Shown here: positions 1-52,581 of the stretch, in pieces | Layout: every line of letters begins with the position of its first letter | How positions within the stretch are numbered: position 1 is the first letter of the stretch | Assembly: GCF_001561995.1 (NCBI RefSeq) | Contig: NZ_LLWC01000038.1 | Location: forward strand, 1 to 52,581 | Direction of reading: 5' to 3' | Length of the DNA stretch: 52,581 bases | Source of the DNA: Polycladidibacter hongkongensis | GTDB taxonomy: Bacteria > Pseudomonadota > Alphaproteobacteria > Rhizobiales > Stappiaceae | Translations under genes and position numbers: made by a program | Notes under the pieces: model-generated | Databases searched by the model: none | The model's input: the letters and a program-made list of their open reading frames with translations, nothing else | Told to the model about the DNA's origin: nothing

Positions 1-3000
1 AGCTGCCATCAAGGGTGTCTTTGCCTTCACCGCCGCGCAAGGTGTCGTTGCCGCTGTCGCCGCGCAGATAGTCATCACCTGCACCGCCCTCAAGGGTGTC
101 ATCACCTTCGCCGCCGTAGAGGTTGTCTTTGCCCTCGCCGCCGCGCAGGGTGTCATCCCCCTTGCCGCCGGATATGCTGTCATCACCTGCACCGCCTTCA
201 AGGGTGTCGTTGCCGCCCTCCCCGTAGATGGCGTCATTGCCGCCAAGCCCGCGAATGGTGTTGTCCAGCGCCGAGCCTGTCAGGTGATCGCGACCATGAC
301 TGCCGACAACTCCCTCAATGCTGTGATAAATGTCTTCCGCAGCCGCGCCTGTATTCTTGGACAAGTCGGAAAGATTGACTGTTACGGCTGTTGAAGCATC
401 AGCGTAACTTGCCAAGTCATGCCCTTCACCGCCGTACAATTGATCTTTGCCGGCGCCGCCTTGAAGAGTATCGTCGCCAGTGTCGCCCATAAGGAGGTCA
501 TCACCTTCACCTCCCAGCAGGACATCATCCCCGAAACCACCTGATAGCCCGTCATCTCCTTCTTCGCCAGCAAGGTGATCGTCGCCATGGCCACCAGAAA
601 TGAGATCATTGCCGGAACCTGCAGTGACAGTGTCATCACCAAATCCGGACCAAATTAAATCCTCCCCTTCACCGGCGCTGACAGTGTCATCACCAAGGCC
701 CGTAACTATTTGATCGTTACCTGCACCAGCAATGACGGAATCATCGCTGTCAGAGCCAAAGAACACATCTGCGGCAACTGAGCCTTCGAAAGTGCCGTCA
801 GCTGCGGCCTTTACAAGTTTGCTTGTATCAAGGGTTAGGCTGTATCCAAACTTGATGGTTTCGATGGCATATCGACTATCAAAAGCGCGGTCAATTTTGA
901 CCAGTGTATTTGGCGCAATCTCGCCGCCGTCGGACTTTCCATTCAATGTAATGATAAGATCAAGACCGTCCTTTTGGAAGGAAACGTCATTCAAGTCTAC
1001 ATTCTGGGCGAACTGGAGCGTATCGTTGCCGCCGTTTATAGCAACGGTAGTGGTTGTTGTTCTCGTGCCGTAAACCGGCGTTTCGTAGTGATACCCCGCC
1101 AAAAATCTAGTTTCTGTAACCGTTGTCCTGGTGCCGTAATCCGAAATGCCAACAAGCTCATGTCCATAACCTACCAGATAAGTATCATCTCCGGTGCCAC
1201 CAAGAAGAACGTCTGTTCCTGCACCACCATCCAGCCTATCATTACCCGCACGTCCGCTAAGTACATCGTCACCGTGGTTGCCCTGTAGGCGGTTATTGCC
1301 AGCGTCGCCTTTTAGGCTATCGTCAAAAGCGGATCCGATTAGGCCTTCTACGCCTGAGTAGGTATCTCCAGCCGCATCGCCAGAGCTTCCGCGACCTGAG
1401 GCAAGGTCTGCCACTACAGCAGAAGTAGAAGTAGAGTAATCGGCGCGGTCGTCTCCCTCTCCACCAATGAGGGCATCCGCACCTTCAGCGCCGGCAAGCG
1501 TGTCGTTGCCCTTGCCGCCAGACAGAACATCGTTTCCTTTGCCGCCGTTTAACCAGTTGTCCAAGTCGTCACCGGTCAACCTGTCCGCATGAGCAGAGCC
1601 AATCAGCCCCTCAACGCCGGTGATGCTATCTCCTTCCGCATCACCTCCGCTGGCTTCGCCTGTCGTTAGATTGACAGTAACACCTGTGCTGCTGTTGGTG
1701 TAGAAAGCCAGATCAAATCCTTGCCATCCTTCAATCGTGTCAGCACCTGCACCGCCGATTAAAATGTCATAGCCGCCATTGCCGATCAGGTGATCGTCAC
1801 CCTCGCCGCCCGTCAGGATGTCCGCTTTGTTGCCACCTGACAGCCGATCATCGCCAGCAGCGCCGGCAAGGTATACAGCTTCTTCGCTCGCAGATGCATC
1901 AAAGTTGTCTGCCCCTTGAGTGCCAAAAGCATAAACGGATTTGTCAAAGGTGAGTGAATGCCCTTCACTCCCGCTAGCTGTAAATATCTTGGCGCCGCTA
2001 TTTGTTTCTATTTGGAAACCTTGGTCACTCTTGCTGAACTGATAACCATATTTGCCGGTAGCAAAGGCCACATCACCCACAGATAGGGTAGACCCATCAG
2101 CGCGCTTGGCCTGAGCTGTGCCATGTATCACGCTACCATCGGCAAGCGTTCTTCCGCTCCCCTCTGGATAGTCTAGTCCAATTTCGACAATGCCGTGTTC
2201 GTCCAGGGTGGCGAGTTCACCCTCATCAATGCGGCCATTGCTGTTCTTGTCCTGCCAAAGCTTGAAGTCCTGCCATTTGGCATCGTCTTTGTTAAAGACG
2301 CCATCCTTATTGCTGTCAAAGACTGTTGCAAGTGCTTGTAGATCTGTATCAGTGGTGTCTTCTTCAGTCAGATTAGCAAAGGCAATCTGGCTGGCACTGT
2401 GCATTTCACCATCCCCGTTCTTGTCCCAGAAGAGGAAAGCATCATCTTTGCCAGCCCATGCTGTGCTTTCTACAAAGCCGTCATCATCGCCGTCAAACAG
2501 GACGGGAGAGTCTGTTTGTTCAATAATTTCAACGCCATCACCATCAAGATCTATTACAACGGGAACTTTATTGTGTACCCGATAACCATCGGCCACATAG
2601 GTATGCAGATCTGCAACGGTAAAGTTATAGACGGTATGCAGCCCCGGAACTTCAGTAATCGACTGAATCGTGTGTAGGCTGCCATCGACCCGGACGATCT
2701 TGTCACCAACCTTGAAACTTCCGATCGGAGCGTATTCGCCAGCTTCGGTAAGGAAAGGGTGTTCTGGTGTGGTCTTGATGCCGTCAACGTCTATTACGCT
2801 CCGCTTACCATGAATAAAGAGGTCTGTTACCTCCCTTCCGACAAGCTCGCCAAAACCGTCAAACGCCATAACTAAGTCGCCAAGGTAGACATCTTCGATG
2901 GGTTTTTCTTTTCCAGACAAGAGGAGGATCCGTGTTCCTGCAGCAAAGCAGTTAAAGTCACCACTACTGCCGGTAGATCCAGTGGTACTGCCGCCCGAAG

Positions 3001-3763
3001 AGCCGCCCTTGCTACCTCCTGAGGAGCCGCCGCTGCCGCCGCCCGAAGAGCCGCCCTTGCTACCTCCTGAGGAGCCGCCGCTGCCGCCGCCAGAAGAGCC
3101 GCCCTTGCTACCTCCTGAGGAGCCGCCGCTGCCGCCGCCAGAAGAGCCGCCATCGCCCCCTCTTGGAGGAGAACCAGTATCACCACCGCCAGAGTCATCA
3201 CTGCCTCCGCTGCTGCTACCGCCGGTATTGCGCGGATGTGGCTCATCCGCCAAATCATCTTTCTTATGACCACCGTCTACTTTCTCTGAAGTTTTTGTTT
3301 TAATGGGATTTTCTTGCGTTTTTTGATTTTCTATTGCTTGTCCTAAAGTTTCTACAGCCGGTTTACCATCCCACGTATATGACATTTTAGTGTCATCTTT
3401 TGGATTACCATTGTAGTTAACGCTTGGCTCATTTAGGTCTCCACCAACATACGGAGAATTCTTTGCGCGATGCTCTAGTATTTCCTGATAATTGTCGATT
3501 GTCGCTTTTATATTGTTCGCTTCTTCATGAAGCTTGTTTACATCGTCTGCCACTTGTCCCGCAGTGCGACCTAGCTCAGCCGCATACAAGCCGGTTTTAG
3601 CGTTTCTAATCCCTTCTTTCGCAACATGATCCAAAAGACTGATGCCGGCAAGCGTAACATTGGTTATATTAGGAGAAACTGCTACGTGATTAGTATAGTC
3701 AGTTATAGCTTTTTGCTGCAATTCCGCGATTTCACGATCTGATTTGGTGAATATTTCAGTCAT
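1..3763 (-). CDS. RTX calcium-binding repeat protein with internal Hint domain (partial)
   Basis: The frame is open from an ATG at 3763 (preceded by an AAGAGGA ribosome site) to the left window edge, giving at least 1254 residues; the C-terminus lies outside. Order seen: a helical N-terminus of about 170 residues, a Lys/Asp-rich segment, a Gly/Ser linker made of 16-residue repeats (about 205-256), a Hint (hedgehog/intein) domain from Cys272 (CFAAGTRI) to His397-Asn398, an EF-hand-like calcium region (IDLDGDGVE, WDKNGDGEM, DSNKDGVFN), then many GGxGxDxLx nonapeptides to the edge. RTX repeats bind calcium outside the cell and normally mark type I secretion; no N-terminal signal peptide is seen. 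Hint domains self-cleave through an N-terminal Cys and a terminal Asn. Here HN is followed by Lys, not Cys/Ser/Thr, so cleavage rather than splicing is expected. The substrate or target is unknown. Confidence 0.9.
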   Translation of the reverse strand, partial: MTEIFTKSDREIAELQQKAITDYTNHVAVSPNITNVTLAGISLLDHVAKEGIRNAKTGLYAAELGRTAGQVADDVNKLHEEANNIKATIDNYQEILEHRAKNSPYVGGDLNEPSVNYNGNPKDDTKMSYTWDGKPAVETLGQAIENQKTQENPIKTKTSEKVDGGHKKDDLADEPHPRNTGGSSSGGSDDSGGGDTGSPPRGGDGGSSGGGSGGSSGGSKGGSSGGGSGGSSGGSKGGSSGGGSGGSSGGSKGGSSGGSTTGSTGSSGDFNCFAAGTRILLLSGKEKPIEDVYLGDLVMAFDGFGELVGREVTDLFIHGKRSVIDVDGIKTTPEHPFLTEAGEYAPIGSFKVGDKIVRVDGSLHTIQSITEVPGLHTVYNFTVADLHTYVADGYRVHNKVPVVIDLDGDGVEIIEQTDSPVLFDGDDDGFVESTAWAGKDDAFLFWDKNGDGEMHSASQIAFANLTEEDTTDTDLQALATVFDSNKDGVFNKDDAKWQDFKLWQDKNSNGRIDEGELATLDEHGIVEIGLDYPEGSGRTLADGSVIHGTAQAKRADGSTLSVGDVAFATGKYGYQFSKSDQGFQIETNSGAKIFTASGSEGHSLTFDKSVYAFGTQGADNFDASASEEAVYLAGAAGDDRLSGGNKADILTGGEGDDHLIGNGGYDILIGGAGADTIEGWQGFDLAFYTNSSTGVTVNLTTGEASGGDAEGDSITGVEGLIGSAHADRLTGDDLDNWLNGGKGNDVLSGGKGNDTLAGAEGADALIGGEGDDRADYSTSTSAVVADLASGRGSSGDAAGDTYSGVEGLIGSAFDDSLKGDAGNNRLQGNHGDDVLSGRAGNDRLDGGAGTDVLLGGTGDDTYLVGYGHELVGISDYGTRTTVTETRFLAGYHYETPVYGTRTTTTTVAINGGNDTLQFAQNVDLNDVSFQKDGLDLIITLNGKSDGGEIAPNTLVKIDRAFDSRYAIETIKFGYSLTLDTSKLVKAAADGTFEGSVAADVFFGSDSDDSVIAGAGNDQIVTGLGDDTVSAGEGEDLIWSGFGDDTVTAGSGNDLISGGHGDDHLAGEEGDDGLSGGFGDDVLLGGEGDDLLMGDTGDDTLQGGAGKDQLYGGEGHDLASYADASTAVTVNLSDLSKNTGAAAEDIYHSIEGVVGSHGRDHLTGSALDNTIRGLGGNDAIYGEGGNDTLEGGAGDDSISGGKGDDTLRGGEGKDNLYGGEGDDTLEGGAGDDYLRGDSGNDTLRGGEGKDTLDGS
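2997..3151 (-). repeat. 48-bp tandem repeat encoding a Gly/Ser linker
   Basis: Three full 48-bp units begin at 2997, 3045 and 3093, with a partial fourth from 3141. Each encodes 16 residues of the type KGGSSGGGSGGSSGGS in the large RTX/Hint gene. The units are almost identical at DNA level, so copy number may vary by slippage. The linker joins the N-terminal domain to the Hint domain. Confidence 0.9.
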
Positions 3764-3848
3764 AAAGAAAATCCTCTTAAATTCTACAACTTGAGATTGT
3801 ATTTATTGGCGCACTAAATACCTGTTTCTTAATTGAGTTACTTAAAAA

Positions 3849-4346
3849 CTAGGGTGCAGGTGATAGCGGTGGGAAAGCAGGCTCCCATTCACTCTCATCG
3901 TAGATTTCTTCTAATGATAGAGACGAAGCTGCAAGCACATAATCTTCGGGATTTGGTAGACGTTCACCGAATGGCCAGTGAAATGGAGCGCTGTCGCCGC
4001 CAGACACTGGCTTTAGCAATCCACCATCTGTGACGACAGCGCCAGCCGCGGTGATTACATCTGCGATGCAAATGTTTTGCCCATCTGCTGTGAAAAAACG
4101 GGTGTCCAATCGCAAAGTACCGCGTTCACTCACTTCAATTGAACCGTCAATTTCACAGCGTTTTCCGGCAACGACTTCTACCAACTGGTCATGTTCACTA
4201 CCAACTTCCTTGCCGGTAGATGCTCGGACCAAGCCGCCATCATCTCGTTGAATAACGCTATCGCTACGTAAGATATCGAGTATAGGCACATGCTGGCCCG
4301 CATACTCACCCTCAGCGCAATAAGTCGCATGTCCTGGCGTAATCAT
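3849..4346 (-). CDS. C-terminal half of a frameshift-split Hint-domain protein
   Basis: This 165-residue frame starts at an ATG that overlaps the stop of the upstream frame (TGATG). It begins with ITPGHATYC, which is the middle of a Hint_2-type domain, and continues with the family's usual second half (HVPILDILRSD, RASTGKEVGSEHDQ). The preceding frame ends with NFHA exactly where the family normally reads a His-x-Leu-Met/Val-x-Thr-Pro-Gly-His stretch. Adding one C to the CC of GCCTGATG restores one continuous domain (HALMITPGH). I therefore read this as the distal part of one gene with a one-base loss, not an independent protein. Re-initiation at the overlapping ATG could still produce it as a separate chain. 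The last 60 residues are acidic and proline-rich with no recognised motif. Confidence 0.6.
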   Translation of the reverse strand: MITPGHATYCAEGEYAGQHVPILDILRSDSVIQRDDGGLVRASTGKEVGSEHDQLVEVVAGKRCEIDGSIEVSERGTLRLDTRFFTADGQNICIADVITAAGAVVTDGGLLKPVSGGDSAPFHWPFGERLPNPEDYVLAASSLSLEEIYDESEWEPAFPPLSPAP

Positions 4347-5122
4347 CAGGCATGAAAATTAAAAATATGCCGGACATAGTTGGCCATCCTTCGGGTAACC
4401 CAGCCCGGTACCAGAGCACCATTCTTGTCATAGGATGTGACCACATCACCAGCGCGGATATCCTCAATCGGCTTGCTGCCACCTTCCCACATAGAAATCT
4501 GTGTGCCACCAAGAAAACACTCTTGCCGTAACCCTGATGCCAGACGTGCGGCTTCTTCTGCCGAAACAACGTAGGAGACATACTTCTTTACAACATTTCC
4601 TGGCTTAATGACCGTGATGTCAACTCTTACATAACCTTTACTTGGGTCATCAGTTTTTGAATATCTAGTTACTCTTGTAGTTCCATCAGGCGAGATGGCC
4701 ACTCTGTCATTCGATGACAAATTGCTGCCGCCGGCGCCATTAAGTGTTATCTTCGCTGATGCTCCTAATCCCTCAAAAAACGGCACGCCAACCCCAATAC
4801 CCAAGACAGGGACAAAATCACCGTTCTTATCGTAAACTAAGCCAACTTCTACCCCTCTGAAATTAACAGACCCCGATACTTCAAGACCATTTTTATGTGG
4901 AGAGAATTCAATGGACCCGCGTTTTCCTTTAGCTGACATCTCACTTAGGTAAGAAAGACCAGGCTTAGTCCAATTACCACTATTAAAATTAAGCTCAGAA
5001 GAAAAACTATAAGCAAATACGTTTGCTCCAACTATTACTTTATCTTTTACAATAGCATGCTGATAAACTTTTGTTCCATCCTCATAGGTTACAAGTAAAG
5101 GGCCGGTTTTGATATCGCTCAT
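4346..5122 (-). CDS. N-terminal part of a Hint-domain protein, interrupted by a frameshift
   Basis: The frame gives 258 residues. Residues 1-200 form a glycine-rich, beta-strand-like region of unknown function with alternating hydrophobic residues (VLGIGVGVPFFEGLGASAKI). From Cys202 a Hint_2-type domain starts (CFLGGTQISMWEGG, then KPIEDIRAGDVVTSYDKNG) and is cut by TGA at 4348-4346. The rest of the domain follows in the -1 frame (3849-4346). Only 2 bases separate this start from the stop of the 203-residue gene upstream, so the two are co-translated. Hint proteins of this type are common in Rhodobacterales and relatives, often secreted. Whether this copy is broken, mis-sequenced or expressed as two chains cannot be settled here. 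The N-terminal 200 residues could be an effector module or a structural domain. Confidence 0.7.
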   Translation of the reverse strand: MSDIKTGPLLVTYEDGTKVYQHAIVKDKVIVGANVFAYSFSSELNFNSGNWTKPGLSYLSEMSAKGKRGSIEFSPHKNGLEVSGSVNFRGVEVGLVYDKNGDFVPVLGIGVGVPFFEGLGASAKITLNGAGGSNLSSNDRVAISPDGTTRVTRYSKTDDPSKGYVRVDITVIKPGNVVKKYVSYVVSAEEAARLASGLRQECFLGGTQISMWEGGSKPIEDIRAGDVVTSYDKNGALVPGWVTRRMANYVRHIFNFHA

Positions 5123-5124
5123 GT

Positions 5125-5736
5125 TTAATTGTCCTCGACTATAGTATTGAAGAAATGATCAAAATTGTCTACAATATTCACAATTGTGGCAATATTGGGC
5201 AGATGATGCACTGAAATGAAGTAATAGCCCCCCTCTTTTTCGAAATAAGTAAAAGAGTCATAAACGACAGAAAGACTTTCGAAAATCCGCCTGTCTATCC
5301 CAAAATGATTTCTATCCATGTCTGATAGAGGTTTTCCGATCTTTTCACCGAGATCATGCAGTACTTTGGCTATTTCTTTGCTTTGAGGAATTCTTTCCAA
5401 ACAAGTTCGCATTTTTTTTGATAGTGATTTTGTTCCTACCACTAAGTAAATGTTTTGTTCGTCGTGTTCAGTATAGTATTCATCATGCAATGATCGGATA
5501 AGTGTATATCCATGCGCACGCAGCTGATCGGTTAAGCTGACATAAAGGTCAACCTTATTGTCATAGCAAAGTAAAACTTTGGCTTTGCGACCAATTTGTT
5601 TCTCCTGTGAATAAGAAGCCGTTACTTGTAGTAAGGTAAGTATAATAAAGCAGATGTATATATTATTTAATTTAAATTTGGATATTTGATGCCTTATTAG
5701 GAAAAATATTTCCTTAAACGTATTGCATGCGCTCAT
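5125..5736 (-). CDS. Small protein with N-terminal hydrophobic segment, unknown function
   Basis: The product is 203 residues. Residues 25-42 (IYICFIILTLLQVTASYS) form a single hydrophobic segment after a basic stretch, either a long signal peptide or a membrane anchor, so the rest is probably periplasmic. The remainder is charged and mixed alpha/beta, with two cysteines and no family I recognise. It lies 2 bases upstream of the Hint-domain gene, a spacing that usually means translational coupling. A role linked to that protein (for example immunity or export) is a guess from position only. Confidence 0.6.
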   Translation of the reverse strand: MSACNTFKEIFFLIRHQISKFKLNNIYICFIILTLLQVTASYSQEKQIGRKAKVLLCYDNKVDLYVSLTDQLRAHGYTLIRSLHDEYYTEHDEQNIYLVVGTKSLSKKMRTCLERIPQSKEIAKVLHDLGEKIGKPLSDMDRNHFGIDRRIFESLSVVYDSFTYFEKEGGYYFISVHHLPNIATIVNIVDNFDHFFNTIVEDN

Positions 5737-5837
5737 AAATAGACTTCCATTCTGTGTTCAATTTGAACAGTATTGGCCCATCAATTTCTGCTCAGGTTAT
5801 TCCGTTAGTTTGTATGCCTCGTTTGGCCACAATACAC

Positions 5838-6137
5838 CTAGGACGTAGACGCAACTATCCTGCGAGCGCCACGAACGTGGCGGTAGGCTGGAACGCTCTC
5901 CTGTTCCAGTTGCCCTTTTCTGATCATGTGAGCGGTTTCAATTCCATCGTCTGTGGCACCTAGGCCTCGGAATACCGTACCGCCAGAAAGCGCTCGTTGG
6001 TTGGCTCCAATGGTCGTATATTCTTTTGTGATATTATCCCGAAAAGTTACGTTGGCATGGCCAGAAGCGGAGAACCCGTCACCGATCAAACCGGAACTTC
6101 CATCAAATACGTTGAACTGTATTTCGTAGTCGGACAC
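5838..6137 (-). CDS. Short ORF, possibly truncated, unknown function
   Basis: This 99-residue frame starts with GTG at 6137, sharing one base with the stop (TAGTG) of the upstream 230-residue gene. The N-terminal 80 residues look like real protein (GHANVTFRDN, EYTTIGANQRALSGGTV, then ATDDGIETAHMIRKGQ). The GHA-x-V pattern recalls the His-containing strand of papain-like or NlpC/P60-type folds, but this is weak. The last 16 residues (RHVRGARRIVASTS) are basic and unlike the rest, next to a GCCACG/CGTGGC dyad, so the gene may have lost its 3' part by frameshift. No catalytic Cys is visible in what remains. Confidence 0.45.
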   Translation of the reverse strand: MSDYEIQFNVFDGSSGLIGDGFSASGHANVTFRDNITKEYTTIGANQRALSGGTVFRGLGATDDGIETAHMIRKGQLEQESVPAYRHVRGARRIVASTS

Positions 6138-6829
6138 TATTTCACCTCCAGCCGGAATATTGAAAAATCATTACATTTGTCGGTACCTAAAAGAGATACC
6201 CGTTTTCCATCAATTTGGTATTCAAACAAACTCTCGTAACCTTTGCCTCGAACCTCAAAAACCCGTCTTAGAGCTGTTTCGCGTATCTTGCTCTGCGATT
6301 GATCGAGCACGTTTGAAATTTGAAAGTTACCTTTAATTACTGCTACAGAAACAGATGCTGCTCGTAGATTACCCCAAAAATTTCTCTTTATTTTCAGAGA
6401 CACATCAACCGGAGAGTTCCATTTCCAAAATGTCGGCCACCACATTTCTTTAGTGGTTACATTACTTTCCGCTTGAAGGAGCGTTTCCTGAGCTTGTCTG
6501 AAACCCTCTTCCCATTCATTAAAGCCCAAGATGGCTATGTCATCACAAGAGACGTGGTGCTTAAATCCTTCGACATTAACATGGCGGATAATGTGCAAGG
6601 CCCTTACAGCCCCAACGTCTGCCGGAGGCGTGTTGGCGAGCTGCCTATCGCGCCCTAGTAGAATAGTTGCCGGACTATCTATTTGCACACGAAATAAGTC
6701 CACAAAAAATATCCTTAGATTACTAAGCGGATCACCCAGGGCGGTCGTTTTAGTTGGGAAAGTGAAAGATAGAAATACCGAAAAAAGCACCACTTTTAAA
6801 AAGAGGAGCATTTTTTTTTGCAGGATCAT
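6137..6829 (-). CDS. Exported protein of unknown function
   Basis: I place the start at the ATG at 6829 rather than 27 codons upstream. It has a GGAG site 10 bases before it and opens a clean signal peptide (MILQKKMLLFLKVVLFSVF, cleavage probably near TTALG). The product is 230 residues. The mature part is mixed alpha/beta, rich in aromatic residues (EMWWPTFWKWNSP), with two conserved-looking cysteines. I do not recognise the family. It is the first gene of the minus-strand group that continues through 5838-6137 to the Hint genes, so a periplasmic accessory role there is possible. Confidence 0.55.
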   Translation of the reverse strand: MILQKKMLLFLKVVLFSVFLSFTFPTKTTALGDPLSNLRIFFVDLFRVQIDSPATILLGRDRQLANTPPADVGAVRALHIIRHVNVEGFKHHVSCDDIAILGFNEWEEGFRQAQETLLQAESNVTTKEMWWPTFWKWNSPVDVSLKIKRNFWGNLRAASVSVAVIKGNFQISNVLDQSQSKIRETALRRVFEVRGKGYESLFEYQIDGKRVSLLGTDKCNDFSIFRLEVK

Positions 6830-7048
6830 TTGTAAGGCACTCCAAGAAAAAATTAGACAGCAATGTAAAGCCAACTCAGCTGGAACGACTAGGCGGGTCA
6901 ATTGTACCAATGTGCAGGGCGTTAGTACTATTTTGCATCTAATCGCAACAATTCTATCATCCTCGATGAATTAAACCTTGTGAGAAGCTTGCGCCCGGTG
7001 AGTTGCATTTAATTTGCCTTAATAATAAAAGAGCTGTGGCTTTTTAAG

Positions 7049-7067
7049 CCCCTTGTAAGGGGTTTTT
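7049..7067 (+). terminator. Rho-independent terminator-like hairpin
   Basis: CCCC-TTGTAA-GGGG stem-loop followed by TTTTT on the plus strand. No plus-strand gene is seen upstream in the window, so it may be a leftover of a deleted unit. Confidence 0.5.
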
Positions 7068-7170
7068 GTGCCTGCTGATGTGGGGCACGCGGTGCCTGAT
7101 TTCCTCTTCTTTGACGCTACAAATGTGCCTATCAGGGCGCATTTTCTGTTTTTTATCTTGACCACATTGG

Positions 7171-7260
7171 TTTCTCAAAGATTCTCGGTGTTTATCGATC
7201 TTTCTCGAAGTTTCTTAGTCTTTCTCGAAGTTTCTCAAACATTATTAAAACTTCTCATAG
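7171..7260. repeat. Nine 10-bp-phased T-rich units
   Basis: Consecutive 10-mers starting at 7171 mostly carry the core TTTCTC or a close variant: TTTCTCAAAG, ATTCTCGGTG, TTTATCGATC, TTTCTCGAAG, TTTCTTAGTC, TTTCTCGAAG, TTTCTCAAAC, ATTATTAAAA, CTTCTCATAG. The T-tracts recur once per helical turn, the classic arrangement for intrinsically curved DNA. The array ends 2 bp before the IS6 terminal repeat. Confidence 0.6.
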
Positions 7261-7262
7261 TT

Positions 7263-8071
7263 GGCACTGTCAGGTTGTTTACTGCTCTGAGATAGCGTAA
7301 TTACTTGCCATGTTTAATCTTGATGCATTCCCGGCTCTTAAAGGTTACCGTTTTCCTCGCAGCATTATAGGTTACGCCGTTTGGGCCTATCACCGGTTTG
7401 CCATGAGCCTGCGAGATGTTGAAGATCTTCTGGCCGCACGGGGAATAGTACTTTCCTACGAGACGATCCGGGATTGGGTGAACAAGTTCGGGCATTACTT
7501 TTCCGGTAGAATCCGACGCGACAGGCCAACTCCCAATGATAAGTGGCACCTGGATGAATGTGTCGTCAAGATCAATGGCAAAACGTATTGGCTGTGGCGT
7601 GCTGTTGACGAGAATGGCGATACCCTTGATACCCTGTTGCAGTCACGGCGCAACACGAAAGCCGCCAAGCGTTTCTTTTGTAAGCTTTTTAAGCGTTGGG
7701 GCATGCCGCGTGTTCTGGTCACAGACAAACTTGGGTCCTATGGCGCTGCGAAACGTGAGATCGCGCCGGATCTCGAGCACCGCCAACACAAAGGATTGAA
7801 CAATCGGGCCGAAGCCTCTCATCGCCATACACGACGACGAGAAGAGGTTATGGGTCGTTTCAAGTCTCCATGCCAAGCGCAGAGGTTTTTATCCGCACAC
7901 GATCAGGTAGCTGCAATTTTTCGTCCAAAACGTCACCGCCTTTCAGCCGCTTCTTTCCGCCATGCACGCGCTGATGCTTTTTGCTTATGGAACGACTACA
8001 CAGCCGAATTGCATGCTTAAAAAGGGCGATAACGCGGTTTTGCATTTACTTCGAAATAACCTGACGAAGCC
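7263..8071 (+). mobile_element. IS6-family insertion sequence, left copy (809 bp)
   Basis: The ends are imperfect inverted repeats: GGCACTGTCAGGTTGTTT at the left and GGCTTCGTCAGGTTATTT (read on the other strand) at the right, bounding one transposase gene. Size (809 bp) and a terminus starting GGCACTGT match the IS6/IS26 family. The 8-bp flanks (TCATAGTT outside, GGTTCATC inside) are not repeats of each other, so no target duplication survives. A second inverted copy is at 8824-9632. Confidence 0.88.
7310..8020 (+). CDS. IS6-family transposase (left copy)
   Basis: The 236-residue product is a DDE transposase of the IS6/IS26 type. The N-terminus holds a helix-turn-helix region (RDVEDLLAARGIVLSYETI). 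The catalytic triad is visible as Asp82 (WHLDECVVKINGK), Asp139 (VTDKLGSYGAAK) and Glu168 (NNRAEASHRHTRRRE). Length and layout are full for the family, so the gene looks intact. It starts about 47 bp inside the left terminal repeat. The protein differs from the right-hand copy at about 15 of 236 positions, so the two are related but not a recent duplication. Confidence 0.93.
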   Translation: MFNLDAFPALKGYRFPRSIIGYAVWAYHRFAMSLRDVEDLLAARGIVLSYETIRDWVNKFGHYFSGRIRRDRPTPNDKWHLDECVVKINGKTYWLWRAVDENGDTLDTLLQSRRNTKAAKRFFCKLFKRWGMPRVLVTDKLGSYGAAKREIAPDLEHRQHKGLNNRAEASHRHTRRREEVMGRFKSPCQAQRFLSAHDQVAAIFRPKRHRLSAASFRHARADAFCLWNDYTAELHA

Positions 8072-8077
8072 GGTTCA

Positions 8078-8434
8078 TCAAGAGTACGCTCTGTCGTGAT
8101 GCCCAAGAACATCATGGTCGATGTGCTGTAACTGCGCTGCTGCTGTTACTCCTTCGGCCTTCATGCACACTTGAATGATCTCAAAGAGATTTGCCGCAGT
8201 CGGATTGCCAGATGCACTCAAGGAACGCATGAGCGTCTTATCAATTTTGCCCGTGCGCTTTGCCAGCTCCTTGAAGCCAAGGGTTGAGTTGATGAACTGG
8301 CGCAGCAAAAGCCGCCCCTCATCCAGCTTACCGGATAAGATCATATTCAATGCTCCTTCGAGCATTTCAGTGTTCATATGCGGATTTTCGTCCAACATGT
8401 CTTTTAAGGCATGCTCGTAAGGTATCGTCGGCAT
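8078..8434 (-). CDS. Antitoxin of a HigBA/Gp49-type toxin-antitoxin module
   Basis: The 118-residue product has a helix-turn-helix region (STLGFKELAKRTGKIDKTLM, then RSLSASGNPTAANLFEIIQ) typical of the DNA-binding antidote proteins paired with Gp49/HigB-like toxins. In this family the antitoxin binds and neutralises the toxin and represses the operon. The gene follows the toxin with TAATG overlap, so the two are translated in step; toxin-first order is usual for HigBA-like modules. The N-terminal 50 residues look like an extension ahead of the DNA-binding part. It ends only 7 bp from the inner end of the left IS6 element. Confidence 0.85.
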   Translation of the reverse strand: MPTIPYEHALKDMLDENPHMNTEMLEGALNMILSGKLDEGRLLLRQFINSTLGFKELAKRTGKIDKTLMRSLSASGNPTAANLFEIIQVCMKAEGVTAAAQLQHIDHDVLGHHDRAYS

Positions 8435-8766
8435 TATCCTTTCCTTTCTGCTGTTTCGGTCATGTAATCAAGCCATAGCTGTTTCGCTTTGGCAATATCG
8501 TCGCTCTGACGGTGTTTTGTGCCGCCATGTAGCAGGATCACCAGCTTGTCACCCTCGCGGCCAAGATAAACTCGGATACCAGCTCCAAAGGTGAGTCTGA
8601 TCTCATAGACACCATCACCTACAGATTTCAGGTTGCCTGTATTACCTTCTTCCAAACGAGAAAGCGCAATGTTGACGCGGTCTCGAACTTGACGGTCTAC
8701 CTTCGAAAGCCATTTCATGAATGGGCGCTTTCCATCAGGCGTAGTGTAAACTAAAATCTCAATCAT
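8434..8766 (-). CDS. Toxin of the RelE/ParE superfamily, Gp49/HigB type
   Basis: The 110-residue product carries the family's conserved end, GGTKHRQSDDIAKAKQLW, and the basic strand IRLTFGAGIRVYLGREGD. The N-terminus (VYTTPDGKRPFMKWLSKVD) is also typical. Such proteins are usually ribosome-dependent mRNA endonucleases that slow growth when the labile antitoxin is lost, which stabilises plasmids or islands. The gene is upstream of and overlaps the antitoxin. A near-palindrome at 8776-8793 just before its start is a likely autoregulatory operator. The pair sits between two inverted IS6 elements. Confidence 0.88.
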   Translation of the reverse strand: MIEILVYTTPDGKRPFMKWLSKVDRQVRDRVNIALSRLEEGNTGNLKSVGDGVYEIRLTFGAGIRVYLGREGDKLVILLHGGTKHRQSDDIAKAKQLWLDYMTETAERKG

Positions 8767-8775
8767 TATTGTTAC

Positions 8776-8793
8776 GGTATCATATATGCTACC
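8776..8793 (-). promoter_or_regulatory. Probable toxin-antitoxin operator
   Basis: GGTATCATATATGCTACC is palindromic except for two positions and lies 10 bp upstream of the toxin start, overlapping a likely -10 region. That placement fits binding by the helix-turn-helix antitoxin for autorepression. Confidence 0.5.
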
Positions 8794-8823
8794 TCGCTAC
8801 AAGTAGGAGCATACTCCTGCAAC

Positions 8824-9632
8824 GGCTTCGTCAGGTTATTTCGAAGTAAATGCAAAACCGCGTTATCGCCCTTTTCATGCACGCATTTCGGCTGTGTAGT
8901 CGTTCCATAAGCAAAAAGCATCAGCGCGTGCATGGCGGAAAGAAGCGGCTGAAAGGCGGTGACGTTTTGGACGAAAAATTGCAGCTACCTGATCGTGTGC
9001 GGATAAAAACCTCTGCGCTTGGCGTGGCGATTTGAAACGGCCCATAATCTTCTCTCGTCGTCGTGTATGACGATGAGAGGCTTCGGCCCGATTGTTCAAT
9101 CCTTTATATTGGCGGTGCTCGAGATCCGGCGCGATCTCACGCTTTGCCGCTCCATAGGAGCCAAGCTTATCTGTGACCAGAACACGCGGCATGCCCCAAC
9201 GCTTAAAAAACTTATAAAAGAAACGCTTGGCGGCTTTCGTGTTGCGCCGTGACTGCAACAGGGTATCAAGGGTATCGCCATTCTCGTCAACAGCACGCCA
9301 AAGCCAATAGGTTTTGCCATTGATCTTGACGACACATTCATCCAGGTGCCACTTATCATTGGGAGTTGGCCGGCCCCGCCTGATTTTACCAGCAAAATAA
9401 CGCCCAAACTTGTTTACCCAATCCCGGATCGTCTCGTAGGAAAGTACTATTCCCTGTGCGGCCAGCAGATCTTCAACATCTCGCAGGATCATGGCAAACC
9501 GGTGATAGGCCCAAACGGCGTAACCTATAATGCTGCGAGGAAAACGGCAACCTTTAAGAGCGGGAAATGCATCAAGATTAAACATGGCAAGTAATTACGC
9601 TATCTCAGAGCAGTAAACAACCTGACAGTGCC
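8824..9632 (-). mobile_element. IS6-family insertion sequence, right copy (809 bp, inverted)
   Basis: Same length and terminal repeats as the left copy but in opposite orientation: GGCTTCGTCAGGTTATTT at 8824 and the complement of GGCACTGTCAGG ending at 9632. Flanks are CCTGCAAC (inside) and CTACAAAG (outside), with no match to each other or to the flanks of the left copy. The element therefore shows no surviving target duplication. Confidence 0.88.
8875..9585 (-). CDS. IS6-family transposase (right copy)
   Basis: A 236-residue DDE transposase with the same catalytic motifs as the left copy (WHLDEC, VTDKLGSYG, NNRAEASHRH), full length and apparently intact. About 15 substitutions distinguish it (for example KGCRF against KGYRF, FFYKFF against FFCKLF, RREKIMG against RREEVMG). 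The divergence suggests separate acquisitions or an old duplication. Confidence 0.93.
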   Translation of the reverse strand: MFNLDAFPALKGCRFPRSIIGYAVWAYHRFAMILRDVEDLLAAQGIVLSYETIRDWVNKFGRYFAGKIRRGRPTPNDKWHLDECVVKINGKTYWLWRAVDENGDTLDTLLQSRRNTKAAKRFFYKFFKRWGMPRVLVTDKLGSYGAAKREIAPDLEHRQYKGLNNRAEASHRHTRRREKIMGRFKSPRQAQRFLSAHDQVAAIFRPKRHRLSAASFRHARADAFCLWNDYTAEMRA

Positions 9633-9725
9633 CTACAAAGCCAGCTTGCTTCTCTCGATAATTCAAAAAAGGCAATTGCAGTAATCTCGACGGAAGAGAT
9701 GCTTGCATAATGCCAATCAATTGAG

Positions 9726-9741
9726 TAATGAATATTCATTA
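9726..9741. promoter_or_regulatory. Perfect 16-bp palindrome, likely TetR operator
   Basis: TAATGAAT/ATTCATTA is a perfect palindrome 17 bp upstream of the tetR start and overlaps its likely promoter. AATGAATATTCATT-type sites are typical for TetR-family autoregulation. Confidence 0.65.
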
Positions 9742-9758
9742 TCGTTAGGAGCTGATGA

Positions 9759-10349
9759 ATGCCGCGCTTATCAAAGGAAACAACCTACGAAAAAATACGC
9801 GACGCTGTTGTAAGTGAGGCGACAGAAAACGGCATCAGTGCAACTTCAATCTCTAGGATTGTAAAGCGAGCCAATATATCAGCCGGAACGATATATGTAC
9901 ATTTCGCAAATAAAGAAGAGATGCTCCAAGAAATATACATGGAGATTAAAACCAATTTCCATGATCAGATGATGCGCGCAGCGTCTCAAACTGATGATGG
10001 TAAAATGATCTGCCAGATGTGGCATGATCTATTTATGCTGGTTTCAGAACGTCCCGACGATTTCTTATTTGTTGAATACGTTGGCGCGGCAAAGTTGCTG
10101 ACAGACCCTCAGCAGGCGCGTATTGCGGAGATGGAACAGGAAATTCTCTCCCTTCTCGAGCGAGCTAAGACAAGTGGGACACTTGTTGATCTGCCTGTCG
10201 CAGTGATTTCTGTCTTGCTCATTGGGCCCGCAATGCAACTTGCACGTTCTTCAGTGCTTAAAAGTAAAAATGTTCCAAAAGAGACTGTAGCTTTGACTTT
10301 CTCCAGAGCCTGGCTTTCGGTTTCAAACCAAGATGTTCCCATCATTTAG
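9759..10349 (+). CDS. TetR/AcrR-family transcriptional regulator
   Basis: The 196-residue product has an N-terminal TetR helix-turn-helix at about residues 8-55 (SRIVKRANISAGTIYVHFANKEEML), followed by an all-helical ligand-binding region. The start has an AGGAG site. The perfect palindrome just upstream suggests autorepression. It is directly followed, with overlap or near-contact, by an exported protein gene, which is the likely partner in the operon. No drug pump or enzyme is adjacent, so the ligand cannot be inferred. Confidence 0.9.
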   Translation: MPRLSKETTYEKIRDAVVSEATENGISATSISRIVKRANISAGTIYVHFANKEEMLQEIYMEIKTNFHDQMMRAASQTDDGKMICQMWHDLFMLVSERPDDFLFVEYVGAAKLLTDPQQARIAEMEQEILSLLERAKTSGTLVDLPVAVISVLLIGPAMQLARSSVLKSKNVPKETVALTFSRAWLSVSNQDVPII

Positions 10350-10362
10350 TTGGAAGAGAAAA

Positions 10363-11310
10363 GTGAAAAAACAAATCACAGGTATAGTTGCAGCAATGGC
10401 CACTGCGTTCCTTGCTTTTGAGAGCAACGCCCAACCTGGAGCGTTACCAGATGAGAATAAAGTCCGCCAAAGCTACATTGAACATGCGGCAACGGCTCAG
10501 TTGTTCCGGTGGTATCAGTTCTATGAGAACTCTGAGGTACCAATCGAGAACCAGCTGGATATCTTGAGTTCAGGTGTGCGTGTTGTCTCTGGTCTAGGCG
10601 ATACAGAAGGACATGAAGCGTACAAGCAGCGTGTCGCCGCTATTCCGGCCCATTGGAAAAATAGCCACAATGTGACTGAGCTAAACACGCAAATTACCAA
10701 TGATGGCTCTTTGCGGATTGATGCAAGAATTATCTATCAAAATGTTGGTATGGCTGAAGATGGCACGACAATGGCACGCGCAATTCGCTATCAAGCGCAG
10801 CTTCGTCGTGCCGAGGACACTCTATTACCCAAGTTTACCGAAATCCTCATTAAGGCGGAAGATGCTGTAAGTGCTGATGCGTTTGTTGATCGATACGCGA
10901 TGAACAGGCTACGTAGTCTTGTTCATTATTGGCTTGCGCTAATTGAGAATCCAAATCGAAATGTGTCGTCGTTTGAGGAAGTTTTGACCCCGGAATTCTC
11001 GTTGGATTTTGGAAGAGAACCACTAACCTCTCTGGATGATGTGGCTAGCTGGCTGACAGGCCGCGTTTCTGCCGTTTCTGCAAGTCGGCATGAGGTCAGT
11101 GATTTCTCTTTTAAGAGTTTGGGACAAGATCGTTTTCAAGTCTCCATGAACCTTGACTGGGTCGGTATCCTGCCAAACGACACGTGGATGACAGCGAAAA
11201 CTCATCATGAATGGGTGGTGCAGGATAATCCAAAAGAGCGCTTTCCACGAATTGAGTCCGTAAAGATGGCAGTTCTGGAGCCTTTTGCACCAGTCTCGGC
11301 TGAACACTAA
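10363..11310 (+). CDS. Exported protein of unknown function downstream of tetR
   Basis: Two starts are possible. ATG at 10333 lies inside the tetR end, while GTG at 10363 follows the tetR stop and has a GGAAGAG site just before it. I prefer GTG, because it yields a normal signal peptide (KKQITGIVAAMATAFLAFES, then NAQ). The mature protein is about 290 residues. It appears to contain two alpha+beta halves (around 50-170 and 180-310) resembling SnoaL/NTF2-like cone folds (LRIDARIIYQNVG; DRFQVSMNLDWVGI), but I cannot name a family. Probably periplasmic. A terminator-like hairpin follows at 11320. Confidence 0.7.
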   Translation: MKKQITGIVAAMATAFLAFESNAQPGALPDENKVRQSYIEHAATAQLFRWYQFYENSEVPIENQLDILSSGVRVVSGLGDTEGHEAYKQRVAAIPAHWKNSHNVTELNTQITNDGSLRIDARIIYQNVGMAEDGTTMARAIRYQAQLRRAEDTLLPKFTEILIKAEDAVSADAFVDRYAMNRLRSLVHYWLALIENPNRNVSSFEEVLTPEFSLDFGREPLTSLDDVASWLTGRVSAVSASRHEVSDFSFKSLGQDRFQVSMNLDWVGILPNDTWMTAKTHHEWVVQDNPKERFPRIESVKMAVLEPFAPVSAEH

Positions 11311-11319
11311 ACTAGTTTT

Positions 11320-11344
11320 AGCCGGCGCAGAGACAGCGCCGGCT
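11320..11344 (+). terminator. Hairpin after the tetR operon
   Basis: A perfect 9-bp stem AGCCGGCGC/GCGCCGGCT with a 7-base loop starts 10 bp after the stop. A T-run is weak, so it may be a partial or Rho-assisted terminator. Confidence 0.5.
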
Positions 11345-11875
11345 CAGTGGTGTTTTCTGCTGCGAACGTCGGCACAACACCTATGGTGTTATTAAGCGTG
11401 TTTTGTTACTTGCTGTAGAACCCGGCAGGCATTTTTCGCGACAACACATAGATTGTTACATGTCGGGTCGTTTCAGCATTATTACGCGCTCGGCTCAGGT
11501 GGACTTCGGGGCAAACATCAAGAGCTGCTGCTCCGAAATAGCAGGAAATGCCGGTGTGCTGTATTAGCCCTAATGTGTTTGTGGACTCATGTGCGCCGGA
11601 ATAAATGAAATGAGTTTATCGAAGCTCGGTAATGTAACGACACGGGGCATTTATTACTAAGCTCATCGAATGCGCGCGTCTGGTTCATTTTTCATAAGTC
11701 AATGAAAAGATATTAGAAATTATAGGATCCAAAATAGTTAAAGAAGCTTGCGTTTTATCTAATGCGCATTAACCTTAAAATTACGTATTAGGGATTATCG
11801 TTTGACTTTTGTGCGTCCAAACAAAAATATTACCTAGAAAGATAAAATTTTAATTAAATTTTAGATAGGCGTACG
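11345..11875. other. Long upstream region of the giant adhesin gene
   Basis: About 530 bp without a gene. It contains a small AACACC-TAT-GGTGTT dyad at 11376-11390. The last 180 bp are strongly AT-rich and directly precede the adhesin start. The length suggests complex promoter control, as is usual for large surface adhesins. I see no recognisable c-di-GMP riboswitch core. Confidence 0.4.
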
Positions 11876-14800
11876 ATGACTGATACAACGATGGAAAAAA
11901 GTGGTGCCGCTGTCGGGTCTAATACTGAGAAGATGTCCCTCATTGTGCAGGCTCTGGAAAGGGGGAAAGATCTCAGCCTCGAGAAGGTGATCGGTCAAAA
12001 AGTCGATTTCTCCCAAATCATGGATACACCGCTGCAGCTCTTTCGCGTCGGAGATGATTTGCAGATTGCCTTTACCGAAGGCGGCACGACGCTAATCAAG
12101 GGCTTCTTCGCGGGAGATGCGTCCGCGCCGGCGGTTGTTCTTGATGGTGGCCAGACGCTCTCGCTCGCGCAATTTACCTTCGCTGCCAACATCTCCACGT
12201 CGCAGGACATTCAAACTGCTGTTGGCGAAGGTGAACGGCTGATTGAGCAACTGCAAGATCAAGATCCAAGGGGCCCCGGGCAACAGTTCAGTGACCCGAA
12301 GATCGGCGACCTTGGGCCCGGCCTCAACGTGCATGCCTTGCTAAAGCCAGAGGATTATGGCCGCGGCGCTCCAAAAGAGTATCCGCTTGGCTTGGAAAAC
12401 ACCAAGCCACAAGTCAACGCGGCGCCTGATGCTGTTCGTGTAGATGAGGCCGACATGGATCGTGACGACTTAGATGGCGCGGAAACACCGATCACCATTC
12501 GAGGCGGCCTTGGGATTGATTTCGGGCGGGACGGCGCGCAGGTACGCGCATTATCGTTTCAATTACTGAACGACGTACCAGTTGATGGCAATGGCACCCC
12601 CCTCACCTTAACAGCGGATAGTGTGCCTCTCGCCTATCAGGTATCGCAACTCGCCAATGGCTCGGCGTTGCTGAAAGCTACTGGGCTGAATGGTGAGCTA
12701 GTATTTGAGTTGCTGCTTGATACCAGTGCCACAAATGGCGCCTATACATTTACCCTGCACGGCAATCTGGACCATATCGAAACAAACGCCGATGAGCTTC
12801 CCTTCTCTCTCCGCTACACGGCGGCAGACAAGGATGGCGACACAATAACATCCAGTCTGGATATTACTGTCGTTGATGATCTGGTGAAAATTGGCGACCA
12901 CGTTGGCGGAAAAGTTTGGGAAGACAGCTTGCCATTTGGCAATCAAGATGACGGTGACACGCCTGCAGGAAATCCTCAACACACGGTCAAAAATAACCTC
13001 AAAATTGATTGGGGCGTTGACAACGCTGATCAGGTAGACGCCGACAATTATCAGGATAAGCCCGATGGGCTGGGAGATAGGGCACTTGTGTTTGCGACAG
13101 ATCCCCTCGGTAGTGAGCAAAGCAGTGAGGTTTCGCTTAGTGATGGCGCGGTAATTGGCAACGCTGTCACAGACCATTCGGGCAATCTGGTTACAAGTGG
13201 CGGGCTGCAAGTTTATTTTGAGGTAATCGAAAATGGCACCGCGCTTCGTGGTTATGTTTTAGAGGGTGAGACAGACACCGCCCGCATAGCGGATAGTACA
13301 GCCACTGGAACAACGGTGTTCGAGATTATCTTGCGTGACGACGGCGTTGGCTCCTACGAGTTTACCCTTCACAAGCCGTTGGATCACCCTGGCAATAACG
13401 ATGCTGATGACTTGAAATTGTCTTTCAATTTCGAAGCGCATGATGGTGATGGAGATATTGCCTACGATGATTTCTCCATAGTGGTTGTTGACGATATCCC
13501 GTCACAAGTTTTAATCAAAAAAGAGGAAATATCTGAGCGAGATTTAACCAGTAGTGCGCCGATTTCGATAGAAGGCGCTATTGATGTAGATTTTGGCGCA
13601 GATGGCAAACATGGTGAGACTGGCCTGTCGTTTGCACAGCAGCAAAACAGCCTGGTCAATCTGACCTCGGGCGGTCATGCTATTACCTACACTGTTAGCG
13701 GTGACGGCAGCGTGCTGACAGCTATTGCTGATGGTAGCACTGTCTTTGAAGTTAGCCTTACAGATACGGGCTACACGTTCATGCTTCACAAGGCACTCGA
13801 TCATACCAAGCCGGATAATGATAGTACGCTGGACCTAAGTTTCGATGTCATCGCAACCGATGGAGACGGCGATCAGGTTCCATTCAGCTTCACGGTATGT
13901 GTGCAGGACGATGTTCCGGTTGTTTCGGGCGATCCGATTTTGGTCACGATTGATGAAGATGATCTGAACACCGCAGGCAATGAAGGTACGAGCCCAGACA
14001 GCGACACACATGCGGATGGGTATGTATTTGCGACCGGCTCCTTAGCCACTCTCGTCAACTTCGGGCTAGATGGTCCGCACCCGGTATCGGCAGCTGGTCT
14101 GACAGATGGTGCCATCAGTTATCTGGATGGGCTTGGCCTCAAGAGCAAAGGCGCGGCGATTACCTTTGATACGGTTGATGGTGTATTGGTCGGTTCGACC
14201 GACAGTGGGCCTGTCATGGGCCTCTCCATCAATATGGAAACTGGCGCTTTCGAGTTCCGCCAATATGCGTCTCTTGATCACAAACTGGCTGGTGGTGAAA
14301 ATCTAGAGCTGCAGCCAAACAATATATCGGCTATAGACTTCGGCCGCGTGCTGAAGATTGTCGATGCAGATGGCGACACAGCAACGCTTGCAGGTAAGTT
14401 CTCGATCAGCATTACGGACGATAAGCCAGAACCGCAAATCAAGTCGTTTGAGGGCGCGGCGCGGGTTGATGAAACCTCAGGCCAACAAAACGGTGAAGTG
14501 GAAGACTTGGCTGCGTTGTTTGAACCAGTTGAAAGTCCGGGTAGTGATCCGCATTTAAATGGTGAAGTCGCCTATGCCCAGACAGAGCTGGATATTGTCT
14601 TCGCGAACAACGTAGGGGCGGACGGGCTCCTTGCAGAAGCGCTCTCAATTCACCGAAGTGGCAACTGGTCAGGTTTGAAGACTACCGAGGGACATGAAAT
14701 TCAGCTCTCGGTTGGTAAAAAAGGCTTAATCGAGGGTAAAGTCTACAATCCAGATGGTGAACAGCATGGTGAGACAGCTTTTGCTATTCACTTGGGGCTA

Positions 14801-17800
14801 GAGGGCAATAAGCCCGCGCTTTCGGTTGCCCAATATCTCTCACTTAAACACCTTGACAGCACAGCAGACAATGAACTGTTGGATCTAAGCGGTAAAGTAA
14901 AGCTGCACTACACTGTTATTGACGGTGATAAGGATGGGGTGATAGCTGAATATGATATCGGGGCCCATATCAAGTTCCATGATGATGCGCCGCTGATCAG
15001 CGGCGCAAAAGATCTGATATTTAATGAGAAAGACTTTACGTGGAACGGCACTCAATTCGAGCCGCTAGAAGAGGATGGATCTTTCGAACTGGACTATGGT
15101 GCCGATGGGAAAAACTCGGACGGCTCGCTAAAGTTCTCCAATACAACCCTTGTTGATCTCAAAGCCTTGGCGCTGAAGTCCTTCGACGCACCCTTAGACT
15201 ACGTGCTTTCCCAAGATGGGCAAACTGTTACTGCCTATGCAGGTAGCCTGACGGTGTTCGAGGCGTCGCTCTCTCCGGATAATCCGAGTAACTATACCTT
15301 CACGCTGCATCGCCAGCTTGATCATGACGCAACCGGCACTGGAGGAGAGCAAAAGCAGCTGCAGTTTACCGTTGAAGCGAAAGATGGCGATGGCGACACG
15401 GCGACCGGCAGCTTCAAAGTGACTGTCAATGATGATGCACCAAAGGCTGGTTTACTGAACATCGTTCTTGATGATGACGACATCGGAGCAGATGGCAATA
15501 TAGGTGGTGTTGGGGATGATGACGCATCAGGCATCACGGGCAAAATTCCACACGATTTTGGTGCGGATTTTGCGGGAACGATCCGATTACAGGATCCAAG
15601 CGGATTGCCGGATGGCTTCTCATTTACAACGTCTACCCAGAACAACGGTTTGAAAACGAAAATTGTTTTCTCGCAAATGCAAGGGGCCGAGAAAGTCGAT
15701 GTGGCCAGCGTCTCTCTTGATCTTGAGGGCAACTATGTGATCACGCAGTTGGCGCCGATACAGCATCCGGAAGGAGGCAATGAGAATAATATTGATTTCA
15801 CGCTGACCTATATCGTTGAGGATGGCGATAAAGATGCAGCTATTGGAACAATATCGGTTCATTTGGATGATGATACGCCGGACGCGGTTGTCTCAACTCC
15901 TGTCGGTGTAACAGAAGAGGTGGGAGCTGAGATTGCCAATGGCAAAGCCCAGGGAGACTTCGGTGCCGATGGTGAAGCCGCTGAAGACGCCTATCTGCTT
16001 TCAGGTGAAGGGGCTCCGGACGGCTTTAGTTACAAACTCGTCGGTGGTGAACTGCAAATAAAGCAAGGCGACACGCATGTGTTAACCGCCAGCATGGATG
16101 CGCAGGGGAACTACACTATAAAACAAATTGCACCCCTTTCGCAGCCAAGTGGGCAGGCTTATCAGAGCATACCGATAACCTACGTCACCATGGATAGCGA
16201 TGGCGACACGGTGCAAAACACCCTCACCTTCCAGATCTCAGATGGAGGACCTAATGGTGGTAATCCTGTTTGCATCCAAGTGGATGAGGATGACTTGCCC
16301 GAGGGCAGCGACCCAGTCAAGGAAGATGTCAATCTCAAAGGTGAGTTTGGCATCGACTGGGGGCAAGATGGAGCAGGATCGCTCAGCTTTGCGGACACAG
16401 TTGCGCCAAGTGGGCTCACATCTGGTGGCAATGCTGTCGAGTATCACTTCAACTCAGACCGGACGCAGTTAACAGCAAAAGCAGATGGCGCTGACGTCTT
16501 CTTTGTGCTGCTAAAGACAGATGGCAGCGGGGAGTATGAGTTTGAACTAAAAGGATCCCTAGATCATCCAGGTGGACAGGGAACGAACAAGCTTGATCTC
16601 GACTTTGATCTCCTGATTAAAGACAAGGACGGTAGCGCTGCGACCACGAGTCTCAAAGTACAGGTCATTGACGATGTGCCGACTGTGAGCTTGGACCTAC
16701 AAGGTTTTGAGCTCACACTGGACGAAACCGCAGGAATACAAGGAAATGAGATAGATGCTGCTGACAGCGTGCAGCAGATCAAAACCCTTGTCGCGGGAGC
16801 GCAAACCGATGCAGATATGCAGCCGCAATATGCGCATGCGAAGCTTCCAGATGGCGCGTTTACATCCCTTGCAGGGGCCGATGGCGAGAAGTCTCTTTCA
16901 TTCTCTCTAAGCTATGGTGATAGTCCAAGTTCGCAGCTCACAACGACTGAGGGAGCGAAGATTTCTCTTATGAAAGAAGGAGACCTTCTCGTCGGCCGTG
17001 TCGATGACGGTTCAACTAACGGGCGTGCCGCCTTTGCGCTTCATGTGGATGCGGCAACAGGCGAGGTTTCTGCAGTGCAAATCTTAAGCCTGCTGCATCC
17101 TGAAAAACCGGAGGCGCACAATGAACCGGTAACACTGGGGGACTATGGGCTTAAGCTTGCTGTTACAATCGAAGATGGAGATGGCGATATCGAGACCAGC
17201 GAAGTGTCGATTGGAGACTTCATCCGGTTCTTGGATGATGGGCCAAATGCGAATGATGATGGCACACATACCGTTGAGCAAGGCCAATCGGTAACTATCG
17301 CTGTACTTGCGAATGACAGCGGCGGCGCAGATGGACTAGATCAATATGAAATTGAAGAGGTCTTGGGCGGTTCCGCTGAATTTGTAAATGGCAAGCTGGA
17401 GTTTACAGCAGATGCTGACGCGACAGACGGGAGAGTGACCTACAAGATCGTCGATGGCGACGGTGATGTCGATACCGCTACGGTACAGTTTGAAATCGAA
17501 AACAGTACCCCGAACAAGGCACCAACCATTAGCCTTGCCGGACAAGGCGAAGTCTTTAACGTTCGCGATGAGTTCAATTTCAACGAGTTTGCGACAACAC
17601 CGGGCAATTATGAACAAAGCCGGCGGGATGATGGCTCAGCGAACTTTGGTTCGGGCGGCACCAACTCCACAGAGTCTTGGCAATTTAATGGTGCTCAAAA
17701 AGACATTATCGATGATGGACTTATGAAAGTCAGTGGTTCGCAGAACGGGACATTTGTGTACCGAAAAATACCTGCGGAAGCTGATAGTGGTGGCCAGATC

Positions 17801-19069
17801 TCGTTCGATTACAAACTAAGTGTGAACGCAGACCCCGCAGACTTTGAAGTCTACCTGACCGGAAAAACCAACGGCAACCATGCGAATGTGCGTCAGTTGA
17901 TTAATTTGAATAAGCCTAGGGCAGACGGCCAAACCGACCACGCGGAAGCCATCCTGCGGGATCTAGGTACTTCGGAGTACTACATCGAGATTCATGCGAA
18001 AAAGGGCGCACAAGGTTTCTTGGAGATTGATAATCTTGATGTGAGTTGGTCAAACTCGGTTGAGGGCAACATCATGGTCTACACACCAGGTGGTGTGGCG
18101 GTCACTGCGGATGCGTCGCTTGGCGACGATAGCGGCAAACTTAACAAGGCAATCGTAATTGTCGAGCACGCCGCGTTGGCAGGAGGCGACAAGCTCGAGT
18201 ATCGGGGGAGTAACCCGGACATTGCAGCAAGTGTGGTGCGTAATGGGTCCAGCATGACGCTAACTTTAACCGGAGTTGCGAGTGTTGAGGCCTATGAACA
18301 AGCGCTGGAGGATGTGTATTTTGTGCATCATGACCCAAAGCCAAGCACTGCGAGCATCAATACCTCTATCGAGATTTTTGATGAAGAAGGGCTTGGCAGC
18401 GGTGCTGCAATTGGCTCGATTTCATTTGATAGCACGTCTCTTTACGACACTGCTGGTAATAACAATTCCGGCTCGAATCTTAATGGCCATGTGGGCAACG
18501 ACACGCACGCAGGTGGCAATGGCGCATCCATTTTGTTGGGCAAGCAGGGCCACGATCAGCTTATGGGAAGACAAGGTAATGATGAAATTCAAGGGCAGGC
18601 AGGCAACGATGACTTGCGTGGGGGGCAAGGCAACGATGTTCTTTATGGAGGCGACGGCAATGACACGCTTAATGGAGGCACAGGAGCGGATGTGCTTATC
18701 GGTGGGCGTGGGTTTGACAGCCTAACTGGCGGTATTGGTGCTGATACCTTCATTTTCCGCGGATTAGAAGCTGGAGGTAAAGTTGGTAGCAGCGATGTCG
18801 TAACAGACTTCAATATTGCCGATGATATTTTGGATGTTTCGGCACTGTTGGATGCTGCATTTGGTTCAAATGCCGATGTCACGGGTTTTGTTCATTTAGA
18901 CAAATCCGGTGAGGATGTTGTCTTGAAAGTTGATCGGAACGGCGACGGCGACAATTGGGAGCAAGTCGCGGTGCTCAACGACCTTGGGACCAGCCTTTCT
19001 GGAGGTGACACCATTAAAATTGTTGTCGATGAAGATGGAACCTACGTGGATATGAGCGTCCCAAGCTAA
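11876..19069 (+). CDS. Giant type I-secreted RTX adhesin (2397 residues)
   Basis: A single uninterrupted frame. The N-terminal 200 residues have no signal peptide and include a small beta domain (DLQIAFTEGGTTLIKGFF), like the retention or pre-repeat modules of LapA-type adhesins. From about residue 190 to 1800 come about ten repeats of 130-210 residues, each ending in an acidic DxD-P type motif (VVDDIPSQ, VQDDVPVV, ITDDKPEP, FHDDAPLI, VNDDAPKA, LDDDTPDA, VIDDVPTV, FLDDGPNA) and containing EFxLHxxLDHP-like strands and DGDGD calcium sites; this is the T1SS-143/VCBS-like architecture. A further beta-rich region precedes the RTX nonapeptides (about 2220-2300). The end (ADTFIF, VVTDFN, DILDVSALL) is the standard type I C-terminal target domain. 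Likely function: calcium-stabilised surface adhesin. No type I exporter genes are in the window. Confidence 0.92.
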   Translation: MTDTTMEKSGAAVGSNTEKMSLIVQALERGKDLSLEKVIGQKVDFSQIMDTPLQLFRVGDDLQIAFTEGGTTLIKGFFAGDASAPAVVLDGGQTLSLAQFTFAANISTSQDIQTAVGEGERLIEQLQDQDPRGPGQQFSDPKIGDLGPGLNVHALLKPEDYGRGAPKEYPLGLENTKPQVNAAPDAVRVDEADMDRDDLDGAETPITIRGGLGIDFGRDGAQVRALSFQLLNDVPVDGNGTPLTLTADSVPLAYQVSQLANGSALLKATGLNGELVFELLLDTSATNGAYTFTLHGNLDHIETNADELPFSLRYTAADKDGDTITSSLDITVVDDLVKIGDHVGGKVWEDSLPFGNQDDGDTPAGNPQHTVKNNLKIDWGVDNADQVDADNYQDKPDGLGDRALVFATDPLGSEQSSEVSLSDGAVIGNAVTDHSGNLVTSGGLQVYFEVIENGTALRGYVLEGETDTARIADSTATGTTVFEIILRDDGVGSYEFTLHKPLDHPGNNDADDLKLSFNFEAHDGDGDIAYDDFSIVVVDDIPSQVLIKKEEISERDLTSSAPISIEGAIDVDFGADGKHGETGLSFAQQQNSLVNLTSGGHAITYTVSGDGSVLTAIADGSTVFEVSLTDTGYTFMLHKALDHTKPDNDSTLDLSFDVIATDGDGDQVPFSFTVCVQDDVPVVSGDPILVTIDEDDLNTAGNEGTSPDSDTHADGYVFATGSLATLVNFGLDGPHPVSAAGLTDGAISYLDGLGLKSKGAAITFDTVDGVLVGSTDSGPVMGLSINMETGAFEFRQYASLDHKLAGGENLELQPNNISAIDFGRVLKIVDADGDTATLAGKFSISITDDKPEPQIKSFEGAARVDETSGQQNGEVEDLAALFEPVESPGSDPHLNGEVAYAQTELDIVFANNVGADGLLAEALSIHRSGNWSGLKTTEGHEIQLSVGKKGLIEGKVYNPDGEQHGETAFAIHLGLEGNKPALSVAQYLSLKHLDSTADNELLDLSGKVKLHYTVIDGDKDGVIAEYDIGAHIKFHDDAPLISGAKDLIFNEKDFTWNGTQFEPLEEDGSFELDYGADGKNSDGSLKFSNTTLVDLKALALKSFDAPLDYVLSQDGQTVTAYAGSLTVFEASLSPDNPSNYTFTLHRQLDHDATGTGGEQKQLQFTVEAKDGDGDTATGSFKVTVNDDAPKAGLLNIVLDDDDIGADGNIGGVGDDDASGITGKIPHDFGADFAGTIRLQDPSGLPDGFSFTTSTQNNGLKTKIVFSQMQGAEKVDVASVSLDLEGNYVITQLAPIQHPEGGNENNIDFTLTYIVEDGDKDAAIGTISVHLDDDTPDAVVSTPVGVTEEVGAEIANGKAQGDFGADGEAAEDAYLLSGEGAPDGFSYKLVGGELQIKQGDTHVLTASMDAQGNYTIKQIAPLSQPSGQAYQSIPITYVTMDSDGDTVQNTLTFQISDGGPNGGNPVCIQVDEDDLPEGSDPVKEDVNLKGEFGIDWGQDGAGSLSFADTVAPSGLTSGGNAVEYHFNSDRTQLTAKADGADVFFVLLKTDGSGEYEFELKGSLDHPGGQGTNKLDLDFDLLIKDKDGSAATTSLKVQVIDDVPTVSLDLQGFELTLDETAGIQGNEIDAADSVQQIKTLVAGAQTDADMQPQYAHAKLPDGAFTSLAGADGEKSLSFSLSYGDSPSSQLTTTEGAKISLMKEGDLLVGRVDDGSTNGRAAFALHVDAATGEVSAVQILSLLHPEKPEAHNEPVTLGDYGLKLAVTIEDGDGDIETSEVSIGDFIRFLDDGPNANDDGTHTVEQGQSVTIAVLANDSGGADGLDQYEIEEVLGGSAEFVNGKLEFTADADATDGRVTYKIVDGDGDVDTATVQFEIENSTPNKAPTISLAGQGEVFNVRDEFNFNEFATTPGNYEQSRRDDGSANFGSGGTNSTESWQFNGAQKDIIDDGLMKVSGSQNGTFVYRKIPAEADSGGQISFDYKLSVNADPADFEVYLTGKTNGNHANVRQLINLNKPRADGQTDHAEAILRDLGTSEYYIEIHAKKGAQGFLEIDNLDVSWSNSVEGNIMVYTPGGVAVTADASLGDDSGKLNKAIVIVEHAALAGGDKLEYRGSNPDIAASVVRNGSSMTLTLTGVASVEAYEQALEDVYFVHHDPKPSTASINTSIEIFDEEGLGSGAAIGSISFDSTSLYDTAGNNNSGSNLNGHVGNDTHAGGNGASILLGKQGHDQLMGRQGNDEIQGQAGNDDLRGGQGNDVLYGGDGNDTLNGGTGADVLIGGRGFDSLTGGIGADTFIFRGLEAGGKVGSSDVVTDFNIADDILDVSALLDAAFGSNADVTGFVHLDKSGEDVVLKVDRNGDGDNWEQVAVLNDLGTSLSGGDTIKIVVDEDGTYVDMSVPS

Positions 19070-19080
19070 ACCAGTAAGTC

Positions 19081-19109
19081 AAGGCGCTGGGTTTTTTACT
19101 CAGTGCCTT
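19081..19109 (+). terminator. Terminator hairpin after the adhesin gene
   Basis: AAGGCGCTGGGT and ACTCAGTGCCTT form a 12-bp stem with two G-U pairs around a T6 loop, starting 11 bp after the adhesin stop and followed by TATTAAT. Confidence 0.6.
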
Positions 19110-19201
19110 TATTAATCTTGAATCTATTTACGTAAAATCGTATAGGTATCAAAATTCTACTTTTGAAAATTAGTATGTACATGCAATATAGAGTTAATAC
19201 T

Positions 19202-20608
19202 ATGCACATGGAAATTGATGGATCCGATACATCTGAGATTTATTTTGATCTGACGGATACTTTACTTTATTTCGCACGTTGCAAGCGAGTAAGTGGAATT
19301 CAACGTGTTGTTATTACGGTTTTGCAGGAATTGCTAGCGTCGCCCTCTTTTCGGGAGAGAGTTGTGCCAGTTGCCTTTGATTGGCGTCGCCGCTCATTTG
19401 TAGAGATTCCAAAGGCTAAACTCTTTGAAATTGGTCCTGATGGTGCGATAGTTTCGCTGCGTACACAGGCACTAAGCCATTTTGGCAAATTCTTGTTTCC
19501 ACGCATGCCTCAGCGCGCGAAGTACGAAGGTAAACCTGTCAGGTATCGCTTGCATGTGTTTCGCCGTCTTGTGCCTTTTTATATGAGATCGGGTTGGGCT
19601 AGTTTTACCTCTGAGAAACTGCGGACTATCTCGTTACCAAAGGGTGCCAGTTTACTGTTGATGGGTTCAGGATGGGATACGCAGCACTTCCTTCCCCATA
19701 TGACAGCTCTAAAATCGATCGGTTTGCGACTGGTGTTTTTTATCCATGATATCATGCCACTGGTTTTGCCCTTAGAGCAGACAACTGTAAATGTTCCAAT
19801 GTATAGGTCATGGTTTGACAAAGTTCTTACGTTGGCAGATCGTATATTAGTGTGTTCAATTCATACTAATAAGGACGTCCAAAATTACATAAAGGCGCAG
19901 GACGCACGAGAAGTAGAAATTGTGCATGTTCCGCTGGCTCACGAATTTCTTCAGGGTTCTCAACAGCAATATCCCGCAGTCAAATCCGATGAAACGCTCA
20001 CCAAGCCACTAAATTCGAAACGCTATCTCCTCTTTGTTGGCCCAGCAAGCGGACGTAAAAACGCCCAGGCAGTGATTACTGCATGGGCGAAACTAGAAAA
20101 ACACCCTGACTTTGCCGGACTTCACCTATGCATTGCCGGAGCTACAACGGCTCAGGAAGGAAGTGAGATTCTTAAAAGCATGGGTTTATCGAGCGAAGGC
20201 CAGAGGATTGTTTTTCAGCACGCCCCAACAGATCAAGCCCTTAGCGCGCTTTATCGCCATTGCTTGTTTACTGTGTTTCCCAGTTCCTATGAGGGTTGGG
20301 GCTTGCCGGTTGGCGAAAGCTTGTGGTTTGGCAAATACTGTATCGCAGCAAGCGGAACAACATTAGAAGAAGTTGGCGCGACTTACTGCGACTATGTCGA
20401 GCCGGGTGATGTTAATGCCCTGGCAAGCGCCATGGAAAAGGCTGTGACAGACCGTGACTACTTGCAAAGAAAGGAGCAGGAGATTGCCTCAGCAAAGCTC
20501 AGATCATGGGCACAAGTGGCAAAAGAAATAGGTGAAGCAAGCCTTTCTAAGGCTACCCCAGAAGGCAATACGACGACACCTAAGAGGAAAGCTGCGGTTT
20601 TGCTCTGA
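19202..20608 (+). CDS. GT-B fold glycosyltransferase (group 1/GT4)
   Basis: The start is uncertain. The frame opens with TTG at 19163 and has ATGs at 19175, 19181, 19202 and 19208; I take 19202 because an AGAG lies 8 bases before it. The product is about 468 residues. The C-terminal half is a typical GT4 nucleotide-sugar domain: YLLFVGPASGRKN, then FPSSYEGWGLPVGESLWFGK with the E-x7-E-type region, and GTTLEEVG. The N-terminal half begins IYFDLTDTLLYF and GIQRVV, a form often seen in glycosyltransferases beside polysaccharide or adhesin genes. It follows the adhesin after a terminator, so probably has its own promoter. Possible roles are adhesin glycosylation or surface polysaccharide; neither is proven. 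Confidence 0.85.
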   Translation: MHMEIDGSDTSEIYFDLTDTLLYFARCKRVSGIQRVVITVLQELLASPSFRERVVPVAFDWRRRSFVEIPKAKLFEIGPDGAIVSLRTQALSHFGKFLFPRMPQRAKYEGKPVRYRLHVFRRLVPFYMRSGWASFTSEKLRTISLPKGASLLLMGSGWDTQHFLPHMTALKSIGLRLVFFIHDIMPLVLPLEQTTVNVPMYRSWFDKVLTLADRILVCSIHTNKDVQNYIKAQDAREVEIVHVPLAHEFLQGSQQQYPAVKSDETLTKPLNSKRYLLFVGPASGRKNAQAVITAWAKLEKHPDFAGLHLCIAGATTAQEGSEILKSMGLSSEGQRIVFQHAPTDQALSALYRHCLFTVFPSSYEGWGLPVGESLWFGKYCIAASGTTLEEVGATYCDYVEPGDVNALASAMEKAVTDRDYLQRKEQEIASAKLRSWAQVAKEIGEASLSKATPEGNTTTPKRKAAVLL

Positions 20609-20754
20609 GTGTCATGAAGGTTTTTGCAGAATCACTTGTGGCTCGCTGATTGTTTCCAAAGAAATGATTGCCGGACCAAGAGCGCATGATTCTGATTGTT
20701 AAACTATTGAAAGAGAACAATTTTTTAAGTTTTTTTGATGCTGTTTTTTGCTCT

Positions 20755-20770
20755 GTTAACCGCCGTTAAC
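20755..20770. promoter_or_regulatory. parS: repABC-type parS centromere site
   Basis: GTTAACCGCCGTTAAC fits the repABC parS consensus GTTNNCNGCNGNNAAC at every fixed position. It lies about 95 bp upstream of repA, in the stretch between the glycosyltransferase and repA, a known location for parS. RepB (ParB) is the expected binding protein. Confidence 0.8.
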
Positions 20771-20863
20771 CAAAAAAAAGTTGGCGTTTGCTTGCGGGTG
20801 CATTACCATCTAGACGCAATTTCGGGCATTTGTTGGCGACTTTCCGTTTAAAGGTGATACGCA

Positions 20864-22084
20864 GTGCAATATAGCAAAAACTCCATGGTTCTTGATGAAT
20901 CGCCGTCGGAGCGGATTTCACGATATTCGCAGCTGCTCTCCGGTCAACTGCAACGTTTGCGGCAGGAGCTGTATCCGCCAGAGGCGCACAAAAACCTACG
21001 TGCGTTCTCATCCGTTGATGTGGCGCGCTTGATCGGCGTATCTGAAAGCACCATTCGCCAGCTTGATTTGGATGGCGAAGGGCCCACGCCGACCCGTTTG
21101 CCCAACGGCCGTCGCAGCTACACGCTAGAGCAGATCAACGATATCCGACGCGTGCTGGCTGAACGCCGCCGCCCTGAAGAGGTCATCAATGTTTTCCCGC
21201 AGCGCCGCGAAGGCGAAAAACTGCAGGTTATCGCCTGTGCCAATTTTAAGGGTGGTTCGGCGAAAACAACCACGAGCACACACCTTGCCCATTATCTTGC
21301 CTTACGTGGCTATCGCGTTTTAGCCATTGATCTAGATCCGCAGGCCTCTCTTTCCGCTATGTTCGGCATTCAGCCAGAGTTTGATGTGGAGCCGAACTGC
21401 ACATTGTTTGGCGCGCTGCGTTACGATGAAGAGCGACGAAATCTCTCGGAGGTCATCCGGCCTACCTATATTGATGGACTTGATTTGGTACCAGCTAATC
21501 TGGAGCTGGCAGAGTTCGAGCACATAGTGCCAACCGCCATTGCAACAGGGGCATCAACCGGAGAGAACATCTTTTTCCGGCGTATCAAGAATGTACTAGC
21601 CGAAGTGGAAGACGCCTATGATATCGTTGTGCTCGATTGCCCACCACAACTGGGTTTTCTAACCCTCGGCGCTTTGTTCGCCTCAACAGGGCTATTAATC
21701 ACGCTACACCCTCAGATGCTTGACCTTGCGTCTTGCAATCAGTTCTTGGGGATGAGTTCTGACCTGATGGCAGTGATCGAGAACAATGGCGGCGAAATGA
21801 ACCTCGACTGGATGCGGTTCCTCATTACCCGGCATAACCCCAATGATAGCCCGCAAACCCGTGTGGTTGGATTGCTTCGGGCGCTGTTTGGCGAAGATGT
21901 GATGACGGCCCCTGCGCTGGAATCTACTGCGGTGGCCAATGCTGGCTTGGAGAAGAAGTCTCTTTATGAGCTAGAGCCGGGTGCGATTGGTAGGGAAACG
22001 CTCAAGCGCGCGCTAGAAAGCATGGATTCTGTGAATGGCGAAATTGAGCAACTGCTTTGGTCATCATGGGGGCGTGGCGAATGA
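20864..22084 (+). CDS. repA: Plasmid partition ATPase RepA (ParA family)
   Basis: The 406-residue product (GTG start) has the normal RepA layout. An N-terminal MerR-like helix-turn-helix at about residues 48-95 (ARLIGVSESTIRQLDLDGEG) is followed by a deviant Walker A at about 126-136 (NFKGGSAKTTTSTHLA), then LAIDLDPQASLS and a Walker B (IVVLDCPPQLGFL). RepA hydrolyses ATP on the nucleoid to segregate RepB-parS complexes and represses the repABC promoter. It is the first gene of repA-repB-repC and overlaps repB by 4 bases (ATGA). Length is normal for the family. Confidence 0.96.
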   Translation: MQYSKNSMVLDESPSERISRYSQLLSGQLQRLRQELYPPEAHKNLRAFSSVDVARLIGVSESTIRQLDLDGEGPTPTRLPNGRRSYTLEQINDIRRVLAERRRPEEVINVFPQRREGEKLQVIACANFKGGSAKTTTSTHLAHYLALRGYRVLAIDLDPQASLSAMFGIQPEFDVEPNCTLFGALRYDEERRNLSEVIRPTYIDGLDLVPANLELAEFEHIVPTAIATGASTGENIFFRRIKNVLAEVEDAYDIVVLDCPPQLGFLTLGALFASTGLLITLHPQMLDLASCNQFLGMSSDLMAVIENNGGEMNLDWMRFLITRHNPNDSPQTRVVGLLRALFGEDVMTAPALESTAVANAGLEKKSLYELEPGAIGRETLKRALESMDSVNGEIEQLLWSSWGRGE

Positions 22085-23136
22085 ATAAGGCAAAGGATCG
22101 CAAGAACGCATTAGATAGTCTGTTCGGCGGTGGCACGATGGCCGATTTGGCGGCTGCAGGCGCATCCAGTCGCCCTCGTCTCTCATCTGGTGCTATCGGG
22201 GCGGCCGAGATTAACCTCATTAAAGACGAACGTGACCGTCTTAAAGCGGAGCTCGCAGAGCTTTCAAATCGTGCACCCAGCACGGGCGATATTATCGATT
22301 TGGATACAGCGCTGGTATTTCCATCTTTTGTCGCGGATCGGATGGAAGTGGAGTTTGATCCGGCGTTCGAGGCACTGAAGGAATCTATCGCGGAAAGTGG
22401 CCAGCAGGTACCTATTTTGGTACGCCCACATCCTGAAAAGGAAGAGTGCTACCAGATTGCCTACGGGCACCGCCGCTGGCGGGCCTGTAGAGAATTGGGC
22501 GTATCTGTTAAAGGGACGGTTCGTGCGCTTGATAACGAGCAATTGTTGGTCGCTCAAGGCCAGGAAAACCATGAACGCAAGGATCTATCGTTTATCGAGA
22601 CCTGCCTCTTTGTTTACCGGTTGGCACAGGATTACCCGCAGAGTCTTATTGTTCGCGCAATTGGTAAGGACAAATCGCTGATCTCTAAATACCGGAAACT
22701 TGCCGCGAGCATTCCCGAAGAGCTGCTTCGCCAAATCGGACCTGCGCCCAAAATTGGCCGTCCGCGCTGGGAAGAGTTTGCAAGCTTCTTCGAAGAAGGC
22801 GCGGTCAAGCCGGAGTATGCTGAGAACTTTACCCAGAGCCTGCAAACGCAGAGTTTTTTAGCGCTTGGATCGGACGATCGCTTCAGCCTCCTGCTCGACA
22901 CTTTGCAAAAGGTGGAAACAGCGCCTGAACGAAAAGGAAATACTCCAGTTCCTTCTACCGCGCGCAAGTCGGCATTATGGCTTGGCCAGAAGCAGGTGAA
23001 GGTGTTGCAAGGTGCAAAGCAAACGCAATTTGTTGTCGATCACAGTGTGAACCCGCAGCTTGCAGACTATCTGCAGGCGCAAATTCCAGAGCTTCTGGAG
23101 CGGTTTGCCGCTGAAAATGGGGAGGATAGCCAATGA
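22081..23136 (+). CDS. repB: Plasmid partition protein RepB (ParB family)
   Basis: I start at ATG 22081, which overlaps the repA stop, instead of 24 bases upstream; it gives the family's normal beginning (MNKAKDRKNALDSLFGG). The product is 351 residues. Features: an N-terminal RepA-interaction region with a coiled-coil-like stretch (LIKDERDRLKAELAEL), a ParB/Srx domain with VRPHPEKEECYQIAYGHRR, the box-II-like motif VAQGQENHERKDLSFIE, and a helix-turn-helix around IGKDKSLISKYRKLAASIP. It binds parS (a good site is at 20755) and works with RepA. The repB-repC gap carries the antisense RNA. Confidence 0.96.
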   Translation: MNKAKDRKNALDSLFGGGTMADLAAAGASSRPRLSSGAIGAAEINLIKDERDRLKAELAELSNRAPSTGDIIDLDTALVFPSFVADRMEVEFDPAFEALKESIAESGQQVPILVRPHPEKEECYQIAYGHRRWRACRELGVSVKGTVRALDNEQLLVAQGQENHERKDLSFIETCLFVYRLAQDYPQSLIVRAIGKDKSLISKYRKLAASIPEELLRQIGPAPKIGRPRWEEFASFFEEGAVKPEYAENFTQSLQTQSFLALGSDDRFSLLLDTLQKVETAPERKGNTPVPSTARKSALWLGQKQVKVLQGAKQTQFVVDHSVNPQLADYLQAQIPELLERFAAENGEDSQ

Positions 23137-23149
23137 GCTAGTCCCAAAG

Positions 23150-23233
23150 AAAAAAGGCCCTGTTGACGGCAATCAACAAGGCCTAAATTCACAGTCCAAA
23201 CAGGCCGGAACCTGTCTAGGAACGTCTTTAGCA
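23150..23233 (-). ncRNA. repABC counter-transcribed antisense RNA (ctRNA)
   Basis: In the repB-repC gap the minus strand shows a full small-RNA unit: a promoter at 23239-23268, then about 80 bases ending in a terminator with an 11-bp stem (arms 23173-23183 and 23156-23166, one G-U pair) and TTTTTT at 23155-23150. All studied repABC plasmids encode such an RNA here; it pairs with the repC leader, lowers repC expression and sets copy number and incompatibility. The 5' end is estimated from the -10 box. Confidence 0.8.
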
Positions 23234-23238
23234 ATTCA

Positions 23239-23268
23239 ATCCTACGACAAAACGGCAGTGCGAATCAA
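23239..23268 (-). promoter_or_regulatory. Promoter of the antisense RNA
   Basis: On the minus strand TTGATT (23268-23263) and TAGGAT (23244-23239) are spaced by 18 bp, a good sigma-70-like pair placed correctly for the ctRNA. Confidence 0.6.
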
Positions 23269-23379
23269 GTCACCTTTCGGTTTCTTGGCGTGATTTGTCA
23301 TGCTTTTTCGCGTTTTGGACACCTCTTCCCACTCTTTTGGGGACGTGCTGTGCGCAAGTGCATCACGTGCAGGTGGCGC

Positions 23380-24660
23380 ATGCGTACAGACGCTGTTGCA
23401 TCCTTTCGTAAGTTAACTCCAGCAATGTTGGAAAGCCAACGCCTGGCTCAGGCGAATGACATCGTCGAAACCACGAAGGCAGAAGCTGCAATTACCATTA
23501 AAAAGGCGGCTCCTGCGCTCGGTATTGACGGAACAACCTACCACGTTTTAGACATCTTGCTTGGGTTGTCTCGTGCCGATGATTGGGGGAAGAGACACAG
23601 GCCGATAGTGGCTATTTCCAATGACAAGCTTGCAGAATATGTGTGTCGCTCTACACGAACTGTGATGCGCAGTGTGCGAAAGCTGGTGGAAGCCGGCATA
23701 CTTGCTTACAAAGATAGTCCAACAGGTCGTCGTTTTATCTATCGGGATGAGGGCAATGGCGCGATAAATCGTGCCTATGGCTTCGATTTTTCACCCGCGC
23801 GGCAAAACCTGGAAAAGCTGAGGGCGCAGGGAAAAGCCTATCAAGAAAAGCTGAATGCGCAGCAGGAAGCGAAGCGCACAGTGAGCAGATTATCGCGAGC
23901 AATTATTGACAGCATTCAAGCGGCAGCTGTGGCTGATCTTGACTTATCCGCCTATGAGGATGAGCTTTATGTTCTGCGAGAAAGTGGTCTTTCTTTATCG
24001 GAAAAAGCAGCAAGCATCGAAGAGCTATATCAACGCCTTCTCACTGAGTTTAACAATGAAGATACAAATACGACATGCAAGAGTGACACCGATGTCACCC
24101 CATATAATTATACAAACCATAAAAACCCTGAAAATAGTAAACAACAGAACTCAGCTAACGCTGAGTACTTAAATATAAATAGCTCAGCCGCAAACGCGGC
24201 TTCGAAAATGGCTTTAGACAAAAAGCCAAACAGCAAATTTGGTGCCATTTCGCCAGAACTTCAGCAAGCGGATAAGCCAAAATCACAAATGGCTATGCCC
24301 GCAGCATCTTCAGGAACTGCAGAGACCGCTTTAAGCTCGATTTCGATTTCACTTATAGAAACGGCATTGCGCGAGACCAAGCAAACCTTTGCACTGCAAT
24401 TGCAAAACTGGCGGGATTTGACTGATGGGGCTGAAAGTTTGCGGCTGGCTATCGGGTTGTCACCGGCGGCTTGGGGCGCCGCGCAGCATTGTCTTGGGGC
24501 AAAAGCGGCCAGCGCAATTCTGGCGGTGACGGTTGAGAAAACGCTGCGTGATCCGATGGCGATTTCAAATCCCGCGGGATATTTCCAAGCGTGTATCGAG
24601 CGGGCCAAAGAAGGCAACTTGCTGTTACACAAATCGCTCTTTGGCCTCGCGGCAGGCTAG
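23380..24660 (+). CDS. repC: Plasmid replication initiator RepC
   Basis: The frame opens at 23290, but the leader there overlaps the antisense-RNA promoter and is cysteine/tryptophan-rich and untypical. I prefer ATG 23380, with AGGTGG just before it, giving 426 residues, normal for RepC. The N-terminal winged-helix half is recognisable (RADDWGKRHRPIVAISNDKL, then RSTRTVMRSVRKLVEAGIL and DSPTGRRFIYRD). A central low-complexity, Asn/Ala/Ser-rich linker (about 225-300) coincides with an AT-rich DNA stretch, where repABC origins usually lie. The C-terminal domain ends SNPAGYFQACIERAKEGNL, a familiar RepC ending. Expression is expected to be held down by the antisense RNA. Confidence 0.93.
   Translation: MRTDAVASFRKLTPAMLESQRLAQANDIVETTKAEAAITIKKAAPALGIDGTTYHVLDILLGLSRADDWGKRHRPIVAISNDKLAEYVCRSTRTVMRSVRKLVEAGILAYKDSPTGRRFIYRDEGNGAINRAYGFDFSPARQNLEKLRAQGKAYQEKLNAQQEAKRTVSRLSRAIIDSIQAAAVADLDLSAYEDELYVLRESGLSLSEKAASIEELYQRLLTEFNNEDTNTTCKSDTDVTPYNYTNHKNPENSKQQNSANAEYLNINSSAANAASKMALDKKPNSKFGAISPELQQADKPKSQMAMPAASSGTAETALSSISISLIETALRETKQTFALQLQNWRDLTDGAESLRLAIGLSPAAWGAAQHCLGAKAASAILAVTVEKTLRDPMAISNPAGYFQACIERAKEGNLLLHKSLFGLAAG
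24050..24230. other. oriV: Probable replication origin inside repC with clustered dyads
   Basis: In repABC plasmids the origin lies in an AT-rich part of repC. Here that part holds four successive inverted repeats: GTGACA-CCGA-TGTCAC (24083-24098), ACTCAGC-TAAC-GCTGAGT (24149-24166), GCCGC-AAAC-GCGGC (24187-24200) and TGGCTTT/AAAGCCA (24209-24228). The encoded protein segment is a low-complexity linker, which leaves the DNA free to evolve as a site. Confidence 0.5.
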
Positions 24661-24670
24661 GTAGTTGCTG

Positions 24671-25609
24671 TCATGGCAGCGGGTTCAAAAGGGGCACACC
24701 TGAAAAATGGGCGCGAACATTGGCAAGTACGGTTTGGCCCATGTGTTCGCGTGCCTCTTCGGTCGCACTACCAATATGGGGGGAGACAATGACGTTGGGA
24801 AACTCAAGTAAGCGCGTTGGGACTTGTGGTTCTTGGGAAAAGACATCAAGAGCGGCACCGCCGATCTCGTTATTTTCTAAGGCGGATATCAAGTCCGTTT
24901 CATTGACGATGCTGCCGCGCGCCACATTGATCAGCAGCCCGTCTGGCCCCACGGCTCGGAGCACATCTCGATTTACTGCGCCTTGCGTTTCTTTGCCGCC
25001 TGCTGCAGCTATTATTAAAACACGTGCTTCTGCGGCCACATCTTTGAGGTTATTGCAAAAACGATCGGGGCTGTTGGGGACCGGTGCTTTCGCAGTGTAA
25101 ACAATCTCCCCAGCAAATGGGCGCAGGCTCTGGGCGATTTTTTGGCCAATGCGGCCGTAGCCAAATAGGCCGATGGTTTTGCCTCGAAGCGAGAAACCTA
25201 GTCCCAGTTTGCGTTGCTGCCAGTGGCCTGAGCGGATGAATCTGTCCCCTTCAACCACGCGACGGCTCAACGCAAATGCATGGGTAAGCGCCAAGTCCGC
25301 GACAGCATCACTCAAGCTATCTGGAGTGGTGGTTACCAAAATGCCCTGCTCTTTGGCATAGGACAAATCAATGCCCTCTGTACCCACTCCATAAACGGCA
25401 ATGAGCTGCAGATTTGGAAAGAGCGCTAAAGTTTGGCGATCCAGTTTGGATGTTCCCTTCGCTGCGATGACAGATATTTTGTCGCGCAGTTCTTCGCTGA
25501 GTAAGGCGATGGAGCCAAGCTCCTCCAGATTATGGAAAGGCGCGATCTTCGCCAGCTGCGGGTTTATGTGAGCGGGAGCATAAGGGCTCATTAATAAAAT
25601 TTCTGACAT
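24671..25609 (-). CDS. D-isomer-specific 2-hydroxyacid dehydrogenase (GhrB/hydroxypyruvate reductase type)
   Basis: The 312-residue product carries the family's motifs: the NAD(P) loop GLFGYGRIGQKIAQ, the substrate Arg in INVARGSIVNE, the Glu of DVFSQEPQ and the catalytic His in SPHIGSATEEAR. It likely reduces a 2-keto acid such as glyoxylate, hydroxypyruvate or a 2-ketoaldonate; which one is not clear from sequence. It is the last gene of the sugar-acid operon, separated from the kinase gene by a terminator-like hairpin (25649-25674), so expression may be lower than that of upstream genes. Its stop lies 10 bp from the convergent repC stop, so the operon reads head-on into the replication cassette. 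Confidence 0.88.
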   Translation of the reverse strand: MSEILLMSPYAPAHINPQLAKIAPFHNLEELGSIALLSEELRDKISVIAAKGTSKLDRQTLALFPNLQLIAVYGVGTEGIDLSYAKEQGILVTTTPDSLSDAVADLALTHAFALSRRVVEGDRFIRSGHWQQRKLGLGFSLRGKTIGLFGYGRIGQKIAQSLRPFAGEIVYTAKAPVPNSPDRFCNNLKDVAAEARVLIIAAAGGKETQGAVNRDVLRAVGPDGLLINVARGSIVNETDLISALENNEIGGAALDVFSQEPQVPTRLLEFPNVIVSPHIGSATEEAREHMGQTVLANVRAHFSGVPLLNPLP

Positions 25610-25648
25610 GGCTGCACCTCTAGCGGTTTGTTGTATTTATAAATGCAA

Positions 25649-25674
25649 AGAGCCCGATGCGTGCACCGGGCTCT
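25649..25674 (-). terminator. Intercistronic terminator-like hairpin
   Basis: AGAGCCCG/CGGGCTCT with a 10-base loop, followed on the minus strand by TTTGCATTTAT. It lies between the sugar kinase and the hydroxyacid dehydrogenase and may attenuate the last gene. Confidence 0.55.
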
Positions 25675-25698
25675 AAGAGTTTTGAGAGCAAATCAAGC

Positions 25699-26631
25699 TT
25701 ACTTGCTGCGCTCTGCCAAGAACGCTTCCACGTCTTTGCGATAGGGAAGCGGACCAACTGCGCCATAACCAAGCGTTGTTAGTGCTGCGGCTGCGTTTGC
25801 ATAGCGAAGAGATTCTGCAAGGGTTTTACCGGCAGTGATTTCGGTGAAGAATGCGCCTGAGAAGCAGTCCCCTGCCCCGGTTGCATCTAGAGCTTCCACC
25901 GGATTGCCAGCCACGCGCGCACGATCATCTTTCGTTGCGTACATCGCGCCTTCTTTGCCAAGTTTCAGGATAACGGTTTTAGACCCCTGGTTTAGGTAGA
26001 AGTCGCAGATCTCATCCGGATCACTCAGGCCAGTAAGTAATTCGGCCTCATCCACGCTTGGCATGATGAAGTCCACATGGCGGGCGATTTCATGGATAAC
26101 ACCGCGGGCACGCTCAAGACCCCAAAGTTTAAGGCGTAGGTTGGTATCGAAGGAGGTTAGCACTCCAGCGTTTTTCGCAATTTCAATACCTTTAAACACA
26201 GCATCACAAGAGCTATCACTAATCGCGCAAGTGATGGCAGAGGCATGGAAGAGTTTTGCGCTGGCGATTGCCTCTGCAGGCATATCAGCTGGCGAGATCA
26301 GCGAGGCAGCCGAACCTTTGCGGGCAAAGGTGAAGTGGTGGCCGCGTTCGTCGTGGGAGATAAAGTAAATCCCGGTAGGCGCAACGGCATTTCGCTCAAC
26401 CAGATCAGTCTTCACACCCTCACGCTGCCACAGCTCAACAAATTTGTCGCCGAAAACATCTGCGCCCAAATGGGCTAGCACCGCGACATTTGCCCCTTGG
26501 CGTGCGGCGCAGCAGGCAAAGTTTGAGGTGTCGCCGCCAAAGCCGCTCAGATAATCGGCTTGTTCACTCGGAGTTTTAACCTGCGAAAATTCAAAGAGTG
26601 GCTCACCAAAACTAATGATATCAATTGCCAT
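25699..26631 (-). CDS. PfkB-family sugar kinase, likely 2-keto-3-deoxygluconate kinase
   Basis: The 310-residue product begins ISFGEPLFEFSQ and has the GGDTSNFACCAARQG sugar-binding signature near the N-terminus. The C-terminal PfkB signature LDATGAGDCFSGAFF contains the catalytic Asp. This form is typical of KdgK. It would phosphorylate 2-keto-3-deoxygluconate to KDPG. No KDPG aldolase is in the window, so the next step must come from elsewhere. Its place after a fructuronate-reductase-like gene and a dehydratase supports the KDG assignment, which remains an inference. Confidence 0.85.
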   Translation of the reverse strand: MAIDIISFGEPLFEFSQVKTPSEQADYLSGFGGDTSNFACCAARQGANVAVLAHLGADVFGDKFVELWQREGVKTDLVERNAVAPTGIYFISHDERGHHFTFARKGSAASLISPADMPAEAIASAKLFHASAITCAISDSSCDAVFKGIEIAKNAGVLTSFDTNLRLKLWGLERARGVIHEIARHVDFIMPSVDEAELLTGLSDPDEICDFYLNQGSKTVILKLGKEGAMYATKDDRARVAGNPVEALDATGAGDCFSGAFFTEITAGKTLAESLRYANAAAALTTLGYGAVGPLPYRKDVEAFLAERSK

Positions 26632-26693
26632 TGCAATCTCTCCAGTTTGAGGTTGCCAGGCGCATCGGGGGATACGCCCGGCTCAATCTCTTG

Positions 26694-28172
26694 TTATGCG
26701 GCCAATGCAGCAACTGCTGCTGCTGTACCAACAGCTGCAACTTTTGCATATGCATCATGAACTGCCTTGGTAAAGCGTTCATCACCAACCAGATCTTGAG
26801 GGAAGACGGTATCCAGTGCGAGCAACGCATCTACATAGGCTTTCGCATCTGCACCTTTTTCAGCGACGATTGATTGCAGCTGCTCTGCCATCGGGTCTTG
26901 CAGTTCGTAGCTCTCGCCATTGCGATCCTGACGGATGTAATGCATCCAACCCGCAACACCGAGGATGAGGTGGCGATGATCTGTGCCCGCCTTCAAATGA
27001 TGACGCACAGAGTTCAGCCAGCGCTGTGGCATTTTTTGCGTTCCATCAGATGCAATCTGCCATGTACGGTGCTTTAGCTGCGAGTTGGCAAATCGCTTGA
27101 GCAACATATCGGCATATGCAACCAGATCAACATCACCGGGCATATGCAGAGTTGGGCGCTGCTCATCGACCATCAGTTTGCGGGTTTCCGCAGCAAAGAC
27201 AGGGTCGGCCATACATTCGGCAATCGTCTCTTTTCCTGCAAGGAAACCAAGATAAGCAAGGAACGAATGCGAGCCGTTGAGTGTGCGAAGTTTCATTTCT
27301 TCAAATGGCTCAACATCGGCAACAAGCTGCGCACCTGCTTTTTCCCATTCGGGGCGCCCTGCCTTGAAGTTATCTTCTACAACCCATTGACGGAAAGGCT
27401 CGCAGACAATTCCATTCAGGTCAGTTTGCCCGCCGAGGCTTTCTTTAATCAAGGCGCGGCTTTCATCGGTCAGTGCAGGCACGATTCGATCAACCATTGT
27501 GGATGGGAAGCTTACGTTCTCCTCAATCCAAGCGGCCAGTTCACCATCCAGCTTTTGAGCAAATTCACGTACTGCAATGCCGGTTAGTACACCGTTGTTT
27601 GGCAGGTTATCGCAAGACATGACTGTAATTGGGCCATTGCCGAGTTCTTTACGCTTGGCAAGACCTGCAACGATTAGACCAATCGCTGTTTTTGGCGCTG
27701 CGATGTTTTCCAGATCATGCTGGATCATTGCGTTGTCTGTGTCGAGCGCATCATTTTTTACGCAGTAACCTTTCTCAGTCACTGTCAGTGAGATGATTTT
27801 CAGTTGCTCTTCGGCCAGACCATTTACAAGCGCTTCGATGCCATCACGCGCGACATGCTGAGTGTCGCAAACGGCACCAAGAAGACGAAGGTTGGTATCG
27901 TCATCGCTGGTTTCAACCAGAGTGTAAAAGTAGTCGTTTTGCGCAAGCTTGTCGAACAGGTCGGCAGTGCCAAACAGTTCGATGACACGCATGCCCCAAT
28001 CGCCGCCCACTGCGGCAAGTGTTTCGTGCAGATGCATTGCGGTATGGGCGCGGGCAAATGCACCAAAACCGATATGGGCGATGCGCGGCTTCAACACGCT
28101 GCGGTCATAGCTTGGCTTTTCAACAGTAGCTGGCAGATTGGCGAGATCAAGGGGCGAAAATTCGGCGCTCAT
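26694..28172 (-). CDS. uxuB: Mannitol dehydrogenase-family oxidoreductase, probably fructuronate reductase
   Basis: I start at ATG 28172 (AAGGAAAG site 9 bases before) rather than 19 codons upstream; it gives 492 residues, as in UxuB-type enzymes. Visible motifs: N-terminal Rossmann IAHIGFGAFARAH, the family signature SCDNLPNNG, and the catalytic Lys/Asn/His pattern KLRTLNGSHS. The family includes mannitol 2-dehydrogenase, fructuronate reductase and tagaturonate reductase. With a TRAP transporter, KDG-type kinase and an L-gulonate/L-galactonate-dehydrogenase-like gene in the same operon, conversion of D-fructuronate to D-mannonate is most likely. The last residues are a low-complexity Ala-rich tail (AAVGTAAAVAALAA). 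Confidence 0.85.
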   Translation of the reverse strand: MSAEFSPLDLANLPATVEKPSYDRSVLKPRIAHIGFGAFARAHTAMHLHETLAAVGGDWGMRVIELFGTADLFDKLAQNDYFYTLVETSDDDTNLRLLGAVCDTQHVARDGIEALVNGLAEEQLKIISLTVTEKGYCVKNDALDTDNAMIQHDLENIAAPKTAIGLIVAGLAKRKELGNGPITVMSCDNLPNNGVLTGIAVREFAQKLDGELAAWIEENVSFPSTMVDRIVPALTDESRALIKESLGGQTDLNGIVCEPFRQWVVEDNFKAGRPEWEKAGAQLVADVEPFEEMKLRTLNGSHSFLAYLGFLAGKETIAECMADPVFAAETRKLMVDEQRPTLHMPGDVDLVAYADMLLKRFANSQLKHRTWQIASDGTQKMPQRWLNSVRHHLKAGTDHRHLILGVAGWMHYIRQDRNGESYELQDPMAEQLQSIVAEKGADAKAYVDALLALDTVFPQDLVGDERFTKAVHDAYAKVAAVGTAAAVAALAA

Positions 28173-28215
28173 TATTGTTCTTTCCTTCGTATATTGGGGG
28201 ATTTGTGTGTTCGCG

Positions 28216-29103
28216 CTAGGCGTTTTCAAGCAAGCGGATCATCTCTACCGTGTCTTTCGGCCCAAGCCCGGCAGCACATAGGAGACGATGAATTTCCACG
28301 ACCTGCCCTGTCATTGGCAGTGGGGTTTTGGTGCGCAAGGCGAAGGATTGCAACGCATCCAGATCTTTCAGCATGTTATCGATGCGGCCTGTGGGAGTGA
28401 AATCACGTGCTGCGAATTTTCCCATAAACTCCTGCATGATGTTGCTGTCCGCACGGCCACCGGAAAGTGCTTGAGGGATGATAGCCGGGTCAACACCCCC
28501 AGCTTCTGCAAGCTTAACCGCCTCTGCAACACTTTGGAAAATTACAGCACAAAACAGCTGGTTAATGAGCTTCGTGGTTTGCCCCGCTCCGTTTGGTCCC
28601 ATAAGGGTTAGATTTGCACAAAGATCATCCATCACCGCCTTACAACGGGCGAAATTCTCTTCACTCCCCCCCGCCATAACGGTGAGTTGACCGAGTGCAG
28701 CCTTAGGCGCGCCACCAGAAAGTGGGCAATCTACCCAGCCCATACCGCAGGTACTTTCTAGCTTACCTGCGATATCTTGAGTTTCTAATGGATCGATCGA
28801 TGACATATCGATAAGCAGTTTTTCCGGCGAACCCTGGCTGGCGACACCGCCTTCACCCAGTGCAACTTTGCGAACAATGTCTGCATGGTTCAAACTGAGA
28901 ATGACAAAATCACTCGCCTCTGTTGCTTCCGCAACTGTTGCTGCGGCCTTGGCGCCTTTTGCCACAAGAGCGGCGACTTTTTCCTTATCCAAGTCAAACA
29001 CTGTTACGTCATGGCCAGCTTCTACAAGGCGTGTAGAAATTGCCGTGCCCATAATGCCAATGCCAACTACCGAAACTTTTTGAGGTGCACCAGTCATATT
29101 CAA
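28216..29103 (-). CDS. Beta-hydroxyacid dehydrogenase (GarR/3-hydroxyisobutyrate dehydrogenase family)
   Basis: The 295-residue product has the NAD(P) loop VVGIGIMGTAIS, the substrate motif VDCPLSGGAPKAALGQ, and the catalytic Lys region GAGQTTKLINQ. Members reduce or oxidise short beta-hydroxyacids such as tartronate semialdehyde, or 4-deoxy-5-hexosulose uronate in some bacteria. Given kduI at the same locus and no kduD in the window, a role in reducing a deoxyuronate intermediate is conceivable but unproved. It is 11 bp from the dehydratase gene upstream and 43 bp from the uxuB-like gene downstream. Confidence 0.85.
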   Translation of the reverse strand: MNMTGAPQKVSVVGIGIMGTAISTRLVEAGHDVTVFDLDKEKVAALVAKGAKAAATVAEATEASDFVILSLNHADIVRKVALGEGGVASQGSPEKLLIDMSSIDPLETQDIAGKLESTCGMGWVDCPLSGGAPKAALGQLTVMAGGSEENFARCKAVMDDLCANLTLMGPNGAGQTTKLINQLFCAVIFQSVAEAVKLAEAGGVDPAIIPQALSGGRADSNIMQEFMGKFAARDFTPTGRIDNMLKDLDALQSFALRTKTPLPMTGQVVEIHRLLCAAGLGPKDTVEMIRLLENA

Positions 29104-29114
29104 TTCCTTTTGGC

Positions 29115-30221
29115 CTAGTTCTGTAAGAAGGGGGCAAGTTTGTCCCAGTCAAATTCAACCCCTGTTCCCGGCGTATCGGGAGCTACAGCACGGTGGTTTT
29201 CGACTACAAGCGGGCGGGTGGTGTATTCATCAATCGGGAACGAGTGAACTTCGATGTATCCAGCATTTGGCTGCGCACTAACAAGGCTTACATGCAGTTC
29301 TTGCATGCCATGACTGCAGACCGGGATACTCCCATTTTTGCGAGATAACTCGGCAACTTGTAGCCAGCCAGTAATGCCGCCGCAGTTTGAAGCGTCCGGC
29401 TGAATGAATGAAAGCTTGGCATCTTCAAATGCCATTTCGAATTCATGGATTGTGTGTAGGTTCTCACCCATCGCCAACGGCATGCCAGTTTCATCAGCTA
29501 TTCTGCCATAGGCTTTGTAGAGATCTGGCAGGCACGGCTCTTCAAACCAGAGTAGGTTAAACTCGGAAAATGCGTTGGCTGCTTTTTTAGCCTGCTCCTC
29601 ACTCATGGAGTAGTTCGCATCAACCATAAAGGTACGCTCTGGGCCAATCAGCTCACGAACTGCGCGGATACGCTCGATATCCTCTGCCAGTTCTGGCTGG
29701 CCGATCTTGATTTTTACAGCGTTAAAGCCGCGATCTAAGTAGCTTTGAATACTTCCAAGTAATTTTGGTAGTGGGAAGTTCAGGTCAATGCCACCGCAAT
29801 ACGCTTTACACGTATTGTCAGCTCCACCCGCCATTTTCCAAAGTGGCAGGCCCTGATCTTTACCACGCAGGTCCCAAAGAGCGATGTCCAAAGCAGAGAT
29901 GGCAAAAGAGGCTATACCACCACGTCCGACATAATGAATATGATCCTGCATTTCATCATAGAGCTGCGCGATATCATTGGCATCGCGGCCGGTCAGCAAC
30001 GAGACGAAATCATCATTGATCATTGCAAGAATAGCACTGCCGCCCTTGCCGCCGGTATATGTGTAGCCGGTGCCTTTTAATCCGTCTTCTCGTGTAACTT
30101 CGACTGTTACAAGCTGAAAATGCGTGTGATCGCCATGCTTTGCGTCGCTTAATACCTCGGAGAGGGGGACGTTAAACAGCTTGGGCTTTACCGAGACAAT
30201 TCTGGATGGGGAAGCGCTCAT
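29115..30221 (-). CDS. Mandelate racemase/enolase-superfamily sugar-acid dehydratase
   Basis: I start at ATG 30221 (AAGG upstream), giving 368 residues. All active-site elements of the mandelate racemase subgroup are visible: Lys170-x-Lys172 (VKIKIG), metal ligands Asp201 (VDAN), Glu227 (WFEEP) and Glu253 (MGEN), and a His304-Asp276 dyad ([15 protein letters not shown]). Such enzymes usually dehydrate aldonate or aldarate sugars to 2-keto-3-deoxy acids. The operon's kinase would then accept a KDG-like product. The substrate cannot be read from sequence: galactarate/talarate, mannonate, gulonate and rhamnonate-type dehydratases all share this pattern. The leader just upstream contains a 12-bp inverted repeat (30249-30305). 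Confidence 0.85.
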
Positions 30222-30248
30222 TATTCTTGCCTTGATGCTTTGGGAAAG

Positions 30249-30305
30249 ACCTGCCCTTGCAAACAACGGGTTCTCGCTTTCCCGGTGCTATAAGCAAGGG
30301 CAGGT
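30249..30305 (-). promoter_or_regulatory. Intercistronic stem-loop before the dehydratase gene
   Basis: ACCTGCCCTTGC (30249-30260) and GCAAGGGCAGGT (30294-30305) are perfect complements enclosing 33 bases that hold a smaller CGGG/CCCG stem. It ends 28 bp before the dehydratase start and may affect message stability or processing. Confidence 0.5.
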
Positions 30306-30361
30306 AAGGGAAAGACCGGAAAAACAGGGACACCGGTCCTTCTTCAGTCGGTAGGGGGAGA

Positions 30362-30832
30362 CTAGCCGAGATAGTCGCGATGGACTTTGACGATGGCTTT
30401 GCGGCACAGTTTTGGGCCGGCTTTGCTTTCACAAAGAGGGCGATGCAGCTCACCAGGATAGAACACGACGAAATCATTCGCAGCCATTTCGATGAATTTT
30501 TCATCCACGATACCGGCTGTAAATGCGAGATCTTTTTCCGCAAGATAGTCTTCTGTTACTTCCCCTGCTGGCATGTGGCCCCAACCGATTTTCTCGGAAC
30601 CAGATAGAAGAACCTGAATATCCATGTAGTTGTTATGGAATTCCGACTTATGTTCGCTAACCGGACCCGAAGTTCCTTCGATCACCTGAATGAAGAGTTG
30701 ATCACCTTCCAGCTCGTAGCGTCCAAGCTCGGGCTTTTCTGCCAAAAATGCTTTTGCTTTCTCGATAATTTCAAGCAGCTTTGGGGAAGCAAACGGGATG
30801 AGGGAGAGGTTGTTTAGGTTTGCGCTCAGCAT
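30362..30832 (-). CDS. YhcH/YjgK/YiaL-family protein
   Basis: I start at ATG 30832, 14 codons inside the longest frame, with AAGG upstream; it gives 156 residues, the family's usual length. Conserved features: ELEGDQLFIQV, the EFHNNYMDIQVLLSGSEKIGW core with metal-binding residues, and FVVFYPGELHRPLC with a conserved His. The family (also related to EbgC) is a small cupin-like fold found in sialic acid, uronate and plant-sugar operons. Its enzymatic role, perhaps sugar anomer or isomer handling, is not firmly known. It sits between the TRAP genes and the catabolic genes. Confidence 0.85.
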   Translation of the reverse strand: MLSANLNNLSLIPFASPKLLEIIEKAKAFLAEKPELGRYELEGDQLFIQVIEGTSGPVSEHKSEFHNNYMDIQVLLSGSEKIGWGHMPAGEVTEDYLAEKDLAFTAGIVDEKFIEMAANDFVVFYPGELHRPLCESKAGPKLCRKAIVKVHRDYLG

Positions 30833-30865
30833 TTTGGGGGCCTTACTACAGTGTTCGGGGAAAAT

Positions 30866-30921
30866 GCCCGCCACTTGATGTGGCGGGCTTTTTTGTGCCT
30901 CGCGTCGTCACGAGGCACAAA
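30866..30921 (-). promoter_or_regulatory. Tandem hairpins between the TRAP genes and the catabolic genes
   Basis: Two perfect stems lie in the dctP-yhcH gap: GCCCGCCAC/GTGGCGGGC (30866-30888) and TTTGTGCCTCG/CGAGGCACAAA (30892-30921). On the plus strand the first is followed by TTTTTT. In the operon direction they could protect the 3' end of the binding-protein message or attenuate downstream genes. Confidence 0.55.
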
Positions 30922-30933
30922 GGCATTTTTAGC

Positions 30934-31908
30934 TTACTTCGCAGCCTGAATGGCTTCGATCAGCTCAGGGCCGTTTTGGTCATTAAACACTTTCCAGGTG
31001 TTGGTGATTGCAGGGTGTGCCTGGAAAGCAGCTTTGTTAACGTCACGGTTTACCTTCATGCCGCGTTTTTCAAGATCGGAGATGAAGCCATCTTCTTTCT
31101 CGATTGACAGTCCGCGCTGATAGTCCGTTGCATGCTGTGCAGCTTCTTCGACAACTTTTTGTTGCTCAGGTGTCAAAGAATTGAACTTGTTCAGGTTCAT
31201 AGAAATGAACAGGGAAGAATAGGAGTGCTCGGAAAGAGACAAGTAGTCCTGTACTTCGTCAAAGCGGAATGAGTGGGTCACCGCGATTGGGTGCTCCTGT
31301 GCATCAACAACACCGGTTTCAAGCGCGGTGTAAAGCTCAGCAATTGGAAGCATCTGCGGGTTTGCACCCAGTTCAGCAAACATTGCGTTGAGCGGAACGG
31401 AGGTGTTGGTGCGGATCTTGATGCCTTTTACATCATCAGGAGTGCGCACAGGGCCGCGGTTGTTGGTGATGTTGCGGTAGCCGTTTTCCGGGAAAGCAAG
31501 ACCTTTAAGACCAAACTTGGACATGTCGTCCAGCATCTTCTGACCGATTTCACCATCCAGAACTTTGTAGGCGTGTTCACGGCTAGCAAACATGTAAGGC
31601 AGGTCAAATACAGCGGTTTCTGGCTGCATACCGTTCATGATAGCAAGACCGGTCATCTGAATGTCGATGATACCTGCGCGGTTACCATTGAGCATTTGCT
31701 GGTCATCACCGAGCTGACCCTGTGGGAAGATCTGTACGGTAACTTCACCATCAGTTTTTTCTGCGACCTCCTTCGCAAAAAACTCAGCCAGCTTTTGCTG
31801 CAAGTCTGTGGCTGGGGCTGCGTGGGCGAACTTCAGCTCAACTGCCATGCTCATGGAAGTGGAAGCCAATAGAACAGCTGCTGCAATAACGCCAAGTGAC
31901 TTTTTCAT
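30934..31908 (-). CDS. dctP: TRAP transporter solute-binding protein (DctP family)
   Basis: The 324-residue product has a signal peptide (MKKSLGVIAAAVLLASTSMS), then LKFAHAAPATDLQQKLAEFF typical of DctP. The conserved Arg that grips the substrate carboxylate lies in GIKIRTNTSVPLNAM, followed by PIAELYTALETGVVDAQEHP. A GGAGG site precedes the start. It captures an organic acid in the periplasm for the DctQM membrane pair encoded just upstream. Context points to a sugar acid such as a hexuronate or aldonate. Confidence 0.95.
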   Translation of the reverse strand: MKKSLGVIAAAVLLASTSMSMAVELKFAHAAPATDLQQKLAEFFAKEVAEKTDGEVTVQIFPQGQLGDDQQMLNGNRAGIIDIQMTGLAIMNGMQPETAVFDLPYMFASREHAYKVLDGEIGQKMLDDMSKFGLKGLAFPENGYRNITNNRGPVRTPDDVKGIKIRTNTSVPLNAMFAELGANPQMLPIAELYTALETGVVDAQEHPIAVTHSFRFDEVQDYLSLSEHSYSSLFISMNLNKFNSLTPEQQKVVEEAAQHATDYQRGLSIEKEDGFISDLEKRGMKVNRDVNKAAFQAHPAITNTWKVFNDQNGPELIEAIQAAK

Positions 31909-31943
31909 TTTATTTCCTCCAGTTTATAGAAGTTCTTGCGAAC

Positions 31944-33242
31944 TTAACCCGCAATCAGATTCATCGGTGCGATGATCAGTTGTGGGAACACGGTGAACAG
32001 CATCAGCAGAAGTGCATAGACGCCGACAAAAGGTAGAACTCCGACAATCGCGCGTTCAACGCGTAGCTTTCCGACGCCGCAAACGACGTTGAGAACAGTG
32101 CCAACAGGCGGTGTAATCAGGCCGATGCAGCAGTTCATGACAAACATCAGACCGAAGTAGGCAGGGTCAATCCCGGCTTCTTTGACAAGAGGCATCAGAA
32201 GCGGAACCAGGATCAAAACGGTTGGAGACAGGTCCATCACCATACCGATAGCAAGTACCAGCATCATGATGACAAACATCAGCAAGCGTGGGCTATCGAC
32301 AAGTGGACCAAGCAGTGCAGAAAGCTGCTGAGGTAGCTGAGCTGCAGTGATGAGCCAAGATGCAACCATCGCACAGCCGACAAGGAACATGATCATGCCT
32401 GCGGACTTACAGGAGCTGACCAACACTTCGTAGAAGCGTTTAAGCGTAAGCTCTCGATAGATCACGGTAGAGACGAAGATTGCATAAACAGCTGCAACAA
32501 CAGCAGCTTCGGTTGGTGTAAACACACCAAAGCGAATGCCGATGATGATGATAAACGGTAGAACCAGCGCCCATACACCATCTTTCAAAGCTGCACGGCG
32601 CTCTGCCTTATCGGCTTTCTCCTGCATTTGAGTTTCTTCGTTGCGCATCAGATATGCCCAAGTGAGCATCAATGCGGCACCCATCATCAGACCTGGGGCA
32701 ATACCGCCCATGAAGAGGCGTGAGATAGAGATATTGCCAGCAACACCAACGAGGATCAGGGGAACACTTGGTGGAATAACCGGGGCAATAATGCCGCCAG
32801 ATGCCAGGAGACCAGCTGAGCGACTTTCTGGATAGTTTGCACCGCGCATCATCGGTAGCAAGATGGCGACGAGCGCAGCTGCATCAGCGGCCGCAGAACC
32901 GGAAAGACCTGCAAGCACAACAGAGGTGAAAATGGCTACATAGCCAAGCCCGCCTTTTTTGTGGCCAAGGTAAGCCATTGCCAAGCGCACGATCCGGCGA
33001 GACAAACCGCCTGCTGCCATTGTTTCGCCTGCGACAAGAAAGAATGGAATTGCAAGGAGTGCAAAGCTGTCGACACCATTGACTAGCGCACTTGCCAAGA
33101 TGTCAGAGGGAAATGCCAATCCGGTTGAGAACATGCCCATATGGATCATGAGGCCAAGACCAGAGAGCAGCAAAGAAAACGCAACTGGTAGCCCAAGAAG
33201 AATGCCGATTAGCAGCACGCCGAGGAAGATAGCGAGGGTCAT
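31944..33242 (-). CDS. dctM: TRAP transporter large permease (DctM family)
   Basis: Start at ATG 33242, one base after the dctQ stop, giving 432 residues. About 12 hydrophobic segments cover the protein, beginning LAIFLGVLLIGILLGLPVAF. Family signatures include SGSAAADAAALVAILLPMM, IIAPVIPPSVPLILVGV and MNCCIGLITPPVGTVLN. It is the ion-coupled transport subunit. Order dctQ-dctM-dctP on the minus strand indicates a single transcription unit. Confidence 0.95.
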   Translation of the reverse strand: MTLAIFLGVLLIGILLGLPVAFSLLLSGLGLMIHMGMFSTGLAFPSDILASALVNGVDSFALLAIPFFLVAGETMAAGGLSRRIVRLAMAYLGHKKGGLGYVAIFTSVVLAGLSGSAAADAAALVAILLPMMRGANYPESRSAGLLASGGIIAPVIPPSVPLILVGVAGNISISRLFMGGIAPGLMMGAALMLTWAYLMRNEETQMQEKADKAERRAALKDGVWALVLPFIIIIGIRFGVFTPTEAAVVAAVYAIFVSTVIYRELTLKRFYEVLVSSCKSAGMIMFLVGCAMVASWLITAAQLPQQLSALLGPLVDSPRLLMFVIMMLVLAIGMVMDLSPTVLILVPLLMPLVKEAGIDPAYFGLMFVMNCCIGLITPPVGTVLNVVCGVGKLRVERAIVGVLPFVGVYALLLMLFTVFPQLIIAPMNLIAG

Positions 33243-33243
33243 A

Positions 33244-33732
33244 TCAGTCGTCCTTTCCGTAAAGCTTTTCAGCACTTGGAACGAAGAAACGATGCAGCGC
33301 GACGAGACCCATCAAGGCGCCACCGACAACACCGGCCAAGTAAAGAACGGAAACAGGGATGCGGCTGAGTGGAAGAGCGTTGTACCAGTTCATATTGACT
33401 TGGTTCATTGAGCCCATGACGAGCATCAGGGCGCAAAGTGCGATGATAGCCCAAACACAGCGGCGCAGTACAAAGAGAGCCTTCTTAGGCAACAGGCCAT
33501 CAATCACCCTGAGTTCAAGGTGATCATTGGTCCGCAGGCAAAGGATCGCTCCGCAGAAGGTTACCCAGACAAACAGAATGCGCGACGTTTCTGCCGAAAA
33601 CAGCAAGCCGCTGTTAAAGCCATAGCGAAGAACAACGTTTGTAAAGACGAGAATGATCATTAGGACCATTGCAACTGTCATCAACACGTTTAGGCCTTCC
33701 CAGAACCAGTCGATGACTTTTTTAAGGGTGTT
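33244..33732 (-). CDS. dctQ: TRAP transporter small permease (DctQ family)
   Basis: I start at ATG 33732 (GGGAG site 7 bases before), 22 codons inside the longest frame, to give 162 residues with four membrane segments (LMTVAMVLMIILVFTNVVLR and others) and the family motif SAETSRILFVWVTFCGA. DctQ pairs with DctM. A strong hairpin (33775-33802) lies between this gene and the upstream dehydrogenase. Confidence 0.93.
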   Translation of the reverse strand, partial: NTLKKVIDWFWEGLNVLMTVAMVLMIILVFTNVVLRYGFNSGLLFSAETSRILFVWVTFCGAILCLRTNDHLELRVIDGLLPKKALFVLRRCVWAIIALCALMLVMGSMNQVNMNWYNALPLSRIPVSVLYLAGVVGGALMGLVALHRFFVPSAEKLYGKDD

Positions 33733-33759
33733 CATTAGCAACTCCCGGGTGGAACAAAT

Positions 33760-33802
33760 GCCCTTTTGGGCGGTGCTTTTGGCAGCGGCAGCTGCCAAAA
33801 GC
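33760..33802 (-). promoter_or_regulatory. Hairpins between the Ldh-family gene and dctQ
   Basis: A perfect 12-bp stem GCTTTTGGCAGC/GCTGCCAAAAGC with a 4-base loop (33775-33802) is followed in the operon direction by a smaller GCCC/GGGC stem. It marks the start of the transporter part of the operon and could attenuate or stabilise it. Confidence 0.55.
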
Positions 33803-33811
33803 TAAATCCAA

Positions 33812-34819
33812 TTAGGATGTTAGGTAGTCGTAGACAGGCTTAGCGACTGGAACACCCTCTTTGAGGCACTGGGCGTAGTAGGCTTGGTTCGGATCACCTG
33901 GAACCTGAACTTTGTCAAAGCCTTGCGCTGGTTTCACGGCATGAAGCTCGTTAACCATTTTACCCATTAGTGCGCCGAAACCGGCATTACCCAGTTTCGC
34001 AGGATCGATGCAGATGATCATCGATACCAAGCCACGCATTTTAGTGTAATCGCCGTACATAGCTGTGATGTGCGGTCCATAATTGGCGCCCATCAGCACG
34101 CCGGTAAGCGCATCAATCGCCAATGCAACGCCATAGCCTTTGTGATCACCGAAGTGCGTCAGGCAGTGGTACTCTTTTGGATCTGTCGTGAAGGCGCCGT
34201 CTTTGTCTCGTGCTGTGCCCATTGGCAAGGTGCCATTGGTTTCCAGCGCGTGCAGGACCTTTCCGTAGGCAATAGCCGAGGTCGCAAAATCGACGATAAC
34301 TGGGTCCTTCCCTTCAACAGGGAAGCCAAAAGCGATTGGGTTGGTACCAAAGAACTTTTCCGCGCCGCCAAATGGTGCAACTGCTGCATCAGTTTGAGTA
34401 AGTACGATGCTAATGCATCCCTGCTTTGCAGCAAGTTCACTGAAGTAAGCTAGGGCACCGCAGTGCGAAGTATTTTTGACGGTGACCATACCGATTCCGG
34501 TTGCCTGAGCCATGTCACAGGCTTTTTCGGTGGCAACGATCATGCCGGAGTGCCCCATGCCGTCGTCAGAGTCGAGGACTGCTGCAGAAGCTGACACTTC
34601 TTCAAAGGAGACTTTTGCGTCTTTATTCAGACCGCCATTGTCGAGGCGTTTACAGTAGTGCTCGACACGCATCACGCCGTGGGAGCGTACGCCGTGGCTA
34701 TCTGCGTATATCAGAACATCTGCAACTTCTTTGGCAGAAGCTTCGTTCAAGCCTGATGCAAGCAGCTTTTTGAGCGCCAGTTCGTAGAGCTCGTCCTTGT
34801 TTACGTTTACATCTGTCAT
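33812..34819 (-). CDS. Malate/L-lactate dehydrogenase-family oxidoreductase (Ldh/YlbC/AllD type)
   Basis: The 335-residue product has an AAGGGGTGG site just before the start. Motifs: YADSHGVRSHGVMRVEHY with the catalytic His, NTSHCGALAYF, GTNPIAFGFPVEGK and DFATSAIAYGK. This NAD(P)-dependent family includes ureidoglycolate, 2,3-diketo-L-gulonate and (S)-sulfolactate dehydrogenases, distinct from classical lactate dehydrogenases. Its substrate here is probably a 2-hydroxy or 2-keto sugar acid of the same pathway. It lies between the Zn-dehydrogenase gene (10 bp gap) and the TRAP genes. Confidence 0.88.
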   Translation of the reverse strand: MTDVNVNKDELYELALKKLLASGLNEASAKEVADVLIYADSHGVRSHGVMRVEHYCKRLDNGGLNKDAKVSFEEVSASAAVLDSDDGMGHSGMIVATEKACDMAQATGIGMVTVKNTSHCGALAYFSELAAKQGCISIVLTQTDAAVAPFGGAEKFFGTNPIAFGFPVEGKDPVIVDFATSAIAYGKVLHALETNGTLPMGTARDKDGAFTTDPKEYHCLTHFGDHKGYGVALAIDALTGVLMGANYGPHITAMYGDYTKMRGLVSMIICIDPAKLGNAGFGALMGKMVNELHAVKPAQGFDKVQVPGDPNQAYYAQCLKEGVPVAKPVYDYLTS

Positions 34820-34829
34820 GATCCACCCC

Positions 34830-35846
34830 TTAAAACTTGATCAGCCCTTTAATGAGCTCTTTGTTGTTCACCACGTCTTCAGCGTAGGTGTTTCCGACTG
34901 TTTCAAAGTCGTAGACGCGATTGTTTAGGAGAGACTCGTCGAGATCTCCGCTTTCCATGAGTTCTAGAACGTGCTCGTAGTCCTCAACAGTCGAGTTGCG
35001 GCTCGCTAACAGCGTTGTTTCTTTGCGGTGGAAAGTTGGATCATCAATCTGTAGATCACCAATGTAGAGCCCGACAAACACCAGCTTGCCGCCTTGACAG
35101 ATCAGATTAACCGCATTGGTCATGGCGTTTTTATTGCCGGTTACGTCGAACACGGTACTTGGTAGACGGCCATCAAATGTAGCTTTTAGCTTCTCTTCAA
35201 AGTCTTCTGCTGTTGGGTTCAAGGTGGCAAGACCAAGCTTGCTTGCAACATGCTGCAAGCGGCTATCCTGCACATCTGCAACAACAACTTTTGCGCCGGT
35301 TGCCTTGGCCACAGCGGCAACACCAAGGCCAATTGGGCCTGCGCCAACGACAAGCACGTTGTCTTTATTGCTGGTTTCGGCGCGGCGAACTGCATGAGCA
35401 CTAATGGTGAAAGGCTCGACATAGGCAGCAGCGCAGTCTGTCAGTTTCTCTGGGACAGCGATAAGGTTTTCTTCTTTAACAGCGAGATATTCGCAGAACG
35501 CGCCGTCTTGATGAACACCGTAAAGAGACGCACTTTCACAGCAGTTGGTCTTTCCAACTTCGCATGCCGGACACTTGCCACAGGAGATAACAGGCATGAC
35601 CGCCACGCGCTGTCCAACTTTGAATTTGCTGCATGCGCTGCCGAGCTGATCAATGACGCCGCAGATCTCATGACCGAGAACGCGAGGGTAGGAGAAAAAT
35701 GGCTGATGGCCAGTGAAAGCATGGATATCAGTGCCGCAGATACCTACAGCAGAAACTTTGAGTAAAACCTCGTCGTCTCGGTAATCAGGCATGGGTACAT
35801 CTTGGTACTCCATATGATGAGGCTTAGTGCATACCAGTTGTTTCAT
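34830..35846 (-). CDS. Zinc-dependent sugar-acid dehydrogenase (L-gulonate/L-galactonate 5-dehydrogenase-like)
   Basis: The 338-residue product is a medium-chain zinc alcohol dehydrogenase. The catalytic zinc ligands are in GICGTDIHAF and LGHEICGVID, the structural zinc cysteines in CGKCPACEVGKTNCCE, and the NAD loop in VVGAGPIGLGVAAVA. It most resembles the RspB/LgoD group, which oxidise L-gulonate to D-fructuronate or L-galactonate to D-tagaturonate. The fructuronate-reductase-like gene downstream in the operon supports such a step. It is the first gene of the 11-gene unit, so the operon promoter should be within 35847-36305. Confidence 0.85.
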   Translation of the reverse strand: MKQLVCTKPHHMEYQDVPMPDYRDDEVLLKVSAVGICGTDIHAFTGHQPFFSYPRVLGHEICGVIDQLGSACSKFKVGQRVAVMPVISCGKCPACEVGKTNCCESASLYGVHQDGAFCEYLAVKEENLIAVPEKLTDCAAAYVEPFTISAHAVRRAETSNKDNVLVVGAGPIGLGVAAVAKATGAKVVVADVQDSRLQHVASKLGLATLNPTAEDFEEKLKATFDGRLPSTVFDVTGNKNAMTNAVNLICQGGKLVFVGLYIGDLQIDDPTFHRKETTLLASRNSTVEDYEHVLELMESGDLDESLLNNRVYDFETVGNTYAEDVVNNKELIKGLIKF

Positions 35847-36305
35847 TTTTTTACCTGATGGAGAGCTTATTTTTGGGCGCTCTACTATTCTTGTTCTTCA
35901 GTTCTGGGCTTAGAGCGAGAAATCCCGTTCACGCAAATCGCAATTTGCATGTTGATTTAGGCTAAGCCCGAATTCGGATTAGGGGGCAGCGTTCCCATAC
36001 GCGCAGCTTTCGTCCCTCAAGGTCCAACCAGCTGTCTGCATAGGTTCTGCTGTTAACTTGTTAGTGCGTCCTCCAGTTTGACCTATTCCCACCTCGCGGA
36101 GTTTGTTAGGCCAATCATTCAAGTTGCTGGACCAATGTAATATGTTAGATGCAAATGGCAATAGGGTTTAGCACCTATTATGGTCACTCCTTGCGCAAGT
36201 TTGCCGAAAGTGGGAGCCTGTAGTTCAGAAATTGGGCTGGGTATGCTAATTGCTTGGACCAGTTCTCTCCGTAGTTGGCTACCAAATAGAAAAAGCTGAA
36301 AACCA
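35847..36305. promoter_or_regulatory. Divergent regulatory region between the sugar-acid operon and gntR
   Basis: No gene is seen in these 459 bp. It must hold promoters for both sides. TGGACCA occurs twice (36128-36134 and 36255-36261), and a related AGGTCCA at 36020-36026. A palindromic TTGGCTACCAA is at 36275-36285. These resemble half or full sites of GntR/FadR-type regulators. Confidence 0.5.
36275..36285. promoter_or_regulatory. Candidate GntR/FadR-family operator
   Basis: TTGG-CTA-CCAA is palindromic and resembles the TTGGTNNACCAA-type sites of uronate regulators such as ExuR/UxuR. It sits 20 bp before the gntR start, a place suited to autorepression. Confidence 0.5.
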
Positions 36306-37046
36306 ATGAGCGCACCGCAAACGTCAGAAAAGCGCCTCTATCAAGAGCTTGCTCTGCAGATTGAAGAGGACATCAAATCTCGCAAGCAGTTGAAATACGG
36401 TGATAAATTGCCCTCTGAACGAGAGATGTCGGACCATTACTCCGTAAGCCGGACAACGGTTCGAGAAGCGCTTATAATGCTTGAGCTGAGGGGACTAATA
36501 GGCGTGCGCAAGGGCTCTGGCGTCTACTTTCGCTCACACGAACAAGTTGTAGCTAAACCAGAGCTTCCGTCGATCGGCCCCTTCGAGCTGCTACAGGCGC
36601 GTCAGTATCTTGAAAGCGCGATTGCCAGCCTTGCCGCTACTGCGATTTCAGCAAGTCAGATCAGGGAGTTACGTGCAAAAGTATCAGGGACGCCAATGGG
36701 TGAGGAATCCGATCGAGATTTCCATATTTTTATTGCAGAATGCACTCATAACAATATGATGATTACAACCTCGCGCAACCTATGGGAGGCAAAAGACAGT
36801 GTAATGTGGAATAAGCTGATAGACCGCATTGAGGACATTGAGGCCCATAGAAAGGACTGGCATGAAGATCATCATCATATAGTTCAAGCACTTATGATGC
36901 GTTCGCCAGAGCGAGCACACAAAGCGATGTGGCTTCATCTTGAGAATGTAAAGAACGTTTTGTTTTCTGCATCCGACGTTGATGATCCTGAATTTGATGC
37001 CTACTACTTTGCTTCAACACAACGCCCCCTAAGCTTTGAGACCTGA
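36306..37046 (+). CDS. GntR-family regulator, FadR subfamily
   Basis: The 246-residue product has an N-terminal winged helix (DKLPSEREMSDHYSVSRTTV, then REALIMLELRGLIGVRKGSGVYF) and a C-terminal FCD/FadR ligand domain with likely metal-binding residues (DRDFHIFIAECTHN; HEDHHHIVQALMMRSPERAHKAMWLHLENV). ExuR and UxuR, regulators of hexuronate operons, belong to this subfamily. It is divergent from the sugar-acid operon, which it probably represses until a pathway intermediate binds. Confidence 0.92.
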   Translation: MSAPQTSEKRLYQELALQIEEDIKSRKQLKYGDKLPSEREMSDHYSVSRTTVREALIMLELRGLIGVRKGSGVYFRSHEQVVAKPELPSIGPFELLQARQYLESAIASLAATAISASQIRELRAKVSGTPMGEESDRDFHIFIAECTHNNMMITTSRNLWEAKDSVMWNKLIDRIEDIEAHRKDWHEDHHHIVQALMMRSPERAHKAMWLHLENVKNVLFSASDVDDPEFDAYYFASTQRPLSFET

Positions 37047-37250
37047 TAAAGGCCAGTATTCCGTCAAATTGCAGGACTGCAGAGGGAGGCTTCTGCGGTC
37101 TATTTTTTTGCTCTGTGCATAAGATAACGTCGCAACGCTTCATAAGTCACAATGTGGGTATGCATTAATTTTGAAAATAAGTGTTTATATATAAATTGCA
37201 ACGCTGAGTTACTTTGTAGTATTCGCTTGATTCGCTCAACCTCGCCTTCA

Positions 37251-37284
37251 AAAAGCCCCCTGGCAGTTAACCGGGGGGCTTTAA
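37251..37284 (-). terminator. Terminator of kduI
   Basis: AAAGCCCCC/GGGGGCTTT stem with a 12-14 base loop, followed on the minus strand by TTTTTG, 9 bp after the kduI stop. The symmetric A/T tails could also serve gntR on the other strand. Confidence 0.75.
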
Positions 37285-37292
37285 AGGTGCAA

Positions 37293-38129
37293 TTATCGTA
37301 GTTCGGAGATTTTAAGGTGGTCCATATCTGGGAAGACTTGGTTTTCACCGACCATGCCCCAGATAAAAGTGTAGGCCTTGGTTCCGCAGCCGCTATGGAT
37401 TGACCAGCTGGGTGAGATAACAGCTTGTTCATTATGGACTAGGATATGGCGGGTTTGAGTTGGTTCTCCCATCATATGGAAGACCGCTTGCTCTTCCTCC
37501 ATATCAAAGTAGAAATAGACTTCCATGCGACGGTCGTGTGTATGTGCGGGCATGGTGTTCCAGACGCTTCCCTGTGCAAGGCGCGTCATGCCCATAGTGA
37601 GTTGGCATGTTGGCAGTACGTCAGGTACAATGTACTTGCATACGGTGCGCTCGTTGCAGGTTTCCTTACTACCTAGGGAGACCAGCTCTGCCTGTTCTTT
37701 TGTGATCACCCGCGTTGGGTACGCGCAATGTGCTGGGGCACTATTATAGTAGAATTTTGCGGGATTGCTTGGGTTCAGACTGCGCAGCTGCACATTACGG
37801 CTGCCCATTCCCACGTAGAGGGCCTGTTCATTTTCAATTTTGTAAGTTGAGCCATCGACATCAACCTCCCCTGCCCCACCGAGATTAATGAGGCCGAGCT
37901 CGCGGCGTTCTAGGAAAAAGCTGACGCCGATCTTTTCTCCCAGTTCATCGCCAAATTGCAGAGGGGTATCTAAGGGTACTGCTCCGCCAAATATTATGCG
38001 ATCGATATGGCTGTAAGTCATGGTCATGGTGCCGCGAGCAAAAATGCTCTCTACGAGAAACTCTTCACGCAGACCTTCAGTATCAAGGCGCTTGGCGTGC
38101 TCACTGTGTATAGATTGGCGTACTTGCAT
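37293..38129 (-). CDS. kduI: 5-dehydro-4-deoxy-D-glucuronate isomerase
   Basis: The 278-residue product matches KduI in length. It interconverts 4-deoxy-L-threo-5-hexosulose uronate and 2,5-diketo-3-deoxygluconate in the breakdown of unsaturated uronides from pectin, alginate or glycosaminoglycans. Zinc-binding residues of the cupin are visible in [16 protein letters not shown] (two His and a Glu) and [12 protein letters not shown] (His). The N-terminal [13 protein letters not shown] is also typical. The usual partner KduD (a short-chain dehydrogenase) is not in the window. The gene is divergent from an IclR regulator, and 207 bp between them hold the promoters. Confidence 0.95.
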
Positions 38130-38336
38130 GGCTATTATTCCTTCTTAATTTAGCACTGTGGTTCTGAAGTAGCTCAAGCCCTATGTTCTCTAAAATTTAT
38201 ATATGGTCAAGAAAATTTAAATACAAAATGAATGGTGCGTTCACAATAATTCTATGCTATTTGGTGCAACGGGTTTGACGGATCTGTTAAAACCCCGATA
38301 GTGAAAGAGAGTTAGTAAAGCAGGATCCCACAGGAT

Positions 38337-39149
38337 ATGAGTGAAGTAGCAACTAAATACCGTGCTCCAGCCCTCGAAAGGGGCCTTGATATAATCGAGT
38401 TGCTTGCTAGCCAGGATGAACCGCTTTCAAAAAAAGAAATTGCAGAGAAGTTAGACCGCTCTATCAATGAGCTGTTTCGGATGCTAACGATCCTCTCCGC
38501 GCGCGGATACCTTCAAGTAGATGAAACTGGGCGATTTGGTTTGTCGCTAAAGACGTTTGAGCTCTCCAACCAACATCCGCCGGTGGAGCGCTTGCTCCAA
38601 GCCGCCAATGAGCAAATGATGGCCTTGGCGGCCGCCAGTTTCCAGTCCTGTCATTTGTCGGTGCTGCAGGGTCGTGAGATGCTGGTGATAGCGAAGCAAG
38701 ATAGCCCCTATAAAATGGGGTTCTCACTTCGATTGTCTGCGCGCATTGATATTCATGGTTCAGGCTCTGGTGTCACCATGCTTGCCTACTTACCGGAAGA
38801 GAAGCGTATTCTCCTACTGGATCAACTTGATGTAACGCCTTTGGAGCGCAATACAATTTTGCAGCAAGTGAAATCAGTGCTTGAGAGCGGCTACTTTATT
38901 GGCGAGAGCCCTCAGGTTCTTGGGGTAACAAACATTACCTATCCTGTGTTTAATGCGAGAAGTATAGTTGAAGCGGTCATCACCGTTCCCTTCCTCACTC
39001 TGAATTCTGATAGTCTGCACCATCAGGTGACCAGTTTTGAGGATACGCGCATAGAAACAGCGCGGACTGCAAAACAATTAACACAAGCGATTGGCGGCCG
39101 CTTTCCATCGGACTATCCGCACGATTTGGCATGGGATGGCTTGGACTAA
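38337..39149 (+). CDS. IclR-family transcriptional regulator (KdgR-like)
   Basis: The 270-residue product has a winged helix-turn-helix (LDIIELLASQDEPLSKKEIA, EKLDRSINELFRMLTILSARGYLQ) and an IclR ligand domain (YKMGFSLRLSARIDIHGSGSG, VTNITYPVFN). KdgR, the regulator of pectin and KDG metabolism, belongs to this family. The divergent kduI makes a KDG-type effector plausible. The stop codon overlaps that of the opposite-strand DUF4434 gene. Confidence 0.9.
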   Translation: MSEVATKYRAPALERGLDIIELLASQDEPLSKKEIAEKLDRSINELFRMLTILSARGYLQVDETGRFGLSLKTFELSNQHPPVERLLQAANEQMMALAAASFQSCHLSVLQGREMLVIAKQDSPYKMGFSLRLSARIDIHGSGSGVTMLAYLPEEKRILLLDQLDVTPLERNTILQQVKSVLESGYFIGESPQVLGVTNITYPVFNARSIVEAVITVPFLTLNSDSLHHQVTSFEDTRIETARTAKQLTQAIGGRFPSDYPHDLAWDGLD

Positions 39150-40195
39150 AGCGGACAATTTAGTGACCAGTTCTCAAATAGGGCCTTGAGCTGATCCCTG
39201 TTGGTTCCCTGAGCATGGATAATGTGCTGGGCCATGGAAAAGACAGCGACATTGTCGCTTTGATTTTCAAGGCGCTGGTACACTTCTTCTGCGCTGGCCG
39301 GAAGTGTGCGGAATTCTGTTGAGGCATTGTCGACATTGAAGATTTCTACGACAGGCACAAACGTCCAACGTTCTATTCTCGCTCTCCGCTCAATTTTTCG
39401 ATAGAGGTTTTCAGACTGTTTGGGCTGTAAAAGCCCTGCCCCTACCCCATCCTGTCCAAAAACAGTACGAATTCCGGTATTGGCGACGAACTGGCTAATT
39501 GCATGCACCACTTCTTTTGGGCGCTCACCGAGGTTTGTGTAACCACTAGCGGCAACAGGGTAATCACCATTGCTGTTCAGCATTTGCCGTGTAATGCGAA
39601 AATAGGATTCTAAACGCAGTCTTGTTTGCTTGCTAAGCAGCATTGCCGCATCTATTTCGTCGGGTATGTACCATCCAGCTATTGTTGTAGGCGAAATCTC
39701 TTGTTCGTAAAGCAGGCGCTGGATGCTCGCGGTTATCTGGAAGTTGTCGACGAGCCGCTGGTTGATGTAGTTCTTGGCATCCGGGCCGTTAATTCCTCGT
39801 ATAAAGTGTGGATCGTAGCGAAGTCCAAGCCAAATTTTGGTACCGGTTCGCTCTGCCGCCTTCAGCGCCGCAACGAGCCATTTAGGTGCGTGGTAACGTT
39901 CGTTTTTAGAGTGACCCCAGTGCACCCATTGCAGCACGAGCCTTTTTACACCCATATTGTTGTGGGCGCGCATCTCGTTGTTCCAAAAGATTGGATCGGA
40001 AGAGTAGGTATCAAGCCAAGGTTGGATGAAGCTGGTTTTTACGGGCGAGCATGTGTTTGCAGCGACAGCTAGGCCAGTCTTGCCGTCTTCCGTTTTTGGC
40101 AAGCTGATCGCCCCCGCAAAAATCATAGCGGCAGCGAACGCCACTTTAAAAGCTTGCTTGTAGTCCAAAAAGAATGCGTTCTTCTGTTGACCCAT
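39146..40195 (-). CDS. DUF4434-type putative glycoside hydrolase-like exported protein
   Basis: The 349-residue product has an N-terminal hydrophobic stretch (FKVAFAAAMIFAGAISL) preceded by a basic N-terminus, so it is exported or anchored in the inner membrane. The body resembles DUF4434 (TIM-barrel, glycoside-hydrolase-like): VKRLVLQWVHWG near the start, IWLGLRYD, the likely acid pair region IAGWYIPDEID and VPVVEIFN, and AVFSMAQHI near the end. It overlaps the 1252-residue gene upstream by 50 bp and is third in the GT2/outer-membrane operon. A hydrolase or binding role on the exported glycan is inferred from that. E. coli nfrAB has the unrelated ybcH instead at this place. Confidence 0.7.
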   Translation of the reverse strand: MGQQKNAFFLDYKQAFKVAFAAAMIFAGAISLPKTEDGKTGLAVAANTCSPVKTSFIQPWLDTYSSDPIFWNNEMRAHNNMGVKRLVLQWVHWGHSKNERYHAPKWLVAALKAAERTGTKIWLGLRYDPHFIRGINGPDAKNYINQRLVDNFQITASIQRLLYEQEISPTTIAGWYIPDEIDAAMLLSKQTRLRLESYFRITRQMLNSNGDYPVAASGYTNLGERPKEVVHAISQFVANTGIRTVFGQDGVGAGLLQPKQSENLYRKIERRARIERWTFVPVVEIFNVDNASTEFRTLPASAEEVYQRLENQSDNVAVFSMAQHIIHAQGTNRDQLKALFENWSLNCPL

Positions 40196-43100
40196 CTGAA
40201 CTCGTCACCTCGTGTCCAGCTCGGCCGTAAAGCTCTACTTGCACGTGGTCCCCATAGTATTCCGTTGACCAGCCTTGCCATTTAAATGACGCGCCAGCTC
40301 CTACCTCAACTGCGTATTGCGGTGTACCATCCGCCCAGTTTGAGCTTCCTATGGAGTAAACATAAGGGGACAAGATTGTCTTATCTCCTATGTTAAAAGT
40401 GTAACCAATTCGGCCATCACCATAAGCCAATGTGTTGGCTTCATTTTCTAAAAACTGTGCAACTTCAACGTAAAGACTGTAATAAGGCTGCCCTGTTGTA
40501 GACTGAATGCCCTTTGCGGTTTTGGTGTACAAAGGCAGGAAATCGTTACCTTTTGTGTAGGACCACATAATGCGGCCAAGCCAATTGTCCTGCGTATTGT
40601 CGCCTACACCAAAAAACCTCTCTAGCCCCAGTTTTAGATTATGTCGCTCAAACGGTTTGAACCGTACCCCCAAGATAGCTTGTGTACTATCATCGTCTGG
40701 TGTGAGGCTTGCCGCCTCGTTGTTCCATTGAAACCTAGTAATAAATTCAAAAACTTGACCATTTCGGTACCCAATGATCGGTGGTCGCCAACCCGCTTCG
40801 ATTGAACCAAATGGGCTGGAGCTAGCGATGCCTAGCACAGAACCGACGTTTTGCGTTTCATCGGAAACGGGAGACACGGAATTGGAAGCCAAGACCCAGA
40901 ATGGGTAGTCTATGATTTTTAGTTGCCGCTGGATGCGCCGCTTTTTGTCTTCCTCGACAAGGTCGAGGTGGCGCTTGTTCAACCCTTGAACGACTATTTT
41001 GAACTGCTGCGAAGCGCGCTTGTTTTGGTAGGTCTTGAGCAGTTGGTAAGCTAGGTCTTCGTGTACGGCTGGCTGGTTAGGCCTTAGCGCCAAGGACTCA
41101 TCAAAACGCTCAATTGCGGCGTGGGCGTCTTCGCGGGCAATTGCGAGATAGCCTCCAAGCGACAGCAAATTTGCATCATGCAGGTCTCTGGTAGGTAGGC
41201 TTTGAAATAACTGCTCGGCCTTGTCCAGCTCACCTAAACTCATCGTAATATAAATCTGAGAATATCGCAGATTTAACCCTGTGCTGGCGGGGAAGTCACC
41301 GCTTGCTGGCAAACCATTTAATATGCTGAGCGCTTGTTGGAGGTTGCTCAGGGCTTCCTCACGCAGTTTCGTGATCTTTCTGTTGAGTGCCGGCTCTGCT
41401 GCGCCTTGCTTTGCAAGAGTTTCAGCTTGGTCGCCTAGAATTTGCGCTCGTAAGCTGTAGTGGACGACCTGCTGATTGAGGGACAGCGTGTTTGGATTTA
41501 ACCGCTTTAGAAGCTTGAGCGCGGCGGCTTTGTTACCACCTTGCATTTCCCTAGACGCAAGTTCGAGGCCGGCAGCAGGAACCTTATGAGCGTAAAATGC
41601 AAGCGCAAGCCAACGCTTGACAGCAACGGGATGGGCAGCCTTTGCATAGGTATAGGCAGTTTGTAGTGCCGCTTCTCCAGATGGCGCTGTCTTGTACAAA
41701 TCCTCAAGTTGTTTTGCCGCCGCGAGAAAGTTTCCCACTTTGATGTGTGCATCAACGGTGGCTCGAAGGATGTTGATGGGATCCTCCTTCGGAATTGTTG
41801 CGGGCTGCGTTGGGCACTCAAACTGTTTTATCGCATCAATTTGCCCCCCAAGTTCGTCCAGAGCCGCGCAGCGATAGACCCCTGCCAAGGGTTTAAACTC
41901 CTCTGGAAACGGGGCGAGGAGCAGCTGCATTGCTTCGCCAGAGCGATCCATCACCAATAGCATAGCGGCTGCCTCGAGGCGGGCTTCCGGCCTTTGCTCT
42001 AATCGAAGGCTGGCCTTATAAACGCTAAGTGCCTCTTGCTCGTGGTTCTGTCCTTTGAGCGACCTTGCCAAAAACAGCAGCGACTCAGCGCGCGCTTCGG
42101 CGTTCTTTCCTTTCCTTGACACAAGTTGTAGCCATTCCCTCCCTTCCTGATGGGCCCGGTTGGCTTTCAAAAGAGTAAGATAGGCGGGTGTAATAGCTGC
42201 CGGATCCTGCGATAAGTTCCAGTCGTAGAGATACATGGCGAAGCCTCGGTTAAGGTCACCCATCTGGATGAGAAGGGTGCCAAAGCCGAAATAGAGCTGA
42301 GATAAAGCGCGCTTCTCGTCTGCATTCAGTGTTTGTGACGGTGCGATATCGAGTGCGTTCTGATAGTATTTAAGCGCATCCGTCGGGCGGGAATCTATGC
42401 GGTATATTTCCGCGAGTTCCTTTAGTGTCTGCCATTTGCGAACCAAAAGATCTGATTGCCGGAAGGAAACAAGCGCATTTGACAGGTCGCCCGTCGAGCG
42501 ACTGATTTTTCCAAGGCGATAAAGGAAATCGGCCCAGATTTGAGGATCCTTTTTCAGTTGCTCAGGCGTGGCGCGCGCTCTGTACTCGACAAGAAGCTGG
42601 GAGGCGAGCACTTCGAAGTTTCGTTCTGCAGCAACATTGGCAAGTAGCAGGACGCTTTGCGGGCTGTCGCCTCGTTTGGTAAGTGCGCGTCCTGCTTGTG
42701 CGGCAAGCGCTTCTCTGGGGGTGTTCCATAGCAGATCGACTACCGCAGTGAGATAGTTGGTCACTTGTTGTGTGGGGGCTCCTTCGAAATCTAACAGGGT
42801 CCCCTCTTCCGAAAGTAAGGCAGTTTGAGCAGCCTGTTCCTGTTCTGCGTTTCTTAAAGCGTAAGCCAGTTGTACGCGCTCATCTAGACTCATCCGTGCA
42901 AGTGGTGCGCGTTGCAGTGCTTCTATCAGTTGCCTGCTTTGCCCGGCAGCAGTGGCGCTCCCAACCAATAAACGAGTAAACGTCCTGCGCTGAACAGCAT
43001 CTACGGCATGCCCCGCAAAGAGCTGAGCTTTCCATGCGGAGAATAGGTTTTCATAGGCTTCATCATTGTTGTTGCTTTCAATCTGGGCGATTGCACGGTT

Positions 43101-43904
43101 AATAACCAGCGCACGTTTTTTGTCTGGAGCTTCGATAAGTGACGATAGGGAGTTCCATTCGCTGATCGCCGCTTGGGTTCTGTTAAAATTGGCAAGCAGG
43201 TCGGCTCGAATCAGCCGTTCTTCCGGTGTGGCGACGCCAAGCTCGCGTAGTTGGTTTAGTGCGTTCAGGGCCTCTTCCTTGTCATCAATTTGCAGGGCTG
43301 CTTGTGCACCAGAGGCAAGTGCGGCTGCTTTGTCCGCTTCAGTTAGGTTGCCATAAAGTAGAGCGGAATTATAATGCCGCAACGCTAGCGCCCAATCTCC
43401 ACGAGATGATGCAAGGTTTCCCTTGATAAGATAGGCAGGGCTAAACTCGAGATAATAGGAAAGAAGATCATCAAGGGATTCTTCTGCCACAGTGCCCCGT
43501 CCCTCGCTGATCAAGACCAGCGCCTTCTGCCATAACGCAAACAAGTTTTCTGGATCGACAGCGAGCAGTCGGTTCAGCTCTTCAATGGCTTTGTCTGATT
43601 GACCTGCATTTAAATATCGATAAGCCAGATCTAGAATTGGGAAGCTGCGAAATTCACGCCAAGTTTCGCTGAGGTATGAATGCTGGCGGAGCCAATCCGC
43701 TAATAACTTCTGATAGTACGCCGAGCGCTGTGCTTGTGCTTGCTCAGGATCATTCGGGCGAGGGTCCGCATGTGGAGGCGCGCTAACAGGCTTATGGGCC
43801 TGTGTTTCTGGAATTGGGAGTGAGGACTGTTGGCTAAACGCAGTACTAATTAAACTCAACACGATCACTCCACCGAGGTAGAGAGGTCGTAGAAGTTTTT
43901 GCAT
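40146..43904 (-). CDS. NfrA-like outer-membrane TPR/beta-barrel protein
   Basis: The 1252-residue product begins with a signal peptide (YLGGVIVLSLISTAFSQ). Residues about 60-1000 are helical repeats of TPR type (for example EELNRLLAVDPENLFALWQK, ALKYYQNALDIAPSQTLNAD, AIERFDESLALRPNQPAVHE). The last 230 residues are beta-barrel-like with aromatic-ended strands (FEFITRFQWNN, YYSLYVEVAQFLE, RIGYTFNIGD) and end in Phe, the standard outer-membrane signal. This layout matches E. coli NfrA (phage N4 adsorption protein A) and other glycan-export porins with TPR domains. The glycosyltransferase gene lies 4 bp upstream. Probable role: guide and export a polysaccharide made by the GT2 partner. It is longer than NfrA. 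Confidence 0.8.
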   Translation of the reverse strand: MQKLLRPLYLGGVIVLSLISTAFSQQSSLPIPETQAHKPVSAPPHADPRPNDPEQAQAQRSAYYQKLLADWLRQHSYLSETWREFRSFPILDLAYRYLNAGQSDKAIEELNRLLAVDPENLFALWQKALVLISEGRGTVAEESLDDLLSYYLEFSPAYLIKGNLASSRGDWALALRHYNSALLYGNLTEADKAAALASGAQAALQIDDKEEALNALNQLRELGVATPEERLIRADLLANFNRTQAAISEWNSLSSLIEAPDKKRALVINRAIAQIESNNNDEAYENLFSAWKAQLFAGHAVDAVQRRTFTRLLVGSATAAGQSRQLIEALQRAPLARMSLDERVQLAYALRNAEQEQAAQTALLSEEGTLLDFEGAPTQQVTNYLTAVVDLLWNTPREALAAQAGRALTKRGDSPQSVLLLANVAAERNFEVLASQLLVEYRARATPEQLKKDPQIWADFLYRLGKISRSTGDLSNALVSFRQSDLLVRKWQTLKELAEIYRIDSRPTDALKYYQNALDIAPSQTLNADEKRALSQLYFGFGTLLIQMGDLNRGFAMYLYDWNLSQDPAAITPAYLTLLKANRAHQEGREWLQLVSRKGKNAEARAESLLFLARSLKGQNHEQEALSVYKASLRLEQRPEARLEAAAMLLVMDRSGEAMQLLLAPFPEEFKPLAGVYRCAALDELGGQIDAIKQFECPTQPATIPKEDPINILRATVDAHIKVGNFLAAAKQLEDLYKTAPSGEAALQTAYTYAKAAHPVAVKRWLALAFYAHKVPAAGLELASREMQGGNKAAALKLLKRLNPNTLSLNQQVVHYSLRAQILGDQAETLAKQGAAEPALNRKITKLREEALSNLQQALSILNGLPASGDFPASTGLNLRYSQIYITMSLGELDKAEQLFQSLPTRDLHDANLLSLGGYLAIAREDAHAAIERFDESLALRPNQPAVHEDLAYQLLKTYQNKRASQQFKIVVQGLNKRHLDLVEEDKKRRIQRQLKIIDYPFWVLASNSVSPVSDETQNVGSVLGIASSSPFGSIEAGWRPPIIGYRNGQVFEFITRFQWNNEAASLTPDDDSTQAILGVRFKPFERHNLKLGLERFFGVGDNTQDNWLGRIMWSYTKGNDFLPLYTKTAKGIQSTTGQPYYSLYVEVAQFLENEANTLAYGDGRIGYTFNIGDKTILSPYVYSIGSSNWADGTPQYAVEVGAGASFKWQGWSTEYYGDHVQVELYGRAGHEVTSSDGSTEERILFGLQASF

Positions 43905-43908
43905 GAGC

Positions 43909-45348
43909 TTACGTTTGCGCCTCCTTGTCGTTCAACTCTCCTTCAAAGTCGTGGGTTGTTTTGTCCCAGCCTATCGTCTCGCCTGTTCGCTTGTGACGAA
44001 GCCAAATGCGGGTCGCTCTGATCATGGCGACGTAATTAATCAGTATCGCGAGGAAGTAGCGCACAACAATCAATGGGAGGTAGCGTTTGCCATAGTGGAA
44101 CCATGTAAAAATGGAGCGTTGCACTAGGCGATGCAAAAGAAGAAAGAGGTTAAACCAGATCACAATCCATAGAGGATGATCTTCCCGCAATAACGGAGGA
44201 ACCTGATAGGCAAACGGATCAAGGGCGGAGTATATCCAAAGACCTAGATAGAGAAGGATAGCAAAATATCCGATTAGTATCGCATGAGAAAAGAAGATCA
44301 TCTTTCTATCACGCCAAAAGAAATAGCGTTGCGCCCACGTGCCCTTCCAGCCAAGTTGTGACCAACCTTGAAAAGCGATCCCAATTGTCCAGCGCGTTTT
44401 TTGGCGAACGCTGGCCCAGAATCTGTTCGGAAATAGCTCTTGTGTTGCCGCGTATTTAGTGGTTCTTCCCGGTACTTTGGACGTGAGCCATAGCATATGG
44501 TGCCGGATGCCATGGGAGTGCATGCGCATTGAAAAGTCATAGTCTTCGGTTAACGAGGAGGTGTTAAACACGGTGCCGAATTGCTCGCGCGCTATGATAA
44601 TTGCACGCCTGCTAAAGCAGGTTCCAACCCCTGCCCCTGATACTGTATGACTTAAATATTCGCGGACGACAGCTTCCTTGCTGTGGAACTCAGCAAATTC
44701 GTCCATGTAATGGCAGCCTACGATATCGCGACGGCGTCTTGGTAAGGAAAGAACCGGCACTTGAATAACATCGTAGTTCTCTAGCGCCGCGTTGCAAATA
44801 TGGAGCAGGCGTGGATTAAGGACATCTTCTGCGTCCTGCATAACGACGCCTTTGAAAACAATAGCATGCTCTGTTTCGAATGCGATGATTGCTGACAGAA
44901 TCTGGTTTACACAATCGGCTTTGCAGGTTGGCCCGGGATGCGATGTCGTAACAACGTGGATGCGATGGTCTTTTTCTTTTAGTCTATTGGCAGCTGCAAT
45001 TGTTTCCGGGTCATTTGGATAGACGCCCAAAAAAACATGATAGCTTGGATAATCAAGCGTTTCCATCATGTTAGTTACTGCTGGCACAAGGATATTGGCT
45101 TCATCCCACGCAGGCAACATTATTGCCATTGGCGATATTGGGGGACTGCCAGTTGCCTTTAACAATTGATCTTCGGTTCGTTTCGCAGCGACTCCGGTAT
45201 CCTTATTTACTTTTAGATAAAAGAGACCATCAATAAATAGATCATCAACACCCGAGGCGAAGAAGACATATGCAGCAAATAGAAATGCGCTTTGTGACAC
45301 TAGGAAAATAATCACTAATAGATCTGTTAGAAGCAAGTTTGTCTCCAC
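43909..45348 (-). CDS. NfrB-like membrane GT2 glycosyltransferase
   Basis: The 479-residue product starts with GTG 45348 or, with a GGAG site 7 bases before it, TTG 45336. One N-terminal membrane segment (VIIFLVSQSAFLFAAYVFF) is followed by a GT2 domain (MAIMLPAWDEANILVPAV, MQDAEDVLNP with the DxD-type acidic residues, SLTEDYDFSMRMHSHG with the catalytic Asp, RQKTRWTIGIAFQGW with the Q-x-x-R-W motif) and about three or four C-terminal membrane segments. It matches the glycosyltransferase half of E. coli NfrB. It ends soon after the membrane segments and lacks the C-terminal MshEN-type c-di-GMP-binding domain of E. coli NfrB. It should polymerise a sugar at the inner membrane for the outer-membrane partner. 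Confidence 0.85.
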   Translation of the reverse strand: METNLLLTDLLVIIFLVSQSAFLFAAYVFFASGVDDLFIDGLFYLKVNKDTGVAAKRTEDQLLKATGSPPISPMAIMLPAWDEANILVPAVTNMMETLDYPSYHVFLGVYPNDPETIAAANRLKEKDHRIHVVTTSHPGPTCKADCVNQILSAIIAFETEHAIVFKGVVMQDAEDVLNPRLLHICNAALENYDVIQVPVLSLPRRRRDIVGCHYMDEFAEFHSKEAVVREYLSHTVSGAGVGTCFSRRAIIIAREQFGTVFNTSSLTEDYDFSMRMHSHGIRHHMLWLTSKVPGRTTKYAATQELFPNRFWASVRQKTRWTIGIAFQGWSQLGWKGTWAQRYFFWRDRKMIFFSHAILIGYFAILLYLGLWIYSALDPFAYQVPPLLREDHPLWIVIWFNLFLLLHRLVQRSIFTWFHYGKRYLPLIVVRYFLAILINYVAMIRATRIWLRHKRTGETIGWDKTTHDFEGELNDKEAQT

Positions 45349-45546
45349 ATCAAATAAATATATAAAATAAAATCATAAAACAGATGGAAAATCAGCATTT
45401 AAAGAGAAATATACTTGATGTACCACAATTTAATTTTCTAGATTGTAATTAAAGACTATAGAGAAACACATATGTATAAATATTAATTGATAAATATAAC
45501 AAGGAGATCTAGATTTTTCTAAAAGATGATTTAAGGGTGGTGTGCA
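45349..45546. promoter_or_regulatory. AT-rich divergent promoter region
   Basis: About 200 bp of very AT-rich DNA separate the divergent GT2 and pentapeptide-repeat genes. No LexA-like GAAC or GTTC pair and no clear palindrome were seen. Such AT-rich spacers are common targets of H-NS/MucR-type silencers, but no site can be named. Confidence 0.35.
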
Positions 45547-46263
45547 TTGACTTTAGGTTTTTCAAATCAGCAATACGCTGGCACTGAACTAAGCTACGGC
45601 AATTTCGTAGGACAACGTTTTGAAAGTTGTCAGCTGTCAACTGAACAGATTGAAGACGCCGATTTACGGGATTCTGTTTGGTTAGATTGCGACCTGACCA
45701 ACTCGAGTTTTGTTGGCTGTGATTTTAGAGGATCACGTTTTGAGAACTGCTCATTCTATTCAGGGGAGAAGCGTGCGGGGGCAATATTCAAAGGATCAAT
45801 GCTGCAAAATGCGGAGTTTAAATCATGTCAGATGCAATTAGTATGCTTTGAGCGTTGTGAATTGTTCAATGTGCGCATGTCTCAATGTCGTGCGCAAGGA
45901 CTTCGACTTCTCTCTAGTTCTTTTGCAACACGTCGGGGCAGCGGACTAACAAACGCTTTATGCATAGAAGATTGCGATCTCGCTTACGCTGATCTTTCTG
46001 GCTTGGACCTTTCAGGCTGTTCGTTTGCTAGCTGCAAACTAATCGAAGCATCGATTAGCTCTTCCAATTTGAATGGTGCTGCTCTTCGTGATTGCGATGT
46101 AACAAACGTGGATTTTATGCGCTCCGATTTGTCAAATGCAGATCTGACTGGCAGCCAGCTTGCTGGTCTAAATTTACTTCAACTTGCAGGATACAAGGGC
46201 CTCAAAATATCGCATGATCAGCAGCATTGGTTACTGAGCGCGATCGGCCTGCACGTGAATTGA
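45547..46263 (+). CDS. Qnr-like pentapeptide repeat protein
   Basis: The 238-residue product starts with TTG, supported by an AAGGGTGG site 6-7 bases before it. Nearly the whole length follows the A(D/N)LxX repeat (for example ADLRDSVWLDCDLTNSSF, ADLSGLDLSGCSF, SNADLTGSQLAGLN). It shares Qnr-specific features: a loop after the first coils (FYSGEKRAG, 70-78, loop A), the sequence CRAQG at 114-118 found in Qnr proteins, a second break (ATRRGSGLTNA, 127-137, loop B) and a C-terminal helix ending LLSAIGLHVN. Qnr proteins mimic DNA, bind gyrase and topoisomerase IV and protect them from quinolones. Whether this copy gives resistance is unknown. No SOS box is evident upstream. Confidence 0.8.
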   Translation: MTLGFSNQQYAGTELSYGNFVGQRFESCQLSTEQIEDADLRDSVWLDCDLTNSSFVGCDFRGSRFENCSFYSGEKRAGAIFKGSMLQNAEFKSCQMQLVCFERCELFNVRMSQCRAQGLRLLSSSFATRRGSGLTNALCIEDCDLAYADLSGLDLSGCSFASCKLIEASISSSNLNGAALRDCDVTNVDFMRSDLSNADLTGSQLAGLNLLQLAGYKGLKISHDQQHWLLSAIGLHVN

Positions 46264-46285
46264 AGTCGATAAGAATGGCTTTTGA

Positions 46286-46633
46286 TTATCTATCAGACCA
46301 GACTGCCAGTTCATTTCCGGTTGGATCGTAAAAGTGAAAGCGGCGCCCTCCTGGAAAGCTGAATGTCTCCTTTGCTATACTGCCACCATGCACCAATATG
46401 CACTCCAGTGTTTCTTGCAGATCCTTGCTGTAGAAGACAATAAGCGCGGCACCGTTAGCGCTATCGCTGGTCTTGGTAGAGCGATAGAACCCGCCTTCTC
46501 GCTCTCCTGCTTTGAAGGCGATATAATCTTCCCCGTAGGAAGTGAACTTCCATTGAAATACACAAGAGTAAAACTCTCTGACGAGTTCCAAGTCCTTTGC
46601 CGGCAGTTCAAGATAGTCAATCGGCCACTTCAT
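46286..46633 (-). CDS. VOC-family (glyoxalase-fold) small protein
   Basis: The 115-residue product has the two beta-alpha-beta halves of a VOC domain: YLELPAKDLELVREFYSCVF at the start and FPGGRRFHFYDPTGNELAVW at the end, with a Glu near the end as a possible metal ligand. Members bind metals and small ligands (dioxygenases, resistance proteins, lyases). It lies downstream of a MarR regulator on the same strand, so is probably controlled by it. Function unknown. Confidence 0.85.
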   Translation of the reverse strand: MKWPIDYLELPAKDLELVREFYSCVFQWKFTSYGEDYIAFKAGEREGGFYRSTKTSDSANGAALIVFYSKDLQETLECILVHGGSIAKETFSFPGGRRFHFYDPTGNELAVWSDR

Positions 46634-46714
46634 TCATAAATCTCCAATATTAAATGGTCGTGATCGCTGATGCTTAATGCTCAATTATGAGCGCTTGCTC
46701 TATTGCGCTTTTTG

Positions 46715-47197
46715 CTAGTCATTCAACTCTAGAGTAGATACTTCCTGCAAAAGTGAGATAAGAAGCTGGGACTTCTCCTGCCCCAGTTTATCGCGAAGTC
46801 TTGCGATGACCCGATGATTTTCTGCTGCATACTTTTCGATGAGGGAAGAACCCAGAGGGGTAATGGAGAATAGAAATCGTCTTTTATCTGTCGCATGTGG
46901 GTGACGATCAATATAGCACAGAGTTTCAAGGTGCTTGAGAATTCTTGTCAGACTTGGGAGTAATAGGCAGGATTGCTCCGCTATCTCACTTGGTTCTAAC
47001 ACACCACCTTCCTTGAGAACTCGCAGAACACGCCACTGTTGTTCTGTAACGCCTGCGCGCTGAAGAACTGGACGTATTTCGACCATCAGCTTTTCACGGG
47101 CTCTAAGGAGTGCAATTGGAAGCGAACGAGAGGTTGCTTCGATCGCGGTAAACACGTCTCGCTCCTCTTCTAAATCGGTTACACTGGTCATCTTCAT
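46715..47197 (-). CDS. MarR-family regulator, HpaR-like
   Basis: I use ATG 47197 (a TTG lies one codon upstream); the product is 160 residues. It shows the HpaR pattern: RSLPIALLRAREKLM, GVTEQQWRVLRVLKEGGVLE, CLLLPSLTRILKHLE, then a winged part KRRFLFSITPLGSSLI. HpaR controls homoprotocatechuate degradation in other bacteria, but no such pathway genes are present. Targets are probably the VOC gene below it or the region toward 47491, where an inverted repeat (47324-47344) lies. Confidence 0.88.
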   Translation of the reverse strand: MKMTSVTDLEEERDVFTAIEATSRSLPIALLRAREKLMVEIRPVLQRAGVTEQQWRVLRVLKEGGVLEPSEIAEQSCLLLPSLTRILKHLETLCYIDRHPHATDKRRFLFSITPLGSSLIEKYAAENHRVIARLRDKLGQEKSQLLISLLQEVSTLELND

Positions 47198-47323
47198 CAA
47201 TTACTTATGAAGAATGTAGATGGCACTAGCAAGTTCTACCAATCGATAATGTGTAGATATCTAGGAGTCGCGATTCAATTCGCTTTTCATGAATTTGCCC
47301 GTGCCCCCTATGTCAAATCCTTA

Positions 47324-47344
47324 AAAATTCTAGCTAAGAATTTT
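47324..47344. promoter_or_regulatory. Inverted repeat between marR and the nucleotide-sugar dehydrogenase
   Basis: AAAATTCT-AGCTA-AGAATTTT is an 8-bp inverted repeat with 5-bp spacing, about 125 bp from the MarR start and about 145 bp from the dehydrogenase start. It could be a MarR operator. Confidence 0.4.
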
Positions 47345-47490
47345 CTAGTACTGAATTGCTGTACCTTATCATCATAGTATTTCACAATTTCGTTAAGAAT
47401 ATAACCTGCGCGTAGCTTCTGTCCGGCGCGCTGCTTCTTACGCTGCAAACTAGGGCTTCCCATGTGCTAGCTTGAAAGGAACTATATTAA

Positions 47491-48828
47491 ATGATGCCTA
47501 GAGTTTCAGTATTTGGTCTCGGTAAACTAGGGGCACCGATGCTGGCGGTTTTTGCAAGCAAGGGCTTCGAGGTTATCGGTGTTGATAAGAATGAGCGCTT
47601 TGTCGATTTGATTAATCAGGGGATTTCACCAGTAGAGGAACCTCAACTTCAAGAACTAATATCAGTAAACAGTGAGCGTATTGAAGCGACAATCGACACG
47701 CGCGCTGCGGTTTTGGATAGTGATATTAGCTTTATAATTGTCCCTACGCCTAGTGGTGTAGATGGTCTGTTTTGTAACGACTTTGTACTGGCAGCGATTG
47801 AAGAAATTGGAAGTGCGCTACGAGCCAAAGACAGCTATCACTTGGTTGTAGTCACCTCCACAGTAATGCCAGGTTCAACCGGCGGCGAAATTAGAGAAAA
47901 ATTAGAAGCAGCTTCTGGTCGTCTCGTCGGTGATGGCATTGGCCTTTGCTACAATCCAGAATTTATAGCACTTGGTTCTGTTGTACGGGACATGTTGCGT
48001 CCGGACATGATTCTCATTGGGGAGTCCGACCACAAAGCTGGGGCTATGTTAGCGGAGCTATATCGCAGCACCACAGAAAGCAATCCTGAGTTTCATCGCA
48101 TGAACTTCGTGAACGCCGAGCTCTGCAAGATTTCCGTGAATACATTTGTGACCACAAAAATATCATATGCAAATATGATCGCAGAATTCTGCGAGAGGCT
48201 TGATGGTGCGGACGTAGATACAGTTACGCATGCGTTGGGCGCAGACACGAGAATCGGAAAAAAGTATTTGAAGGGTGCCGTCGCCTATGGCGGACCTTGC
48301 TTCCCAAGAGACAATAGAGCGTTCACCGCGCTCGGAGAGAAGCTTGGGGCTAATACGGCATTGGCGGAAGCTACTGATAAAATAAACTCTTACCAAACCG
48401 AGCGTCTCCTAGCGCAGATACTTCTTGCGCTTGATAGTCGTTCCGATCGGGTGAGCATATTGGGCCTATCATACAAACCAAATACTCCGGTGACGGAATG
48501 TAGTCAGGGCCTTGAACTGGTCAGGCGCTTGAGCAAACTCAACGTTAATGTGTCTGTGAGTGATCCGGTTGCATTACAAAACGCGGACACAATTCTACCT
48601 AATGGAGTGCAAGCGCACGCGACTATAAAAGAGACGATTTGTGGAAGCGCTGTTGTTGTGATTTGCACCGCATGGAAAGACTACGCTTCGCTTCCCTTGT
48701 TGATTACCGAGTTGGCCCCAAGCGACCGGCCTCGCTTCGTTATTGATCCTTGGAGGTGTACTGGAGTAGCTCAGCAGATAATCAACTCGAGCGACTACGA
48801 GGCTGCGAAACCTATTGAAACCGCTTAG
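47491..48828 (+). CDS. UDP-glucose/GDP-mannose dehydrogenase-family nucleotide-sugar dehydrogenase
   Basis: The 445-residue product has the N-terminal NAD loop VFGLGKLGAPMLAVFASKG, the conserved PTPSGVDG and TSTVMPGSTGG, and the catalytic Cys270 in YGGPCFPRDN, followed by a C-terminal domain with LGLSYKPNTPVTECS. Enzymes of this family oxidise UDP-glucose, UDP-ManNAc or GDP-mannose to the uronate. The substrate is not decided by these motifs. It is paired with a methyltransferase gene 26 bp downstream, suggesting a modified sugar used in polysaccharide or lipopolysaccharide. Confidence 0.93.
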   Translation: MMPRVSVFGLGKLGAPMLAVFASKGFEVIGVDKNERFVDLINQGISPVEEPQLQELISVNSERIEATIDTRAAVLDSDISFIIVPTPSGVDGLFCNDFVLAAIEEIGSALRAKDSYHLVVVTSTVMPGSTGGEIREKLEAASGRLVGDGIGLCYNPEFIALGSVVRDMLRPDMILIGESDHKAGAMLAELYRSTTESNPEFHRMNFVNAELCKISVNTFVTTKISYANMIAEFCERLDGADVDTVTHALGADTRIGKKYLKGAVAYGGPCFPRDNRAFTALGEKLGANTALAEATDKINSYQTERLLAQILLALDSRSDRVSILGLSYKPNTPVTECSQGLELVRRLSKLNVNVSVSDPVALQNADTILPNGVQAHATIKETICGSAVVVICTAWKDYASLPLLITELAPSDRPRFVIDPWRCTGVAQQIINSSDYEAAKPIETA

Positions 48829-48854
48829 TTACAATTCATTTGCCCGGAGTTAAC

Positions 48855-49652
48855 ATGAATAATTCAATACATGAAGATGACGAAGTCTTGGAACGTGTCG
48901 TGGACTATTGGAACGCTCGCCCGTGCAATATACGCCATTCAACCGCTCCGATTGGTACCAGAGAGTACTTTGATCAAGTGGAGGCTAGGAAGTACTTTGT
49001 AGAACCACACATTCCCAGATTTGCCGAGTTTGAATGTTGGAAGGGTAAACGGGTTTTGGAGGTGGGGTGCGGGATCGGCACGGATGCGGTCAATTTTTCA
49101 CGCGCGGGCGCGATTTACACCGGGGTCGATATATCTAGCGAGTCACTCAAGCTTGCCAGAAAGCGGTTCGATGTATTCAATCTTGACGGAAGGTTTGTCG
49201 AAGCGAACGCAGAATGTTTGGAGACCCATTTTGAAGAAGATGAGTTTGACCTAGTCTATTCCTTTGGCGTTCTTCATCATACTCCTTCACCCCCAAGAGC
49301 AATTCAATCTATTAGAAAAGTTATTAATAGACGGGGCAGCTTCAAGTTGATGCTGTATGCCAAAAACAGCTGGAAGGCATCTATGATTGCGGCTGGTTTA
49401 GATCAGCCTGAGGCTCAATTCGGCTGCCCTATTGCTTTCACCTACAACCGCGAAGAACTTTCATCTTTACTCGAACCAGATTTCCATATTTCTAACGCTC
49501 GGCAGGATCATATATTTCCATTTAAAGTGGATGAGTATGTAAATTACAACTATGTCCGCGAAGACTGGTTTGAAGCGATGCCTAGTATTGTATTTAAGGC
49601 GCTTGAAGAGCAGCTAGGGTGGCATTACTTAATTGATGCGACTCCAAGTTAA
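48855..49652 (+). CDS. Class I SAM-dependent methyltransferase
   Basis: I use ATG 48855 with GGAG six bases before it; a TTG five codons upstream is less likely. The product is 265 residues. The SAM-binding motif is VLEVGCGIGTDAVNFSRAG, followed by an acidic beta-2 end (YTGVDISSESLKLARKRF) and DLVYSFGVLHHTPSP. This type often acts on small molecules or sugars. The adjacent nucleotide-sugar dehydrogenase suggests a sugar-related substrate. A perfect 32-bp palindrome follows 9 bp after the stop. Confidence 0.88.
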   Translation: MNNSIHEDDEVLERVVDYWNARPCNIRHSTAPIGTREYFDQVEARKYFVEPHIPRFAEFECWKGKRVLEVGCGIGTDAVNFSRAGAIYTGVDISSESLKLARKRFDVFNLDGRFVEANAECLETHFEEDEFDLVYSFGVLHHTPSPPRAIQSIRKVINRRGSFKLMLYAKNSWKASMIAAGLDQPEAQFGCPIAFTYNREELSSLLEPDFHISNARQDHIFPFKVDEYVNYNYVREDWFEAMPSIVFKALEEQLGWHYLIDATPS

Positions 49653-50007
49653 CGAACTTATGTCAGTTGGTTGACAGCTGTCAACCAACTGACGCTTTAG
49701 AAACGCGCTTGCAAACGAAATCCATTGATGAACCAAAGCGCATTCATAGCGAACAAAATTCAGTGTCTTTTGTAGTTGCAACCCGAAAAACTGGCACGGT
49801 TAAATAGGGCAACGCGGTGTAACCCGACGCTAAAACCCCTTTTCCCGACAAAAGTAATCCGCGACCTGACGTCGCATTATCTTGAATAGAGACCCACTAT
49901 AGAATGAAAAATGTTTTGAGAAGTGCAAAAAAATTCATTCGGTGACTGCTAAAGTGGTAGGCGCTGTGATATTGCACAATCCAATTAGCATTTATTGGGT
50001 GGGAAAT
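49653..50007. other. Gene-free stretch with a perfect palindrome
   Basis: About 355 bp between the methyltransferase and the MFS gene. It holds the palindrome at 49662-49693 and a small GCGAC/GTCGC dyad near 49860-49876, then an AT-rich lead into the MFS gene. No ORF here looks real. Confidence 0.5.
49662..49693. repeat. Perfect 32-bp palindrome
   Basis: Arms GTCAGTTGGTTGACAG and CTGTCAACCAACTGAC are exact complements with no spacer, 9 bp after the methyltransferase stop. There is no T-run after it. It also contains GTTGACAG/CTGTCAAC repeats that look like a protein-binding site. Confidence 0.8.
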
Positions 50008-51216
50008 ATGCAAATACAACTTCGAACAAATTGGTTCAAGGTGCTGCTTGTGTGGGTCGCTGGAGTGGGCGCGGCCATGCAATACGCAAAAATCTCCGTT
50101 TCATTCCCACATCTTGCAGAAACATATAGCAGCTACGGTACAACGGTTAGCTTCCTAATTTCGATTGTTGGGCTTGGTGGCGTGGTTTTCGGAGCGGCGG
50201 CAAGCCATTTCGCCACAAAGCACGGCCTAAAGAGAGCGCTCATATCTGCGTTATTCTTTGGAGCGGTATTGTCAGTAGCACAGTCCTTTCTGCCGTCTTT
50301 TTTGCCGATGCTCGCACTTAGAATTGCCGAAGGAATGTCACACCTATTAATTATTGTATCGGCACCAACAATTATTGCCAGCTTGTGTGAAGAAAGACAT
50401 CGCTCAATTGCAATGGCCTTATGGGGAACATTCTTTGGAATAGGATTTGCAATAGCCGGTGCAGTAAGTTCGCCTGTTATCGACATGGGCGGCGTACCAA
50501 TGCTGCTAACACTACACGCGCTGTGGCTAGTCATTATCGCGGTTCTGTGTCAGGCTTTACTGCCGCTTTCCAAAGGCGCCGAGCATGAGGAAAAACGTGT
50601 TTCATGGGCGAACTTTCATCGAGAGATATACGCAGACTATCGCAACTTGCTGCCAGCGTTTAGTTTCTTTTGTCATACATCGCTATATGTAGCGTTGTTA
50701 ACATTCTTGCCAAGCTTTGTTTCAAAGGACACCGCTCTTCTGATGGCCGCTGCCTTGCCAGTTGTCACCATACTCGCGACAATATCTGCTGGTGTATTAT
50801 GCCAATGGTTGTCACCAATCAGCTTGACGCTCCTTGCATTTTTAACCATGTGTGTTGGTGCAATCTCAATAATTTTTGCGCCACACGCTTTGCTGGCTTC
50901 GCTAATCTACGTGATTATGTTTGCATCGGGAATGATCCAAGGGACATGTTTTATAATGGTCCCGTTTTTAACCAGAAAACCGGAGGATCAGGCTAGGACG
51001 AACGGCGCTATGGCACAGCTTGGCAATCTCGGCGCAACGATTGGAGCGCCAGTGTTTGCGTTTTCACTTGCTAGTTTTGGGAAAACTGGAGTAGGCGCGT
51101 TGGCTGCATCTATATGTTGCTGTGGAGCTGGTTTGCTGGTTATTGCACTAATGCGGTGGAAAAGCCGTGAGGATGATAGCCCCCAATACTCTACTCGTCA
51201 GCGCGTGACTTATTAA
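50008..51216 (+). CDS. MFS transporter
   Basis: I use ATG 50008, preceded by GGGTGGG, instead of 22 codons upstream; the product is 402 residues. About 12 hydrophobic segments are present, with a cytoplasmic loop between 6 and 7 (LPLSKGAEHEEKRVSWANF) and an Arg/Lys-rich loop after segment 2 (HFATKHGLKRAL). It resembles the CynX/NimT-type major facilitator proteins. The solute is unknown. It has its own upstream gap and no obvious partner. Confidence 0.9.
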   Translation: MQIQLRTNWFKVLLVWVAGVGAAMQYAKISVSFPHLAETYSSYGTTVSFLISIVGLGGVVFGAAASHFATKHGLKRALISALFFGAVLSVAQSFLPSFLPMLALRIAEGMSHLLIIVSAPTIIASLCEERHRSIAMALWGTFFGIGFAIAGAVSSPVIDMGGVPMLLTLHALWLVIIAVLCQALLPLSKGAEHEEKRVSWANFHREIYADYRNLLPAFSFFCHTSLYVALLTFLPSFVSKDTALLMAAALPVVTILATISAGVLCQWLSPISLTLLAFLTMCVGAISIIFAPHALLASLIYVIMFASGMIQGTCFIMVPFLTRKPEDQARTNGAMAQLGNLGATIGAPVFAFSLASFGKTGVGALAASICCCGAGLLVIALMRWKSREDDSPQYSTRQRVTY

Positions 51217-51306
51217 AGATCTGGTGTCGTTCAAGACACCGGTTGATGTGTAGCGCGGTTAAATTGGAGTTGAACAAAAAACACTCTGCAAAATCAGGAG
51301 GCTGAC

Positions 51307-52269
51307 ATGACTGCTGCAATTCATATCTCTGGCCAAAGGTTCCATTCTCATATTGGCTCCAATGAAATTCGCGATATTCGTCAGTCAACTGATCGTGAGC
51401 ATATTGGTAACGCAGCCACGCGCCTGTGGGATCGAATTACTGATTGGTTTTGTGGAACGCACAAAGTTGAGGCTAAAAAGCTAATCTTTGATATGTGCAC
51501 GCACAAAACAACAGAGACACGCAAAGAAGCGGCGTTTGTCAAATTGCAAGAACTGGTTTCACCTGGGTTTCAGAGGAATTTTGTAGAGCGCGAAGATCAA
51601 TTGCACAGATCGTTGGCGATATACGATGGTCAAACCAAGCTTTATGAAATGCGGCAGGATGTAAACTATGTTTCATTAAGTTGCTCAAACTTGGGTAATG
51701 GGGCGATAGAAAACACGAGTGACCACGAAGAGAGTACATTGGACTCGATGATTAGAGCCGCCGTGAAAGAGCTTGCTGTTCGTGGCCGAAACCTTGCAAC
51801 GGAGCAATTTCAAAAGGATTTCGAACGTCGCGCCGAACTCACATATCAACTTGACGATAGCCCCGTGACAGACATAGGTTCCTACTTTGAAGCTGCTATC
51901 TCTGATGAACAAAGGACAGTTGTTTTTGCTCTTTGTAATCAGAGTATTTTCCCAGTCGTAACAGGGCCAATTGCTTGTGCTACAGATTTAAAGGAGCTGA
52001 ACTACAAGGTTTATCCTAATGCTGATGGCAAGGGAAATATGGAAGTCGAGATCTACTATGAGCACGACTTAGCTTTTGAGTTTGAACGTGAACGCTTCAC
52101 TGACCAGACTATGGGCGATCCTGAAGAGCGTTTCCATATTCTTTTGGAGCAAACGAAAGCGATGCCTGAAGTTCAAAAAAAGTTCATTGGCTGTGAAGTG
52201 CATTTTACAGTGAGTGCGTCTGGTGAGTTTATGGAGGCGGGGGCAACGTGCCGGAGCAAAGCGGTGTAA
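51307..52269 (+). CDS. Candidate type III secretion effector with WEK-like N-terminal domain
   Basis: The 320-residue product has a very good AGGAGG site. Residues 41-48 read WDRITDWF, a close variant of the WEK(I/M)xxFF motif in the N-terminal translocation domain of Salmonella SspH1/SspH2/SlrP-type effectors. The following stretch (HKVEAKKLIFDMC, then KLQELVSPGFQ) also aligns by eye with the same domain in SlrP (HQVEAQNCIAYLC, then LRMLAFPAY). No leucine-rich repeats or E3 ligase domain follow. Residues about 130-320 are a charged alpha/beta region that I cannot name (RTVVFALCNQSIFPVVTG; EVHFTVSASGEFMEAG). No signal peptide. No chaperone or secretion genes are adjacent. An IS3-family element begins at or just after the stop and may have trimmed the end. 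Confidence 0.6.
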   Translation: MTAAIHISGQRFHSHIGSNEIRDIRQSTDREHIGNAATRLWDRITDWFCGTHKVEAKKLIFDMCTHKTTETRKEAAFVKLQELVSPGFQRNFVEREDQLHRSLAIYDGQTKLYEMRQDVNYVSLSCSNLGNGAIENTSDHEESTLDSMIRAAVKELAVRGRNLATEQFQKDFERRAELTYQLDDSPVTDIGSYFEAAISDEQRTVVFALCNQSIFPVVTGPIACATDLKELNYKVYPNADGKGNMEVEIYYEHDLAFEFERERFTDQTMGDPEERFHILLEQTKAMPEVQKKFIGCEVHFTVSASGEFMEAGATCRSKAV

Positions 52270-52581
52270 TTGTTGCGCTTAATACGGTAGTCTCCCTGTA
52301 TTTGATCGAGTTTGCAAGTAGAGATATTGTTGCCTCATATTGAGGACTGAATTTATGAAGAAATCTCGTTTCAGCGATGGGCAAATCATCGCAATTTTGA
52401 AGCAGGGGGAAAGCGGCATTCCGGTTGCGCAGCTTTGCCGCGAGCATGGCATGAGCGCGGCGAGTTTTTATAAGTGGCGTTCCAAGTATAGGGGCTTGGA
52501 TGCGCCGATGATCTCGCAGATGAAGTCTACCGAGGACGAACTTCGCCGTTTCAAGAAGATGTATGCCGAGCTGTCGCTGCA
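52270..52581 (+). mobile_element. IS3-family insertion sequence (partial, right edge cut)
   Basis: The stretch after the effector stop leads into an IS3-family orfA that runs off the window. The left terminal repeat could begin at TGTAATTGTTGCGC (52265), which would put the effector stop codon inside the element. The exact end cannot be fixed without the other end. Confidence 0.6.
52355..52581 (+). CDS. IS3-family transposase OrfA (partial)
   Basis: ATG at 52355 has a GAGG site 8-9 bases before it. The 75 visible residues are the IS3-type OrfA DNA-binding domain: RFSDGQIIAILKQGESGIPV, the helix-turn-helix QLCREHGMSAASFYKWRSKY, and the start of a leucine-zipper region (STEDELRRFKKMYAELSLQ). 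Best match by pattern is the IS407/IS51-like group. The rest of orfA and orfB lie beyond the window. Confidence 0.9.
   Translation, partial: MKKSRFSDGQIIAILKQGESGIPVAQLCREHGMSAASFYKWRSKYRGLDAPMISQMKSTEDELRRFKKMYAELSL

What the first reader, a model, noticed from the sequence alone, without database searches (positions are those of the whole stretch)
39146..45348. NfrA/NfrB-like glycan export operon with a DUF4434 partner and no c-di-GMP module
The GT2 protein matches the catalytic half of NfrB but lacks its C-terminal c-di-GMP-binding part; the partner is an outer-membrane TPR/beta-barrel protein longer than NfrA; a glycoside-hydrolase-like DUF4434 protein is fused to the operon by a 50-bp overlap. 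In E. coli NfrAB makes a secreted N-acetylmannosamine-containing glycan used by phage N4. This three-gene version may be a new synthase-dependent exopolysaccharide system with different control and its own trimming enzyme.
Basis: partly seen in the sequence, partly recalled or inferred. Interest (0 to 1): 0.8.

Follow-up and report, generated by a model that had tools for sequence, protein, structure and literature searches.

The report
Nfr sugar-polymer operon without c-di-GMP switch
In Pseudovibrio this is a relative of the E. coli surface-sugar system that phage N4 uses as its receptor, with the same three genes in the same order; its synthase lacks the usual c-di-GMP switch, and the third gene, of unknown function, looks like a sugar-cutting enzyme.

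Summary
The three genes are there as described: a GT2 synthase, a TPR/beta-barrel protein and a DUF4434 protein overlapping the barrel gene by 50 bp. The DUF4434 partner is not new: E. coli K-12 carries nfrB-nfrA-ybcH in the same order, and YbcH is the DUF4434 protein. So this is an nfrBA-ybcH exopolysaccharide operon, published in 2021. What differs is real but modest: the synthase ends where E. coli NfrB's c-di-GMP-binding region begins. All 12 intact Pseudovibrio copies share this; no detached module was found in the window's genome. Near relatives on the tree keep it, so it was probably lost. A published survey found MshEN in 1,705 of 1,841 NfrB homologues, leaving 136 without. In 10 of 10 congeners whose contig continues, a UDP-GlcNAc 2-epimerase gene follows directly, pointing to a ManNAc product; the window genome has only an unlinked, different epimerase. 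The DUF4434 protein models as a TIM barrel with invariant glutamates on strands 4 and 7, as in clan GH-A glycosidases. A variant of a known system; YbcH as a hydrolase is the most testable lead.

The parts
43909..45348 (-). nfrB-like processive GT2 synthase, 479 aa as called (probable TTG start at 45336), without the C-terminal c-di-GMP-binding region
40146..43904 (-). nfrA-like outer-membrane exporter, 1252 aa: N-terminal hydrophobic, signal-like segment (read by eye), TPRs, C-terminal beta barrel (about residues 1002-1251)
39146..40195 (-). ybcH homologue (DUF4434), 349 aa, N-terminal hydrophobic helix and predicted (beta/alpha)8 barrel with invariant E180 and E284
40146..40195 (-). 50-bp overlap of nfrA and ybcH; by the ORF coordinates also 50 bp in 7 congener loci with intact genes (L017, L018, L019, L021, L022, L023, L025), 71 in L016 and 83 in L026
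45349..45546 (-). A+T-rich stretch between the operon and a divergent pentapeptide-repeat gene; presumed promoter region (consensus matches in the wider region not clearly above shuffles)

Best explanation
An nfrBA-ybcH exopolysaccharide operon of Pseudovibrio in which the synthase has lost the c-di-GMP-sensing C-terminal region. The GT2 polymerises an activated sugar, most likely UDP-ManNAc made by a WecB-type epimerase, and moves the chain through the inner membrane; NfrA carries it across the periplasm and outer membrane; YbcH, on the periplasmic side, acts on the chain, most likely as a hydrolase. Shown here: homology, gene order, motifs, absence of the module, conservation in the genus. 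Inferred: the sugar, the transport, activity without c-di-GMP (so control mainly by transcription or by an unknown partner), and YbcH catalysis.
For: Same three families in the same order as E. coli nfrB-nfrA-ybcH. Catalytic residues D172, D175, TED 267-269 and Q316/R319/W320 kept in 100 of 100 aligned GT rows, Pseudovibrio duplicates included. Intact GT in 12 of 16 Pseudovibrio genomes, all 12 without the C-terminal region. Purifying selection among five congeners (window not included): dN/dS 0.04-0.11 for GT, 0.08-0.17 for nfrA, 0.10-0.24 for ybcH, three saturated pairs set aside. wecB directly follows ybcH in 10 of 10 congeners whose contig continues; all 12 genomes with an intact GT have wecB, and both genomes without wecB (G003, G009) lack an intact GT. 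No A2-profile or MshEN hit in the window's genome. In the GT tree the Pseudovibrio clade sits among relatives of which two, L044 and L045, keep the region. The NfrA C-terminus models as TPRs plus a barrel; its best PDB match is BcsC, at a low TM-score.
Against: The window genome has no operon-linked wecB; its only WecB belongs to another branch of the WecB tree, seen also in G001 and G008, which have no GT hit, so it may serve another glycan. E. coli NfrB needs c-di-GMP binding for its role in N4 infection (PMC8669469 and PMC8669472, passages), so a synthase without the module needs an explanation that is not shown. GGDEF (9 matches) and PilZ (3 matches) exist in the genome, so control by a separate c-di-GMP protein is not excluded. 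In the GT tree the exact sister group is unresolved: L043, which also lacks the region, and L045 lie on long branches that meet.
Confidence: 0.75

Rival explanations
1. Control by c-di-GMP persists, through a separate receptor such as a stand-alone PilZ protein that binds the synthase.
For: The genome has 9 GGDEF matches and PilZ matches in two places: a tandem pair on C1 and a small protein of about 102 aa on C37.
Against: Neither PilZ place is on the operon's contig. PilZ proteins commonly serve other systems (general knowledge).
Confidence: 0.2
2. The operon makes a related polymer from another sugar nucleotide, and the ManNAc assignment does not hold in the window's species.
For: The operon-linked wecB of congeners is missing here and the remaining WecB is of a different branch.
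Against: The conserved catalytic residues of the GT are unchanged, and congeners with 54-60% identical GTs keep the linked wecB.
Confidence: 0.2
3. YbcH/DUF4434 is a non-catalytic scaffold, as suggested for E. coli YbcH.
For: PMC8669469 calls YbcH a putative scaffold; deleting it only partially suppressed the motility defect (passages). A shared TIM-barrel fold does not show activity.
Against: E180, D249 and E284 are identical in 60 of 60 rows, duplicates included, with E180 and E284 on strands 4 and 7 of the model, the places of the acid/base and nucleophile in clan GH-A (recalled).
Confidence: 0.35
4. The operon is decaying, and the short GT is a step in decay.
For: G009 keeps only a GT piece (query residues 4-122) in one frame with an NfrA-like protein; G001, G003 and G008 have no GT hit. 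In L020 (G006) nfrA and ybcH are each split in two ORFs.
Against: 12 of 16 genomes keep an intact GT with all catalytic residues; low dN/dS among five congeners.
Confidence: 0.04

Closest known systems
E. coli nfrB-nfrA-ybcH (N4 glycan receptor, NGR, exopolysaccharide system)
   Same: Three homologous genes, same order and direction; same GT motifs; TPR/barrel partner; DUF4434 third gene
   Different: No MshEN/C-terminal region in the synthase; longer NfrA; larger nfrA-ybcH overlap; congeners have wecB as a fourth gene
wecB-nfrB-nfrA-DUF4434 operons of Zymomonas mobilis plasmid pZZM403 and Thalassospira marina pCSC3H3
   Same: Same gene set, wecB linked
   Different: Full-length synthase (about 725-730 aa) with the C-terminal region; wecB first rather than last
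Operons with a short GT elsewhere: Desulfogranum japonicum (L043, 542 aa), Comamonadaceae bacterium OTU4NAUVB1 (L035, 515 aa), G300 (L121, 498 aa)
   Same: GT without the C-terminal region, plus NfrA and DUF4434
   Different: Other lineages; wecB found at L043 and L035 but not within L121
NCBIfam PRK14716 glycosyltransferases (four models of 442-502 positions)
   Same: Short NfrB-like GT without a C-terminal region
   Different: The window protein scores below the cut-off of all four. Possible members elsewhere were not scanned against NCBIfam; of those looked at, L032 and L124 show no NfrA nearby but L123 does
Bcs cellulose synthase (BcsA/BcsC)
   Same: Works like it: GT2 synthase plus TPR/barrel exporter; BcsC is the best Foldseek match of the NfrA C-terminus, TM 0.42
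   Different: No PilZ domain found by Pfam; different GT subfamily

Membership tests
Nfr-type (NfrBA-YbcH) exopolysaccharide system, broad sense | GT2 with DxD-type, TED and QxxRW motifs | tested here: met
   100 of 100 rows
Nfr-type (NfrBA-YbcH) exopolysaccharide system, broad sense | TPR plus outer-membrane barrel partner with NfrA_C | tested here: met
   PF13283 43.3 bits, cut-off 25; model of the C-terminal 403 residues, pLDDT 92.8
Nfr-type (NfrBA-YbcH) exopolysaccharide system, broad sense | DUF4434/YbcH in the operon, order B-A-H | tested here: met
Nfr-type (NfrBA-YbcH) exopolysaccharide system, broad sense | WecB-type epimerase in the operon or elsewhere in the genome | tested here: met
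   One TIGR00236 match over cut-off, unlinked, in G000; of a different branch from the operon-linked type
Nfr-type (NfrBA-YbcH) exopolysaccharide system, broad sense | ManNAc-containing secreted polymer | not testable with these tools
   needs glycan analysis
NfrB proper (NCBIfam NF008411, c-di-GMP-activated glycosyltransferase) | C-terminal MshEN/c-di-GMP-binding region | tested here: not met
   No hit in the protein; no detached copy found in the genome
NfrB proper (NCBIfam NF008411, c-di-GMP-activated glycosyltransferase) | Score over the curated cut-off | tested here: not met
   384.6 bits against 1170
DUF4434 (PF14488) | Score over the gathering cut-off | tested here: met
   80.8 vs 30 bits
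YbcH proper (NCBIfam NF007404) | Score over the curated cut-off | tested here: not met
   90.7 vs 344 bits
Clan GH-A glycoside hydrolases | (beta/alpha)8 barrel | tested here: met
Clan GH-A glycoside hydrolases | Catalytic glutamates at the ends of strands 4 and 7, superposing on known enzymes | tested here: inconclusive
   E180 in strand 172-182 and E284 in strand 278-284 are invariant; no atom-level superposition of these residues was made
Clan GH-A glycoside hydrolases | Hydrolase activity | not testable with these tools
   needs an enzyme assay

The most novel reading that the evidence does not exclude
Pseudovibrio runs an Nfr polymer pathway uncoupled from c-di-GMP, with a synthase active whenever expressed, and YbcH/DUF4434 proteins in general, E. 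coli YbcH included, are periplasmic glycoside hydrolases that cut the ManNAc polymer and set its length or release.
Probability: 0.3. Interest if true: 0.55.

Novelty: new variant of a known kind. Interest (0 to 1): 0.36.

Why it matters
E. coli NfrB needs c-di-GMP; a genus whose homologous synthase lacks the sensor is a natural test of what the module does and of how the pathway is otherwise switched on. The invariant glutamate pair gives the unassigned third gene of the E. coli phage-receptor operon a concrete, cheap test.

Tried and rejected
Hidden c-di-GMP domain in the synthase: rejected. Module split off to another gene: the CTD profile A2 hits 1 of 16 Pseudovibrio genomes, G003, which has no GT hit; PF05157 hits 2 of 16, G003 and G006, neither the window's genome. 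The G003 ORF reads like a type II secretion/pilus ATPase (my reading; not scanned); the G006 hit was not inspected, so a detached module is not excluded there.

Residues nearly fixed in the Pseudovibrio GTs but different in CTD-bearing synthases: seven positions, at one of which the window itself keeps the common residue; no clear gating change. The motif expression in that call was too strict (39 of 100 rows passed); one search recounted on alignment columns. The first survey script dropped GT ORFs in some loci through its overlap filter and was replaced.

Promoter-like sites (12 found, shuffle mean 8.9) and terminator-like sites (13, mean 10.0) were not clearly above shuffles. phmmer of the three proteins in PDB: no hit for the GT or the DUF4434 protein, and four TPR-type matches for NfrA; the A3 profile found 4h41 at E 2e-10 over part of its length. 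Two of the 39 A3 members did not match PF14488 at E 0.01 (37 of 39). The VIA second look at the NfrA model filled its 50 rows with matches to the TPR part and says nothing about the barrel.

Literature: 'DUF4434', 'PF14488', and 'YbcH' with 'glycoside hydrolase' gave no papers. Searches on Pseudovibrio with exopolysaccharide and c-di-GMP, on nfrA/nfrB/Pseudovibrio since 2022, and on N4 glycan receptor/NfrB/ManNAc since 2022 showed nothing on this operon by title and start of abstract (listings only). That covers the held open-access library, not all print.

The profiles were built iteratively from these same loci. Duplicate Pseudovibrio records were left out of the 81-locus count and of the tree, but not of the counts. 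In 'short' and 'long' GTs were split by open-frame length, not by domain: G378, counted as short, has a partial CTD match, and G364 matches only query positions 4-334.
Full report
What is there. The window holds three minus-strand genes at the stated coordinates. The first, 43909-45348, is a GT2; the second, 40146-43904, a TPR protein with an NfrA_C domain; the third, 39146-40195, a DUF4434 protein. The gap between the first two is 4 bp and the overlap of the last two 50 bp. From the sequence I judge the GT start to be TTG 45336.

It is the nfrBA-ybcH operon. E. coli K-12 MG1655 has nfrB, nfrA and ybcH in that order. BLASTP gives 36% identity over NfrB 23-486, a weak but significant match to the NfrA C-terminal part (E 5e-6), and 27% over part of YbcH (E 2e-11). 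The PRK09936 model, 'DUF4434 family protein', also matches the third gene (E 1e-25, below its cut-off). PMC8669469 (passages; one results section read whole) describes this operon as a putative exopolysaccharide synthesis and secretion system, with YbcH as a putative periplasmic scaffold. The companion paper PMC8669472 (passages) proposes a ManNAc-based polymer.

What differs. E. coli NfrB carries MshEN at 542-628 (Pfam). The window protein ends just after the GT/membrane part, leaving 10 residues beyond the GT profile. All 12 intact Pseudovibrio copies, of 16 genomes searched, lack the region. The window's genome has one GT copy and no MshEN or CTD-profile hit, though it has 9 GGDEF and 3 PilZ matches. 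The genus name comes from named contigs whose lengths match those of the unnamed congener genomes.

How common is it. A genome-contig scan kept the best 80 of 560 confirmed loci. With E. coli and 7 plasmid loci, and Pseudovibrio left out, 81 loci carry a GT: the C-terminal region is full-length in 59, partial in 15 and absent in 7. NfrA is present in 74 of 81, YbcH in 47 and WecB in 65, anywhere in the fetched stretch and on either strand. Of the 7 without the region, 2 have NfrA, YbcH and WecB (L035, L043). In a draw of 397 genomes of the phylum (counted), 38 have the GT. DUF4434 matches over its cut-off occur in 15 genomes (25 with weaker matches included), and in 14 of the 15, the window's among them, one lies within 15 kb of the GT; in the fifteenth, G229, there is no GT match. 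G134 and G377 also have a second DUF4434 on another contig. DUF4434 lies near 12 of 15 long GTs (open frame 560 aa or more) and 2 of 23 short ones, the window and G300. Of the 23 short GTs, 19 belong to one family, f28; of its two loci that I looked at, L123 has an NfrA-like gene and L124 none. G300 (L121) is another short GT followed by NfrA and YbcH. PMC8669469 found MshEN in 1,705 of 1,841 homologues (1,842 in its figure legend), leaving 136 without by subtraction; that section says no more about them.

Direction of change. In a 92-row GT tree the Pseudovibrio rows group together (SH-aLRT 100) inside a set with L043 (no region), L045 and L044 (both full); the 'absent' label needs at least 6 changes, 4 forced by starred branches. 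This reads as repeated loss, but root and sister group are unsure and the program warns of long branches, L043 and L045 among them.

Substrate. In 10 of 10 congeners whose contig continues, wecB directly follows ybcH (ORFs, identified). In the eleventh, G013, the contig ends inside ybcH and its wecB lies at the end of another contig. The window's genome lacks this copy; its only WecB, after an lpdA-like gene (my reading, not scanned), groups with those of G001, G008 and a second G004 copy, apart from the operon-linked ones (100/100 support). PMC8669469 reports that organisms without a wecB in another pathway have one linked to nfrB, so an unlinked copy here fits that pattern. The ManNAc assignment is therefore good for the genus and weaker for this species.

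The exporter. The last 403 residues of NfrA model with pLDDT 92.8 as TPR helices followed by a barrel of 12 long strands and two short ones; Foldseek's best match is BcsC, with a low TM-score (0.42) and high rmsd.

Selection. Among five congeners, the window not included, dN/dS is 0.04-0.11 for the GT, 0.08-0.17 for nfrA and 0.10-0.24 for ybcH, with high dS in most pairs and three saturated pairs set aside. The operon is under constraint where intact, although G009 holds only a GT piece in frame with an NfrA-like protein and three other genomes have no GT hit.

Verdict. A variant of a known exopolysaccharide operon, shared by 12 of 16 Pseudovibrio genomes, that has lost its c-di-GMP sensor. 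The control that replaces it is unknown. The YbcH-as-hydrolase idea is the most useful thing to test.

Noticed in passing
window 45547-46263: Pentapeptide-repeat protein next to the operon; matches the Qnr family model (98.6 bits, below its cut-off of 240).
   Followed up: no
window 11876-19069: 2397-aa protein with 7 DUF5801 stretches, a bacterial Ig domain and an RTX calcium-binding repeat; probably a large RTX-type surface or secreted protein.
   Followed up: no
window 47491-51216: UDP-glucose/GDP-mannose dehydrogenase family protein, a methyltransferase and an MFS transporter on the plus strand; no tie to the nfr operon seen.
   Followed up: no
L027 2593-6564 (G009): A GT piece matching query residues 4-122 lies in one open frame with an NfrA-like protein; no ybcH-like ORF is labelled there and the genome has no wecB match. 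Looks like an internal deletion.
   Followed up: partly
L020 4920-9663 / L039 (Pseudovibrio denitrificans JCM 12308): nfrA and ybcH each read as two ORFs: draft-assembly errors or decay.
   Followed up: no
L126 7470-8600 (G000:C33): The window genome's only WecB belongs to a different branch from the operon-linked WecB of congeners.
   Followed up: yes
L035 8848-10518: A DUF2334 gene sits between the short GT and the TPR gene in Comamonadaceae bacterium OTU4NAUVB1; possible polymer-modifying enzyme.
   Followed up: no
L033 4791-6938, L034 5561-6916: Genes annotated BcsB (cellulose c-di-GMP-binding regulatory protein) lie between wecB and the nfrB-like gene.
   Followed up: no
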